Source: Gari tellinella (lineage: Eukaryota > Mollusca > Bivalvia > Cardiida > Psammobiidae). Taken from it: DNA of 64,000 bases. Location: assembly GCA_922989275.2 (NCBI GenBank), contig OV277864.1:69692158-69756157 (forward strand). Direction: 5' to 3'. A model generated the notes under the pieces. It saw only the letters and a program-made list of their open reading frames with translations, was not told where the DNA came from and ran no database searches. Shown one piece after another: positions 1 through 64,000 of the stretch; the first letter of the stretch is position 1; each line of letters opens with the position of its first letter. The position numbers and the translations under genes were made by a program.

Positions 1-147
1 AACTGGAACTATCCGATAGTTTGTCACATGAACTGCATTATTTCACACTCAGTTAAGTCGAACATACCCATATTTCGCCACGTTTTAACTTTGAAATACG
101 GGTATGTTCGATTTAACCGTGTTCGAGATATCGGAAGTTTGACTGTA
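1..147. repeat. pogo-like foldback MITE, left-truncated by window edge
   Basis: Inverted arms TCGAACATACCCATATTT and AAATACGGGTATGTTCGA flank an internal CACGTTTTAAC. The right end reads TTCGAGATATCGGAAGTTTGACTGTA, the Tigger/pogo style of terminal repeat. Related copies lie at 18956 and 43738. From 148 to 771 I see only intron sequence and the branch/acceptor of the next exon. Confidence 0.7.
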
Positions 148-771
148 CCATTTGTAAGGATACAGCCTCTGATATAATGACCACTACTAATTTCAGCTTT
201 CTACCTACATGAGCCGATCAGATCGTTTTTACGAACTCACATGCAAAGTTTGAGTAATATCGGGACCGTGAGTAGGGAGATATCCTAAATAAATAGTTTT
301 TTCCTATAGTAAACTTGGGATCAGCTGTGTTTGCAAATGGCCGCTGTGTGTTTTAATATTCTTTTTAACATCACCTTCAAAATAGCGATGTAAAAATCAA
401 TTTTTATCTTAATTTCACGTTTAGATTACCATTCACGGATTGACAATATCATTTTTATGTTTCATTTTAATAGGCCTTCTCCACCTCTGTAAAAATAGAC
501 TGTCCCACAACGTCACACATTATTCACAAAGTCAGCCATTTTGTAAACAACTGAGGCCTATTTCACTATGGGGAAAATACATTTTTCACGATCATTTTTC
601 ATTCACAGCCTGGATAAATCTGAAACTTTACATGTGAGTTCGTAAAAAAAAATCTGATTGTCTCGTGCAGGTACAAAGCTGATATTGTTTGAAACAAAAA
701 AAATCTCGATAAAAATTGAGTGACAGAGCTGAGTGAAAAGGACAGTAGCTAATTTGATACTTGTATTTCAG

Positions 772-853
772 GTTTGGACTCTCGTTACTTTGATTTGTTT
801 GATCCACCGCCAGAAGTGATATGTATAGACCTTGACACTATCAGAATATGGCC
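772..853 (+). CDS. DENND4: DENND4 exon (first in window): YFDLFDPP segment
   Basis: Acceptor TTTCAG, donor GTAAGT. The exon starts in phase with two bases completing a codon and reads [20 protein letters not shown], a cDENN segment typical of DENND4 proteins. It ends on the first two bases of a proline codon. Confidence 0.88.
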
Positions 854-3800
854 GTAAGTATATGTCATATGTAACAGAAAGAAATGAAGCTTTTATATCT
901 TACAGTATTGGTTTTGTTTACATAAACTAAAGGTTCAAGATAAGAGTGAGTAAACCAGATATTCCAATGTTTTCTCCTTTATACCTCTACCAAACCCCAT
1001 GTTGTGGCAACTCACGTCTGTCAACATTTGGCTTGTCTGCTTAGAAAACTGTTTGTAGGATATTATAGAAACTTCACACAAATGTTATGTACATCAAATT
1101 CTGAAGCTGAGTCAAGTTTGTACAGAGTTATCTGCCAATGATGTAAAAGGCTTGTTTGTCGTGGGGGGTATAATGTACTGTTTGCGGTGCTCTGGTTCAA
1201 ATCCTTGTCTCCACCAAACTACTCATTAGAATCATGCCAAAGATACAATTCTAATGAGTAGTCACAACAAAATATTTAATGGAGATTTAAAGGGGAAATG
1301 GTGGAAATGCTCAATTAAATTGCTCTTGTCTGGAGCCCTGAAAGGATAAAATATAAAGCTGTGCCCACTATGAACATTATATCATCAGAGCTATTACAGT
1401 GGCTAACAAACTTAATTAAAATAACCCCTATGAAAGAATGCACAGACTCATGTCAAACAGATTTACAAGAAAACAGTGTAGATTCTGATCAGACAGCTCC
1501 TGTAGGAGCTGTCTGATCTGGGTCTACACTGTTTTCAAAAATGTATAGGCCAATTCCGATAAAGGGTAAAATTCAATTATTGAAAAGCATCGCTATATGC
1601 AAATAGCAGAAGGGTTAAAAAACAGGAAAGAGTTGTAACATGTTTATTTTGTGTTCAGGTCTGAAGACAAGAAGAATGTATCCTACAAGATGCTGCCAAA
1701 GAAAGCTCAAAAGATATTACAGGAAACTCTACATAAACTGTATGATAAATTGTCAGTGGAGTTACCCCGCCACACTCAGGATGAAGTCACTCTCGACATG
1801 GCTCCTATAGATATAGACTTCAAGAAGAAACATAAAGAGGTGAGCTTTGGGATCATACTACGTCTGTCTTCAATGCGTGTGTCTTCAACAATTACATTTA
1901 CTTTAAAACATCTTATTCTTCTACATGACAGAGCCAATTGTAACATACAATTTAATCTCTCAATGCATTGTAATTTTTGTGTGAGGTAAATTTGCACTCA
2001 GATGAGCAATCTAATACCAACATGACTCTTGTTTAAAGTAACATTTTAGGCATTTCCAGCTAAAAACATCGACTTTGAGTATCAAACTAGTTTGGATCCT
2101 GATTAGATGTTATGTTACGCTGAGTCTGATCTGGATCCAAACAGTTTGCTAATATGTTTGGTCATGATCAACACTCTAAAGTCAGATATCTATGATTCTT
2201 CAAAGAGTTGCTCCTGTATACAAGTTGGACTATACAGTCATACTTCTCTATTACGGCCACTAAGTTTAAAAAACTAGTCTGTGTTTAAGGCAGGTTGCTG
2301 CGTAAAGCAAGGTGAAAGTAAAACAGAAAGCTCCTATAGGAGCTTTCTGTTTTACGTTCACTTTGCTTCAAGCTGTCCACCTGTCTGTCATACAATTTAT
2401 AAGCATTATTTTAATGGTCATAAAAGAGAGATTTTACTGTACATGTTCTAATATATTAAATATAATATGTAAATGTTCTATCTGCAGATGCTGCTGGAAT
2501 TACAGATTCAGGAGGCATTCCTCAGGTTCATGGCTTGCATAATGAAAGGCTACAAAAACTTCCTCAAGCCAATAGAGAATGTTCCCAACCTCGACACAAC
2601 AAAGGCTTCAGTGCTGTTTGACATGCAAGGTGAGAGTTTTTGTCTCACGGTGATGAAGAACGAAAGTGAAACTAACATGTTGCTTTTCTGTCATAGTCAG
2701 CATCAGGGTCAAAGAGTAGTATTGAGGCTCCAGGTTTAAATTTTCTGTTTAGCTCTGTTTGCTAAAAAAAAAGCTACAGGTGCTAGACCGACCAACTTTG
2801 GAATACATTATGTTTAAAATGTCATTGTGACATTTTTCTCCTTGACTTATAGTCTCTAGCTCTATTGTGCTCAGATGTATCATGTACAATAGCATTATTA
2901 AACTGTTGAAATTTTCTGTAAATCCCTCTATTATGACCACATAATTGTGTTGATTATTAGAAGTTTTCAACAGGTGATTGCTTAAAGCAAGGTGACAGTT
3001 AAACAGAAAGTTCCTTTAGGAGCTTTCTGTTTTATTGTCACCTTGCTTTAAGCTGCCACCAGATTTTTACCAAATCAGTTGTCTTTCGTTTTAGTGTAAT
3101 AGAGTGATTTTACTGTATAATTATATAATTCTGCTGTCTATTTCAGGGTTTTTGAAGAGTAGAGACAAGACGAATCACAAGTTTTTCCAAGCTTTAATGT
3201 CAACCCAGCTGTTTAACAGATTTATAGAAGAGCGTTCCTTTGTCTCGGACAAAGATGCCAGTCTAGCTTTCTTTGATGAATGTATAGAAAAGGTGAGTTT
3301 CTTCTTTACATTATCCCTCGTTCTTATCCCCAGTACACTGGTTATTTTCAGTTTGGATCCTGATCAGATGCCAGGTAACATGCTGTCTGATCAGGATCCA
3401 AACTTTTTTGACACTCATTACGAGATAACTTCAGTTAATTTACCTAAAAATTTGAAAAAGAAAATCAGACAATTGTTTAAAGCAATAAAGCCATGGCTGT
3501 GAGTTTGTTTAATCTATTAATGCCTGTTGTCTACAAAAGGAGACATTAACAAACCGTGTAGACCAGCCCTGATGATATTCCATAATTTGCGGCATCACTG
3601 TTCTGTTTGCTATTGGCATCTATTTTCAACCCAGAAATAGTTGTGAAAGAATTACATTACAGTTTCCGGGTTGTGTTGACATTTGTTTGTTAAAAACGCC
3701 AATTTACTCTAAGCCTACTTTAAGCAACTATCGGTCAATAATACCGAAGACAAGCTAGAAGTCAAAGGAATAATAGTTACGGTCAACATATTTCTATTAA

Positions 3801-6800
3801 CCCTTAGAATGCTAGTGGTGAAACTGTGATAACCTTTGCAAACAGTTTGGATCCTGATGAGACGCCGCGTTATGCGGCGTCTCATCAGGATACAAACTGT
3901 TTGACACTCTGACCCTGTTTTGAAAAGAAATTCAGAAAATCATATTTATAGAACAAATAGCAGACAACAAATGTAGCAGACAAAACAATTACCCAGCATG
4001 CAAAGTGTTAATATTCTGGTATACAGGAGAAGAATTTATATTTCCCTGATCTTGTTTGAGCTGATTCTGAGAAATATTGATTATACTGTTATGTGTGCTT
4101 CAGGTGGATGAGAACAGGGATGAGCCTAAGCTAATTGAGCTTGATGACAACTCAAAAAGGTATGGTGCCTTATAATTGGTATGATGCACTTTATCATGTA
4201 CTTTCATACGATATTTAACAAGTAAAATGACATTTACTAGATTTCAAAAGCTTTATTTACATGTATTGTCTGTACATCTTTCTCATTAGGGCTCTGTATT
4301 GCAATTCTGCTATACTTTCAGCCTGCTTTAAGTGGTAGATTTAGAAAGTTTTATTTTCTGTACATTTTACTCATTGGGGCTCTGCATTGAAATTCTGCTA
4401 TACTTTCAGCCTGCTTTATGACGTCACCTATCTTCAAAATTAGAAACAGGCTGTGGTGTAAAGGTTAAAGCAAGAAAGTTAAACAAGCTTACTGCATTAA
4501 AGTTGTAGGACTTGAAGCTGTCTCTCTGATTATTCATGAATCTATTGAAGGGTTTCTGCTACTTTTCTAAATTTCTTTTCAAAATAGGATCAGAGTGCAA
4601 ACAGTTTGGATCCTGACAAGACACAACAAAATGTGTCATCTCGTCTGGATCCATTACCAAAATGTTTGCAATGGTTATCATGGTTTCATCACTAGCGTGC
4701 AAAGAGTTACACCTGTCTCTCAGAGAAATGCTTTTGTGATGCCTGTGCATTAATATGCAATCCTCTTATGTACATTTCAGTGAGAGAACAATGTTCATAC
4801 TGCCACCAGAACCAGTAGGATTACCAGAGGGAAAGAAATACAGGTATGATGGGCAACTCTAGTCCCTAAGGTTATAAAGAAACATAGTTGAATCTGAGAT
4901 CGTTATCAAGCATTTGATTGGTCAGATTTGAGCTTTTGCTCAAATCTGACCAATCAAATGCTTGAGAACGATCTCTGACTCAACTCAAACTCTTTATAAC
5001 TTTGGACCCAGATAAGAGGGAATAAAATACAAAATTCACAAACATTTAATTCTTTATGTCATCACCAAACAGTTTGATGTGATAACTTGGAATCTTTCCT
5101 TTGTTATGATTTTAATTACTTACAAGTAGAGGTTATTAAGACATTTGGAACATTTAGTCTGGTTTACAACAAGAAACATGAGCTATATCAACGCTATTTT
5201 CCTTATATCGAATATACTCGTATTTCAAAGTTAAAATGTGACTAAGCCAGATTTTTAATTTGAAATACTGGTATATTTGACTTTTAAGTGAGATAGAGTT
5301 ATCAAAATTCAACTAATGAAATATTAATAAGTTTGACTTAAGTGAGTTTGAAGTATAGAGTCTCAACTGTATTTGTAATATACTATCATACATAACTTTC
5401 AATAAATGTTGTGAATTTGTTTAAGCATACTAACTTGTTAGTGAAATCTCCTACAGTTACAATGGATTTCCTAATCTCACTCCCGAGCTGTTCTCAGAGA
5501 GAAAAACTGCTGTAGTTCCGTCCCAGACCAAGAAGAGCCAGACAGGACAGAACAGCCCTGTAGCCCGGAGGACAAAACAAGAAGTGAAGACTGCCCAGAA
5601 ACTGGCCAAACAATTCCTTGGCCAGCCTTTGCCATGGGCAAAATGTTTGCTCAGTCACTGTTACAGGTATTGTGGAAAAGACTTTATACTTTCCCAATAA
5701 ACTTGTTACGTCAATACTATTATTTGAAGTATTATAAAGTTGAACTATTTTTGGCAGTGGAGAAGTAAATTCAAGGTTTAAAAATGTGTAACTATTGAGT
5801 AAAGTGTTAACCCTTTACCCCCTTGCCTGTTTCTAGTTTTGATGATAGGTCACCACTTAAAGCAGGTTGAAAGTAAAGCAGAATGCACCTTAAGGCGCAT
5901 TCTGCTTTACTTTCAGCCTGCTTTAAGCTACCACCTGTTCGAATAAAGACAATATTCCTGATAATACATATTCATAGCTGTATACATTGGAACTATTTTC
6001 TTTGGCGGAGGAAAAAACTGAATGTGCTAAAAGGCGCTTCTATGGGGGAAAGGGTAAATGTTTCAAAATTTTACATGTATTACTTCTTATTTGTTCATAG
6101 CATTAATGATACTTGGACTCAAATGCTTTATAACCTTGGGGCACAGTTATGTTTGACTCAAGCAAGTTGGAGTAAATGTAGAAATTCTTGTAAGTTTGAC
6201 TTTGATGAGTTGGAGTTATCAAGACTCGGCTGTATTTTCATTGTTGTTGAAGCAGTGTTTGGTATGAACTATGATAATTGACTGTTTTTCTCTCCCTTCC
6301 ATTTAGCCTGTGGTTCATGATGCTACCAGCTTACATCAAGCACAGCAAGTCTGTTAACAAAGCTCTCAAGGTGGCGTATGACGTCCTCAAAGACATGCAG
6401 AAACAGAAGCTCAAACCTCCTGATGAAGTAAGTCGTCATTAAATTAACTTATTCACACCTGAAACTTTTAATGGACAATTCCGGTTTCCAATTAAGCCTA
6501 ATGTGATATAATATGGCTTTGATATTTCGTGCACTGGTGATTTCTTGGTCAAGAAATGTAGTGCCGATGCAGGGGTACAAATTGTAGGTAAGTTGAAGTG
6601 TTAGAATTGAAATAATTAAAAATTTAATACCAGTGTATTATCTTGCAATAGAACACAGGTAGTCGTTGGGATGCCGGTAATTTAATTACTTTGCATCTCA
6701 ACTCTTACCGGTCTTCTATTGCACAATAATACACTGGTATGAATTTATTATTCTAAAGCATACTCATTGCTAGGATTTATATGTTCACCATATACTCCTC

Positions 6801-9800
6801 TATTTCAGCTGTGTTACAGGGTGATGTTACAGCTGTGTGGCAGCTACAATCAGCCAGTGTTGGCTGTTAAGGTCTACTCAGAGATGAAGCACGCTGGAGT
6901 ACAGCCTAATGCCATCACCTATGGCTACTATAATAAGGTACTGTCATACCCCTGTCAAACAGCCATTTATATGGACCATTGCTGGTCTATGAGATAAGTG
7001 ACAGCTTTATGCAGAATGAAATTGTCACAGAAAGAAATGTTCTATAAACCAACAGTTTTTCTTGAGAAAAATATAAGAAAAATGTCCAAATTATAAAAAA
7101 AATTAAAAAAAACTCTGGACAAATGGGAATATAGGAGATTACTTGCTGTTCAGGAGATGCGGTATGAATGTTTGGTTTAACTAAAACACAAGTTAGATGA
7201 TTTTATCCAGTTACCAAGTATGTGCATTGTCTTGTGAATGTTATGTAATGAAGACTTCTTTTAACCATAAAGTTCCAATATAATGTCATAAAAGTGCTTA
7301 AAGCTCCAATATTTTATGAGGAAAGAATCATATTTTTCCAGAAAAACTTGGTTGATGGCCTGTGGAGGTCTCTCTTTATACTGTTTATTGGGGTTATTAT
7401 TTTAACCACTCTCATTTTTAAACTCAATATTACCAGGCTGTGTTAGAAGGCATGTGGCCAAGCAGTATAAGCAGAGGACGTAAACTTTGGAGAAAGATCA
7501 GGAATGTCATAATAGGCGTGGCCAAATTCAGGAAAGCCATTCGGAGGCGGAGTCTGTCAGTTTACTCCAATTCTGGGAGTGAGTTTGACCAGATCAGCCG
7601 TACTAGTATCGATAGTTTCCTGGAGGACACGGCTATAGAAGGCAAGAATGAGCCAATCATGAAGGGGGAGGCGAGTGCAGAGGTCGGAATCACTGGTGCT
7701 AAACATGGCAAGATACCTGAGGAACTGGAAAGTATGATCTTTGGTTTATTGTTGATCTTTGGTTCTGTTTTAAACCATTACCCCATAGCCTGTTTCTAAT
7801 ATTGTAGACAGGTGACCACTTAAAACTTGAAGCAGGTTGAAAGTAAAGCAGAATGTGCCTTCAGCCTGCTTTAAACTACACTCTGCTAGGATATAAAAAT
7901 ATTTCCTTGGTACATATTCATGGAGGAATAATTTAAAGGCGTATTTGTGGGGTAACAGGTTAGATATGTATGGTTAAAACTTGTGTTAAAGCAGCCATTT
8001 ATTTGAAGAAGATAGGGAATTTCTAAAGTCAAATTACTGCTTTATACATATTTCTGAAGAGAGTTGACTGCTTAATACATGTTTCTAAAGGCAGTTGACT
8101 GCTTAATGCAGAACAAAAGTAAAGCAGAAAGCATCTTAGGAAGCTCTCTGACTTATATTTGTCATGCATTTAGCTGCCATCTATATTAAAGATATTGTCT
8201 TCATTTAAGTGGCCACTTCAGGCAAGTTTAACTTACGGATAAGTGCTTTTCAGGAAGTTTTTGTAAGTTTCAAGCAAACAGTTTTCATAAATGTTCACAG
8301 TTCAGAATTTGCTATATTAGTCGGTAAAATTCTATTTGCTATTAAACATAATAGTATGATACATTTAGCCTTTAAGAGACAGGACAATTTTCGTTATATT
8401 TAAGTGATTGAAGAGCTTAACTTTCAGGGATGTTGCAAATTTTAACAAATTTAAGATCAATATTTGTATACATTCTCTTTATATCAAGTAAGGTTAAATC
8501 AAGTTTCCCTTTCATTATTACAACAGCATTTCATGTACAGCAGTCATAAAATTCATAAAATAATTATGTTGATCAAACCCTTTAAAAAAGGTAACATAAC
8601 TTTGTGGAAGCTTAATGCAGAAATTAAGTAAACCAGAAAGATCAATTTTGAGGTTTTAGTATTACTTCATGGTCCAAGGTTATAGCTTTTGCATGTCTTT
8701 CTCAAGCATTTGATTGGTCAGATTTGAGCCTATGCGCAAATCTGACCAATCAAATGCTTGAGAACAAAATGATTGGTCAGATTTTCAGATCTGACCAATC
8801 AAATGCTTGAGAACAACTCACACTCAACTCAAACGTTTTATAACCTTGGACCCATTACTGCATTAATCAGCCATCTGTAATTAACAGTCCCCATTCTTCT
8901 TAATGGAATGGTTGCTGAAAATAGGTTTTTATCTACCGTCTTATTAGAGCAATAGCACAATCAAAGGGTAGGGGAATACTTTGAGATAAATGCAGTGTGT
9001 GCTCTAGGATTGATATCTGGCACTTTACCCTAAACCCTCTTCCTTGCACACATCTCTCTTAACCGGTTACCCCCGTCTTATCTGCCTCGGACCCTTGCTG
9101 CTCCATTTCAAGTGTTTGTGTGGCTATGTTCTCTTGCTCTGAAGCATGGACTCTTAAGCTTGCCTTAGTTAATGATCTTAATGCAGTGTGCATATAGCTT
9201 GTGACTTACAGTTCAACCTGTGATAGTTCAAGGTTACAGAGCATTTAAGTTGAGTCTGAGTTCGTTCTCAAAATTTGATTGGTCAGATTTGAGCTTTTCC
9301 ACAAATCTGACCAATCAAATGCTTGAGAATGATCTCAGTCTCAACTCAAATGCTTGATAACCTTTGGGCCAGGTGTCAATGCTTCTTCGATGAATGGTTG
9401 CTAAACTAAAATGATAAAAACTGTTTAGAAAAATATAAGATTATTTTGCATTTAACATCTCTAATATATTTGAAAGTAACCAGAGGACCTTTGCTATATA
9501 ATCTGCTGCTTATCATATTGTGATGTATAAAACAAATACCATTGTCTCAAAAACTTTACATAGCTGGATCCTAATCAGGTGCTAAGTTACCTGGAATCTG
9601 CTTTGAATACCAGCTGAGCAAACCAGTCAAGTTGCTATTACAGTCACTCTTGTATTAACTCTTTCAATAACATTGGCTGTTTAAAATATGTGCATTGCAT
9701 TTGCAAACATTGTAGACCCTGATCAGAGGGCTTCTGTAGGAGCCCTCTGATCAGGGTCTACACTGTTTGCTAATTTAGACCAGTATTTATTAAACTACCC

Positions 9801-12800
9801 AGAATTCCAAGTAGACCTGGTTCAGAATTTGGTAACTAAAATGATCCACAAGGAAACAAAATAACCCACAAGAGTTACTTAGTGTTGAAAGAGTTAAGTA
9901 ACCACTCAATGGAAAACCAATTGGTTACCATAAATACATGTGGTTGCTTAATGCAGGATGAATAATAATTATTTTTATATTGCACTTCACTGAGTGAACC
10001 CTTTACCTCATACAGTGGAGAATCTGTTATTCTTTCCCAATAAACGCGTTTACGCTAAAACTATTATTTGCAGTGCAAACAGTTTGGAGCCAGAGCAGAC
10101 GCTGGGCGTCTGATCAGGCTCCAAACTGTTTGCCACCAAGATAAACAAGAATTATCAGAATTGTCCAAAAGTTGTTATTTTCTACGTTTTAGTGCTTTGC
10201 GTTTGCATACGTTTGCCTTTAAACGGGAAAGAAAACAGATTCTCCACTGTAACCTGTTTCAAGTTTTGAAGATATGTGACGACTTGAAGCAAGTTGACAG
10301 TGAAGCAGAATGCACCTAAAGGTGCATTCTGCTTTACTTTCAGCCTGCTTTAAGTTTCTTCCTGCAAGGATAAAGAAAATGTTGCTTATGATATATTTTC
10401 ATCATTGTATAAAGTGGAACTATTTCCTTCAGTGAAGGAATTAATTAAATGCATAAAATGTGTATCTATGGAGTAATGGGTTAATACAAGTTTGACTGAC
10501 GTAATTTTGAGTAATTAATATGAATGTTCAGGTAGAAGAAATGCAACTTGGATATTGTTTATCAAGGCATGGCTATTTTCATATCTAATTTTATGAAAAA
10601 TAGATGTGTGTATCAGCTTATATACCTGTACTTAATATATGCTGAAAATTGTAGCAAATGTGTAAATTTGGTTATGTGATGTTCTGTTGAGTAGCACAGC
10701 ATTCATAAGGCTTTACAGACGCTATTGGCTGTTGATTGGCAAGTTCTGTCATCTCTTCTCCTGCTAGTCATGGGACCTTAGCCATTAACAAATTTTTTCA
10801 GTACTATAGCATAGACAAGGGAAATAACTCGAAACTATTGTCTATACTATAGTACTGAATACATTTTGAAAGGTCAAGGTCCCTATGCATATAGTGACAC
10901 TTTTTGAAAACAGTGTAGACCCAGATCAGACAGCTCCTAAAGGAGCTGTCTGATCAGGGGCTACACTGTTTTCTTATATGATCTAACATTAAATTGCATT
11001 CTTTCTTTTGGGAAAATTTATCTTATTTTATTTAGCCAATGTAATAGTTTAGATGATATATGTTCATTGTGGGCGGAGTTTAATATATGAATATTCAGCG
11101 GGAGATGGGTTAATTAGCTGTGGTTTTATCCTCCACCCTCACACACTAGGAGCGACCTCAGATCGTGGCTACAATTCCATGACCCAGGAAGACGCCAAAA
11201 CCTTCTCGGAGTTGATCAGTGCAGAAAACAAGAACACTGAATCAAAGTTGAAGAAAGACATGAAAAACGTTCTCAGATTTAGCTTCAGGAAAAAACACAA
11301 GAAGAAAGAGTCAGAAATACAAGAAGAGAGTGCTTCAGGTAATTTATAAAAAATATAAATAAAAAGAAATTGAAAAAAATATATATATATTTTTTATTTT
11401 AGCGTAAGCCGAAAACTTGATTTTTTTTATAAAAGTGAAATAAGTTGTAAATTATTTGTTGTTGTTGATGACAATATTTTACACATCAGGTAATTTATGT
11501 AATATAAAGGTTCTTTTTTGTAAAATCTAGGGGATTAGGATTCAGGTTAAAATAAAACGAAAAAAGATAGTTGGCTTGTTTCCCCCAAATTATCTCAGTT
11601 TAATGAGATAATTGGCATCATAGGTTATCCTTTTGGAGATAAAGTTGTTTTAAAATAAGAAAATTCAAAGAATAATTGTAGAATATGGATGAGGCATTTA
11701 TTTCATAAAAGAAAATAATGAATAAAGGGAAAAGGAGGGATCTTTTTATGGTGTATGTACAAAGAACAATACAATTTGTAAGAAAATATGACCTGACTGA
11801 GTTAACAAACGCTGGATTACACAAATAAATGATTAGGTCTTTGAATGTTTTGGAATTAGCAATATGTCAGATAATCCTATTCTGTTTAGATGAAGAAAGT
11901 GAAGAAGAAGGTCAGTGTTTGTGTTTGTCTGATACTGACTACAGACATGATGTGACAGCAACTAATTATTATTGTTTGGTTTTATTGACCTGTCAAAATT
12001 TGAATATTCATACGTCACTGAAAGGATATATTTTGCTTCGGTATAATATTATTAAAGTCGATACTTTACGTTTTGATTTACGGATAGGAACTGAAGGATA
12101 TTGTGCATTCTGTGTCGACTTTAAATCAATAATCGAGTTAGCGTAGTTGGTAGCGAGTACGGATACTTGTAAAATGATGAAAGGTTGTGGGTTCGATCCC
12201 CGTTAGGTTTTATTTCTTTTTTTATTACAATTATTATAATTATTATATGAATGATACATAAAATCAGATCCAAAGGGATTTCAATCCATTCTTCTTCTCC
12301 TACTTGCAGACTCGAATGCACCAAATAATAAAGATAATAATAAAAAAGTTCTTCGCTGGGTATCGAACTCATGGCCATACATGTACTAAGTAAAACGCTA
12401 CTGTACTGTCTCGACCACGAAGACATATAGGTAGTCAAATCTTATTCTAAATATCAACTTCATATTTCAACCCTGACCTCCCGGTAAAAGTAGCGGAAAT
12501 AATCGATTTCGACCGAAGCTAAATATTGCGTGTTCAACCAGCGTATAATTATTTAAATTTTGACAGGTTAATAAAACACAACAATAACAAGCTTTTTAGC
12601 TCACCTGGCATGAAGTGCCAAGGTGAGCTTTTAGAATCGCTGGATGTCCGTCGTCTGTCCGTCCACAATTGTTCCTTAACACTCTAGCGGCTACAAATTT
12701 CATTTGATCTCCATGAAACTTGATGATAATGTTTACCTTATTAATATCTAGGTCAAGATCGAATGTGGGTCATGTCCGGTCAAAAACTAGGTTACTAGGT

Positions 12801-15800
12801 CAAATCATAGAAAAACCTTGTTAACACTCCAGAGGCTACAATCTCATTTGATCTTCATGAAACTTTGTCAAAATGTTTGCCTTATTGATGTCTACCGGTA
12901 GGTCAAGTTCAAATGTGGGTCAAGTCCAGTCAAAAACTAGGTAACTAGGTCAAATCATGAAAATACATGGTTAACACTCTCATGAAATGTCATGTCGGGT
13001 CAAAATCCAGGTCACTATAGGTCAAGTTTTACATGGTGTACCAGGTGAGCGATATAGGGCCCTTGTGTCCCTTGTTAAATTTAGAGTGTTGAGCAAGTCA
13101 TTTATAGTGATCAGACGTAAAATATCTTATGACAGTAAAAAACATTTAATACGATTACTTGTGAAAAGAGCCTTACTTTATCTGTTTTCAAGACATGTGA
13201 CTAGAAAAGTAAAGTAGATAACTCATGTAGGAACTTTCTGCTTTACTCTGTGTTAACCCTTCTCCTGCTAATAGCTTATATTGAGAATTTGTTGAAATAA
13301 GTGTAGACCCAGATCAGACATCCTGAAGGAGCAGTCTGATCTGGGTCTGCATTGATTTCTTATAGGATCTTGTCTGACGTTAGTCTGTCACCTTTTTTTG
13401 GAATTTTTTTCCTTTTTAATGTTATAAATAGTACAAATTATAGATATTCATAGCGGATGGAGTTTTCTATATGAATATTCAAAGGGAGAAGGATCACACT
13501 TCCATCTGTCTTTAACACTATCAAAAGATAAAATTGTCATGATAACCAGGGCTTCAGATAAGAGGGAGTAAACTAAACTAAACTTATCTAACATTTTCTC
13601 ACTCATTTCAGCACCAAATTTTGTTTAATGCAAAAATAAAAAAAATACTTTCTGAAAAACTCCCCTTATCTGGAGCTCAGAATATCGGGGGTTTATTGTG
13701 AAATATATCAAACCAAATATAACATGTTTTCTCAGCTGATAACATGGTTCTGCTCTGTGGCTTTTTTAGTTGAGTTTATGCAGTGCTAAAGTTTGCCAAT
13801 TTTAACTTTGAAATACAGGTAGAGCTGGAGTTTATGAAATTCAACAAAAGAAATATGCAAAAGTTTGTCGTAAATGAGTTTGATTTATCAGGGGTTTTGC
13901 TTAGGCCAAATAGGCAGCTGGTTGTTATGGCTTTGTGTGTTTTGTGTTACTATGCTGGTGTAGTTGCTTCAACCTGTATAGTTAAGTCCCTTTATTACAA
14001 CCATTACAAGGAAGGATTGTGTTTGGTACTTAACCCATTATCCCTTATATACGCTTTTCTATACCTTTAATTTATTCATCCATTGGGGAAAATAGTTTCA
14101 ATATCATTATACAGTCAGGAATTTGCACCATAAAAAATATTTTCTATCTCCTAAAAGATGGTAGCTTAAAGCAGGCTGAAAGTAAAGCAGAATGGGCCTT
14201 AAGATGCATTCTGCATAACTCATTACCCCATAGCCTGTTTCTAGTATTTAATATAGGTGACCACTTAACTCTTTCCTCCCTAAAACTTTAAATGAACAAT
14301 TCAAGTTTCCATTTTAGTCTAGTGCATTTTTGACTTTTAAGGGTTGTTTTTGTCAATGTTTGGCATGGTGACAAACAGTAAAGACCCTGATCAGTGGGCT
14401 CCTTTCGGAACCCTCTGATCTGGGTCTTCACTGTTTGCATAGGACAAGTGTACTGTTCAAAGGTACACTGTTTGAAAAGGACGCCTATAAGCGGGACTAG
14501 AGTTCAAAGGGTTAAAGCAGGTTGAAAGTAAAGCAGAATGTGCCTTAAGGCACACTCTGCTTTACTTTCAGCCTGCTTTAAGCTAACATCTGCTAGGATA
14601 AAGAAACTATTTCTTAAGGTACATATTCATGACAGTATAAAGAGAAATAATTTTCATCAGTAGAGGAATAAATTTAAGGCTTAAAAAGGTGTATTTATGG
14701 GGTAATGGGTTAACTTTCAACCTGATTTAAGTGATCGCCTGTCTTCAAAACTAGAAACAGGCTATTTGGTAAAGGGTAAAGCTATTGTAATAGGTCAGAT
14801 GATAGATGGTCATAATGGGTGGAGTTTTATTTATGTATATTCAGTGAGAGAAGTGGTAAATGTTTGATAAAATATGTTTAGATTGTTTTACACCCTCACA
14901 TTACTAGTATTGCAGTGAATTTGGTTTGTGGTGTGTATGACCATCCCTAACTAAATGAAATAATGATAGATTTGAGTAAAACCAGTAAAACAGCTCTTTC
15001 ACAGAAGATAATTTTTCAGTCTTAAGTAAAGCTACATGTCGAAATGTAATGCTGGAAAGAAGTAATGCAGAAGGCTCCTTAATGAGCTGTCTGCATTACT
15101 ATAAATCTGCATTAGGCAGTAACCTGTTGTTTGAAAATAGTACAAACACTTCTGCTGCTTTAAGTATATAGTGACACTTTTTAAAAACAGTGTAGACCCA
15201 GATCAGACAGCTCCTTCAGGAGCTGTCTGATCTGGGTCTACACTGTTTACTTATAGAGTATGCACTCTTTCTTTGGAAAACATTTCCGTTTTTGATTAGC
15301 CAATTTAATAGTTAAGGTAATAGATATTCATTGTAGGCAGAATTTTATACGTGAATTTTCTGTGGGGAAAAGGTTAGCAAGGCTTGAATTGTAATATTTC
15401 CTGATTGGTATCATTCACCGTCATTTGTTTTCAATATCCAGCTGATGACGATTCTGCATTCCGAGGGACAGACAACACGACGGCTGATCAGTTTCGTTCT
15501 CGTGTGGGCAGTATTGTACGGAAGTGTTCAGTTAGCAACAATACCAGTCATGAGCCAAAGAAAGACATACTTTGTAAGTTTGTGTATACAGTAAAAAAAA
15601 AACTATTACGACCACTAAAAAGTAAGTTTGTGTGTATGTGGTACCCTATACCTTAACCTGTTGGATTTGATAGTAATAATAATTCAACAATTATTGTACA
15701 TACAATGCAGTGCTCCCTCTCTACAACAACACCAAATGGGAGACAAAGAGTGTGTGTGTTGTTCGGAGGGAGTCATTATAGGGAGGGGAAATTATTAACC

Positions 15801-18800
15801 TTAGAGTGCTGAGCATGACTCGAATGGTTTACAATTGCAAACTGTTTGAACTCAGATCAAATGCCGCGTTATGTGGCGTCTGATCTGGGTTCAAACTGTT
15901 TGCCACTCGTATTTATGTCTTTATGTTTCTTCTCTCAAAATGTCCAATACCAAACTTTTAGAGAAAAAGAAAGGAAACAACAATTTTAAGCAGACAATAT
16001 TGTAGGGAAAGCATTAGACATAAATTGTTGTAGGGAGGGAGGGAGTACTATATACTGTTGCATCTGCGAATATCTTTTTCTTCCAGAGCCACAAATGCAA
16101 ACTACCTACAATTTTATCCAAATGGTCTTGAAGCAGTATGCTGCTTAAAGCAAGATGCTTTACTTTCATCATGCTTATAACCCATTACCCCATAGCCTGT
16201 TTCTAGTATTGAAGATATGTGACCACTTAAAGCAGGTTGAATGTAAAGCAGAATGCGCCTTAAGGCACATTCTGCTTTACTTTCATCCTGCTTTAAGCTA
16301 CCATCTGCTTGCATATAGAACATATTTCTTATGGTAAATACTTCTGACTGTTTAAAATTAAACTATTTTCTTTAGTGGAGTAATAAATTAAAGGCTTAAA
16401 AAGGCATATTTATGGGGTAATGGGTTTAGCTGTCAACTGTGTTTAGCACTAGAGATGAGTATTATCTGTTCAATACATTTAACCCTAGCGATGTGTATAC
16501 TCCTCATTTCAGATCAGAGAACCTGTGAAATGTACACATGTACTTTTCAAACAGTGTAGACACTGATCAGAGGGCCCCAAGGGACTTTCTGAGCAGTGTC
16601 TGCAATGTTTGTAGTTTTGCAAATTAGTGTTAAAATCAACCCTAAATTGTCAAAAACGGACCAGACTTTATGGGAAGCTGCAATTATTGTCCATTTAAAG
16701 TTTCAGGGGTGAATGAGTTGCCAGTAACCATATAAGGCTTGAGCCTATAATAGCTGAAACTTATTATTTATGGTTGAATACTGGTGCGGTAAAACCTCTT
16801 TATTACGACCACTAAACCGAAGACTTAATTAATTGTATAAAAGACAGGTGACCGCTTAAAGCAAGGTGACGGTAAAACAGAAAGCTCCTATAGGAGCTTT
16901 CTGTTTTACTGTCACCTTGCTTTAAGCAGTCACCTGTCGTAAACACATAATAATTATCAAAATTTAGTGGTCGTAACAGAGAGGTTTTACTGTACATGAA
17001 GAATGTTAATTGTAATATTGTTTCAATTTCCTTGATTTCCAGTTGGCTCTAAAGCTGGGTTACTCATGGTCAGCAAATGCTTGGAGCCTGGTTCCCTGTC
17101 TCACAGTATGGGACACCCAGTGGGCCACACAAAGTCTGATTCCCAGCGCAAACGTCACAAGAGTGCTGGGGACCATACCACTAAAACACGCTCTAACAGT
17201 CTGTTTGCTAATTGGAAAATTAAACATATCAATGACAAAGATTCTATTGACCTGAAACTGAATGTGCTGATAGCTAAAGATGATTCTGAAGTACATGTTT
17301 TGGAGAATGGAGTAGGTGGTTCAGGACCTGGCATTATAGGTGATATGCAGGATATAGTGGAAGAGATTAAAGATAGTGGTGTGGCATTGGATGAGAACGA
17401 GTGTTTGTGTGATGACGTTTCAGACGTGACTTCTGTAAGTGGTAAGGTGGAAGATGAATCTGGTGAAACAGAAGCTCAAAGTAATATTATAGTGACTGAA
17501 GAAACACTGAATGAGCATGAAAATGCTTCTAATTCAGAGGCAGCAGATAACATTGATGTTAATTCCATAATTGTTCGCAGTCGTAGTGGAAGTTTGAAGT
17601 CCAATACATCTAGTCCTTTACATTCCGTTCCAACCCCAGTGACAGAAAATGACCCACTTGGGCTGTTTGTTGAGCCCCGCCCAACCAGCCTCAAGTCCCT
17701 TTCCCCAAATACTTCACCCCAAAAATCCAGGGAAAAATTTGTGACAACTAAACCCTTTCAGGGGGAACTGAAAATTGCTAGTGAATCACAGACCTCGGGT
17801 GAGTGCAATATTACAAACAATGCTGCTGCTGAAGAGCAAAACAGGGTAGATAATTCATACCAGTCTGCTATGGGGAGAGTTATGTCCCCTGTGGTTGAAA
17901 AGGTTCAAAGTACTCTCTTTAAAATGGAGCGGACTAGTAGTTTTCCAGAAAATCTGGGAAGTAATTTGAAAGGAGAGATTAAGACCCCAGGCAAGCAGAG
18001 AACAGAAAAACAGACTGTAGATCCGAGAGAGACGGTCTCTCTAGGTAGATCTAGTAGCTCATTGAACGAAGGAAGCTTAGCCGGTACTCCGAGAGGAGGC
18101 CTGTTTAGAACTGGCAGTTTCCGACGTCACAAGGAAAATTTCAGTGGAATGCTCAAATTTGCCACAGGTGCTGTTGCCAATAAATTGACAGAAATAAAAA
18201 TGTCTATGACCCCCACTAAACTGGGGTCAAACACGTCTATAGGTCACGCGGATGATATGGACACGGATGACGAGGACAGTTTACAGGAGTCTCGTCGAAA
18301 GGCGTCTAATGCTTACTATTCCAGCTATGACAAGCTGGATTCCTCGAGCATAAATGGAACGGGAACCGCCCCTATCCCAGGTAAGAGTCACAGCGGGATT
18401 AATGGTGGTGGATGTATTATGTTATACCCCTGGGTGCTATCAGAAATATTGACAACCAACATATCTTACTTGTTGGGAGTTTTACCTGCAGCAAAAGAGA
18501 GAGGCTAAACATGTTCTGCATGAGCTAATACATTTAACTTCTTTGCTTAACCTTAACTCTGTTGAAAATGAGTATTTCCATAATTTGCAAACAGCGTAGA
18601 CCCAGATCAGAGGGCTCCCTCTGATCAGGGTCTGTGTGGTTTGCCATGATTTTAGAATTTTTTTGGGAGAAAAAACCCTTAACCAGATATACCATAAAGT
18701 GGAAATATTTTCTCCAGTGTTGGAATGAATTTAAAGCATAAAAAGATATAATAATGGAGTAATATGTTAAATTACATAAAGCTTGAAATTGTTGATGAAT

Positions 18801-21800
18801 ATCATTAGTGCCTTGCCCTTTTGTCATTAGGTGAACCTTGGAATGTATGACAGTAGATAAGATATGTTGGTATAATGAGAGTTAGTTTTGTGTCTGTAGT
18901 ATAGGAATGTTGTATGTAATATGATAAGCATGTTGTTATTCCTCAGTCAACTTTGTACGGTCAAACTTCGATATCTCGACCTTGGTTAATTCGAACATAC
19001 CAGTATTTCAAAGTTAAAATGGGCTAGGCCATGATTTAACTTTGAAATATGGGTATGTTCGACTTAACCTAGCATGAAATAATGCACATCGATTGAATTC
19101 ATCTGGTTGGTAAATTCAATGTTTAGAGATTTTTCTTTGGCACAACCAAGATATTTATTTACCTGACAGTTTCGGACATACAATGTATGTCCGAAACTGT
19201 CAGGTAAATAAACATCTTGGTTGTGCCAAAGGAAAAAATCTCTACTCTTTGAAATAATGCAATTCATGTGTCGAAATATCAGATAGTTTGAGTTAATTGA
19301 ACTCAGGATACCGAAGTTCGACTGTATGTTGACAATCATTGTTAGAACCTGTTAAGCATGTACCTGGGCAAAAACCTTGTTCCGGTTTCCAACTCTTCTT
19401 TATTTTAAATCCCTTCTAAACTGGAAACGCCTCTAAACCGGAAATTTATGTTGTCACCACATATGTCCGGTTTAGAGGGGTTCTACTGTATTTACTTTAT
19501 ACTCTTTAATCTGGAGCATATCTTCCATATCAACTAGACAGCTTGAATATTTTTTCAAGCTGTTTCTTGTGTATGCATCTGCATTGTTTTCCTCCGTTAA
19601 TCTTTTTCCTCATAACTTCATAAGTTGTTAATGACTGACTCTTCCAATAATGAAAAAATACCAGTTTATACTGATTTTAGAAAAGTGTGATGCCACAATG
19701 GTACATCTCATTCATTCTGATGAGTCCAAACAAGGACGAAACTAGTCAATGATATGTGACACCAAAGTAACATTCCAGCCGGGTTTTCTCTTGTCAGTCT
19801 TCTATATTTTTGTATTTTAGAAAATATTTCAGAAATATGTTGAGATCTTTAACAGAGGGATCTTTAAGGATACCTCGGACAAGGGTCTACACTGTTTGCA
19901 AATCCTATACATACTATACACGTATACCGACTTCCAGTATAGAAAGGGTTGATAAAAATTGCAATTTCAATGGGGCTCATATTATAATAATGATATAATG
20001 ATAAAATAAAAGGTTGTTGTTAGATAGATAGTTTTGTTTAAACTTTAAACACACAGGCAGCTGCTTTCTGCTTACGGTCAAACCTCTGATTAGTGACACC
20101 CTACTTCTATATTGAATTGTCACTAACCATGGGGTTGACTACCTTTGACAGTCAAACTTGTGTTAAGCGACCACTCTTTAACCCATTTACCCCTAGTGGC
20201 ATTTACATGTGGCATTTACAAACAATGTACATGTTAAGAGTATGATTTTAACCCTTTACTCCATAGCGTATTTCTAGTTTTGAAAACAGGTGACCACTTA
20301 AAGCAGGTTGAAAGTAAAGCAGAATGTGCCTTAAGGTACATTCTGCTTTACTTTCAGCCTGTTTTAAGGTAAATAGAAACTATTTTTTATGGTGCATATT
20401 CAAGACTGTATAAAATGGAACTATTTTCTTTAGGGGAAGAATCTATCAAAGGCATAAAAAGGCATATTTATTAGGGAAAATGGGTTAATACAAGTTTGAC
20501 TGTACACATATAATGGAATTTAAGCCATTTTTTAGAAAGAAAAAAACAATTTTGAAATTGCAAGCAGTGTAGATTCAGATCACCATATTTACACCATATA
20601 TATCTAACAGTGGGTGATCTGGGTCTATACCTGTCTTTATAGATGTTCATGCTAATTTATTGGGTTGTTGCTGTACACAAGTGTGATTGTATTCAGGGCC
20701 CGGCCCCAAATAAGGGGAGAGTATTTAAAACTAAAATCTTGATGCCTGCATGAAACCCTATGATGTCACTACTCATTGGAATCGTCTCTTCAACACAATT
20801 CTAACAGTAGTCACATCATAGAACAGAACAGAACATATCTTATTCCAGACTTATAAATAAGTACATCGTCTTGTCTACATTTGTAGACCCAGATAAGGGG
20901 AGTATTTCAAAAACTAAAACCTTAATGCCTGCATTTAACCCTATGGTGTCACTACTCATTAGAATCATCTCTTCAAGATGATTCTAATGAGTAGTCACAC
21001 CAAAGGATTTGGTGCTGAAATGAGTGGGAAAATATTGGATTTGCTCAAATTACTCCCACTTATCTGAAGCCCTGTTGTAATGTGTGTATTATCCGTCTTC
21101 AATATTGTCATTTGCTTGTATATTTCTTTATCTCTGCTTAGTTCCCTACTCACGTAAGTAGACTTTTTGCTGTGACTAAGTAACCCTATCCGTGCTAAAA
21201 CTCTTTTGTACATGTTACTGCTGGTCGTGTGATTGTCTAGAATGAATACATGGTTGCCGTGGTGTTTTTACTCTCGCACTATGAAAGATTAAGGTGGTAA
21301 AATCTCTTGATTACAATATGATATGTCGGTGAGATCGAGATGAAATGGTGAGATACATGTATTGAAACACGAGGTTGGGCTACAGAACATCAGTTATTAA
21401 ACTCTTTAAACACCATGGACCTGTTTAGAATATACTTATTACATTTGCAGACAGTGTAGACCCTGATCAGAGGGCTCCTATAGGAGCCCTCTGATCAGGG
21501 TCTACACTGTTTTCTAAATCAGAGCAGTATTCATTAAACTACCCAGAATTTCAAATTGCCTGGTTCTTGTTTTGGTATTTAAAATGATCCACAAGGGAAC
21601 CTAATAACCCACAAGAGTTTACTTGGTGTTGAAAGTGTTAACTAGGTGTACATGTATTTGATATCAACAATGACAGGTCTTCAATTCAGCTGAAAGTCCT
21701 TATTGCTTAGAATATTGTGTTGCTTATTTATGAATCTTTATGACATTTGTTACATAATAACATGTATGACTAACATGTAAATGAATTAACATTATAAATC

Positions 21801-24800
21801 AGGTATTTGCTTTCACTAAAATGATTATGAAAAGTATGGTAGGTTGAAAGTAAAACATAAGTCTTCTAAAAGAGCTTTCTGCTTTACTTACATTCTGCTT
21901 TACTCACTTTCTGCTTTAAGCTGTCCCTATGTCTTCTAAGTTTGTGTAAAAGATATTCATTTTAATTGGGCCTAAAAAAAAAATATGTGTGTTTCTGGTT
22001 TCACCCTCTCAAAATTTTAGGGTAGGTCGGTAGGAAAAAGTTTTTATTTTTTAAAAAGTTTTTATATAGGGTATTATGCGGATTTTTTTTTACAATCAAA
22101 GGATATATATATATATATATATACTACAAATAATGACCTTGCTCTTGTTGTATTCAACATTTAAAGTGTCTGAAATGATTTATCTTGATTTGCAAGTTTA
22201 AATTGTGAGGTATTTCATAATATAATTATGTGAAATAGTCCATTGCAAAAAAGTTGCATCAAATAAATATTATATTTCAAAAAAATGTGTGTTTGCTTTT
22301 AATACAGGTTTTTTTCCCTTCTGTAACAGGCAACGGCCCCCTTCCCCTCCCGTATCTTTTTCCCCTCACCAAAAAAAATTCTCCTAAAAAAAAAAATTTT
22401 TTTTTTTTTTTTTTTAATTTTTTTTTTTTTTTAATTTTTCTTTAAAAACTTTAGGGTCGGGGGTAAAAAATAGGGTCGGTCGGGAAACCGGAAACACACA
22501 TCTTTTTTTTTTAGGCCTTGCTGGTAAATCTAAATGTAAATGTACTGAAAACATTACCCAATTACCATATAGACTGTTTCTTTGTTTTAAAGATAGTTGA
22601 CCACTTAAAGCAGGTTGAAAGTAAAGCAAAGTGCACATTAAGATGCATTCTGCTTTTCTTTTAGCTTTCTTTAAGAATCCATCTGCTAGGATATAGGAAA
22701 TATTTCTTATGATGCACATTCATTAGCATTTAAAGTGGAACTATTTTCTTGAGTGGAGGAGTAAACTAGCCTAGAGGTGTGAAAAGGAATATAGATAGGT
22801 TAATAGGTTAAACAAATGCAGGCCAACAGCTACACCAATCTATCTAAGACACTTCAAACTTGTTTGGGTGCAAGTATCATGCAATACTGACCACTCTAAG
22901 CACATATGATTTGAGACAGTATGGACTACAAACACTTCAACATTTGTAAACAATGCACAATATGCACTTATAAACAAGTATCTCTTAGAGTGCTAATGGT
23001 GAATTTAAACATTGTAGTTCCGAATGAAACTGGCCTTTATTTGTAGTACTATAGTTGTTGCTAATGACAAGCAAGTGTTTAGTGCAGGACAAAATTAAAG
23101 CAGAAAGCTTCTACAGGACCTTTATGCTTTACCTTTGGCAGTAATGAATACTGTAGATTACTAATTAATCTTATTTTTGGTGCCTGATTATCAAAGTTCG
23201 AATGTTTTCTGGAGATACACCGAGCGTGTTGATCAATTTTACAACTTCAGCACAGCTCACAGAAATAAACAGGTCTTAACAGGGTATAGAAAACCATATC
23301 ACATTGTTCAATATAATCAAATCACAAGTACTCTTTGGATTTGTTTTTCAGTATTTACACTAAATATGGTCAATTTTGTATAAAGTGACTACTAACTGAG
23401 GTTGCCTAGAGATCTTTTCATTGAAGGTGACTGCTTAATGTAGGATAAAAATGCTCATTAGGTCTTTTCTGTATCATTTGTATCCTTAATTAACCCTTTG
23501 AACCCTAATCCCGCATATAGGCATCATTTTCAAACAGTGAACATGTGAATTGTACACTTGTCCAATGCAAACAGTGAAGACCCAGATCAGAGGGCTCCGA
23601 TAGGAGCCCTCTGATTAGGGTCTACACTGTTTGTCATAATGCCAAACATTGACAAAAACAACCCTTAAAAGTCAGAAATGGACTAGACTAAAATGGAAAC
23701 TGGAATTGTCCATTTAAACAGGGAGGAAAGAGTTAAGCAACCACCTGTATTTAAGACTACCAAAATGTCTATTTACCCTTTCCATCGCTTAAATGCTATT
23801 ATATGCCCTAAACTATTCTTTCACTTACTAAGCATTAAAAATAAATATGCATTGATTGTTAAGAATAAGAATACGGGTGATCAGCTGAGAGCAAGATGAA
23901 AGTAAAGGTGAAAGCTCCTAAAGAGTTTTACTTTCATCTTGCTTTAAGCAGTCACCTACCTTAAAAGTAAGATATAGGTAATTTGGACTTTTGTTTATGT
24001 TGGAAAGTAGTCACTTAATACCAATAAGATTGACTGTATTACAAGTTATATGGAATGGTTTACCGGTATTTGCTATATTCTACATGTACATTTATTCAGG
24101 TGCCTTTCTTTCTCTTCTTGAATTCCATACCTACAAGAGATGTGATCTAAATGTCTTAAAAACTATTATCCTATCACAAGCACCCTTTATTCTTTGAGAA
24201 TTTTATGCACATTTTCAATTTACTGAAATGATCTTTCTCTTTGCTAGAACATCTACAGAGCACCAGATAAGGGTAGTTTTTCAAGAACTAAAATCTTTAT
24301 TTCTGAATTAAACCCTATGGTGTCACTACTCATTCGAATCGTCTCTTCGAGACGATTCTAATGAGTAGTAACACCATAGGATTTGGTGCTTAAAAGAGTG
24401 AGAATTGTTGGATTTGTTGAAATAACTACCTCTTATCTGGAACCATGCATCTATCAGTAACTACCTTTACTTCCTCCTCACCTGAAACTTCCTTTGCTAT
24501 TTTCATTAATCCATTACCCCATAGCCTGTTTCTAAGGTTTGAAACAGGTGACCTCTTAAAGCAGGTTGAAAGTAAAGCAGAATGTGCCTTAAGGCACATT
24601 CTGCTTTACTTTCAGCCTGCTTTAAGCTATTATCTGCTAGGATGTAAAAAATATTTCTTATGGTGTATATTCATAAATGTATTAAGTGGAACTGTTTTCT
24701 GAAGTGGAGGAATAAATCAAAGGCGTGAAAAGGCATATTTATGGGGTAATGGGTTAAACATAGCTGTCATTATCATTGATTGGAACTAGCCATCATTTGA

Positions 24801-27800
24801 AGGCACCACTAATGTTGGGAGTGGTAGCTTTCGAGAAATTACTTGTTTGCCTATTGAATGAATCATTATTTTGTTTTTATGCCACAGGCATATAGTGATT
24901 GTCCTGTCTGTCTGTACCTCTGTGCATAGGAGGTCAACCAGATTTTACCCTTTCGTTTAGCATCAATACCGCTCACTACAGTACAATTATTTTATACTTA
25001 CACAGTAACTGTTGTTGCCATGGACCATTACCAATCCACTAATAACATCCAACCTTGATTTGACCTTGACCACTTTTAAACTTAGAATATTTTATTTAAA
25101 TGGGCTATTTCTTGGTTAACTGGATTTTACAATTTCACCTTACTTCAATACAGCTTACTACAATGCTGTGATACTTATACAGTTGTTGCCTTGGACTATT
25201 TCCAATCCACACATAACACCTATCATTGATTCTACCTGAACCATGACCTATTTGGACTTAAAGATTTCAGACTTTATTTGCCAGGATGCCACAGGGGTAT
25301 AAGCTTTTACTGAATAGTCTTGTTTAACAAAAATTTATAAATCTTATTGAGTTCTTAATCAATGATACTCAGACAGCTAAATTTGGCAGGAATATTTCTG
25401 TTTCATTCTACTCTTATCCTAAACAAGTAAAAGGTATAAAGACAAAAATAGCTCAAGCTGAAAATAGACTGAAGTGTATTTACGCAATATTTAACCCATT
25501 TCCCCACAGCTTGCTTTCAGTGGTTACTTAAATCTTTGCATGCTGGGTAATATTTTCATCTTCAAGGATTGTCATCTGCTACTTTTCTAAAATTAGATTT
25601 TTCAAAATTTCTTTTTAAAATACTTACCGTAATAGGATCTAAGTGACAAACAGTTTGGATCCAGATGATGCAGCATCTGACCTGGAACCAAACTGTTTGC
25701 AAAAGTATATGTAGTTACGTGTTCGATACAAGCATGCAAAGAGTTATATAACCATATATCAGAATTTCGGGAAATGAATCTTGTAGCTCTCTATTAGGAA
25801 AGATGCATTCGAAGGCGCCTCTATGAGGAATAGTTAAATGCGAGAATATAACATTGCTACTAGTTAAAGTTTTGACCAGTCTTCCTTCTCTATTCCCAAC
25901 AGAGAGTGCTCCAAGCCACCCATCCTTCATGGACCAGTTTGACCAGATGTTTGAGAGTGATACGTCCAGTTTCCACGTCCAGTTTGCTGACACTATTACC
26001 AAGGATATCGCTATAGAGGCTGAGATCTGCAGCTGTAGCAGATGTCCGCGCTGTCGGTGCTTGCTCTATGACGAGGAAATCATGGCAGGCTGGAGTGCCG
26101 ATGACTCAAATCTCAATACAAGGTTAATAGATTTATGTGGTTCAATCTATGCACAGTAGTATATCATAAACTACAGCTTGTTGCAAAGTTCAATTTATGT
26201 GTTAGCTTAAAGCAGGCAGAAAGAAAAGCAGGATGCTCATTTAGCTTTTCTCTTTTATTCTCAGCTTTAACTCTTTACTCTCTAGCCTGTTTTTAGTTTT
26301 GAAGATAAGTAACCACTTAAAGAAGGTTTAAAGTAGATCAGAATGCAGATCTTATGGGGGGAAAACAACAGTGTAGACCCTGGTCAGACAGCTCCTGCAG
26401 GAGCTGTCTGACCAGGGTCTAATGTATTCAATGTCAGTGTACGCTACTAACAGGAGAAGGGTTGAGATATGCTATTAACTCTTTGAACCCTAGTCACGCA
26501 TATATGCGTCATTTGAAAACAGCGTACCTGTGAGGAGTACACTTGTCCTATGAAAACAGTGTTGACCCTGATCAGAGGGCTCCTTAAGGAGCCCTCTGAG
26601 CAAGGTCTACACTGTTTGTCATTTTGACATATACATGTATTGTAAAATTCAATCCTAAAAAGTCAAAAATGGACTTTACAAAATTGAAAACTAGAATTGT
26701 CCATTTGAGGTTTCAGGGAGGAAAGGGTTAAAGTTATGGATATTGTCAGTGACATACTCCTATCTCACTGATTTCAACATTGACAAGTTCTAAGACTGTT
26801 ATCTATGTCTTATCAGTTTTACAGCTGTCTATACTCAGGTGATTTAAACACGGTTATATCTAAATATAAGTAGCAGCTTTTTGCTAATCAGATGATATGC
26901 AGCCAGTTTCATTGCAAAGTGTTCTACAGTATTAGAATTGTACAACTACATGTAGTCTAAATAGCTTGTTTCAAAGGTGTCATAATTAAAATTGTGCTTT
27001 ACATTTAGCAATCACATTATCTCTATAGAGATAGACATTACCATGCTTTTGCATTGAATTATGTATCGCAAACCCAAATTGTTACTGAAAAAATAGATAT
27101 TCATCTTTAAGCTATAACTTATTCCTGTATGAACACTTTACCCTGTAATTTGTTTCCTGTTTTGTAGACAGGTTATCATTGAAAAAAGATAGAAAATAAA
27201 GCAGAATGCTCTTGGAGGAGCATTCCGCTATACTTTCAACATGTTTTAAGCTTCTATCTGGACCGGAAAAAATCTTAAAATACCATCAATTGATTATTTC
27301 TAGAACTTTCTAGCTAAGGACTACTTTTCTTAGTGTAGGAATAAATAGTGGTGTTAAAAGGTGTATCTATGGAGTAATAGGTTAATCAGCTATCTGTCTT
27401 CAGAGATAGCCTCTTTCTCCTTCATTGAAAATAAGTTTAACCCATTACCCCATAAATACGCCTTTTTACGCCTTTAATTTATTTTGTCACTGTAGAAAAT
27501 GGTTCCAATTTTTACAGTTATGAATATGTATAATAAGAAATATTTGCCATTTACTTTCAACCTGCTTTAAGTAGTCACCTATTTTCAAAACTAGAAACAG
27601 GCTATGAGGTAATGGGTTAAGCAGCTATCTGTCTTAAGAGATAGCCTCTTTCTCCTTTATTGTAAGTAAGTTTAATAACCTTACCATGTTGCTTTATATT
27701 TTCAGCTGCCCATTCTGCAATACTAAATTGGTGCCTCATCTATTAATATACCTCAAGGTAGGTGAACACATTTTATTTTGCTTTCTACATCTACAGCACT

Positions 27801-30800
27801 CCCTCTCTACAACGACACCTAGTGGGAGACAAAGATTGTGTGCCTTGTTCGAAGGGAGTCGTTAAAGGGAGGGAATTTGGCTTAAATTTGCAAACAGCTT
27901 GCATCCAGATCAGACGACGCGTAACGCAGCGTCTGATCTGGATTCAAGCTGTTTGTCACTTGTCATTAACTGATTTTCTGTGAAAATGTCCATTATGTCG
28001 CTTGAGAAAAACAGCAGACAACAATTTTAAGCTGACTATATTGCAGCAATAAAAGCATTAGACATAAGTTTCCTGTTTAGGGAACTGCGGCAAGGGTCGT
28101 TGTAAGGAGGGAGTCATTGTAGGGAGGGAACACTGTAATATATCACTGATGCTGGAGCATACAGCAATTGACCTGTCCATCCATTTGATCCGTATGACAA
28201 TTTTGTTTTAGTATTCACACCAGTTACTAGTTTGAATGGATGATTATTTTTCTTCAGTGGAGGAATAAATAAAAGGTGTAAAAAGGCGTATTTATAGGGT
28301 AATGGGTTAAGCCAGATTTCAATAAGCATGACCAAAGAGAATTCTAGTTATTACAGTTTGACTGTATTGGTATTCACCGTGATCAGTGATTTACTGAAGA
28401 CCATGTCTGTCAATTCGACCCATCACCCATAGCCTGTTTCTAGTTTTGAAGACATGTGACCACTTAAAGCAGGTTGAAAGTAAAACAGAATGTGCCTTAA
28501 GGGGCATTCTGCTTTACTTTCAGCCTGCTTTAAATTGCCATCTGCTAGGATATTGGAAATATTTCTTATATTACAAATTCGTTACTGTATAGAATGGAAC
28601 TGTTATCTTAAATGGAGGAGTTAATTAAAAGCATAAAAAGGCCTATCTGTGCAGTAAAGGGTTAATATTGCAGTCAGGTCATTTGACTTTATAACAAATA
28701 ATTACTAGTATAAACTTTGCTTTATTTGTTTTAGGACAACAGAGGAAGAAAGAAAAACTTAGTTGACTTAAATGACAGTACATGTAGTGAGAATGGGGAA
28801 AATTTCAATGACGGTGAGGGTATGATGTCCCCGACATCCTACGGGAAAGACTCCACTATCTGCTCAGGTGACAGTCAGCTGTTATTTGGCGAGGATTTCG
28901 AGGACGACACTTCGGTGAAGAGCTTGGAAACATCACAAGATCCTTGGATGAGGCAGTCGGCACACGAGGCCTCCCAGCCACAAGAAATACCAGCAGCTCC
29001 AAAGCCAGAGGGCGAGAGTATGGCTCAGATGGCATTGGCTGGACGTCATCGGCGTACTGGTAGCGAGTGTCTAACAAGTGCGACAGAGAATATGTGTGCA
29101 TATGGATCGTCTCTAGAGTCAGTAGAGAGTTTCACATTCCAGAACATGCGGTCACCACTGAGTATGTCAGTGGAAGCAGAACTACTATCACCTTTACCAT
29201 CACTCAACCCAGAAACTAAACGATCACCATTTGAAATGTAAGAATGAAGTCCGTTTATTTACATTACAAGTAATCTTGTACATGTATTAACCCATTCAAC
29301 CCTCGCAAGGTGTATACTCGTCATTTACTAATAGTGTACTGTGAAAGGGTACACTTTTCATATGCAAACAATGAAGACCCTGATCAGAGAACTCCTGTAT
29401 GAGCCCCCTTGATCAGTGTCTGCACTGTTTGCTGTTTTGCAATGCATTGTTTGTTTAAATGGACCCCAATTATGTAAAAAATGGACTAGCTTTAATTGGA
29501 AATTGGAATTTTTCTTTTGAAGTCTCAGGGGGGAAGAGGTAAATGATCACTCAAGTGAAGGCCAATTGGCACTCTTTAATACAGGTGGTTTCTTAATGCA
29601 GGATAAAAAAATAACCCTTAACTCCATAGTCTGTTCCTGTTTATAGTTTTCAAAACAGATACATGTAACACCTTAAAAGTAGGTTGAAAGTAAAGCAGAA
29701 TGCCCCTTGATGCACATTCTGCTTTACATCCTGCCTGATCTGCTAGGATACAGGAACTATTTTGTATGGTGCATATTCATGACTGTATAAAGTGAAACTA
29801 TTTTCCTTTGTGACGGAATAAATTAAAGGTGTATCTATCTGGTAATGGATAAAAGGTTATTAACTAGTACTACAATGTAATACAGGAACCTTTCTCATGT
29901 TTATATGTATTGATGACATATTGGACACAGTAGGACAAGATCAGGCTCCGAGGTTATAAAGCCTTTTAGTTGAGTTTGAGTGAGTTTCCAAGCATTTGAT
30001 TGTCAGATTTGAGCCTAGGCTCAAATCTGACCAATCAAATGCTTGGGAACGAGTTTAGACTCAAGTCAAAAGCTTTATAACCTCAGAGCCAGGAGTAACT
30101 TTACATCTCATCCAGAACCAAACTGTTGGATAATCACAGCTATAGGGTTAGTAAGGAAAGTGACTGTCAGATATACAAATAAGACAGTTTTCTTCCTCAT
30201 GCGGTGGAAAGTGAAATTTTAAAAAGGCAAAAAAGTCAGCAAGAAAAGGGTTAATTAATATAGACAAACAACAATAAACTTGTCATCACCTTGGAAATCT
30301 CCCTCGAGCTCCATCTGCTACTAATAATGAAATTAATTATCTATAATGAGAAAGACACAGAAAAACCTGTGTACCTATATAGAGGTGGCAGGCCAATCGA
30401 CAAGAAATCATTGCTATCTCTATAAACAGGTTGCCACTCAATATAGGCTAAGATTATTGCAGAAAGCTAGTAAAGGATTGTATTAACGGATACAAGTCAT
30501 TTCGTACCCAAGTCATTTCGTACCCAAGACATTTCGTACCCACATCTTGGTCATTTCGTACCCAAACCATTTCGTACCCAAGACATTTCGTACCCACTAT
30601 CATGGTCATTTCGTACCCACGTACGTGGTCACTTCGTACCCATATATAAACACCCCATCAAATTCCCTCTATCATGGTCATTTCGTACCCACGTACGTGG
30701 TCAATTCGTACCCATATATAAAAACCCATCAAATTCCATAATTCAATAATTTTGGTGATCATTTTCAACGAATAAACACTATCAAAGTTAATACAGTTGA

Positions 30801-33800
30801 AACTGTCATATGTGACTTTTTGCAGGACCTTATAAAAAAGGTCACATATGACAGGGGGTCTCTTAATACAGACCTATGCTATAGACAGACCAAAGCTATA
30901 CAAATTAAGAAATCTACATAAGGGAAAAAGTAATATACCAATCCTGTCTGCTGCATGTGAATCTATTATTAAAAGCATCTATAAAACATACATTATATCC
31001 TTACAAAATAAACTTAAAAAATGATGAATTGATAAATAAAACATTTATTTTTAAACAGGTTGTATTTAAAACACAATTAAAATTTAAAAACCTAGCACAT
31101 CAGTGCATGTAAAATACATATGTAAAATACAATGTACAAATGTAATCTACATGTAAAATATGTCGCGGTCGCGGTTTGGACCCCATTTTTTCTTTATGTT
31201 TACTAAAAGTCAATAAAAGCCGAGTAGCGATCATTTCTGTGTCTTTAATAATTACATCTTCCTTTAACAGATCGCTATAATTGCGTAATCAGTGTCAATT
31301 ATCACCATCTGTGGACTGCGCGTGTGTCATCCCGCTGCGTTGATTGACAGTTGCACTAACAAACAAACAATATGCCTGCCGAGTTCGCATGTGAAGTTTC
31401 CCCTATTTTTTAGCAATAATTAGCAAACTAACCTGATTGAATTATAACTATCAAAGTCGACTAATCCATATTAATAGCAGTGGAGAGATAACCACAGACA
31501 TTAAAAGCACGGTCATTCACATTTTGATACATCAATCAGACGCTTACAATCATAACTGCGATTCGTACCAGATAACACCGTACTCGAACAATGTCGGCCA
31601 AGAAATAAATTTAACCTGTGAACTGTAAATTTGTTTCATTGTTCTTTCAATTTCATATACCGCGGTACGTTGTTTCTTGACAATTTAACCGAGCAAATCG
31701 TTTGTTTTGTTTTACACACTTGAAAGATCCGTACCATGTGTACTTTAGAAGTGGGCCGCTAATCCCGTCAAATCACAAGGTAATTAAGCACGCGACTAAG
31801 TGTGATATTCCCGTGTCGTTGTTCAATAGAAAGCAACAAAATTATAATTTTAGAGTGAGATTTGAGAATTAGAAATACACGTTTTATGTAGATTAGAAAA
31901 AAAATTGATAAAAATCGTGTTTCGAAAAAGCAATTGTATTACATTTAGGCATACAATATTCTACATTCTTTGCCAGACAGCTTTGTAATGAACATGATTT
32001 GAAGACAACTGCGCTATAGTTCACTCACATAAAACTGTTTTATACAATATCTGAGCTTGTACTTCAGAGTTGAATTTTAATTCGTGGGTACGAAATGACC
32101 ACGTTAAAAAAGCCAAAAAAAAATGGGGTTTTTTTCCATTTTAAATTTTTTTTTTGGTTTGAAACGGGACTTCTACTGCCTATTTTCACCAGTCAAATAT
32201 TTGTTTACAAGACAGTCTATAAAAACCCGGTAAATGTTTGTGTGGGGTAGATTAATTATATGGGTACGAAATGACCAAGGTAATGGGTACGAAATATCTT
32301 GGGTACGAAATGACCATGAGTTCAATTTGGGTACGAAGTGACCAAGATATGGGTACGAATTGTCTTGGGTACGAAATGACTTGGGTACGAAATGACCAGT
32401 TCCCGTATTAACCCATTACCCGATAGCCTGTTTCTAGTTTTGAAAATAGGTGACTACTTAAAGCAGGTTGAAAGTAAAGCATAATGCGCCATATGGCGCA
32501 TTATGCTTTACTTTCAGCCTGCTTTAAGCTATTACCTGCTAGAATAAGGAAAGTATTTAATATGACACATATTCATTACCGTATATATCAGAACTATTTT
32601 CTTCAGCGGATGAATGAAATGAATGTGCTAAAAGTCGCTCCTATAAGGGAAAGGGTTAAACCATTACAAATCCTATTACAAAACAGTGCAGACCCTGATC
32701 TGACAGCTCCTAAACGAGCTGTCTTATCTGGGTCTACACTGTTTTCAAAAAGAGAAGATATATACTAATAGCATTATAAAGGTTATCTGTAAGTTATCAC
32801 CTGCTTTCGGGGGCCTCCGTGGCCTAGTGGTATAGTCACTGTGACTTACATCACTAAGCTCCTCACCGCTGTGAGTTCGAATCCCAGTAGGGTCGTTCGG
32901 ATTTTTCATGTGGGGAAGCCTTCCAGCTGGCTTGCGGAAGGTCGGTGGTTCTACCCAGTTGCCTATTTGTGCCTGAAACAGTGCATAAAGGACTTCTGGG
33001 GTCTTCCTCCACCTATTATTAGCTGGACGTCGCGATATGACTGAAATACTGTTGAAAGCGACGTATAATTAAAAAAAATCAAATCAAATCACCTGCTTTC
33101 ATATAGAAAATATTTCTTACAGTGAACATTCATAAAATCTATTTTCTTTAGTGGGGAAATAAATTAAAGGTGATAAAATGCGTATCTATAGAGAAATGTG
33201 TTAAAGGTTTTGATTTTTGTCTGTTTTCAGAGGTACATCTCCATTAGACCCCGTGTCAGTGCCCTACCTGAGTCCCCTGGTGCTGAGGAAGAACCTGGAG
33301 ACAATAATAGAGAGTGAAGGCAACTCGGCTCTCGCACGTGACACATTCGTTGATGAACATCCAATCATTTTCTGGAATCTGGTGAGTTAGATTAACTGTT
33401 TCCTCCATAGGAGAAACTCCATTTTAACACAACCAAACTTTTTCTCATAGACATGTATATGCAGGCTTTTACTTTGTCCTGATAAAGATCAGCAGGAAAC
33501 TTTTCCTGCATCCTAACAGGTGGATGTTTAAATTAGGCTGACAGTAAAGCAGAAAGATCATAAAGGAGCTTTATGCTTTACTGTCAGCTTGCTTTTTGCA
33601 AATATTTGTCTTAAACACTTAAATTAGGCCATAGGTCGAAGGATTGATAGACAAGCTACAATTAAAGCCAATGTTGAATTACCTTTTAACTGTGAAGTAC
33701 AAGTAAGTTTGACTTTTAAAGTGAGTCGAATTACTGAAGTTGGATATATTGAAATGGTAATGTACACTCAAAATTTTGTTGAGCAGTCATTCTAAAAAGA

Positions 33801-36800
33801 AACATGGAAATATCTATTGATAGGAAACTAATTGATGGAGAACATAATAATTCTGATATCGTTTGTAGATACTTTCTGCATTAAAAAGGAATGAGACTGC
33901 TAATTAGAAATTTTCTTAATGGTTTATCAAATGTATAACCAGTGTAGTAATAGTTATGTATATTTCCTTGGGGAGTTTGTGTCCTTTTAATTATTCCATA
34001 TACAGTCAATCTTGTATTAAACAATCAGTAATTGAAATACTGGTAATGTGGAGTTTCCATAATCCAGGTGACTGTTTAACATAGGATAAAAAAATGCTGA
34101 AAGCTCCATAAGACGTATTCTGCTTTACTGTCATCCTGCCGTAAGTGGTCACCTATCTTTAATACTAGAAACAGGCTATGGAGTAAAGAGTTCAAAATAG
34201 AACTACATGTAGTACTACAGTAAAACCTCTCTATTACAACCACTAAATTGTGTTACCGTATTTACAAGGTGTTCACAACAGGTGACTGCTTAAAGCAAGG
34301 TGACAATAGGAGTTTTCTGTTTTAATGTCACATGGCTTTAAGTTGTCACCTGTCTTTTATACCAGCAACTAGCCTTCGTTTTAGTGGCCGTAATAGGGAG
34401 GTTTTACTGTATTTCTAATTACTTTAAAATACATGCATACAAGCAGTTAATGTACACAGTACATCAGGGCTCCAGATAAGGGGAAGTGAACCGAACAAAT
34501 CCAACATTTTCTCACTCATACTGCACCAAATCCTATGGTGTTACTACTCATTAGAATCGTCTCAAAGAGACGATTCTAATGAGTAGTAACACCATAGGGT
34601 TTAATGTAAAAATAAAGATTTTAGTTTTTGAAATAATCCCCTTATCTGGAGCCCTGGTACATGTATTTTCTAGTTTAATTAGTCAAATACAATTTGATAC
34701 GTTACCAGCTAATGGGAAACTACGTAGAGATACATATTTTATCTCCATATGAGCGTTAATTAAATATTTTCTTTATCAAAAGAACATCAGCCTGTTGATA
34801 GGTGAAAGACAGATTTCTGCACTGTTGGTCTATTTTGCAATATATTTGCAGAAAACAATCCTAGATAGTCATAAATGGACTAGACTTAAGTCTTACCCAC
34901 TAGTGCTTTCAATTTATTCCTCCACTGAAGAAAATGTTTTCAATTTACAAGTCATGATTATTGAACATGTATCATTAGAAATATGTTCTATATGCTAGCA
35001 GATGGTAGCTTAAAACAGGTGGAAAGTAAAGCAGAATGTGCCTTAAGGCACATTCTGCTTTACTTTCAATCTGCTTTAAGTTGTCACTTATCTTCAAAAC
35101 TAGAAACAGGCCATGGGGTAATGGTTAACCCATTTGTGCCTAGCATCCTATAAACGGGTCATAGGCAAACAGTGCAGACTCAGATCAGACGCCACATAAT
35201 GTGGCATCTGATGTTTGCTGATAGGAATTTCAATATGAAACAAAACGAAAAGGAATATTTAGACCAGGCACCCCTTAGATAAAAAATGGACTAAGCCAAT
35301 ATATAGACATTGAAGAATCCACTGGGCGCAAATAGGTTAATCCATTACCCCATAAACACCTTTTTATGCCTTTAATTTATTCCTACACTGAAAAAAATAC
35401 ATTGTAGTTCCAAATTATACATTCATGAATATATATCATCAGAAATATTTTCTATATTCTAGAAGCAAATAGCTTAAATCAGGTTTAAAGTAAAGCAGAA
35501 TGCGCCTTAAGGCGCATTTTGCTTTACTTTTAACCTGCTTCAAGTGTTCAGCTATCTTCAAAACTAGAAACAAGATATGTGGTAATGGGTTAATAAAAGT
35601 CTCCTAGGTGAGTGAGTTACTGATAGATTGTCTTTTGTTTGTTCCAGGTATGGTATCTACAGAGAATCAACACTCCGAGTCATCTACCAGCATTCCTGCT
35701 CACCTCACCATCTTACAATAAAGACCCAGAGGTAACATCTTAACTCTCTATCTGATAAATAGCCTATTTACGTTCTTGATATTATTCATCCACTGAAGAA
35801 AATAGTTCCCTTTTAGACACTCTGGACTATGTATCATAATTTCTAAATCCTAGCAAATAATAGCTTAAAGCAGGCTGAAAGTAAAGCAGAATGCGCCTGA
35901 AGCGCATTCCGCTTAACTTTCAAACCTGCTTTAAGTGGTCAACTTGTTTCATAACTAGAAACAGGCGATGGAGTAATGGGTTAAACTCATAAATACACCC
36001 TTTTATGCTTTTGATATACACCTCCATTGAAGGAAATATAGTGTCACTTTATACAGTCATGAATATGCACTATAAGAAATATTCTATATCCTTGCAGATG
36101 ATAGCTTAAAGTAGGGTCGTAAGTTCGATCCCCCACAGGATTGAGACTTTAAACTCAGGTCCCATGTATCAGTGCTATTCACTTGACATGCAAAAGAACC
36201 AGTGAGCTCTATTGAAAAAGAGTAGAGCATCACTGAATTTCCTCTGTATCCCTTCCCCTCTCTATGAGACATTCAGTTAGCCCAAAGTTGGTAAAAATGG
36301 ACTTAAATTAAAACAAATGAACGAATTGAAGCAAGTTACTGAAGACATATTTTATTGTATATTCTCGTCTATCTCAGGCAAATCTGGCCAGTAGCTACTC
36401 CAGTGAGAATGTACTGATCCGCCCCATGTGGGATAACATTCGTATTCATGAGGAGGTGGGACTACCCATGCACATGGCCTGGAATAAGGGTGTGAGCTCA
36501 ACCACTGTCGACGCCCTCATCACAGAGGCCCAACCTTTCAACAGGGCGTAAGTTACATACATTATTGTCAAGAGTTAAGAAAATTGTGTATTGATTGGAA
36601 TTTTGCATATTTTCTAAACTGGGATCTAAACTTTTGGGGGCTTATTGGTTTGGATCTATTTCTTTTCCATATCTTGTGAATTTTATGTGATTGAAAACTA
36701 ATGGTTACTTTAACCCATAACCCCATAGCCTGTTTCTAGCGTTGAAAACAGGTGATCACTTAAAGCAGGTTGAAAATAAAGCAGAATGTGCCTTATGGTG

Positions 36801-39262
36801 CATTCTGCTTTACATTCAGCGTGGTTGAACCAATTCCCCCATAATTACGCCTTTTTAGCTCGCCTGTTCGAAGAACAGCAGAGCTAATGTCATACCCCCG
36901 GCGTGGGCGTGGGCGTGAGCGTGGCCAATGTTAAAGTTTTTTGGACGGGTTGTTTTAAAGCTTAATATTTGTGCTAGGGTTATGAAATTTTGTATGGAGG
37001 TTCATTTGGGGTTAAACATTGATGTTATGATGTTGGAATTAAAAAATAATTTTAATTTATGTCAATTTTCGACATGCTTTGGACTTGGGTTTTTCGACTT
37101 CAAATCACCACGTTAAAGTTTTTGGACGGGTTGTTTTAAAGCTTAATATTTGTGCTAGGATTATGAAGTTTTGTATGGAGGTTCATTTGGGGTTAAACAT
37201 TGATGTTATGATGTTGGAATTTAAAAATAATTTCAATTTATGTCAATTTTCGACATGTTTTGGACTTAGGTTTTTCAACTTCAAATCACCACGTTAAAGT
37301 TTTTTGGACGGGTTGTTTTAAAGCTAAATATTTGTGCTAGGGTTATGAAATTTTGTATGGAGGTTCATTTGGGGTTAAACATTGATGTTATGATGTTGGA
37401 ATTTAAAAATAATTTTAATTTATGTCAATTTTCGACATGTTTTGTACTTAGGTTTTTCGACTACAAACCACCAGGTTAAAGTTTTTTGGACGGGTTGTTT
37501 TAAAGTTTAATACTTGTGCTAGGGTGCTTAAATTTTGTATGGAGGTTCATTAGAGGTCAAACATTGATGTGATGAAGTTGAAATTTAAAGTAATCTTAAT
37601 TTTTGTAAATATTTGACACGCTTTGGACTTAGGTGTTTTCCTACTAAACACCAGGTTAAAGTTTTTTGGACGGGTTGCTTTATAGTTTAATACTTGTGCT
37701 AAGGTGCTGAAATTTTGTATGGAGGTTCATTAGGAGTCAAACATTGATGTTATGAAGATGAAATTTAAAAATAATTTTAACATTTGTCAATTTTTTACAC
37801 GATTTGGACTTAGTTGTTTTGACTTCAAATCACCAGGTTAAAGGTTGCACGGGTTGTTTAAAGTTTAATGAAACTAGACTAAGACTCAACATTAATTTAA
37901 TAATAGTTCTGAACTGAAAATTGATTTTCTTTTGATACAAGATGTTTTTTAGACTTAAACTTTAAACAGGCGAGCATCAGGTGGCTTTGACACCCATTTC
38001 TGGTTACACCTTTCATTTATTCCTCCACTTAAGAAAATAGTTCCACTTTATACAGCTATTAAACATAAAACCAAAATAAACAGTTTCTATATCCTAGTAG
38101 ATGTTAGCTTAAAGCAGGCTGAAAGTATAGCAAAATGCGCCTTAAGGCGCATTCTGCTTTACTTTTAACCTGCTTTAAGTGGTCATCTGTTTTCAAAACT
38201 AAAGACATGCTATGTGGTAAAGGGTTAAAGCAGTCACACTTCAGGATGCATGAAAAGTTTCCTATAGCTCAATATCAGAACAGTGTAGAAGTATGAAAAA
38301 AAAGCATTTCTGTGAGGAATAAGTAAAGGTGTCAAGGCATTTCTATATGGGGAAAGTTTAATCTGACTTTATTTCTATGTTATTTTTCAGTGTAATGAAT
38401 GAGATTATCACCAGCATCCAGTGTAACCATGTGCTAGGTCCTATGAAGATCGTAATGAACTGTCGGCGGCGGTTCAGACCACGACGGAAACGCTTCAGGA
38501 GCATGTACAGGGAAATTCTCTACCTGTCCTTCATGGCTTGTGGCAGGGAAAACATAGATCCAGGTAGGTAGTCTACGCAGTACAAAATTAAGATTTTAAA
38601 CTCTCTCTCTTTCTCTCTGTGTGAGTGTCTCTCTATCTCTCTCTTTGTATCCCTTTCTCTCTTACAGAATAATGGCAATTTTCTCTAGAAAAGATCTGGA
38701 TCTTTACTGTTTTTCAAAAATATACTATTAGCAGGAGGAGGGTTAACAATAAATTGGGATCAGCTTACTTACATAGTTTTAATGTTCAACTTGCTTTAAG
38801 CAGTCACCTGTTTACCCATAACCCCATAAATACACCTTTTTACACCTTTAATTTATTGTTCCACTGAGGAAAACTCACTTTTATACATTCATGAACATCC
38901 AGAATCAGAAATATTTTCCATATCCTGACAGATGGTATCTTAAAGCAGGCTGAAAGTAAAGCAGAATGTGCCTTGAGGCACATTCTGCTTTACTTTCAAC
39001 CTGCTTTAAGTGGTCGCCCATCTTCAAAACTAGAAACAGGCTATGGGGTAATGGGTTAAACACATAATAATTAAAATGAATTAGTGGTCATAATGTAGAG
39101 GTTTTACTGTTTGGTTTACTTCCAGATGCGTTTGACAGGGAGTACCGACAGGCCTTTACCAAGCTGTCTGGAGGTGAAATCAAGAGACTACAGAGAGATG
39201 ACAAGCCACGGTCACAGCTTGTGCAGTTCTGTCGCAAGGCTTTCTCAGCACTAGAAATCTGA
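772..39262 (+). CDS. DENND4: DENND4/Crag-type Rab GEF, 3' part (21 exons)
   Basis: This is the C-terminal 1523 codons of a DENN-domain protein of the DENND4 family (Drosophila Crag, human DENND4A/B/C), which as a family are GDP-GTP exchange factors for Rab10-class GTPases in membrane traffic. Exons: 772-853, 1659-1839, 2488-2629, 3147-3292, 4104-4159, 4781-4843, 5457-5666, 6307-6427, 6809-6937, 7437-7731, 11150-11338, 15442-15573, 17043-18380, 25903-26122, 27706-27757, 28735-29237, 33231-33381, 35648-35731, 36378-36547, 38391-38563, 39126-39262. Every junction is AG/GT and phase is continuous. Order seen: end of the cDENN and dDENN region, a PPR-like stretch, a long serine-rich linker, a CxxC/CPFC zinc-ribbon-like motif, and a conserved C-terminal region ending FSALEI. 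The uDENN and start codon lie upstream of the window. Which vertebrate paralogue is closest cannot be decided here. Confidence 0.93.
1659..1839 (+). CDS. DENND4: DENND4 exon: [11 protein letters not shown] segment of cDENN
   Basis: Acceptor GTTCAG, donor GTGAGC. It completes the split proline codon and reads [20 protein letters not shown], then [19 protein letters not shown], and ends on a codon boundary at KHKE. The ATG-less frame continues past the donor, but splicing gives a better family match. Confidence 0.9.
1840..2487. repeat. intron with two foldback elements
   Basis: A GGATCC-type palindrome (CTAGTTTGGATCC ... GGATCCAAACAGTTTGC) spans about 2085-2151. A Tc1-like foldback spans about 2233-2442, with ends ACAGTCATACTTCTCTATTACGG and AGAGAGATTTTACTGT and an inner AAACAGAAAGCTCC hairpin. 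The preceding intron (854-1658) holds a decayed ATTAGAATC element at about 930-1345 and an AACAGTGTAGA palindrome at 1469-1541. Confidence 0.65.
2488..2629 (+). CDS. DENND4: DENND4 exon: [19 protein letters not shown] segment
   Basis: Acceptor TCTGCAG, donor GTGAGA. It encodes [20 protein letters not shown] followed by a conserved SVLFDMQG. This is the DENND4 helix that leads into dDENN. It ends with one base of a glycine codon. Confidence 0.92.
2918..3118. repeat. Tc1-like foldback MITE
   Basis: Ends CTGTAAATCCCTCTATTATGACC and GTAATAGAGTGATTTTACTG are inverted. The centre (2975-3060) is a palindrome around AAAGCAAGGTGACAG ... CTGTCACCTTGCTTTAA type arms. Better-preserved relatives lie at 16785 and 34218. 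Confidence 0.65.
3147..3292 (+). CDS. DENND4: DENND4 exon: [20 protein letters not shown]
   Basis: Acceptor TTTCAG, donor GTGAGT. It encodes [20 protein letters not shown] then [20 protein letters not shown], one of the most recognisable blocks of the DENND4 DENN module. It ends in phase 0 at CIEK. Confidence 0.95.
3293..4103. repeat. intron with two GGATCC-type palindromes
   Basis: Palindromes at about 3348-3411 and 3841-3903 share CAGTTTGGATCCTGAT arms around ATGCCAGG or GCCGCGTTATGCGGC loops. The rest (3420-3840, 3905-4095) shows no feature I recognise. Confidence 0.7.
4104..4159 (+). CDS. DENND4: DENND4 small exon: [15 protein letters not shown]
   Basis: Acceptor CTTCAG, donor GTATGG. 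This 56-bp acidic exon joins in phase 0 from the previous exon and leaves two bases (AG) of a serine codon. Confidence 0.85.
4160..4780. repeat. intron with local duplication and GGATCC palindrome
   Basis: A segment with CTGTACAT, ACTCATT and GGGCTCTG at 4267-4345 is repeated imperfectly at 4358-4425. A remnant of the ACCCC hairpin family follows at about 4400-4467. A GGATCC-type palindrome (arms AGTTTGGATCC and GGATCCATTACCAAAATG) lies at about 4598-4671. Confidence 0.5.
4781..4843 (+). CDS. DENND4: DENND4 exon: [17 protein letters not shown]
   Basis: Acceptor ATTTCAG, donor GTATGA. It encodes [20 protein letters not shown] and splits a serine codon at each end in matching phase. Confidence 0.9.
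4866..5009. repeat. AAGCATTTGATTGGTCAGA foldback
   Basis: Near-perfect arms AAGCATTTGATTGGTCAGAT / ATCTGACCAATCAAATGCTT surround GAGCTTTTGCTC. They are flanked by weaker inverted GGTTATAAAG and CTTTATAAC ends. Copies recur at 8683, 9232 and 29947. A decayed pogo-like foldback follows at about 5200-5370. Confidence 0.75.
5457..5666 (+). CDS. DENND4: DENND4 exon: basic linker before PPR region
   Basis: Acceptor CCTACAG, donor GTATTG. It encodes [16 protein letters not shown], a Q/K/S-rich linker, then [20 protein letters not shown]. It ends on two bases of a serine codon that the next exon completes. Confidence 0.9.
5808..6057 (+). repeat. ACCCC-type hairpin MITE (family M1), full copy
   Basis: Left end TTAACCCTTTACCCC, right end GGGGGAAAGGGTAAA. 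The central palindrome has arms AAAGCAGAATGCACC and GGCGCATTCTGCTTT and outer arms CCACTTAAAGCAGG / CCTGCTTTAAGCT. This is the reference forward copy of the commonest repeat in the window. After it, 6058-6240 holds a weak GACTCAA ... CTTTATAACC remnant. Confidence 0.8.
6307..6427 (+). CDS. DENND4: DENND4 exon: [19 protein letters not shown]-like start
   Basis: Acceptor ATTTAG, donor GTAAGT. It encodes [20 protein letters not shown] and [18 protein letters not shown], the helix pair of the DENND4 pentatricopeptide-like region. It ends in phase 0. Confidence 0.93.
6620..6742. repeat. short TIR element, ATACCAGTGTATTAT ends
   Basis: Terminal inverted repeats TACCAGTGTATTATCTTGCA and TGCACAATAATACACTGGTA flank a 70-bp inner part with GCCGGTAA and TTACCGGT. 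I see no other copy in the window. Confidence 0.6.
6809..6937 (+). CDS. DENND4: DENND4 exon: PPR motif
   Basis: Acceptor TTTCAG, donor GTACTG. It encodes [20 protein letters not shown] then [20 protein letters not shown], a classical 35-residue PPR with the VQPNAITYG signature. This is what separates DENND4 from other DENN families. Exactly 43 codons, phase 0 at both ends. Confidence 0.95.
6938..7436. other. intron, nothing recognised
   Basis: AT-rich intron with poly-A/T runs near 7075-7110 and a usable polypyrimidine/CCAG acceptor. I see no repeat copy or gene in it. Confidence 0.5.
7437..7731 (+). CDS. DENND4: DENND4 exon: [10 protein letters not shown] and start of linker
   Basis: Acceptor TACCAG, donor GTATGA after CTGGAAA. 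It encodes [20 protein letters not shown], finishing the PPR block (YYNKAVLEG), then a basic stretch and [20 protein letters not shown]. It ends with one base of a codon. The frame stays open past the donor, but the next exon fits only with this junction. Confidence 0.88.
7770..7962 (+). repeat. M1 hairpin MITE, internally shortened
   Basis: Left end TAAACCATTACCCCATAGCC is intact. The central palindrome has lost one arm (AAAGCAGAATGTGCC runs straight into TTCAGCCTGC). The right end GGGGTAACAGGTTA is decayed. A related hairpin with AAAGCAGAAAGCATC sits at about 8054-8170. Confidence 0.65.
8683..8850. repeat. double AAGCATTTGATTGG foldback
   Basis: Two successive palindromes share the arm CAAGCATTTGATTGGTCAGA: the first around GAGCCTATGCGC, the second around TTTTCAG. 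They are followed by CTCAACTCAAACG ... TTATAACC. A single-palindrome copy lies at 9232-9367. From 8851 to 9230 and from 9368 to 9700 I see only isolated remnants. Confidence 0.7.
9711..9772. repeat. AGGGCTCC palindrome (family M2 core)
   Basis: Arms TAGACCCTGATCAGAGGGCT and AGCCCTCTGATCAGGGTCTA with a TCTGTAGG centre make a near-perfect 60-bp palindrome. M2 full elements lie at 23490 and 61596. Confidence 0.7.
9994..10484 (+). repeat. M1 MITE carrying a nested TA-flanked element
   Basis: The M1 left end (GAACCCTTTACCTCA) stops at 10012 and resumes at 10252 as ACCTGTTTCAAGTTTTGAAG. The M1 palindrome (AAAGCAGAATGCACC) and right end GGAGTAATGGGTTAA follow. Confidence 0.75.
10013..10249. mobile_element. 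TIR element in M1, flanked by TA
   Basis: Terminal inverted repeats CAGTGGAGAATCTGTT and AACAGATTCTCCACTG are flanked by TA on both sides, the target duplication of Tc1/mariner-type elements. Inside is a GGAGCC variant of the AAACAGTTTGGATCC palindrome. At 237 bp with no transposase frame, it is non-autonomous. Confidence 0.75.
10798..10972. repeat. two palindromes
   Basis: The first (10798-10860) has arms CAGTACTATAGCATAGACAA and TTGTCTATACTATAGTACTG. The second (10911-10972) is the GACAGCTCC variant of the M2 core, with AAACAGTGTAGACCCAGATC arms. No gene is seen in 9780-11149. Confidence 0.7.
11150..11338 (+). CDS. DENND4: DENND4 exon: lysine-rich linker
   Basis: Acceptor ACACTAG, donor GTAATT. 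It encodes [20 protein letters not shown], then a lysine-rich stretch with [14 protein letters not shown]. The first two bases complete an arginine codon from the previous exon, and one base is left over. The linker is poorly conserved, so family support comes from phase and position. Confidence 0.82.
11969..12587. mobile_element. TIR element with two tRNA-like segments
   Basis: Ends are imperfect inverted repeats of about 35 bp: TTATTGTTTGGTTTTATT and AATAAAACACAACAATAA, each with an inner CTGTCAAAATTT. Inside, about 12137-12207 has A-box (TAGCGTAGTTGG) and B-box (GGTTCGATCCC) like sequence on +. About 12355-12425 has a similar pair on - (GAGTTCGATACCC). AT-rich trinucleotide runs lie between. 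It has no coding frame. Confidence 0.5.
12594..13075 (+). repeat. TTTTAGCTCACCTGG-type repeat
   Basis: It begins TTTTAGCTCACCTGGCATG with a GCCAAGGTGAGCTTTTA hairpin. Diverged internal units follow (TAACACTC, CATTTGATCTCATGAAAC, GGTCAAA), and it ends CAGGTGAGCGATATAGGGCC. I know this type as abundant in bivalve genomes (from memory). A fragment recurs at 46248. Confidence 0.65.
13299..13365. repeat. M2-type palindrome, GACA variant
   Basis: Arms GTGTAGACCCAGATCAGACA and AGTCTGATCTGGGTCTGCA. A decayed CTCATTAGAATC-family element without its hairpin follows at about 13555-13690. Confidence 0.6.
14031..14215 (-). repeat. M1 MITE, inverted half copy
   Basis: It starts TTAACCCATTATCCC and runs through the TTTATTCATCC segment to the hairpin, then stops at GATGCATTCTGCATAA. 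The other half is missing and a forward composite copy begins at once. Confidence 0.6.
14216..14713 (+). repeat. composite: M2 element nested in M1
   Basis: M1 left part (CTCATTACCCCATAGCC ... GGTGACCACTT) is interrupted at about 14266. M2 runs from TTAACTCTTTCCTCCC to TCAAAGGGTTAA at 14515. M1 then continues AAAGCAGGTTGAAAG to GGGGTAATGGGTTAA. The same nest occurs at 47367-47850. Confidence 0.75.
15183..15250. repeat. M2-type palindrome, GACAGCTCC variant
   Basis: Near-perfect arms AACAGTGTAGACCCAGATCA and TGATCTGGGTCTACACTGTT around CAGCTCCTTCAGGAGCTG. A related smaller hairpin (GTAATGCAGAAGGCTCC) lies at 15055-15115. Confidence 0.75.
15442..15573 (+). CDS. DENND4: DENND4 exon: [17 protein letters not shown]
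   Basis: Acceptor TATCCAG, donor GTAAGT. It encodes [20 protein letters not shown] and a polar stretch to KKDIL, with phase 1 at both ends. It joins to [11 protein letters not shown] in the next exon. Confidence 0.85.
15705..16055. mobile_element. TIR element, GTGCTCCCTCTCTACAAC ends
   Basis: Inverted ends GTGCTCCCTCTCTACAACAA and TTGTAGGGAGGGAGGGAGTA, with an inner GGAGGGAGTCATTATAGGG. It contains a GATCAAATGCCGCG palindrome at 15836-15903. A second copy with the same inner layout lies at 27793-28136. Confidence 0.65.
16178..16428 (+). repeat. M1 hairpin MITE, full copy
   Basis: Intact ends ATAACCCATTACCCCATAGC and ATGGGGTAATGGGTT, and a central palindrome AAAGCAGAATGCGCC / GGCACATTCTGCTTT. 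A decayed M2 element follows at 16478-16720. Confidence 0.8.
16785..16995. repeat. Tc1-like foldback MITE, best copy
   Basis: Inverted ends GGTAAAACCTCTTTATTACG and GTAACAGAGAGGTTTTAC, with ACGACCACTAAA / TTTAGTGGTCGT inside. The central palindrome has arms ACAGGTGACCGCTTAAAGCA and TGCTTTAAGCAGTCACCTGT and a perfect TCCTATAGGA centre. Confidence 0.8.
17043..18380 (+). CDS. DENND4: DENND4 largest exon: [14 protein letters not shown] and Ser-rich linker
   Basis: Acceptor TTTCCAG, donor GTAAGA after CCTATCCCAG. This 1338-bp exon opens with [21 protein letters not shown] long low-complexity, serine/threonine/acidic linker follows, with conserved islands: [62 protein letters not shown] and [13 protein letters not shown]. 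The F/L-island followed by [19 protein letters not shown] resembles a conserved block in animal DENND4 linkers. The frame stays open to 18508 inside the intron, which is a read-through, not coding. Confidence 0.92.
18956..19326. repeat. pogo-like foldback MITE with nested palindrome
   Basis: Ends GGTCAAACTTCGATATCTCG and ATACCGAAGTTCGACTGTA. Inner arms TCGAACATACCAGTATTTCA and TTGAAATATGGGTATGTTCG. A 165-bp insert at 19086-19250 is flanked by the direct repeat GAAATAATGC. An M2 core palindrome precedes it at 18585-18650. Further on, an AAACCGGAAA / TCCGGTTTAGAGG foldback remnant lies at 19380-19490. Confidence 0.75.
19125..19243. repeat. near-perfect 119-bp palindrome
   Basis: Arms of about 58 nt (start AGAGATTTTTC, centre GGACATACAATGTATGTCC, end AAAAATCTCT) differ only by a short indel and one A/G change. 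No second copy is seen in the window. Confidence 0.85.
20248..20487 (+). repeat. M1 hairpin MITE
   Basis: Left end TTAACCCTTTACTCCATAGC, palindrome AAAGCAGAATGTGCC / GGTACATTCTGCTTT, right end AGGGAAAATGGGTTAA. A GATTAGTGACACC / GTCACTAACC foldback remnant precedes it at about 20070-20150. Confidence 0.75.
20694..21074. repeat. two ATTAGAATCGTC-family elements (M3)
   Basis: A truncated copy at 20694-20820 and a fuller one at 20884-21074. The second has ends CCCAGATAAGGGGAG and CTCCCACTTATCTGAAGCCC around arms TCACTACTCATTAGAATCAT and ATGATTCTAATGAGTAGTCA. M3 is the third common hairpin family here. Confidence 0.7.
21451..21515. repeat. M2 core palindrome, perfect centre
   Basis: Arms AGTGTAGACCCTGATCAGAG and CTCTGATCAGGGTCTACACT around GGCTCCTATAGGAGCC, with no mismatch that I can see. 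Confidence 0.8.
21967..22518. mobile_element. TIR element, GGCCTAAAAAAAA ends
   Basis: Inverted ends GGCCTAAAAAAAAA and TTTTTTTTTAGGCC continue as TGTGTGTTTCTGGTTTC and GAAACCGGAAACACACA. The inside has an (AT)n run at 22103-22124 and long A and T homopolymers at 22380-22435. It is non-autonomous. The homopolymers are a likely place for sequencing error. Confidence 0.65.
22553..22811 (+). repeat. M1 hairpin MITE, diverged
   Basis: Left end is decayed (ATTACCCAATTACCATATAG). Palindrome arms AAAGCAAAGTGCAC and GATGCATTCTGCTTT mismatch at several places. Right end is AGGTTAATAGGTTAA. From 22812 to 23485 I see only short hairpin remnants. Confidence 0.6.
23490..23735 (+). repeat. M2 element, full copy
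   Basis: Ends TTAACCCTTTGAACCCTA and GGGAGGAAAGAGTTAA. Central palindrome AAACAGTGAAGACCCAGATC / GATTAGGGTCTACACTGTTT. After it, a GATGAAAGTAAAG / TTTACTTTCATC hairpin lies at 23880-23950. Confidence 0.75.
24258..24445. repeat. M3 element, full copy
   Basis: Ends GCACCAGATAAGGG and CTCTTATCTGGA. Perfect arms ATTCGAATCGTCTC / GAGACGATTCTAAT with a TTC centre, then TAGTAACACCATAGGA. Confidence 0.75.
24507..24757 (+). repeat. M1 hairpin MITE, full copy
   Basis: Ends TTAATCCATTACCCCATAGC and ATGGGGTAATGGGTTAA. Perfect central palindrome GCAGAATGTGCCTTAAGG with its complement. It is among the least decayed copies, so probably recent. Confidence 0.8.
24884..25322 (+). repeat. TTTTATGCC...GGCATATAG repeat
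   Basis: It starts TTTTATGCCACAGGCATATAGT with GTCCTGTCTGTCTGT. Two internal units follow, each with GATTTTAC, ATACTTATACAGTTGTTGCC and TTTGACCTTGACC-like sequence. It ends GATGCCACAGGGGTATAAGC ... GTCTTGTTT. A second, less decayed copy lies at 55669-56157. Confidence 0.65.
25647..25702. repeat. GGATCC-type palindrome, short
   Basis: CAAACAGTTTGGATCCAGAT and ATCTGACCTGGAACCAAACTG arms around GATGCAGC. Between 25323 and 25640 I see only M1-like end fragments. Confidence 0.6.
25903..26122 (+). CDS. DENND4: DENND4 exon: cysteine-rich [13 protein letters not shown] segment
   Basis: Acceptor CCCAACAG, donor GTTAAT. It encodes [20 protein letters not shown], then [20 protein letters not shown] and [12 protein letters not shown]. 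CxxC here pairs with CPFC in the next exon to make a zinc-ribbon-like motif conserved in DENND4. It ends on two bases of a serine codon. Confidence 0.95.
26368..26731. repeat. M2-type palindrome plus full M2 element
   Basis: 26368-26425 is a GACAGCTCC palindrome (arms TAGACCCTGGTCAGACAGCT / AGCTGTCTGACCAGGGTCTA). 26475-26731 is a full M2 element, TTAACTCTTTGAACCC to GGGAGGAAAGGGTTAA. An M1 end fragment precedes at 26270-26345. Confidence 0.7.
27133..27620. repeat. M1 copies, one forward and one inverted
   Basis: 27133-27385 is a forward diverged copy (palindrome AAAGCAGAATGCTCTTGG). 27437-27620 is an inverted copy, TTAACCCATTACCCCATAA to GAGGTAATGGGTTAA, that has lost its central stem. A duplicated segment with CAGCTATCTGTCTT ... 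TCTTTCTCCTT lies on both sides of the second copy (27387 and 27622). Confidence 0.65.
27706..27757 (+). CDS. DENND4: DENND4 small exon: [17 protein letters not shown]
   Basis: Acceptor TTTTCAG, donor GTAGGT. This 52-bp exon completes a serine codon and supplies the second zinc-binding CPFC pair. Phase 0 at the 3' end. Confidence 0.93.
27793..28136. mobile_element. TIR element, CTCCCTCTCTACAACGAC ends
   Basis: Inverted ends ACTCCCTCTCTACAACGACA and GTCATTGTAGGGAGGGAACA with an inner GAAGGGAGTCGTTAAAGG. It carries a GCATCCAGATCAGACGACGC palindrome at 27889-27957, in the same place as in the copy at 15705. Confidence 0.65.
28232..28665 (+). repeat. M1 fragment and M1 full copy
   Basis: 28232-28310 is only the right end (TTCAGTGGAGGAATAAAT to GGTAATGGGTTAA). 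28417-28665 is a full copy with palindrome AAACAGAATGTGCC / GGGGCATTCTGCTTT. Confidence 0.7.
28735..29237 (+). CDS. DENND4: DENND4 exon: [20 protein letters not shown] region
   Basis: Acceptor TTTTAG, donor GTAAGA after TTTGAAAT. It encodes a polar, probably unstructured stretch with [20 protein letters not shown] and [14 protein letters not shown], ending KRSPFE plus two bases of an isoleucine codon. The first 29 codons before the local ATG are coding by phase. Confidence 0.9.
29287..29851 (+). repeat. M2 element followed by M1 copy
   Basis: 29287-29543 is an M2 copy, TTAACCCATTCAACCCTCGC to AGGGGGGAAGAGGT. 29610-29851 is an M1 copy with a broken palindrome (AAAGCAGAATGCCCC, GATGCACATTCTGC) and a decayed right end. 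Confidence 0.65.
29947..30090. repeat. AAGCATTTGATTG foldback
   Basis: Ends CTCCGAGGTTATAAAGCCTT and AGCTTTATAACCTCAGAGC are themselves inverted. Arms AAGCATTTGATTGTCAGATT and CTGACCAATCAAATGCTTGG. It is the copy with the best-preserved outer ends, so it defines the family's limits. Confidence 0.75.
30488..32404. mobile_element. hAT-like non-autonomous element, 1.9 kb
   Basis: Ends GGATACAAGTCATTTCG and CGAAATGACCAGTTCCC are inverted and flanked by the 8-bp direct repeat GTATTAAC (30480-30487, 32405-32412). About ten TCATTTCGTACCC units in the left 240 bp and eight GGGTACGAAATGA units in the right 320 bp form subterminal arrays in opposite orientation. The inside includes a GTCACATATGACAG / CTGTCATATGTGAC pair. 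No transposase is seen, only a 63-codon frame at 31437. Eight-base duplications and subterminal repeats are hAT traits; the family call is inference. Confidence 0.7.
32409..32659 (+). repeat. M1 hairpin MITE, full copy
   Basis: Starts inside the target duplication of the hAT-like element (ATTAACCCATTACCCGATAG) and ends AGGGAAAGGGTTAA. Perfect centre GCGCCATATGGCGC. A GACAGCTCC palindrome follows at 32681-32745. Confidence 0.75.
32809..33089 (+). mobile_element. tRNA-derived SINE with target duplication
   Basis: The tRNA-like head has A box TGGCCTAGTGGTA and B box GTTCGAATCCC. The body has GGTGGTTCTACCCAGTTGCC and CTTCTGGGGTCTTCCTCCAC, and the tail AAAAAAAATCAAATCAAAT. The 11-bp direct repeat CACCTGCTTTC (32798-32808, 33090-33100) marks retroposition, and it lies within an M1 copy whose right half resumes at 33090. 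A second copy is at 44370. Confidence 0.88.
33231..33381 (+). CDS. DENND4: DENND4 exon: [20 protein letters not shown]
   Basis: Acceptor TTTTCAG, donor GTGAGT. It encodes [20 protein letters not shown] then [12 protein letters not shown], start of the conserved C-terminal region. Phase 0 at the 3' end. Confidence 0.95.
33382..35647. repeat. intron: Tc1-like, M3 and M1 elements
   Basis: 33530-33600 is a GACAGTAAAGCAGAAAG hairpin. 34218-34409 is a Tc1-like foldback (ACAGTAAAACCTCTCTATTA to AGGGAGGTTTTACTGT). 34466-34655 is a full M3 with a TCTCAAAGAGA centre. 34887-35128 and 35336-35592 are inverted M1 copies. 35128-35340 is an element with ends TTAACCCATTTGTGCC and GGGCGCAAATAGGTTAA enclosing a CAGACGCCACA palindrome. 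Nothing is recognised in 33600-34040 or 34660-34880. Confidence 0.65.
35648..35731 (+). CDS. DENND4: DENND4 exon: [19 protein letters not shown]
   Basis: Acceptor GTTCCAG, donor GTAACA. 28 codons in phase 0 at both ends encode [20 protein letters not shown] and PSYNKDPE, highly typical of DENND4 C-termini. Confidence 0.95.
35740..36130 (-). repeat. inverted M1 copy and truncated M1
   Basis: 35740-35983 is an inverted M1 whose left end is decayed. 35996-36115 is a second inverted copy that stops inside the stem (ATAGCTTAAAGTAGG) and joins GTCGTAAGTTCGATCCC, a B-box-like sequence, which suggests a SINE fragment at the break. Confidence 0.55.
36378..36547 (+). CDS. DENND4: DENND4 exon: [20 protein letters not shown]
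   Basis: Acceptor ATCTCAG, donor GTAAGT. It encodes [20 protein letters not shown] and [14 protein letters not shown], ending on two bases of an alanine codon. Confidence 0.95.
36710..36828 (+). repeat. M1 left half
   Basis: TTAACCCATAACCCCATAGCC through the stem AAAGCAGAATGTGCC, ending soon after GCATTCTGCTTTACATTCAG. The right half is missing and an inverted M1 begins directly. Confidence 0.65.
36850..37995 (+). repeat. 182-bp tandem repeat inside TTTTTAGCTCGCCTG element
   Basis: The element opens TTTTTAGCTCGCCTGTTCG and ends AAACAGGCGAGCATCAGG. Between them GTTAAAGTTTTTTGGACGGG recurs near 36930, 37112, 37293, 37475, 37655 and 37837: five units of 180-182 bp plus a partial. Units 1-3 are the most alike and the later ones diverge. 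It interrupts an inverted M1 copy that resumes near 38003 and ends at 38228. Confidence 0.85.
38391..38563 (+). CDS. DENND4: DENND4 exon: [20 protein letters not shown]
   Basis: Acceptor TTTTTCAG, donor GTAGGT. It encodes [20 protein letters not shown] and [20 protein letters not shown], completing an alanine codon and leaving one base. Confidence 0.95.
38598..38665. repeat. (CT)n-rich microsatellite
   Basis: Interrupted CTCTCT tract with GTGTGAGTGTCTCTC breaks, directly after the donor site of the preceding exon. Confidence 0.8.
38811..39111 (-). repeat. inverted M1 and Tc1-like end
   Basis: 38811-39059 is a full inverted M1 (palindrome AAAGCAGAATGTGCC / GAGGCACATTCTGCTTT). 39066-39111 is a lone Tc1-like end, TTAGTGGTCATAATGTAG then AGGTTTTACTGT, just before the last exon's acceptor. 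Confidence 0.7.
39126..39262 (+). CDS. DENND4: DENND4 last coding exon and stop
   Basis: Acceptor CTTCCAG. It encodes [20 protein letters not shown] then [15 protein letters not shown] and TGA at 39260-39262. The YRQAF...FCRKAF block is characteristic of the DENND4 C-terminus, so this is a true end and not a truncation. Confidence 0.95.
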
Positions 39263-39923
39263 GATGACATGATAGCACAACCATTGGAAAACTCTTGGTC
39301 CATAGACCTGCAAGAAAACTCTTGACCCATAGACCTGCTGAAGATAAAATACAGTCAAACGTCTGTCATGTGGTCTTTCTTTAAAGAAGTGTGCTGATGC
39401 CAGAAAACTGGTGACTGCTTAATGCAGAACAAATGTAAAGCAGAAAACTTTACTTTTGTCCTGCATTAATCTGCCACTGTGTGTTGAAGATTGATGGAAT
39501 ATCTGCTATTGAGTAGCAGCTTGACACAAGATTGACATTACTGCTCCAAACCAATCATTTACTTAACCCTTTACCCTGTTTCTAGTTTTGAATAAAGGGA
39601 ACAACTGAAAGCTGGTTGAAAGTAAAGCAGAATGCTTTATGCCACCATCTGGAAAGACACTGGAAATTCTTTCTATGTTTTATGTTCAGGCCTTGTTAGA
39701 TCGGGGCTAACATCCTTAGTGTTGAAATAATTAGGGGTTTAAAAAGGTGTATTTATGGAGTACTGGGTAAAAAAGAACAAAACTATCTACATGTAGCTTT
39801 ATTAAGTACCATAGAATGGCCTAATGATAGTTGATAGAGACAGGTGGCTGCTTAGTGCAGTACATGAAAATTGAATCTAAGTCTTGTAGACCAGACAAAA
39901 GTGTCGAGATTGAGTGACTGCTG

Positions 39924-40181
39924 ACAGGGCTGCCATTTCTCTGAATTTTTTCGAAATTTTCTGATTGTTATCCTAGCAGATGGTAGCTTAAAGCAGGCTG
40001 AAAGTAAAGCATAATGCACCTTAAGGTGCATTTTGCTTTTCTTTAAACCTGCTTTAAGTGGTCATGTGTGTAGAATTGACTAGGAGTAAAGGGTAAAAGG
40101 TACCATTCTTAAAAATCGCACTTGAAAAATAGGAAATTTGGAAATTTTAAGATTTTTTATGATTAATTTTTGGTAGCCCTG
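39924..40181. repeat. CAGGGCTGCCA element carrying nested M1
   Basis: Ends CAGGGCTGCCATTTCTC and TGGTAGCCCTG are inverted, as are inner TTTTTTCGAAATTTTC and GAAATTTTAAGA. A partial inverted M1 (TAGCAGATGGTAGCTTAAAG to AGTAAAGGGTAAA) sits inside. The same nest occurs at 49164-49421. A fragmentary forward M1 precedes at 39563-39770. Confidence 0.7.
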
Positions 40182-40432
40182 TGTTAAACACAGGTTTTAC
40201 AGTAAATAGAGGACACAAGTTTTTTTGGGTCAATAATTAGTATGGTCAATAATTCTCCTCTATTGTACCATACCATGTGTTACCATCAGTATTAGAGCTA
40301 CATGGTGTGTGTAACTCAATGGCCATCTGTTGTCAAGCCAAACAGTGTTAACTGTATTGACGTAACCTTTATCCTGCTGTCCAGTAATTTGACTTGTCCT
40401 TCACTTGCGCTTTTGTGAATTACAGAATATGT

Positions 40433-40678
40433 TTTAACCCTTTACCCCATAGAAGTGTTCCCATAGAATTTGTTCCTCCACTGAAGAAAATAGTTTCAAT
40501 TTATACAGTCATATATATGTATCATAAGAAATATTTTCTTTATTCTAGCAGATAATAGCTTAAAGCAGGCTGAAAGTAAAGCAGAATGTGCCTTACGGCA
40601 CATTCTACTTTACTTTCAACCTGCTTTAAGTGGTCACCTATCTTCAAAACTAGAAACAAGCTATGGGTAAATGGGTTA
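40433..40678 (-). repeat. inverted M1 copy, full
   Basis: TTTTAACCCTTTACCCCATA to GGGTAAATGGGTTA, palindrome AAAGCAGAATGTGCC / GGCACATTCTACTTT. From 40680 to 41200 I recognise nothing. Confidence 0.7.
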
Positions 40679-41208
40679 TACATTGTCATGTTTGCTGACC
40701 AAGGTGACACATGCTCTTATAGGGACACCTTATTTCAAACATTACACAGTAGTTTGTTGCATGCTGTACTCTGTGTTTTATGTCCAAGCTGATTCATTCA
40801 GCATGATAACGCCCCAATTCTCCAAATACATGAAATTGCCAGTCATAACAGAAATTGCTCAACTTGATTTGTCAGTAGTCGATGTGATGGTCTATGATTT
40901 GATAAATTATTTACCTGTTGTGTGATTTTGTAAATTATTCTGGATAATGTTCGTTTTGATGTGTATTGTTCATATTTAGCTGTCCCATGCTGTGAAGTAT
41001 CAAATATCATTATCAATTCTTGTCTGAAAGAAAATCAATTTGTCTGCTATTGGACAAGATTCAGAATTGGAATCTGATCAGGACCCAAATTTTTCTTACA
41101 TTTAACTTGAAAAGTGTTACACCTTAAAATGCTGAATTGTTCAAATGGACTATATCACTTTCGAAAAGTGTCTACCTTCTGTTTATTTTTTAGGACTCTT
41201 GAACAGAA

Positions 41209-41281
41209 ATCAAACAGTGTAGACCCTGATCAGAGGGCTCCTTTGGGAGCCCTCTGATCAGGGTTTGCACTGTTTGCAAAA
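41209..41281. repeat. M2 core palindrome
   Basis: Arms AACAGTGTAGACCCTGATCA and TGATCAGGGTTTGCACTGTT around GAGGGCTCCTTTGGGAGCCC. Confidence 0.7.
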
Positions 41282-41578
41282 GGGGGCTAACGGTGAAACC
41301 GTGACAACATTTCCAACCTGTTTTGATACCAACCTGTTTTGAGATATGCTGCATAATGTTGGAAATTTGACACTGACCTTTTCATAAAAAGGAGTTTTGA
41401 AAATTTTGTTTTAGAACAGTAGCGAGGACATTTTTTGCAGATGAAATAATTAGCCTGCATGCAAAGAGTTTAAAACTTATGTGGTTGTTACTAGTCAACA
41501 TGGATTAAATTGAAAAATAATTTAATGTTATACTAACTACTTGAGATTCACTTGTCCACTTGAGTTAGTTAAATTTTA

Positions 41579-41822
41579 ACCTTAACCCATTACCCCATAG
41601 CCTGTTTCTAATTTTAAAGAAAGATGATCACTTAAAGCAGGTTGAAAGTAAAGCAGAATGTTCCTTAAGGCACATTGTGCTTTATTTTAAGTCTGCTTTA
41701 AGCTAATATCTGCTAGGATATAGAAAATATTTCTTATTCATGACTGTATAAAAGGGAACTATTTTCTTCAGTGGATGAGTAAATTGTAGGCGTAAAAAGC
41801 GTATTTATGGGGGAATGGGTTT
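41579..41822 (+). repeat. M1 hairpin MITE
   Basis: TTAACCCATTACCCCATAGC to ATGGGGGAATGGGTT, with a mutated palindrome (AAAGCAGAATGTTCC, CACATTGTGCTTTA). Nothing is recognised in 41823-42135. Confidence 0.7.
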
Positions 41823-42137
41823 ATCTAGATACATGTATTTTGAAATTACATTTCTACAGTTTAATTTTGATAACTCAAATTCACTCTATTTTAAACCTAC
41901 CTGTATTTTAAAATTAAAGTCTGACTTCTGAGTGGCTGCTGACACAGATTTAACAAAACATGTACTGACAAAAGATGGTAGTTATATGTTATACTTAGAA
42001 ACAGAGACATGTATGCAGGTCTCCGTCAGAAATGAAACTGACGAAGGACAGATTGTGATTGACATGATGGAGGGGAGTAAAGCAATGAGATATACTGATA
42101 CTTGCCTGTGATTTAGCCATTGATTATCTGCGTGTAC

Positions 42138-42330
42138 AGGGCTCCAAAATCAAGAGGGAGTAAACTCAAGTTTTCCAACATTTTCTCCTTCATGTCTACA
42201 CTAAACTCTATGGTGTGACTACTCATTAGAATCGTCTCTTCGAGACGATTCTAATGAGTAGTCACACTATAGGGTTTGTTGCAGACATAAAGATTTTAGT
42301 TTCTGAAATACTCCCCTTGTCTGTAGCCCT
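42138..42330. repeat. M3 element, perfect stem
   Basis: AGGGCTCCAAAATCAAGAGG to CCTTGTCTGTAGCCCT. The stem ACTCATTAGAATCGTCTC around TTCGA is perfect, and TAGTCACACTATAGGG follows. Confidence 0.75.
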
Positions 42331-42585
42331 GATGTCTAATGTATACTCTCAATAATGTATTGTAAGTTATATCGCTGTTAACAAATACCCATATGGGATT
42401 TATATAGCTTGATCTCTACAGCTACATTTAGTAGTTGTTAGCATGTTTGTGTATATACTCGTGAGCATTTTTTGTATATAAAGAATATTAAATTTTGGGC
42501 TAAATTTTTTCGTGAATTTTGTAAATAATTGGTGTTATACTTTGGTAAAGAGAATAGTGATTTTTGATGTTACGTATGTACATGT

Positions 42586-42591
42586 AATAAA
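42586..42591 (+). terminator. candidate DENND4 poly(A) signal
   Basis: AATAAA is followed within 30 nt by a GT-rich TTGTGTGTTATC. That would give a 3' UTR of about 3.3 kb containing several hairpin repeats. A second candidate is AATAAA at 45331. Which is used cannot be seen from sequence. Confidence 0.3.
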
Positions 42592-42819
42592 AATGCTATG
42601 AAAATATTGTGTGTTATCAGAATGTTATGTCATATAATTCCAATTTGTGTGAACTGTAAAGCAGGTTAAAAATAATGCAGAAATCTATGTTTTTTGTAGG
42701 TATCCAAGTTATTTGATCGCTTAGTACAAGATTGACTGTATTTAGATACAGATTTTAGATTCTCATATTTAGAAAAAGTTATCTAGTCTGTATATAACTT
42801 ATTAATATAATTGAACTCC

Positions 42820-43146
42820 TTCAGGAGCTGTCTGATCTGGGTCTGCACTGCTTTCAAAAACATCACTATACGCAAATAACAGGAGAAAGATTAACCCACG
42901 ACTCCATAGCCTGTTTCTGGTATTGAATATACATGTAGATGACCACTTAAATAAGGCTGAAAGTAAAGCAGAATGTGCCTTAAGGTGCATTCTGCTTTAC
43001 TTTCAATCTGCTTGAAGCTGTAATCTGCTAGGATATAAAAAATATTTCTTAATTTATATATTCTTGATGTATGAAATAAAACTATTTTCCTAAAAGTAGG
43101 AATGAATTGAAGGAGTAAAAAGGCGCATTTTTGGGCTAATGTGTTA
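42820..43146 (+). repeat. half M2-type palindrome and M1 copy
   Basis: 42820-42855 is only the right arm of a GACAGCTCC palindrome (AGCTGTCTGATCTGGGTCTG). 42891-43146 is an M1 copy with palindrome AAAGCAGAATGTGCC / GGTGCATTCTGCTTT. A decayed M3 lies at 43340-43490. Confidence 0.65.
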
Positions 43147-43492
43147 AGCAGCTTGTAAATGAGTTGACCTTGGGCAATATTGACTACATAAACAGTGAAT
43201 AATGTGTCATATTACATTGAGATTTTACCATGCATAAGGATCACTTTTTATTTGGGTAGTTTGGAAAAAATGTCTTTAGCTTAGAAAGTTTTTGTTGGTT
43301 AGGTGTTGAGTATATCAAATTGATTGTGTATAAATCAAGGCTCGAAATTTAATAGAAGTAACATTATTTTTTTTTTTTTTTATCTCTACCAAATACTTAT
43401 ATTGTGGCTACTTATTAGAATCATCAGTTTGAGACTATTCTGATGAGTTGTGACAACTTAGACTTTGTTTGGTGATATCAAGGTTTTAGTAT

Positions 43493-43735
43493 TTAACCCG
43501 TTACCCCATAGCCTGTTCCATGTTTTGAACACAGGTGACCACTTAAAGCAGGTTGAAAGTAAAGTAGAATGTGCCATTCTGCTTTATTTTAAGCCTGCTT
43601 TAAGCTTCCATCTGCTAGAATATAAAATATATTTCTTATGGTGCGTATTCATGATTGTATAAAGTGGAACTATTTTCTTCAGTAGAGGAATAACTAAGAA
43701 GCGTAAAAAGGTGTATTTGTAGGGTAATGGGTTAA
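43493..43735 (+). repeat. M1 copy with shortened stem
   Basis: TTTAACCCGTTACCCCATAG to AGGGTAATGGGTTAA. The stem has lost its centre (AAAGTAGAATGTGCCATTCTGC). Confidence 0.7.
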
Positions 43736-43737
43736 AA

Positions 43738-43939
43738 TACAATCAAACCTCGATATCTCGAACTCGGTTAAATCGAACATACCCGTATTTCAAAGTTAAA
43801 ACGTGGCCTAGCCACGTTTTAACTTTGAAATATGGGTATATTCGTCTTAACCGAGCATGAAATAATGCAATTCATGTACGGTATCTAAATATCAGATATT
43901 TGGAGTTAAGCAAGTTCGAGATATCGAAGTTCGACTGTA
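43738..43939. repeat. pogo-like foldback MITE, best copy
   Basis: Ends TACAATCAAACCTCGATATC and TATCGAAGTTCGACTGTA. Inner arms GAACATACCCGTATTTCAAA and TTTGAAATATGGGTATATTC around AACGTGGCCTAGCCACGTT. It shows the unbroken form of the element at 18956. Nothing is recognised in 43940-44360. Confidence 0.8.
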
Positions 43940-44369
43940 CTGTACTTATCGGTATCTGGAGCTATGTGAATTATGTGTTCAGATTATGTTTACAATCAAG
44001 ACACTGTTGGATAGAAGGGTAACGATACCATACAGCATAATATTCATAATTGTATGACACAAAGTTTTGATGATAAAACAAATTATAGTTTGTGTGGAAT
44101 AAGGGCGAGTTAAACTCCCACTTCTAACCCTTAACTCTTTCAATACAAAGTGACTCTTGTGGGTTATTAGATTTTCCTTTGGGATCATTTTAATTACCAA
44201 AATATGAACCAGTCTGCTTTGAACTCTGGGCAGTTTAATAAATACTGCTGTTTTTAAATGGATTATATTTTTACTTGCTGTTTGTCTGATTAACATTCGC
44301 CTAAAAACTGGCCTAAAGTGATCAAACGTTGTGTCTGTTGAAGTGTATACCATAAGAATTTAACTTTTA

Positions 44370-44655
44370 GCGTGGCCTAGTGGTATAGTCACTGTGACTA
44401 ACATCTCTAAGGTCCTCACCGCTGTGAGTTCGAATCCCAGTAGGGTCGTTCGGATTTTTTGATTTTTTTCATGTGGGGAAGCCTTCCAGTTGGCTTGCAG
44501 AAGGTCGGTTGTACTACCCAGTTGCCGATGTGTGCCTGAAACGGTGCACAAAGGACTTCTGGGGTCTTCCTCCACCTGTAATTAGCTGTACGTCGCGATA
44601 TGACTGAAATACTGTTGAAAGCGACGTAAAATCAAAAACAAATCAAATCAAATTT
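44370..44655 (+). mobile_element. tRNA-derived SINE, second copy
   Basis: Head GTGGCCTAGTGGTATAGTCA and GAGTTCGAATCCC, body CTACCCAGTTGCC and GACTTCTGGGGTCTTCCTCC, tail AAAACAAATCAAATCAAAT. The 5' end lacks the GGGGGCCTCC of the copy at 32809, and no clean target duplication is visible. Confidence 0.82.
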
Positions 44656-44710
44656 TTATTTCTAATTCAGTTATTTTGAATGAGAGGTTTTGCTAGACCT
44701 TTGAGTTTGA

Positions 44711-44820
44711 ATCCAAAGCAGATGCCAAATAACATGGCATCTTGATCAGGATCCAAATTGTTTTTATGCCCCTGGGGCATACTGTTTTACTTGAAAAGTC
44801 TTCTTGTCTAAAGTGACTGG
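44711..44820. repeat. GGATCC-type remnant and TTTTATGCCCC fragment
   Basis: A decayed AAAGCAGATGCCAA ... GGATCCAAATTG palindrome is followed by TTTTTATGCCCCTGGGGCAT ... GTCTTCTTG, both ends of the TTTTATGCC repeat with the middle gone. Confidence 0.5.
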
Positions 44821-44924
44821 TGCAACACTAATAAAATGTTCAGTTAATATTAGAAATTACAGCAAATATAATGTAAATAATTATAATAAGAAATGAACTG
44901 GAAATAATAATGTCTTCTTCACAT

Positions 44925-45173
44925 TAACCCTTTACCTGATAGCCTATTTCTACTATTGAAGATAGGTGACCAATTAAAGCAGGTTGAAAGTGAAGCAGAA
45001 TGCGCCTTAAGGCGCATTCTGCTTGACTTTCAACCTGCTTTAAGCTATCATCTACTAGAATATAGAAAATACTTCTTACGGTACTTGTTTATGACTGTCA
45101 TAATTGGAACTATTTTCTTCAGTGGAGGAATAAATCATATTCGATAAAAGGCGCTTCTACGGGGGAAAGGGTT
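44925..45173 (+). repeat. M1 hairpin MITE, full copy
   Basis: TTAACCCTTTACCTGATAGC to GGGGGAAAGGGTTAA with palindrome AAGCAGAATGCGCC / GGCGCATTCTGCTT. Confidence 0.75.
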
Positions 45174-45330
45174 AATTAAGTGGTCATTGTAAAGGGAGAT
45201 TGCTGTACTTTGTTGTGTATGATGTTGTTACAGATTAATCTACATGTAAAGTTGTGTATCATACTGTTATATACTGTTTGCTCTCACATTATGACGTTAC
45301 TGTGCTATGAAAATTGTAAAAATATAAACA

Positions 45331-45336
45331 AATAAA
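45331..45336 (+). terminator. second candidate poly(A) signal
   Basis: AATAAA within ATAAACAAATAAATTG, followed by the GT-rich ATGTATGTTGTT. It would make the DENND4 3' UTR about 6 kb, which is long. It is less favoured only for that reason. Confidence 0.25.
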
Positions 45337-45569
45337 TTGACATGTATGTTGTTATTTATATCATTCCATTTACTGAGGACCTCAAATGCCAAATGAACTG
45401 CATCAGAAAGAAAATTGTCTTTTGATATTGCGTGCAGTGTAGACCCAGGAGAGTCAATGCCAGGACTACCCATATGTTGCCCATAAAAATCCTAATATTT
45501 TCAAGTGATTTTAATACTCGTACATTTAACCCTTTTGCTGCCAGCCTCTATAACTTTAACATAACTATT

Positions 45570-47292
45570 TAAACATTTTGGATCCAGATCAGACAACGCC
45601 TCATGCGGCATCTTATCTGGATCTGCTAGTAAACTGTTTGACACCCATATCAATTTTTCTCAATTAAAAAATGCATAAAATTCCAAATTTTAATTGTAAG
45701 AGCAGAACTCTGAAGATTTATTTAAAATCCATAGGTCTGGAGAAAAATCTGAACATTTTGGAAATTCCGGAGAAATGGTAACCTTTAATGCTGTTTCCAC
45801 TATGGGGTCTTATGAGAGATACTGTTTGTCTTTAATCAGACTTGTTGGCATTTCGACTGCTGACTGATTAGGGTAAATTTCTTATATGGGTCAACCTCTT
45901 ACCCTTTAGCCTGTTCCTAGTTTTGGAGATAGGTTACTACTTTAAGCAGGTTGACAATAAAGCAGAATTCACCTTATGGTGCATTCTGCTTTACTTTCAG
46001 CCTGCTTTAAGCTACCATCCGCTAGGATGAAGACAATATTTCTGATTGTGAATATTCACAATTGTATTAAGTATTTTCTTCATAGGAGAATACATGTACT
46101 CTGTCCTGATAAATGGTCACTGATGGTGTTAAGCACAAGTGGCATATTTAAGCAAGATGAAAGTAAGGCATCTTGATTTAAGCAGGAACCTGCTTTAACA
46201 AACAAATATGAGTACTTAAACCCTTATCAGCATATACTGATGCTTTTTAGCTCACCTCAGCAAACAGGGTGAGCTTTTGTGAATCTTTAATGACTGGCGA
46301 GTGTTGTGTGTCTTGCGTCATTGTGCCAATAGTTTTTAGTTGATCTTTGTTTAACCCTTTTCTCCATAGCCTGTTTCTAAGGCGTAATTTCTGCTTTATT
46401 TTCAGCCTGCTTATAGCTTCCATCTGCTAGGATATAAAACATTTTTCTGATAATACATATTCATGAGTGAATAAAGTGGAACTATTTTCTTCATTGGAGG
46501 AATAAATTAACAGCATATTTATGGGTGAATGGGTCAAGTAATAAATCCAGGTTGGACCATGGTCATAGCATATTGATGACTTTGTGAACAGTTTTGGATT
46601 TAGACAAGATGTCATATTTAACCCATTACCCCATACATATGCCTTTTTACCCCCTTAGTTTATTCCTCCGCTAAAGAAAATAGTTCCAATTTATAGTCAT
46701 ATATATATAATGCACCATAAGAAATATTTTTATATCCTGGCAGATGGCAGCTTAAAGCAGACTAAAAGTAAAGTAGAATGTGCCTTAAGGCACATTCTGC
46801 TTGACTTTCAACCTCCAATTGGTCGCCTGTGTTCAAAACTAGAAATAGGCTATTGGATAAAAGGTTAAATAACCCTTTCCTGCACAGTGTCTGGTGCTCT
46901 AGATCTACCTTCTTCTCCATGCAGTTGACATGTGTAATGCTAGATCATGTGGTCAAAGAGGTAGGGTGGGGGAGGGGCTTAATGGAAATAAGATTTGGTG
47001 CTAAAATGAGTGAGAAAATGTTGGATCTTTAACCCTTTCCCCCATAAAAGTGCCTTTTAGCGAATATGATTTATTCTTCTGCTCAGTCTGCTGAAGAAAA
47101 TAGTTTCAATTTAATCAGTTATGAATATATATTACTTAAGAAATATTTTCTATATGCTAGCACATGATAGCTTAAAGCAGGCTGAAAGTAAGGCAGAATG
47201 CGCCTTAAGGCCCATTCTGCTTTACTTTCAGCTTTCTTTAAGTGGTCACATATCTTCAAAACTAGAAACAGGTTATGGGGTAATGGGTTAAG
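45570..47292. repeat. intergenic repeat cluster
   Basis: 45570-45645 is a GGATCC-type palindrome. 45889-46100 is an M1 copy without a right end. 46248-46345 is a TTTTTAGCTCACCTC fragment. 46351-46535 is a forward M1 lacking its left stem arm. 46619-46867 and 47029-47292 are inverted M1 copies with good stems (AAAGTAGAATGTGCC; AAGGCAGAATGCGCC). No coding frame with support is seen. Confidence 0.65.
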
Positions 47293-47366
47293 GGTTAGAT
47301 CTAAGCGCCTCCTTCAAATCTAGGTTACTTCACAGATGCCAGCTGCCTTTGTTTTTAAAATAATCT

Positions 47367-47850
47367 TAACCCATTACCCCATAGCCTGCTTCTAGTTTTG
47401 AAGTTAGGTGACCACGTAACCCTTTCCTCCCTGAAACTTCAAGTGGACAATTTTAGTCCAGTCAATTTTTGAAATTTTAGGGTTGATTTTTACAATGTAA
47501 GCCAAAATGACAAACAGTGTAGACCCTGATCAGAGGGCTCCTTAGATGCCCTCTGATCAGGGTCTACACTGTTTGCATAGGACAACTGTACTCCTCACAG
47601 GTACGCTGTTTCCAAATGATGCATATATGCATGACTAGGGTTCACAGAGTTAAAGCAGGTTGAAAGTAAAGCAGAATGTGCCTTCAGGCGCATTCTGCTT
47701 TACTTTTTACCTGCTATAAGCTACCACCTGCTAAGGTAAAGGAAATTTTCTTCTGATATAATTCATGGCTGTATAAATTGAAACTATTTTCTTCAGGGGA
47801 GGAATGAATTAAAGGGGTAAAAATGCGTGTTTATGGGGGGAAAGGGTAAA
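47367..47850 (+). repeat. composite: M2 nested in M1, second copy
   Basis: M1 left part TTAACCCATTACCCCATAGC ... GGTGACCACG, then M2 from about 47416 (TAACCCTTTCCTCCC) to 47652 (TTCACAGAGTTAA). M1 resumes AAAGCAGGTTGAAAG and ends GGGGGGAAAGGGTAAA. The insertion point matches the copy at 14216. Confidence 0.75.
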
Positions 47851-48160
47851 TGACATTTTAAGCTGAAGAACTATAGCATGAGGGTATTGATCCTGATCTG
47901 ATCTCGATACAAACTACTGGTGAAATGAAAGTAGCTGACAATCGTAAGTACTCGGCCAACTCCGGCACCACTTCGGAATTACGGTAACCCACGAATTCAC
48001 TCCCGGTAGTGAGGATAAAAGCAAAGGGATTACGAATAACCCGGAAGTTGACCGGCGTTTCGTCGTGGACCAATCGGATCTCGACAACACACTAGCACAG
48101 GCCACGTTAGGATTCCCCATCGGTCTCGCTACTTTTCCAAGTGCAAGGCGAGAGACAAAC
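47851..48160 (+). promoter_or_regulatory. PDIA3: PDIA3 promoter and 5' UTR region
   Basis: This stretch is GC-richer than the flanks and free of hairpin repeats. It contains CCAAT at 48070-48074 and an ERSE-II-like site, and runs into the first PDIA3 codon. No TATA box is evident near the presumed start. The transcription start is not resolved. Confidence 0.55.
48064..48074 (-). promoter_or_regulatory. ERSE-II motif upstream of PDIA3
   Basis: CGTGGACCAAT is the exact reverse complement of the ERSE-II consensus ATTGG-N-CCACG, bound in mammals by NF-Y with ATF6 or XBP1. It lies 86 bp before the PDIA3 start codon. ER chaperone and PDI genes are standard targets of the unfolded protein response, so the position makes sense. 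Function in this organism is inferred. Confidence 0.6.
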
Positions 48161-48294
48161 ATGTATTTTCCAATTGTTTTACTGAGTGTCATTACACTAG
48201 CAGCATCCAGCGATGTCCTGGACTTCACAGACAGCAACTTTGCAACTGGCGTTAAAGACATGGACATCGCTTTAGTGGAGTTCTTTGCCCCATG
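48161..48294 (+). CDS. PDIA3: PDIA3 exon 1: signal peptide and start of a domain
   Basis: It encodes [17 protein letters not shown], then [14 protein letters not shown] and ALVEFFAPW. The donor GTAGGT splits the tryptophan codon of WCGHC. The C-terminal half matches the beta-alpha-beta start of thioredoxin folds. Confidence 0.93.
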
Positions 48295-51200
48295 GTAGGT
48301 GATGGGTGGGGTACAATATTTTGGCATCGCTAAAGAAAATCTACCGGTAGAATCAAAGCTTTACATGAAAGCATGAACAACATTTAAATAGTTACAAAAG
48401 TTGTATTGATATGTGGTCAAGAGTATCAGGTCAAGGACGTTTTTTCATGATACAGTTCTAAAAACTTCTGTTTTCCACAAAAAAAATCCTTCAAATTGGG
48501 CATGAATTATGATGAATATTCATCTCTAAGGCTTAATGGGTTGAGATTGACAATTGTTTTACGTAATTCAGCAATTTTTGTTTTGGCAGCTACTTGTGGG
48601 ATAGTCCACATGTGTACAGTTTTGGAACCGGCCATATCTCGTCACAATAACGCACATTTTTATGAGAGGAATTCTCCATGTCTTAATTAGTCGCAATACA
48701 CGTTGATCGACGATTCGTTCTGTTAAACATGCCTTGTTTCGCATATAATACCATCAGCTTATGTTATTATGTATGTATATATTTTATGATGATGCATACA
48801 AGTCAAATAAATTATCTGTTCTGTTCGGTGTAAAGCCCAAAAGATTTGGTTGGGCATTAAATTTCTCTAATTTCTCTCCGATGTGTACTAGCTAACGAAG
48901 GAAGGATAAAAACAACCTCACTGGACTCCGAGAGTATCTCAAAAAGTTTAAAAATGGACTAGCAGCGACAACTTTTTATATAGAATAGCGTAAGTTTTGC
49001 ATTGTCTTTATATTTAGTATTTACTTGCACTTTCATTCCCAGGTGTGGACATTGTAAACGTTTAGCCCCGGAGTACGAAAAAGCAGCTACAGCTTTGAAG
49101 AATGCAGACACACCTGTGCCTCTTATAAAGGTATGTATAAGTCCTTTGAATTACGGAAAATGTCAGCGCTGCCATTTCTCCGGATTTTTCCGAAATCTTC
49201 GGATTTTTTTCTAGTACATGATAGCTTAAAGAAGGCTGAAAGTAAAGCAGAATGCGCCTTAAGGCGCATATTCTGCTTTTCTTCCAGCCTGATTTAAGCA
49301 GCCATGTATCTAAAAAAAATAGAAACCGGCGATGGGGTAAACATACGTTTCGTAAAATCGCACTTGAAAAATGCAAATTTGGAAATCTTAAGATTTTTCA
49401 TGTCAAATTATGGTAGCCCTGAAATGTTTAAACTCATTTTCTGAGGCAGCCATACAGCCTATTATTTCTGAGGAGAGTAACAATTTCCTGGCCGCCGCAG
49501 AATTCCTACGGAGAGTTTTTTAACGTTGTACAAATGCAGATCACTTTTGTAAATGGTTTGTATCCAAATAAGAACCCAATTTGTGTGGTGCTTAACTGTT
49601 TGACACTCATTTTAGATTCAGTTGTGCAAAACTGAGGTTGAATTCAAAAACATGTTTTGTTAAATGAAGATAACAACTTTTTCTGATTTTTCTTTAATAC
49701 ATGTTTCAAATACTGTTGTCGTGTATTGATGTCCCTAGGTAGATTGTTCAGCTTCGCCAGCTTTCTGTAGAAGACTGGGTATGAAATTGTACCCTACCCT
49801 AGCAGTCTTCAGAAAGGGGGAGTGGGTTGAGGAGCTTAATAGTGAAGATGACAGTCATAAGACTGCTGGTATTGTTTCTGTGTATTTATTGATAGCGTCA
49901 AGATAAGAGGAAGTCTACTATAGATAACCCTATACTCTGTAGATACACCTTTTTACGCATTTAATTATTCATTCTTCCACTGAAGGAAATAGTTCCAGTT
50001 TTATACAGTAATAAATATGCAACATAAGAAATATTTTCTATATTCTTGCAGATGGTAGCTTTAAGCAGGTTGGAAGTAAAGCAGAATGTGCCTGAAGGTG
50101 CATTCTGCTTTACTTTAGACCTGCTTTAAGTGGTTACTTGTCTTCAAAACTGAAACAGACTATGGAGTAACGGGTTAATAAACAATTTTACTTTTTAATG
50201 TCTTCAGCAAATCACTACGATGTGACTTGTCAGATATTTCTACTGATAAATCATATTGTAGAATTTGGTAAAAACAGATTTTGATATTTGGAAAAATACC
50301 TCCCTTATCTGGCGCTGTTTGTGTTGTATCATGTTCACTATGAATCGAAATACTATCACAGGTGTATAACTCTGTCTCAAATAGAATGTCTCAAATTAAA
50401 TTCCGGTAAATTAATTGGCATGTTGTTTTGGACTGAGCAGTTTCTGTTGTATAATATATCTTAATCATTTAACCTATTAGCCAATAGCCTGTTTCAAGTT
50501 TTGAAAACGGGTTACTACATAAAGCAGGTTGAAAGTAAAGCAGAATGTGCATAAAGGCTTCTGTTTTTCTTTCAGCCAGCTTTAACCTATTACCCCATAT
50601 ATACACATATTTACACCTTTAATTATTCTTCCACTGAAGAAAATAGTTCCACTTTATATAGTCACAAAATACATCATGAAATATTTTCTTTGTTCTAGCA
50701 GATGGTAGTTTAAAGCAGGCTGAAAGTAAAGCTTTACTTCCAACCTGCTTTAAGTGTTCCCCTGTCTTCAGTACTAGAAACGGGTCATGGGGTAGTAGAT
50801 TAAGCCACCATCTGCTCAAGTAAACTCGCTTTTATCTAGACCAATGTATGTACTTATGATATTCATGTTTTTACCACTGTTAGGTTGATTGTACTGCCAA
50901 TACAGAAGTATGTGGAAAGTATGGTGTTTCTGGATACCCAACTCTAAAAATTTTCCGGGGTGGGGATTTGTCAGAGGACTATAATGGCCCACGTGAAGCA
51001 GGTATATCCATGGCAACTAAGCTTGAATAGTGCTTGTAAATCATGCTTGCTTGAATAGTGTTGTATGAAATGTTCTTTTTAAGCTTTCGGTAAGCTTGTG
51101 CATTCTATGAGATGGTCAAATAAATTATTTAGAGACATGTAATTAAAGTTTGGAGATCTGTAGAGACATGGCTGAGGACAAAAGTGATGCAAATCGAAAG

Positions 51201-53331
51201 CAGAACAGAGCTTTAGATAAGGAGAGTATTTCAAAACCTTAAATCTTTATTTCTAAACCCTATGGTGTCACTACTCGTTAGAATCGTCTCAAAATGACAA
51301 TTCTAATGAGTAGTAACACCATAGGATTTGGTGCTAAAATGAGTGAGAAAATGTTGGACTTGTTCCAATTTACTCCCTCTTATCTGGAGCCCTGGCAGAA
51401 GGGGTTGGTAGAAGCGCCTTGAGATCCTTCTATGTGGAGATGTCTCTTAGATTCAACTTCACTGTTTTTTCACAGCAGTAAATACTGGGTTGTTTAACCT
51501 TTCTTCACCTGCAGAATATTTATATACAATACTATTAACTATTATATTGGATAATAAAATATGGAATTTTTCCCTCACAAAAGTGTGCAAACTGGCAGAC
51601 AGATTCTATAAGAAAATAGTGCAGACCCTTATCAGACAGCTCCTGAAGGAGCTGTCTGATCTGGGTCTACTCTGTTTTCGAAAAGCATTAATATATTGCT
51701 TGCAGCAGTAGAATGGTTAATGTGTTCACTTACATCAGTGTTGTAGTTGTATCTATAAAACATACCATCAAATCAATATCATCACCAATATACTACCTTG
51801 CAACTAGATAGCTCAAGGCACCAGATAAGGGGAGTATTATAAAAAATCTTTATTTCTGCATTAAATCCTATGGTGTCACTACTCCTTTTCTTCCGAGACG
51901 ATTCTAATGAGTAGTAACACTATAGGATTTGGTGCTGAAATGATTTGAAATTGTTTACTCCCTCTCTAACTGGAACACTGAATGGCTAATCAGGTACAAT
52001 TAATTTTCATTTTTCGTTTTCAAAATAATGCATGTAAACCATAATCAGTGATTGAAAAGGGCGCTAGATTTAGACATAATTATGTGCGTTGTTTCCCAAA
52101 TGGTCTCAACCTTTCATTGCTTATTGTTTTACAAAGACATTTCTGTTTTTGATATATGACTGGTTTATATTGAATTTTAGAGTGTGATTGAAAAAAAATT
52201 CAGAAATTGTAAGTCAAAACAAACAATGTAGACCCTGATCAGGGTCTTAACTGTTTTCAAAGTAAAAATATACTTTGCTGTTCTAGCATTAAAATCCCAC
52301 TTATTTATAAAAAGAAATGCAAATTTAGTTTAAATACAATATATTTATTATATCCAAGCTGACAAAAATCATATAGTTATGAAAATTACTGTGTCAAACA
52401 TTATGCTCATGGTTTTATTTTACTGTTATTTACTAGATGGCATCATCAAGTACATGAAATCCAAGTCTGGACCAGCTTCCAAGGAACTCGCCTCACTTGA
52501 AGAAGCTGAAAAATTCCTGGGAAGTGCAGAATATGGGGTTGTTGGTATGTTCAACTACTTGATTCTACGCATTCAACCCTAGCGACGAGTATAGTCGTCA
52601 TTTACAAACAGTGTACATGTGAGGATTACACTTGTCCTATGCAAACAGTGTAGACCCTGATCAGAGGGCTCCTTAGTATAGTTCCAATTTATACTGTTAC
52701 AAATAAGAATCATAAGAAATATTTTCTATAGCCTAGCAGATAATAGTTTCAAGCAGGCGCATTCTGCTTTACTTTCAACCTGCTTTAAAGACATTACTTG
52801 ACAGAGCTTGGGTGGTAACACCTATCCCCGTAGAAAGCTTCAGTCAAAGCATGCAGCATGCTTTTTAACAGTACAGATGTCTAGGCAAAGAATCAGTTAG
52901 GCGTTTCATGTGAGGCCCAGACTTTATATTTAATAGTTTCATTAGTTTGGTTAGTAAACCTATTGAAAAAAAAACTTGAGTGTGATTATGTTAGGGCCTC
53001 TATAGAAAACTTGAGATTACTAACATTGGCTCATGTTTCCCATGCTTTACAGCTATTTTCTCGTGAGAACAATGAGGGGGGAATCAAGGAATGGACTGGG
53101 GTAATGTAATGTCTTTTAGTGATCAACTATTTTCAATAATAAAAACAGGCTATGGGGTAATGGATTATGTCAAAATTTCATTATATTCTACCATGTTTTT
53201 TCAGGTTTCTTTGAAAAGGGAGATGGTGATCTAGCAGGCACCTTCCAGAAAGTTGCTACTAGCCTCAGTGAAGAGATGAGATTTGCCCACACTAGTGCCA
53301 AGGAAATCAACGATAAATATGGCTTTAAAGA
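48161..53331 (+). CDS. PDIA3: PDIA3 / ERp57 protein disulfide isomerase, 5' part
   Basis: This is the N-terminal part of an ER thiol-disulfide oxidoreductase of the PDIA3 (ERp57) type, which as a family forms and reshuffles disulfides in glycoproteins delivered by calnexin and calreticulin. Exons: 48161-48294, 49043-49130, 49739-49868 or 50884-51001, 52437-52544, 53205-53331, all AG/GT and in phase (191 codons when 50884-51001 is used). Residues 1-17 form a signal peptide ([17 protein letters not shown]). W45-CGHC-K50 is the redox site of the a domain. The b domain starts near [16 protein letters not shown]. The rest of b, b' and a' lies beyond 64000. ATG 48161 is chosen because it opens the signal peptide. 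Confidence 0.92.
48295..49042. other. PDIA3 intron 1, no recognised element
   Basis: No hairpin family copy is seen. A tail-like CAAATAAATTATCTGTTCTG at 48804-48826 could be the 3' end of an old retroelement, but nothing upstream of it is recognised. Confidence 0.4.
49043..49130 (+). CDS. PDIA3: PDIA3 exon 2: CGHC active site
   Basis: Acceptor TTCCCAG, donor GTATGT. It completes W45 and encodes [20 protein letters not shown] then TPVPLIK, ending in phase 0. CGHC is the standard PDI redox motif, with the conserved K-x-L-x-P-E-Y after it. Confidence 0.97.
49164..49421. repeat. CAGCGCTGCCA element carrying nested M1, second copy
   Basis: Inverted ends CAGCGCTGCCATTTCTCCGG and TGGTAGCCCTG, with TTTTTCCGAAATCTTCGGA at left and GGAAATCTTAAGA at right. 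The inner part is the same partial inverted M1 as at 39924 (TAGCTTAAAGAAGGC, AAAGCAGAATGCGCC), ending CGATGGGGTAA. Confidence 0.7.
49739..49868 (+). CDS. PDIA3: PDIA3 alternative exon 3a
   Basis: Acceptor GTCCCTAG, donor GTATTG. 43 codons plus one base, phase 0 in and phase 1 out, exactly as exon 3b. It encodes [20 protein letters not shown] then [14 protein letters not shown]. Aligned with 3b it keeps VDC, the second Cys seven residues on, Gly88, YPTL (cis-proline loop) and FR, but changes VSG to MKL before YPTL and adds four residues at the end. It is read as a mutually exclusive alternative to 3b. An unused fossil exon is the alternative, made less likely by the open frame and intact splice sites. 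Confidence 0.72.
49869..50883. repeat. intron between exons 3a and 3b
   Basis: 49925-50177 is an inverted M1 (AACCCTATACTCTGTAGATA to GGAGTAACGGGTTAA). 50467-50585 is a forward M1 lacking its right half. 50583-50803 is an inverted M1 whose stem centre is deleted. A possible M3 fragment lies near 50260-50310. There is room for RNA pairing between exon choices, but I see no docking-selector pair. Confidence 0.6.
50884..51001 (+). CDS. PDIA3: PDIA3 exon 3b (canonical)
   Basis: Acceptor TGTTAG, donor GTATAT. 39 codons plus one base encode [20 protein letters not shown] then [19 protein letters not shown]. This matches the standard PDIA3 sequence pattern closely, including the structural Cys pair (C77, C84) and the GYPT cis-proline loop. 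Confidence 0.95.
51207..51979. repeat. two M3 elements and a GACAGCTCC palindrome
   Basis: 51207-51394 is M3 (ends TTTAGATAAGGAGAG, CTTATCTGGAGCCCTG; stem ACTCGTTAGAATCGTCTC). 51615-51676 is an M2-type palindrome around CAGCTCCTGAAGGAGCTG. 51813-51979 is a partial M3 that lacks most of its left arm. From 51980 to 52436 only a short AGACCCTGATCAGGGTCT core at 52229 is seen. Confidence 0.65.
52437..52544 (+). CDS. PDIA3: PDIA3 exon 4: [17 protein letters not shown]
   Basis: Acceptor TTACTAG, donor GTATGT. It encodes [20 protein letters not shown] then [16 protein letters not shown], the end of a and start of b. It needs the single base left by exon 3a or 3b. Read directly from exon 2 it hits TGA after six codons. 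Confidence 0.95.
52545..53204. repeat. intron 4: truncated M2 and M1 fragments
   Basis: 52568-52678 is the left part of an M2 element (CATTCAACCCTAGCGACG to AGAGGGCTCCTTAG), joined to an M1 inverted fragment at 52679-52795. A stray M1 end, AGGCTATGGGGTAATGGATTA, lies at 53147-53167. Confidence 0.55.
53205..53331 (+). CDS. PDIA3: PDIA3 exon 5: b domain [18 protein letters not shown]
   Basis: Acceptor TTTTTCAG, donor GTAAGT. It encodes [20 protein letters not shown] then [20 protein letters not shown], a close match to the b domain of PDIA3 (VVGFF, FAHT). It ends on two bases of the next codon. The following exon is not in the window. Confidence 0.95.
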
Positions 53332-53734
53332 GTAAGTAATAAGCATTGTCCTATGTGAATACTAATAGTTGTATGAAAAACAAGTTTTGTAAAAGAAAAA
53401 AGAGCTGACAAGTGAGTAAACTGAGCATTTCAAGAGTTTTCTCCTCTATGACTAAACCAAATGTCACACGTGTTAGAATCTTCTCTTTTAGACGATTCTG
53501 ATGAGTAATAACAGTATACAGATAAGAGTGAGTAAACTGAACAGATCTAACATTATGTCACTCATTTCAGCATCAAATTTTAAGGTATTACTACTATTAG
53601 ACATGGTGTTGGTGCTCTCAGTGACAAGGTTAAGGTACCATGATATATATTTAGAACTCCAAGTGCTTTAATGCTTGTGCAATTTCATGATGTATTCGTT
53701 CAAGTAAAGTATTACTGTTTTACTCCTGTTTGTT

Positions 53735-53825
53735 GCCACACTGATGATGAGTTCCTCTTTGAGCCAAAATTCCTTACTCATCTGATCTAACCCATGATCA
53801 TTAAATGATAGGACTGAAGTGTGGC
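53735..53825 (+). ncRNA. box C/D snoRNA, type A, divergent founder-like copy
   Basis: 91 nt. Terminal stem GCCACAC/GTGTGGC, box C ATGATGA (53744-53750), guide AAATGATAGGA, box D CTGA (53814-53817). The middle differs wholly from the other copies apart from GAGCC and ATGATCAT. The stem differs in sequence from the array copies yet pairs fully, which supports a real RNA. Confidence 0.85.
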
Positions 53826-54282
53826 CAAACTAAAACTTTTTGTTTGAACTGAAATATTGATAATCCACTGAAAGTCCAAGGAAGTGTGAATATCCACAGG
53901 CTCCGTTTATTTGTTGACAAATTTATTACACTCAACTAGTTCAGACCTTATTCAGGTCTTCCTTAGGAGTAATATTGAAATATTGATAAAAGGAAAGCAA
54001 GAGCCCCAGATTAGTCAAATATTTCAAAACCATCATCGTGATGTCTTTACAAAACCCATTGATGTGATTGCAACAATTCTAGTGTTCTAGTGGGTAGTCA
54101 CAACATGGGGTTTGTGGAGACATGATAAAGAAAAATTGATGTTTACACAATTTATTTTACTTGCCCCTATTTGGAACACTGTAAGCCAAAGAAAAATATG
54201 TTGTGTTGATTTATACACAAGCTTTCAAATTTATTTTCATCATCTTAAACCTTTTCTCCCATTGTCAGTTGCAGTTTGAATC

Positions 54283-54348
54283 ATGCTGAAAGTAAAACAG
54301 AAAGCTCCTTCAGGAGCTTTCTGTTTTACTTTCAGCCTGATATAAGCA
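54283..54348. repeat. hairpin, AAACAGAAAGCTCC type
   Basis: Arms ATGCTGAAAGTAAAACAGAA and TTCTGTTTTACTTTCAGCCT around AGCTCCTTCAGGAGCT. It stands alone, without recognisable element ends. Confidence 0.65.
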
Positions 54349-54498
54349 GTATATACTTTTGAGGATGCAGAATAACTTTCCTGTAGCCTTTAGTGAAAAG
54401 ACATTTCTATTGTAGAAACATTTGAGATATGGATAATTTATGGAAAGACTTTTCTATGAAGGAAAGATATAATTCAATATTAAGTATATATCCATATC

Positions 54499-54578
54499 GA
54501 CATACTCATGATGATTCATCAGAGCCTAAATCTTGAGTGATTTACAATGATCATGAAATGATAGGACTGAGGTATGTC
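54499..54578 (+). ncRNA. box C/D snoRNA, type A
   Basis: 80 nt. Stem GACATAC/GTATGTC, box C ATGATGA (54508-54514), C'-like TGATCATGA, guide AATGATAGGA, box D CTGA (54567-54570). The guide would direct 2'-O-methylation of the A in 28S UCCUAUCAUU by the D+5 rule. Middle reads CTTGAGTGATTTACA. Confidence 0.85.
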
Positions 54579-54630
54579 TAGGACTAAGAACAGTAAAACA
54601 GATGGTTAGCAGTCAATGAAATATATTCTT

Positions 54631-55022
54631 TAACCCCATTGCCCCATAAATACACGTTTTAACACCTTAAATTTATTCCTCCACTATAGAAAATAGTTCC
54701 ACTTTAAATACCTAGTCATGATTATGCAAAATAAGGAACATTTTCTATATCTTAGTAGAGCTGAAAGTAAAGCAGAATGCTCAATAAGGGGCAAGCTTTA
54801 CTTTCAACCTTCTTTAAGTGGTCACCAGGGTAACAGGTTAATGCAGACAACGGGCGGGCAAAGGTTATTCAATAATCTAGGTCCATTGTTCATTGCCAAA
54901 CATGTAAATTACCTGTACCCAAAACTGTATTTTAACAACCCGCCCATTCTGCTTTCTTTCAACCTGCTTTAAGTTGTCATCTTTCATCAAAGCTAAAAAC
55001 AGGCTATGGAGTAATGGATTAA
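54631..55022 (-). repeat. M1 copy split by an insert
   Basis: Inverted M1 starts TTAACCCCATTGCCCCATAA, with stem AAAGCAGAATGCTC. Its right part recurs at 54945-55022 after about 100 bp that begin ACAACGGGCGGG and end ACAACCCGCCC, a small GGGCGGG-ended insert. Confidence 0.5.
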
Positions 55023-55123
55023 GCAGTCGTCTTTAAGTAAGCCAGTAAATTAGAGGCTTTCTTAGTGTTTATATTTGAAGAACTAGAGTATGGGAGTTTG
55101 TTACTCTGCCTATAGTTAGTTTT

Positions 55124-55203
55124 GATATACTCATGATGATTCATCTGAGCCTAAATATTGAATGACAGACAATGATCATGAAATGATAGGACTGAGGTAT
55201 GTC
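55124..55203 (+). ncRNA. box C/D snoRNA, type A
   Basis: 80 nt. Stem GATATAC/GTATGTC (a T in the 5' arm leaves one G-U pair), box C ATGATGA, guide AATGATAGGA and box D intact. Middle ATTGAATGACAGACA. Confidence 0.83.
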
Positions 55204-55335
55204 TAGGACAAGTGAGTTTATATTTAGATTCTCTGCAGTATTTGTCGATTTATTTTGAAACCTCGTTTTCTGATATTTTTTTGTGTCAGCAGGTTTAGTA
55301 TTGTATTGAAGTATTCACAAAGTTGAAGATTTTAA

Positions 55336-55406
55336 GACCTGTGATGATTTTACAGTTTCTCTACCCCTCTGAGTTGATTCTGAGGAGAAATTCTGTGACT
55401 GAGGCA
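55336..55406 (+). ncRNA. box C/D snoRNA-like, type B
   Basis: Box C GTGATGA (55341-55347), D' CTGA in CCCCTCTGAG, C'-like TTGATTCTGA, box D CTGA (55399-55402). Candidate guides are GTTTCTCTACCCCT and GGAGAAATTCTGTGA. The terminal stem is short (ACC/GG). I do not recognise an rRNA or snRNA target. Confidence 0.6.
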
Positions 55407-55510
55407 TCAGTATTTAAGTCAGCCAGTAAATAAGAGGCTTTATTAGTGTTGATATTTGAAGATCTAGATTTCAGGAGTTTGTTTCTTTGCCTATACATGT
55501 GGTTTGTTTT

Positions 55511-55590
55511 GACATACTCATGATGATTCATCTGAGCCTAAATATTGCATGACAAACAATGATCAGGAAATGATAGGACTGAGGTATGTC
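55511..55590 (+). ncRNA. box C/D snoRNA, type A
   Basis: 80 nt, 105 nt after the type-B unit ends. All boxes, stem and guide are intact. It has ATTGCATGACAAACA in the middle and GATCAGGAAATGATAGGA (catg to cagg) before box D. Confidence 0.85.
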
Positions 55591-55668
55591 TAGGTCTAAG
55601 TGAGTTTATACTTAGATTCTCTGCAGAATTTGTCGATTTATTTTGAAACCTCTCGTTTTCTCATATAT

Positions 55669-56157
55669 TTTTATGCCCCCAGCATCGACAGATGCGGGGC
55701 ATATAGTAATCGTCCTGTCCGTCCGTCCGTCCGTCCGTCCGTCCGTGCGTGCGTCCGTAACAAGGTTAAGTAGATTTTACCGTTTCGTCTAGCATCAACA
55801 CCGCTTACCCAAATGCTTGGATACTTATACAGTTGTTGCCTTGGACCATTCCCTATCCACCAATATCACCAAACTTTGATTTTGACCTTGACCTTGACCT
55901 AATTTGGACTTAGAAAATTTTAAATAGGCTTTTTCTTGGTTAACTAGATTTTACCGTTTCATCTAGCATCAACACAACTGACTACAATGCTTTGATACTT
56001 ATACAGTTGTTGTCTTGGACCATTACCAACTAAACAATAATACCCAAGCTCAGTTTGACCTTGACCTTGACCTAATTTGGACTTAGAAAAGATTCAGAAT
56101 ATATTGTCAAGGATGCCACTGGGGGCATAAGCGTTTATTGAACGCGCAGTCTTGTTT
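55669..56157 (+). repeat. TTTTATGCCCCC repeat inserted in the snoRNA array
   Basis: Starts TTTTTATGCCCCCAGCATCG with GGGGCATATAGTAATCGTCC and a (GTCC)n run at 55716-55757. Two internal units each have ATACTTATACAGTTGTTG and TTTGACCTTGACCTTGACC. It ends GGGGGCATAAGCG ... GTCTTGTTT. The array spacer is continuous on either side (CTCATATATTT ... TGTGTCAGCAGGTG). Confidence 0.75.
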
Positions 56158-56210
56158 GTGTCAGCAGGTGTAGTATGGTATTGAAGTATTCACAAAGTTG
56201 AAGATTTTAA

Positions 56211-56281
56211 GACCTGTGATGATTTTACAGTTTCTCTACCCCTCTGAGTTGATTCTGAGGAGAAATTCTGTGACTGAGGTA
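56211..56281 (+). ncRNA. box C/D snoRNA-like, type B
   Basis: Identical to the 55336 copy from GACCTGTGATGA to GACTGAGG. Here GGTA follows box D, so the stem gains a pair (ACC/GGT). Confidence 0.6.
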
Positions 56282-56379
56282 TAAGTTTTTAAGTCAGCCA
56301 GTAGATAAGAGGCTTTCTTAGTGTTTATATTTGAAGATCTAGCATTCTGGAGTTTAATTCATTGCCTATAGTTAGTTTT

Positions 56380-56459
56380 GACATACTCATGATGATTCAT
56401 CTGAGCCTAAATATTGAATGACAGACAATGATCATGAAATGATAGGACTGAGGTATGTC
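56380..56459 (+). ncRNA. box C/D snoRNA, type A
   Basis: 80 nt, starting 169 nt after the start of the upstream type-B unit. Consensus form: stem GACATAC/GTATGTC, ATGATGA, ATTGAATGACAGACA, AATGATAGGA, CTGA. Confidence 0.87.
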
Positions 56460-57110
56460 TAGGACTATGTTATGCATTATGCAGTCACCTGTCTTTAAAG
56501 ATCTACAGGCTACAGTATTCAATGGTCCCTTATTTACAGGTTTGACTTCTGGTATTATTTAGAGCTGACGGCATTTTAAAGTTGAACTCAAGGGAGGTAA
56601 CTCGTTTTGTGCAACATTTTGTCAGAACTTCTTGAAATCATGTATAAAATGTAAATTCCACTGTAGATTTTCATTTTTGTGACTAGTAGAATTAAGTTAT
56701 ATCTATTTAATAAGAGTAAAATTAGTGTATGTTAAACAGCTAGATTTTTTGTAATTTGAGATTTAGTGACTTTTTCAGAATTTGATTTTTTTTAAATCAT
56801 TGATATTTCCAGAAAATATGTCATGAAATATTTTTGTTTGCACAATATCTTATAGTCTCTGTACAGTTTACTTGAATATACAGAAATTATTGAGTTATAT
56901 CATTTTATAAAGAAAATATTCCTGTTCATTAAAAAAGGAGCTTTCCTCGACAAATGGTCCTGTCAGAAAAAAACGGCACTGTAATTTTTTTTCTTTTAAT
57001 GGTTTTTCACTCTCCATATGGTATATTTCAATTTAATCAAGGTTTCAAAGAATTCTGACACGGAATAAGCTGACCCGCGAACCACCTTAAAAACAGACTT
57101 TCATGTTCAG
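56460..57110. other. AT-rich spacer, no recognised element
   Basis: This 650-bp stretch breaks the regular spacing of the array. It holds long A/T tracts and no snoRNA box pair, hairpin family or open frame that I can support. Confidence 0.4.
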
Positions 57111-57233
57111 GTTTTGACTGTTGTTAGCATCAGTATTCAAGTCACCCAGTGAAGAAGAGGCTTTATTAGTGTTGATATTTGAAGATCTAGATTTCTGGAG
57201 TTCGTTTCTTTGCCTATACATGTGGTTTGTTTT

Positions 57234-57313
57234 GACATACTCATGATGATTCATCTGAGCCTAACTATTGAATGACAAACAATGATCAGGAAATGATAGG
57301 ACTGAGGTATGTC
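57234..57313 (+). ncRNA. box C/D snoRNA, type A
   Basis: 80 nt, intact boxes and stem. Middle ATTGAATGACAAACA with GATCAGGAAATG, like the copy at 55511, so these two and their flanks (GCCTATACATGTGG) belong to one subgroup. Confidence 0.85.
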
Positions 57314-57449
57314 TAGGTCTAAGTGAGTTTATACTTAGATTCTCTGCAGAATTTGTCGATTTATTTTGAAACCTCTCGTTTTCTCATATATTTTTTGTGT
57401 CAGCAGGTGTAGTATGGTATTGAAGTATTCACAAAGTTGAAGATTTTAA

Positions 57450-57520
57450 GACCTGTGATGATTTTACAGTTTCTCTACCCCTCTGAGTTGATTCTGAGGA
57501 GAAATTCTGTGACTGAGGTA
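57450..57520 (+). ncRNA. box C/D snoRNA-like, type B
   Basis: Same sequence as the copies at 55336 and 56211 through box D, followed by GGTATAAG as at 56211. Confidence 0.6.
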
Positions 57521-57618
57521 TAAGTTTTTAAGTCAGTCAGTAAATTAGAGGCTTTCTTAGTGTTCATATTTGAAGATCTAGCATTCTGGAATTTAATTCA
57601 TTGCCTATAGTTAGTTTT

Positions 57619-57698
57619 GACATACTCATGATGATTCATCTGAGCCTAAATATTGAATGACAGACAATGATCATGAAATGATAGGACTAAGATATCTG
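57619..57698 (+). pseudogene. type-A snoRNA with destroyed box D
   Basis: Box C, middle and guide are intact, but box D is CTAA and the 3' stem strand is GATATCT in place of GTATGTC. Without box D it should not form a stable C/D particle. Confidence 0.7.
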
Positions 57699-57744
57699 TA
57701 GATCTAGCATTCTGGAGTTTAATTCATTGCCTATAGTTAGTTTT

Positions 57745-57824
57745 GACATACTCATGATGATTCATCTGAGCCTAAATATTGAATGACAGACAATGATCAT
57801 GAAATGATAGGACTGAGGTATGTC
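57745..57824 (+). ncRNA. box C/D snoRNA, type A
   Basis: 80 nt consensus copy, offset 126 bp from the broken copy at 57619. The intervening flank (GATCTAGCATTCTGGA ... TAGTTAGTTTT) is repeated too, so this is a local tandem duplication. Confidence 0.87.
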
Positions 57825-57947
57825 TAGGACTATGTTTATATTTAGATTAGAAAAATAAAGATGGATGGATGAGTTGAAAATAAAGACATATTTTCTTCAT
57901 TGTCAGTATTAGGGTAATGAAATTTGCAGAATTTGTCAATTTACATA

Positions 57948-58096
57948 GCACCAGATAAGCGTAGTTTTTCAAAAACTAAAATCATTATTTCTGAATTAAA
58001 CGATTCTAATGAGTAGTAACACCATAGGATTTGGTGCTGAAATTAGTGAGAAAATGTTTGATTTGTTGAAATAACTACGTCTTATCTGGAGCCCTG
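57948..58096. repeat. M3 element lacking its left stem arm
   Basis: Starts AGCACCAGATAAGCGTAG and ends CTTATCTGGAGCCCTG. Only the right stem arm ACGATTCTAATGAGTAGTAA remains. Confidence 0.65.
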
Positions 58097-58194
58097 TATT
58101 TAGTATGACACCTCTCGTGTTGTGGCTTGGTTTGTGTTGGCTTGTATACCATAGTTGTTTTGAATTGAAGTATGCACAATGTTGAAGATTTGAA

Positions 58195-58263
58195 GACCTG
58201 TGGTGATTTTAGTTTCTCTTCCCCTCTGAGTTGTTTGTGAGGAGAAATTTTGTAACTGAGGCA
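58195..58263 (+). pseudogene. type-B snoRNA-like unit, decayed
   Basis: Box C is GTGGTGA instead of GTGATGA. ACAG is lost after the box, and box D is preceded by TTTTGTAA. The rest aligns with the other type-B units. Confidence 0.5.
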
Positions 58264-58274
58264 ATTCTATTGAA

Positions 58275-59025
58275 CAGGGCTCCAGATAAGAGGGAGTAAA
58301 CTGAACAATTCCAATATTTTCTTATTTCAGCACTAAATCCTCATTAGTGAACATATACAATAACTTTTTGGGCTGCTATTATGAGGCATATTTATAAATG
58401 TTGAGTTAGCCATAATCTCATGTGTGATCCAGGTCTGATATGTAGTTGGAGCCAAAACTTCTGTATGGGCTGCTGGTCTGTAGGAAAAAATGGATCTACA
58501 CAACTTTATATTGATCCTCAAGTATGCTCAGTGTTGTCTTCAAAAACATATGTGATAGCTCCAGCAAGTGGGTCCAGGTCAGATTTAGTGCCATACCGAT
58601 ATGTCTCGGGCTACTGGTCTATCTATGATCTGGATCCTCTAGCTATGCAAAAACTTTTAAATTTTATTATTTAACATAGTATTGCATAAAAATATATTTT
58701 TAACTATGATTATACTTATGATCTCACCTTATAGAAAGCTTTTATAGGAGTCTCTTATAGAAGTCTCTTAACTATTTTAATGCATATTTTATTACAGATT
58801 GTTTGTTTAAATTGTTACTGGATAATCTTGTTATGACGGACAATAGCTTAAAGCTAGTGTTAATATGTTTGACTGAAACCGACTATAAATAAAGATTATC
58901 TTATCTTATCTTATCTTATTAGAATCGTCTCGAAGAGACGATTCTAATGAGTAGTGACACCATAGGGTTTTATGCAAAAGTAAAGATTTTACGTTTTGAA
59001 ATACCCCCCTTATCTGGAGCCCTGT
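58275..59025. repeat. M3 element split by a retroelement-like insert
   Basis: M3 left end GGGCTCCAGATAAGAGGG runs to 58341 (CACTAAATCCT). The right stem and end resume at about 58918 (TTAGAATCGTCTCGAAGAGA) through CTTATCTGGAGCCCTG. Confidence 0.65.
58342..58919 (+). mobile_element. insert with TTATC-repeat tail, LINE-like 3' end
   Basis: About 580 bp ending AATAAAGA then a TTATC repeat (58892-58919), the kind of short tandem tail seen on some non-LTR retrotransposons. An 84-codon frame at 58420-58674 has no family I recognise; it could be the end of a retroelement ORF. Confidence 0.45.
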
Positions 59026-59375
59026 ATTGAATGACAACACAATCTGAATACTTTACTCGGTCTCAATACTCCATTGATTTTTGATATGCCTTTAATTTAT
59101 CCATCCACTGACGAAAATAGTTTCAATTTGTACTTTCACTCTGTGCATATTAAGAAATGTTTTCTATAAACGAGAAGATGGTAAATTAAAGCAGCTCAAA
59201 TTTATAATGTAGGTTTGCAAATTATACACTTAAAAGTCATGTCTGTATGGTTTAAAAACAGACTTTCATGTTCAGGTTGTGACTGTTGATAGCATCAGTA
59301 TTTAAGTCACACAGTAAGGAGAGGCTTCCCTAGTGTTTATATTTGAAGAACTAGAGTTCTTGAGTTGGTAGTTTT

Positions 59376-59455
59376 GACATACTCATGATGATTCATCAGA
59401 GCCTAAATCTTGAGTGACAAACAATGATCATGAAATGATAGGACTGAGGTATGTC
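59376..59455 (+). ncRNA. box C/D snoRNA, type A
   Basis: 80 nt, intact stem, boxes and guide. Middle CTTGAGTGACAAACA with ATCAGAGCC after box C. It lies in the first unit of the 500-bp duplication. Confidence 0.85.
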
Positions 59456-59875
59456 TAGGACTAAGTTTGTTATGCAAAAGTAAAGATTTTACGTTTTGAA
59501 ATACCCCCCTTATCTGGAGCCCTGTATTGAATGACAACACAATCTGAATACTTTACTCGGTCTCAATACTCCATTGATTTTTGATATGCCTTTAATTTAT
59601 CCATCCACTGACGAAAATAGTTTCAATTTGTACTTTCACTCTGTGCATATTAAGAAATGTTTTCTATAAACGAGAAGATGGTAAATTAAAGCAGCTCAAA
59701 TTTATAATGTAGGTTTGCAAATTATACACTTAAAAGTCATGTCTGTATGGTTTAAAAACAGACTTTCATGTTCAGGTTGTGACTGTTGATAGCATCAGTA
59801 TTTAAGTCACACAGTAAGGAGAGGCTTCCCTAGTGTTTATATTTGAAGAACTAGAGTTCTTGAGTTGGTAGTTTT

Positions 59876-59955
59876 GACATACTCATGATGATTCATCAGA
59901 GCCTAAATCTTGAGTGACAAACAATGATCATGAAATGATAGGACTGAGGTATGTC
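59876..59955 (+). ncRNA. box C/D snoRNA, type A, exact duplicate
   Basis: Identical to the copy at 59376, exactly 500 bp downstream. Confidence 0.85.
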
Positions 59956-60138
59956 TAGGACTAAGTTTGTAGTATGATTAAAAAATAAAGACAAATTTTC
60001 TTCATTGTCAGACAGTCTAAGGGTTATGGACGTGCAGTATTTGTCAATTTTTTTTGAAACCTCTTGTGTTGTGATTTGGTTTGTGTGAGCAGGTGTTGTT
60101 GATTTTAATTGAAGTATGCCAAATGTTGAAGATTTGAA

Positions 60139-60206
60139 GACCTGTGATGATTTTAGTTTCTCTACCCCTCTGAGTTGTTTGTGAGGAGAAATTCTGTGAC
60201 TGAGGC
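60139..60206 (+). ncRNA. box C/D snoRNA-like, type B, shorter form
   Basis: Box C GTGATGA and box D CTGA are intact. ACAG after box C is missing, and the C' region is TTGTTTGTGAGG. The downstream partner is displaced by a transposon. Confidence 0.55.
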
Positions 60207-60274
60207 ATTATTTTAAGTCAACCAGTAAAGAAAAGGCTTTCTTAGTGGTCTTTGCTATTTGAATTTGAAGTTCT

Positions 60275-60517
60275 GGGGCCCGTTTCATAAATCTTCGTAC
60301 GACAGATGTTGTCGTAAGTCATATTATTAAAGTCTCAATTATTATTTATTTCCCCTTCTAATCCAGTCTTGTGACATCTCTTTCGAATCGTCTTGAAAAG
60401 ACGATTCCAAAGAGATGTAACAAGACAGGATTAGATTGAGAAATCAGAAATTAAATGTATTTTAAAGTTTTGACTTACGACAACATTCGTCATACGAAGG
60501 TCTATGAAACGGGCCCC
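60275..60517. mobile_element. MITE with GGGGCCCGTTTCATAAA ends
   Basis: Inverted ends GGGGCCCGTTTCATAAATCT and GGTCTATGAAACGGGCCCC. Inner arms CTAATCCAGTCTTGTGACAT and TGTAACAAGACAGGATTAG, and a CGTCTTGAAAAGACG centre. It is 243 bp, without a coding frame, and splits a type-B/type-A snoRNA pair. Confidence 0.8.
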
Positions 60518-60549
60518 TGGAGTTTGTTTCTTTACTTACAATTAGTTTT

Positions 60550-60629
60550 GACATACTCATGATGATTCATCAGAGCCTAAATCTTGAGTGATTTACAATG
60601 ATCATGAAATGATAGGACTGAGGTATGTC
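60550..60629 (+). ncRNA. box C/D snoRNA, type A
   Basis: 80 nt, intact. Middle CTTGAGTGATTTACA, as at 54499. It would sit about 168 nt from the type-B unit at 60139 if the MITE were absent. Confidence 0.85.
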
Positions 60630-60742
60630 TAGGATAAAGCGAGTTTATATTTAGATGATCAATAAAAGAAAAGGCTTACTTTAGTGTTTATATTTGAAGA
60701 TCTAGCATTCTGGAGTTTAATTCATTACCTATAGTTAGTTTT

Positions 60743-60822
60743 GACATACTCATGATGATTCATCTGAGCCTAAATATTGAATGACAGACAATGATCATGA
60801 AATGATAGGACTGAGGTATGTC
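60743..60822 (+). ncRNA. box C/D snoRNA, type A
   Basis: 80-nt consensus copy with ATTGAATGACAGACA. It follows the previous copy by only 113 nt, the closest intact pair in the array. Confidence 0.87.
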
Positions 60823-61074
60823 TAGGATAAAGTGAGTTTATATTTACAGTAAAAAATAAAGATCAAGTAGAGAATTGCTCAGATTTGCACTGTAGTTTTG
60901 CAAATTATGCATTTGTCTCTGTCTGTATGATTTGAACCAGACTTTCATATTCAATGTTTTGATTGACTGATGTTAGCAACAGTATTTAAGTCATCCAGTT
61001 AAGAAGATGCTTTCTTAGTGTTGATATTTGAACTTGAAGTTCTGGAATTTATTTCTTTGCCTTCAATTAGTTTT

Positions 61075-61154
61075 GACATACTCATGATGATGTATCAGAG
61101 CCTAAATCTTGTGTGACAGACGATGATCATGAAATGATAGGACTGAGGTATGTT
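61075..61154 (+). ncRNA. box C/D snoRNA, type A, diverged middle
   Basis: 80 nt. Stem GACATAC/GTATGTT (one G-U pair), box C ATGATGA followed by TGTATCAGAGCC, middle CTTGTGTGACAGACG. Guide and box D are unchanged despite the other substitutions. Confidence 0.8.
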
Positions 61155-61488
61155 TTGGACTAAGATTTCTGAAGTCTTGTGTCTGCTTATAAGATAATTA
61201 AAGCCTTCTGACTTATTTTGAAGATAGTCAACTATACTTCAAGTAGGCCGAAAGTAAAGCAGAATGCATCTTAAAATGCCACTTTGTAGGACAACGAACT
61301 ATTTTCCTATGGTGCATACTCATGATAATATAAACTATTTTCTTCAGTGGAATGATAAATCAAAAGGCATAAAACGGCATATTTATGATGTAAAGGGATT
61401 ATGCAAGTGTTGAGAAATGGTTGCAACAATGCAGTTTTCAAACAGTTCTTGTTTATGAATTAGAGGATAGATACACAGGAATTGGTTT

Positions 61489-61568
61489 GACATACTCATG
61501 ATGATTCAACAGAGCCTTTATCTAAAATGATTTACAATGATCATGAAATGATAGGACTGAGGTATGTC
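61489..61568 (+). ncRNA. box C/D snoRNA, type A, diverged middle
   Basis: 80 nt. Middle TTTATCTAAAATGATTTACA is the most changed of the 80-nt copies and the 5' flank is unrelated to the others, yet stem, box C, guide and box D are intact. Confidence 0.83.
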
Positions 61569-61595
61569 TAAGTGTAAGAGGAAGTCCAGCTTTTG

Positions 61596-61846
61596 TTAAC
61601 CCTTTGAACCCTAGTCCCGCAAATAGGCGTTCTTTTCAAACAATGTACATGTGAATAGTACAGTTGTCCTGTGCAAACAGTGAAGACCCAGATCAGAGGG
61701 CTTCGAAAGGAGCCCTCTGATCAGGGTATTCACTGTTTTGTCATAATGCCAAACATTGACAAAAACAACCCTTAAAAGTCAGAAATTGACTTGACTAAAT
61801 GGAAACTGGAATTGTCCATTTAAAGTTTCAGGGAGGAAAGAGTTAA
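61596..61846 (+). repeat. M2 element, full copy
   Basis: TTAACCCTTTGAACCCTAGT to GGGAGGAAAGAGTTAA, central palindrome AGTGAAGACCCAGATCAGAG / CTCTGATCAGGGTATTCACT. It is close in sequence to the copy at 23490. Confidence 0.75.
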
Positions 61847-61856
61847 TATAGACATT

Positions 61857-62069
61857 TAACCCTTTACCACATAGCCTGTTTCTAGTTATGGACACAGGTG
61901 ACCAACAACTAAAGCAGATTGAAAGTAAAGCAGAATGTGCCTGAGCCTGCTTTAAATTACCATCTGCTAGAATATATATATCTTCTTATGATACATATTC
62001 ATGTCTGTATACATTGGAATAACTTATATGCATAAAAATGCTTATCTTGCTTATCTATGGAGTAATGGG
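61857..62069 (+). repeat. M1 copy with collapsed stem
   Basis: TTTAACCCTTTACCACATAGC to ATGGAGTAATGGGT. The stem keeps AAAGCAGAATGTGCC but jumps directly to GAGCCTGCTTTAA. Confidence 0.6.
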
Positions 62070-62284
62070 TGAGAAGAAAACATTAGCAATTTAACAGTCA
62101 TTCACACAGATTCAAGGCACCTAGGAAAGATCGCCTACTATTGTATAGTGTATACTAAAACTAGCTATAAGTCGTCGTCAATTTTGACAGCATGTTGGAT
62201 AAATGACTGTTTATATGAGATACGGTACTTACCTTATCCTGAGATCAGTATTTGCAGTGAAGAAGAATTGAAATGAATATTGAA

Positions 62285-62355
62285 GACCTGTGATGATTTT
62301 ACAGTTTCTCTACCCCTCTGAGTTGTTTCTGAGGAGAAATTCTGTGACTGAGGCA
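62285..62355 (+). ncRNA. box C/D snoRNA-like, type B
   Basis: Box C GTGATGA, ACAG present, C' region TTGTTTCTGAGG, box D CTGA. It is intermediate between the two type-B subgroups, and its type-A partner starts 170 nt downstream. Confidence 0.6.
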
Positions 62356-62454
62356 TCAGTATTTAAGTCACCCAGTAAAGAAAATGCTTACTTTAGTGTT
62401 TATATTTGAAGATCTAGCATTCTGGAGTTTAATTCATTGCCTATAGTTAGTTTT

Positions 62455-62534
62455 GACATACTCATGATGATTCATCTGAGCCTAAATCTTGAATGACAGA
62501 CAATGATCATGAAATGATAGGACTGAGGTATGTC
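62455..62534 (+). ncRNA. box C/D snoRNA, type A, last copy in window
   Basis: 80 nt, intact stem, boxes and guide. Middle CTTGAATGACAGACA combines the two common variants. More copies may follow beyond 64000. Confidence 0.86.
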
Positions 62535-62832
62535 TAGGACAAATTTTTTCTGTAGACTGTGCTTGCTTATCAGATAAAATAAGCTTTCTGTCATGACTTG
62601 TTTTGAGGTAACTACTTCAAGTAAGCAGAAATGAAGCATAATGAGCCTTAAGCTGTCATTTTGTAGGATTAAAAAAATATTTTCCCATGGCGCAAAATGA
62701 TTATATAAAATGGAGCTATATTTTTCGGTGGAGGAATAAATTAAATGCATCAAATGTATATTTATGGAGTAAAGGGTTAAGATACAGGTGATGAGAAATG
62801 GTTGCAGCATGAGATTTGTGAGTGATACAGAT

Positions 62833-64000
62833 ACAGTAAAACATCGGAAAAACGAACACCCTCCGGACCAGGTAAAAAGTTCGGTTTTCTGAGGTGTTCG
62901 GTTTTCTGAGTTGTTCATGAATCAGTGCTAACATTCAGGCTGAGGCATCTTTACAGACCAGACCTATAACTCAATAACATGACCGTAACAGTGAATTCTC
63001 ATCTAGATCAAAACTGTTTGATAGAATGATCAAGAATGAGAATGAACTTTCAATACGACAGAGCATTTTTAACAATAGCTCAATAATTATTTACCGTCTT
63101 TTGCCGCGTATAATGTGCACTCGTGTATTCTCTGTATTTTATGTGTTAAATCACAAGATATAAACGTATTCCCATAGGTAAGAAGCATCTGTGTTTTGAA
63201 ATAAACACTTCAATTTCTAGATTGTCGCAACCATTATAAAACGAAACAACCGCCATAGTTTTAACTTTTAATGGGCTTACTTTATTCGCATTTCGAGCAG
63301 CACATTATTCTATGGAAGTTCGTAGATTCAGTATAATCAAGAACGTTTCCGATTTTGCGAATATGTCGCGAAAGGAAATTTTGCTGTGCAAATCGAGTGT
63401 TATTGGATTAACAAAATGAGCGGTTGTTCATACAGTAAGACTTTGCTTCTACAACACACTCATTCAGTACGCAATTGCAAACAATAATTATGAAATATAA
63501 CTGAGATATTTCCTTTCTTTCTGTCTTCAGAATGCCGTACTGAACTTTAAAAAATTTGAATTCTAAACAGTAAAATGTTCCGACGTACTTCGAAACAAAC
63601 TACGAACAACGGAACGCATTTTTGTTGCTGTAGCATAGTCAGATCAGAGCCTTATTTTTATCAGCAATCGTGTGTCACAACCGTGAAATACACGTGTCAT
63701 CTCCAATAAACACCCCACCCATTACGCAATCTTAACACATTACGCTAAGTGTCCCAGACGTGTTTGACGGTCGACTCAGTTGAATAAATTTGCCATGATC
63801 GCAATGGTGAAATTAGAGACGCGAGGTGACAAAATACAGTGAATGTTCGGTTTTCCGAGGTAATTTTATGTTTATTTGAACATTTTGGGCAGAGAAAATC
63901 GTTCAGTTTTCGGAATTCTGAGGTTCCGGTTTTCTTAGACTTACTTTTGGTTAAAATAAGAAGGGAAAAAATCGGGACCGGACAGAAAGTTCGGTATTCC
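62833..64000. mobile_element. TIR element, CAGTAAAACATCGGAAAAAC end, runs off window
   Basis: Left end follows TA and reads CAGTAAAACATCGGAAAAAC with GAACACC and TTCGGTTTTCTGAGGTGTTC. Near 63840-64000 similar TTCGGTTTTCCGAGG and TTCTGAGGTTCCGG motifs appear inverted, with AGAAAGTTCGGTATTCC at the very edge. TA and CAGTAAAAC suggest a Tc1/pogo-type element. No transposase is readable. Confidence 0.5.

Follow-up and report, generated by a model that had tools for sequence, protein, structure and literature searches.

Twenty copies of a probable box C/D snoRNA gene in a single PDIA3 intron of the bivalve Gari tellinella

What are the repeated box C/D-like units that lie in one intron of the PDIA3 gene of the heteroconch bivalve Gari tellinella, and what might they guide? 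We analysed a 64,000-nt stretch of DNA (the window), in which an earlier note had described 15 same-strand copies of such a unit at 53735-62534, fourteen of them 80 nt long. All 15 copies of this unit, here called snoRNA A, were present on the + strand, with a stem-to-stem span of 80 nt in fourteen copies and 91 nt in the first. The cluster continues beyond 62534, the end given earlier: five more copies (64072-66038 from box C to box D, in window-extended coordinates) lie just past the window end in the same intron. The host gene had been rightly recognised as PDIA3 (match to human ERp57 3f8u, E 3.4e-156), and its 13,756-nt intron holds all 20 copies. These are probably tandemly duplicated sense box C/D snoRNA genes that guide methylation of an A in 28S rRNA. 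The features are:

53205..53331, + strand, PDIA3 coding exon upstream of the host intron
53332 to 67087 (window-extended), host intron, donor GTAAGT, acceptor TTTCAG
53735..53825, + strand, snoRNA A copy 1, 91 nt, most diverged, stem GCCACACT/AGTGTGGC, two compensatory stem changes relative to the other copies
54499..54578, + strand, snoRNA A copy 2, boxes and stem intact
55124..55203, + strand, snoRNA A copy 3, intact, one stem change C-G to U-G
55511..55590, + strand, snoRNA A copy 4, intact
56380..56459, + strand, snoRNA A copy 5, intact, fold z -2.33
57234..57313, + strand, snoRNA A copy 6, intact
57619..57698, + strand, snoRNA A copy 7 (57628), degenerate, box D CTAA, 3/8 stem pairs broken
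57745..57824, + strand, snoRNA A copy 8, intact
59376..59455, + strand, snoRNA A copy 9, in unit 1 of a perfect 500-bp tandem duplication
59876..59955, + strand, snoRNA A copy 10, in unit 2 of the same duplication
60550..60629, + strand, snoRNA A copy 11, intact
60743..60822, + strand, snoRNA A copy 12, intact
61075..61154, + strand, snoRNA A copy 13, intact, one stem change G-C to G-U
61489..61568, + strand, snoRNA A copy 14, intact
62455..62534, + strand, snoRNA A copy 15, last in the window
Past the window, snoRNA A copies 16-20, box C at L001:72, 449, 592, 1051 and 1976 (stem damaged at 72, box C damaged at 449)

The units have the boxes and the kink-turn terminal stem of box C/D snoRNAs. 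Box C ATGATGA (consensus RUGAUGA) was found in 19 of the 20 copies and box D CTGA (consensus CUGA) also in 19, with both in 18. In the window, the earlier note was correct for box C (15/15) and for the guide AATGATAGGA (15/15), but its constant box D holds for 14 of the 15 copies, the exception being the CTAA of copy 57628. The terminal stem, which had been given as 7 bp, comprises 8 bp in the kink-turn register after a 3-nt bulge, mostly as seven Watson-Crick pairs and one G-U. Over the 20 copies, 155 out of 160 stem cells held standard pairs, against 26-82 when the partner was slid by 1-3 nt, and in copy 1 the pairing survived the replacement of a T-A by a C-G pair and of an A-T by a C-G pair. 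Boxes and stem were intact in 17/20 copies, while the other three carried damaging changes. The C' box ATGATCA was invariant in the 19 same-length copies and also present in copy 1; no constant D' box was found.

It had also been stated that stem, boxes and guide vary less than the rest, and they do, except that a GAGCC block outside them (in the 5' half, 3' of box C) was equally invariant, in 20/20 copies. Among the 19 same-length copies, the invariant columns were 11/11 in the guide and 7/7 in C' against 2/223 in the flanks, a comparison that was ungapped and thus exaggerates flank variation. The conservation does not extend past the RNA ends.

We compared these arrangements with shuffled sequence. 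The pattern ATGATGA-N50..75-CTGA matched 15 times in the window (14 copies of snoRNA A and one unrelated minus-strand match at 10340), with a mean of 1.83 and a largest value of 6 in shuffles. A stricter C/D grammar including the stem gave 18 matches on the + strand of 84 kb, all of them snoRNA A, and 0 on the - strand, against a mean of 0.05 (maximum 1) on both strands of 100 block shuffles. An exact C'-guide-box D motif, with zero mismatches permitted in fixed positions, matched at least 19 times in the 1.6-Gb assembly, on one strand and with all 19 at the PDIA3 locus; these counts may be lower bounds, diverged copies elsewhere would escape such a search, and the twentieth copy was missed because of its mutated box D. 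An origin as a dispersed mobile element was ruled out by the absence of the exact motif elsewhere in the assembly, with the same reservation on exact matching and lower-bound counts. A tandem or mobile repeat resembling a snoRNA by chance could draw on the embedding of the copies in larger duplicated units and on the Rfam result, since the check that had been proposed gave 0 matches at the gathering threshold, whether for 44000-64000 or for the window as a whole. We consider it extremely improbable, given the excess of grammar matches over shuffles, the compensatory stem changes and the confinement of the exact motif to one locus.

At E up to 10, Rfam gave 46 matches on 53000-63000. Those on snoRNA A and on a second element of the intron (element B, below) were weak matches to C/D families, such as snoR21 (up to 28.3 bits, cut-off 45), snoR77Y (up to 26.4, cut-off 52), SNORD25, SNORD34 and ceN53, and represent generic C/D signal. 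SNORD49 (U49) was not among the 46. The top-scoring matches at this E value (microRNA models and a leader) fell on inverted repeats.

The guide AATGATAGGA, which is invariant and adjoins box D, complements 28S UCCUAUCAUU over 10 nt. The target is present in L022, a degenerate 590-nt fragment and the one piece of 28S-derived sequence found in this genome, and its letters UCCUAUCAU(U) are also in the Rfam eukaryotic LSU consensus, so that the conserved 28S complement of the earlier note was borne out. A 47-nt 28S pattern search gave no match, and a 40-nt 28S pattern gave 0 matches in viral contigs. The rRNA complement next to box D of methylation guides is about 10-21 nt long; the 10 bp found here lie at the short end of this range and are short for a methylation guide. 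By chance, ~5.6 kb of rRNA should hold 0.005 Watson-Crick matches to a 10-mer, and 8 out of 1000 shuffled guides hybridised as well as the real one. The C' region carries a second, 8-nt complement, ACAATGAT, which overlaps the same 28S stretch, so the pairing register could differ. A strand of a 28S helix ends just before the target A, which is the first base left unpaired; we take this A to be near the peptidyl-transferase centre, and the Rfam structure line places CGGCUCUUCCU within the helix.

Two listed yeast sites, m5C2870 and Um2921, lie 17 nt upstream and 34 nt downstream of the D+5 nucleotide, and counting from listed modified sites places that nucleotide at yeast A2887 and human A4434, and not at yeast A2946, the snR71 site given in the earlier note. 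Guides of the snR71/U29/AtU29 type are likewise C/D guides that act on an A of this 28S region, but their target (yeast A2946, human A4493) lies 59 nt downstream in both numberings. The earlier reading is partly supported: a multi-copy intronic C/D snoRNA with a 28S complement holds, the identity of the site does not. In the portions available to us of modification lists presented as complete, A2887 is absent for yeast (PMC5199042) and A4434 for human (PMC6182160), so that the spot is not known as modified in either; the equivalent A is also absent from the corresponding portion of a Dictyostelium list. By its absence from these three lists, the D+5 site points to a new methylation or a chaperone role, with no known methylation duplicated, and from its sequence snoRNA A predicts a new 28S 2'-O-methylation site. 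No paper linking a snoRNA with A4434, Am4434, A2887, A4464 or A3349 was found in the open-licence literature, which is weak evidence of absence.

The 28S sequence complementary to GAGCC, GGCUC, lies one nucleotide upstream of the target, and of the 1024 possible 5-mers only 6 would have a 28S complement so near to it (within 2 nt). Judged on this complementarity, GAGCC is possibly an accessory guide. Yeast U18 and snR13 have a further segment that pairs with rRNA beside the target (PMC5389607, as far as available); according to the legend of Figure 2A there, that segment lies in the C'/D' motif, whereas GAGCC lies 3' of box C.

Under the preferred explanation, each copy would yield an RNA of ~80 nt with a single clear guide, adjoining box D, that would pair over 10 bp with UCCUAUCAUU and steer fibrillarin to 2'-O-methylate the A at D+5. 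GAGCC may add five base pairs with GGCUC, one nucleotide upstream of the target, by which the helix strand would be opened. The anatomy, the copy number, the pattern of conservation, the complementarity to 28S and the restriction of the exact motif to this locus are observed; we infer transcription, maturation, methylation and this accessory pairing. Two points speak against this explanation. According to the part seen of one study, some snoRNAs able to pair with rRNA leave the endogenous site unmodified (PMC8522698), and end-trimming alone poses a problem as a way of releasing many snoRNAs from a single intron.

Arrays of tens of tandem near-identical C/D snoRNAs in one transcription unit occur at SNORD115/SNORD116 and SNORD113/114, where each intron of a non-coding host carries one copy and most guides are orphans; snoRNA A, in contrast, has 20 copies in one intron of a protein-coding gene and an rRNA match. 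Human SNORD49A and SNORD49B are two C/D snoRNAs in one SNHG29 intron (PMC9622897, seen in part) and resemble snoRNA A in sharing an intron, with a predicted target, 28S C4426, 8 nt upstream of A4434. They differ in that target, in copy number (2 vs 20) and in their non-coding host as opposed to PDIA3. No bivalve or mollusc snoRNA cluster in PDIA3 or in a single intron was found among the listed open-licence titles and abstract starts, nor any match for multi-copy intronic snoRNAs in the open-licence literature; both are weak evidence of absence.

Several readings of a genuine snoRNA array have to be weighed. The damaging changes in 3/20 copies and the perfect 500-bp tandem duplication, which starts at 58970 and carries copies 9 and 10, would suit a recent neutral amplification with one or two working copies and the rest as undecayed passengers. 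This we find unlikely, although compatible with the preferred explanation, as the 80-mers of 19 copies fall into 14 different sequences, which differ mostly outside the boxes, guide, GAGCC and stem, and as the flanks are far more diverged than snoRNA A itself. Genuine C/D snoRNPs on the same 28S segment might instead act as chaperones that help the helix strand CGGCUCUUCCU to fold. GGCUC and UCCUAUCAUU can both be covered by pairing with the two invariant blocks, CGGCUCUUCCU is helical in Rfam, and the site is missing from the three modification lists as far as these were available. Plain antisense pairing, however, needs neither a guide that abuts a canonical box D in methylation register nor an invariant C', and we rate a chaperone role as slightly less likely still.

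The intron might also be freed as a long snoRNA-capped RNA of the sno-lncRNA type, a scaffold or sponge with up to 20 snoRNPs and few individual mature snoRNAs. Such snoRNA-ended RNAs can arise when introns that carry two snoRNAs are trimmed (PMC11028025, in the part available), and this intron holds 20 copies. A scaffold would not demand a guide unchanged in every copy, and the sequence between copies is largely unconserved, which makes this account improbable.

A more far-reaching version of the preferred explanation, which we offer only tentatively, is a new methylation of the bivalve lineage at the equivalent of human A4434, presumably near the peptidyl-transferase centre, where AATGATAGGA and GAGCC would form a two-part guide unzipping the helix strand. 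Amplification to 20 copies within one intron of PDIA3, an ER chaperone gene, would tie guide dose to PDIA3 expression, and a release route for multiple snoRNAs would be part of the system. If true, this lineage would have an rRNA modification of its own beside the catalytic centre, with about twenty copies of the guide; dose control of rRNA methylation would be testable within one animal group, and the locus would reveal if a single animal intron can give rise to many mature snoRNAs.

Finally, element B is a second C/D-like element, with 9 copies in the same PDIA3 intron:

55341..55402, + strand, element B copy 1, box C to box D, sub-threshold Rfam C/D families
56216..56277, + strand, element B copy 2
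57455..57516, + strand, element B copy 3
58200..58259, + strand, element B copy 4, box C GTGGTGA
60144..60203, + strand, element B copy 5
62290..62351, + strand, element B copy 6
Past the window, three further copies of element B, box C at L001:275, 880 and 2528

Its k-turn stem has 2-3 pairs only; two of the nine copies were folded and, at z -0.38 and 0.61, showed no advantage over shuffles. The best complements of its guide to the 590-nt 28S fragment were two 7-mers, with ~1.6 expected by length alone, and we assign element B no target. The element B 7-mer AATTCTG lies 16 nt downstream of the snoRNA A target site.

All 15 box C/D snoRNA-like copies of the earlier note (unit A) were confirmed at the coordinates given there; they lie on the + strand of the window. 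We detected five further copies before the next PDIA3 exon in 20 kb of downstream sequence (the adjoining stretches L001 and L002), and thus all 20 copies share one intron. By our reading, the reading frame is preserved across this intron. The features of the locus are the following (numbering continued past the end of the window where needed):

53332-67087: PDIA3 host intron, 13,756 nt, donor GTAAGT, acceptor TTTCAG
58970-59969: perfect 500-bp tandem duplication, one snoRNA copy per unit
55341-66589: nine copies of element B, a second C/D-like unit, interspersed with unit A copies in the same intron

The host protein, with its exons joined by hand, matched PDIA3/ERp57 of PDB (3f8u, E 3.4e-156). 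Among the 120 relatives listed, the best was a JGI protein (74%), and the best with a species name were clams (Mercenaria, 71%; Dreissena, Mya and Mactra, 68% each), which places the species among the heteroconch bivalves. We also observed an exon-like stretch at 49739-49906, preceded by AG and open up to a stop at 49904, whose translation is 43% identical to a human PDIA3 segment that is also matched by the exon at 50884; it is possibly a diverged alternative exon or a pseudo exon of PDIA3.

We scanned 84 kb for box C followed by a box D some 35-105 nt downstream, with 5 or more stem pairs in kink-turn register. All 18 matches were on the + strand and in the unit A family, whereas 100 block-shuffled sequences averaged 0.05 matches and never had more than 1. 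The two copies that escaped the scan have a mutated box D (57628, named by box C position) or a mutated box C (64449). The stem was paired in 155 out of 160 cells, compared to 26 to 82 with the partner shifted by 1-3 nt. Two double compensations set copy 1 apart from the others, and broken pairs were found in copies 64072 (two) and 57628 (three). Unit A is almost certainly a real C/D snoRNA cluster.

The pattern ATGATCANNAAATGATAGGACTGA, with no mismatches allowed, had 19 matches in the 1.6-Gb assembly, all at the PDIA3 intron locus and on one strand, while its reversed control had none; these 19 and the box-D mutant make up the 20 copies. The family expanded through local tandem duplication, with many duplicated units in common, including the perfect 500-bp duplication, by which the array grew recently.

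The 19 copies of equal length comprise 14 distinct 80-mers. They are identical in all 11 guide columns, all seven C' columns and GAGCC, and 2 out of 223 flanking columns are invariant in this comparison without gaps, which inflates flank variation. When the 15 copies in the window were aligned with gaps, the boundaries of conservation were similar. In the RNA interior, 33 out of 52 columns are invariant and include all 11 guide columns (hypergeometric probability 0.003, columns assumed independent). Copy 1, strongly diverged elsewhere, retains GAGCC, ATGATCA and AAATGATAGGA.

We did not find functional rDNA in the assembly, where a 47-nt 28S pattern had no matches with up to 2 mismatches. A shorter pattern had one exact match, within the following feature:

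L022 (a stretch of contig C12), 1201-1760: degenerate 28S rRNA fragment, part of the A-loop missing, Rfam LSU 347-378 bits

Since this is the sole match of the 28S pattern, the assembly may lack the rDNA array. The fragment shares UCGGCUCUUCCUAUCAUU with the Rfam eukaryotic LSU consensus. Immediately adjoining box D, AATGATAGGA and UCCUAUCAUU form 10 bp between the unit A guide and the fragment (chance expectation 0.005 in 5.6 kb), and 8 out of 1000 shuffled guides hybridised equally well to a 60-nt 28S segment. The C' region holds a second complement of 8 nt, ACAATGAT, overlapping the same 28S stretch. By the D+5 rule, the nucleotide predicted to be methylated is the A. Its distances to modified positions identify it as yeast A2887 (17 from m5C2870, 34 from Um2921) and human A4434 (m5C4417, Cm4426, Psi4427, Psi4441, Gm4464, Um4468, Gm4469), those to Um4468, Gm4469 and Um2921 being counted through general 28S letters for the A-loop part that the fragment lacks. 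Yeast A2946, the snR71 site proposed in the earlier note, lies 59 nt away and is not the predicted target. The Rfam structure line assigns CGGCUCUUCCU to one strand of a helix, helix 90, with the target A as the first unpaired base that follows. This A corresponds to E. coli A2518, near the peptidyl-transferase centre. Judged by sequence, unit A is probably a methylation guide for the equivalent of 28S A4434. This nucleotide is not among the modified positions in the tables of PMC5199042 (yeast A2887) and PMC6182160 (human A4434), and the table of PMC8817022 lists Dictyostelium Cm3212 and Um3254 with none between, where the equivalent A would be about 3220.

GAGCC, kept in 20 out of 20 copies, is complementary to 28S GGCUC, whose end is separated by one nucleotide from the target of the guide; 6 out of 1024 5-mers could fall by complement within 2 nt of the target and 37 out of 1024 within 20 nt. 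According to PMC5389607, extra base-pairing beside the target raises methylation for yeast snR13, while that of the U18 element has no role in efficiency. The block could instead serve intramolecular pairing, as in the fold of one copy, where GCCU paired near the AGG of the guide. In copy 1 the block reads GAGCCA, with which the pairing to 28S is preserved and the intramolecular pairing becomes weaker. We give about even chances to GAGCC being an accessory pairing with 28S.

Element B carries box C GTGATGA in 8 out of 9 copies and box D CTGA in all nine, and its conservation declines at the RNA ends. Its stem has 2-3 pairs, the two copies folded gave no fold signal, and its C/D matches in Rfam were all sub-threshold. 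It is probably a second, orphan C/D RNA with no target assigned. All function of unit A and element B is deduced here from their sequences.

When one intron holds two snoRNAs, its trimming can leave long RNAs with snoRNA ends, according to PMC11028025. Twenty copies in one intron would either have to be cut apart or be released as a very long RNA studded with snoRNPs. Inverted repeats lie between snoRNA copies at 54285-54335, 58920-58950, 60355-60442 and 61676-61738, and three out of the four match microRNA or leader models in Rfam; they are possibly foldback repeats, or cleavage sites separating the copies.
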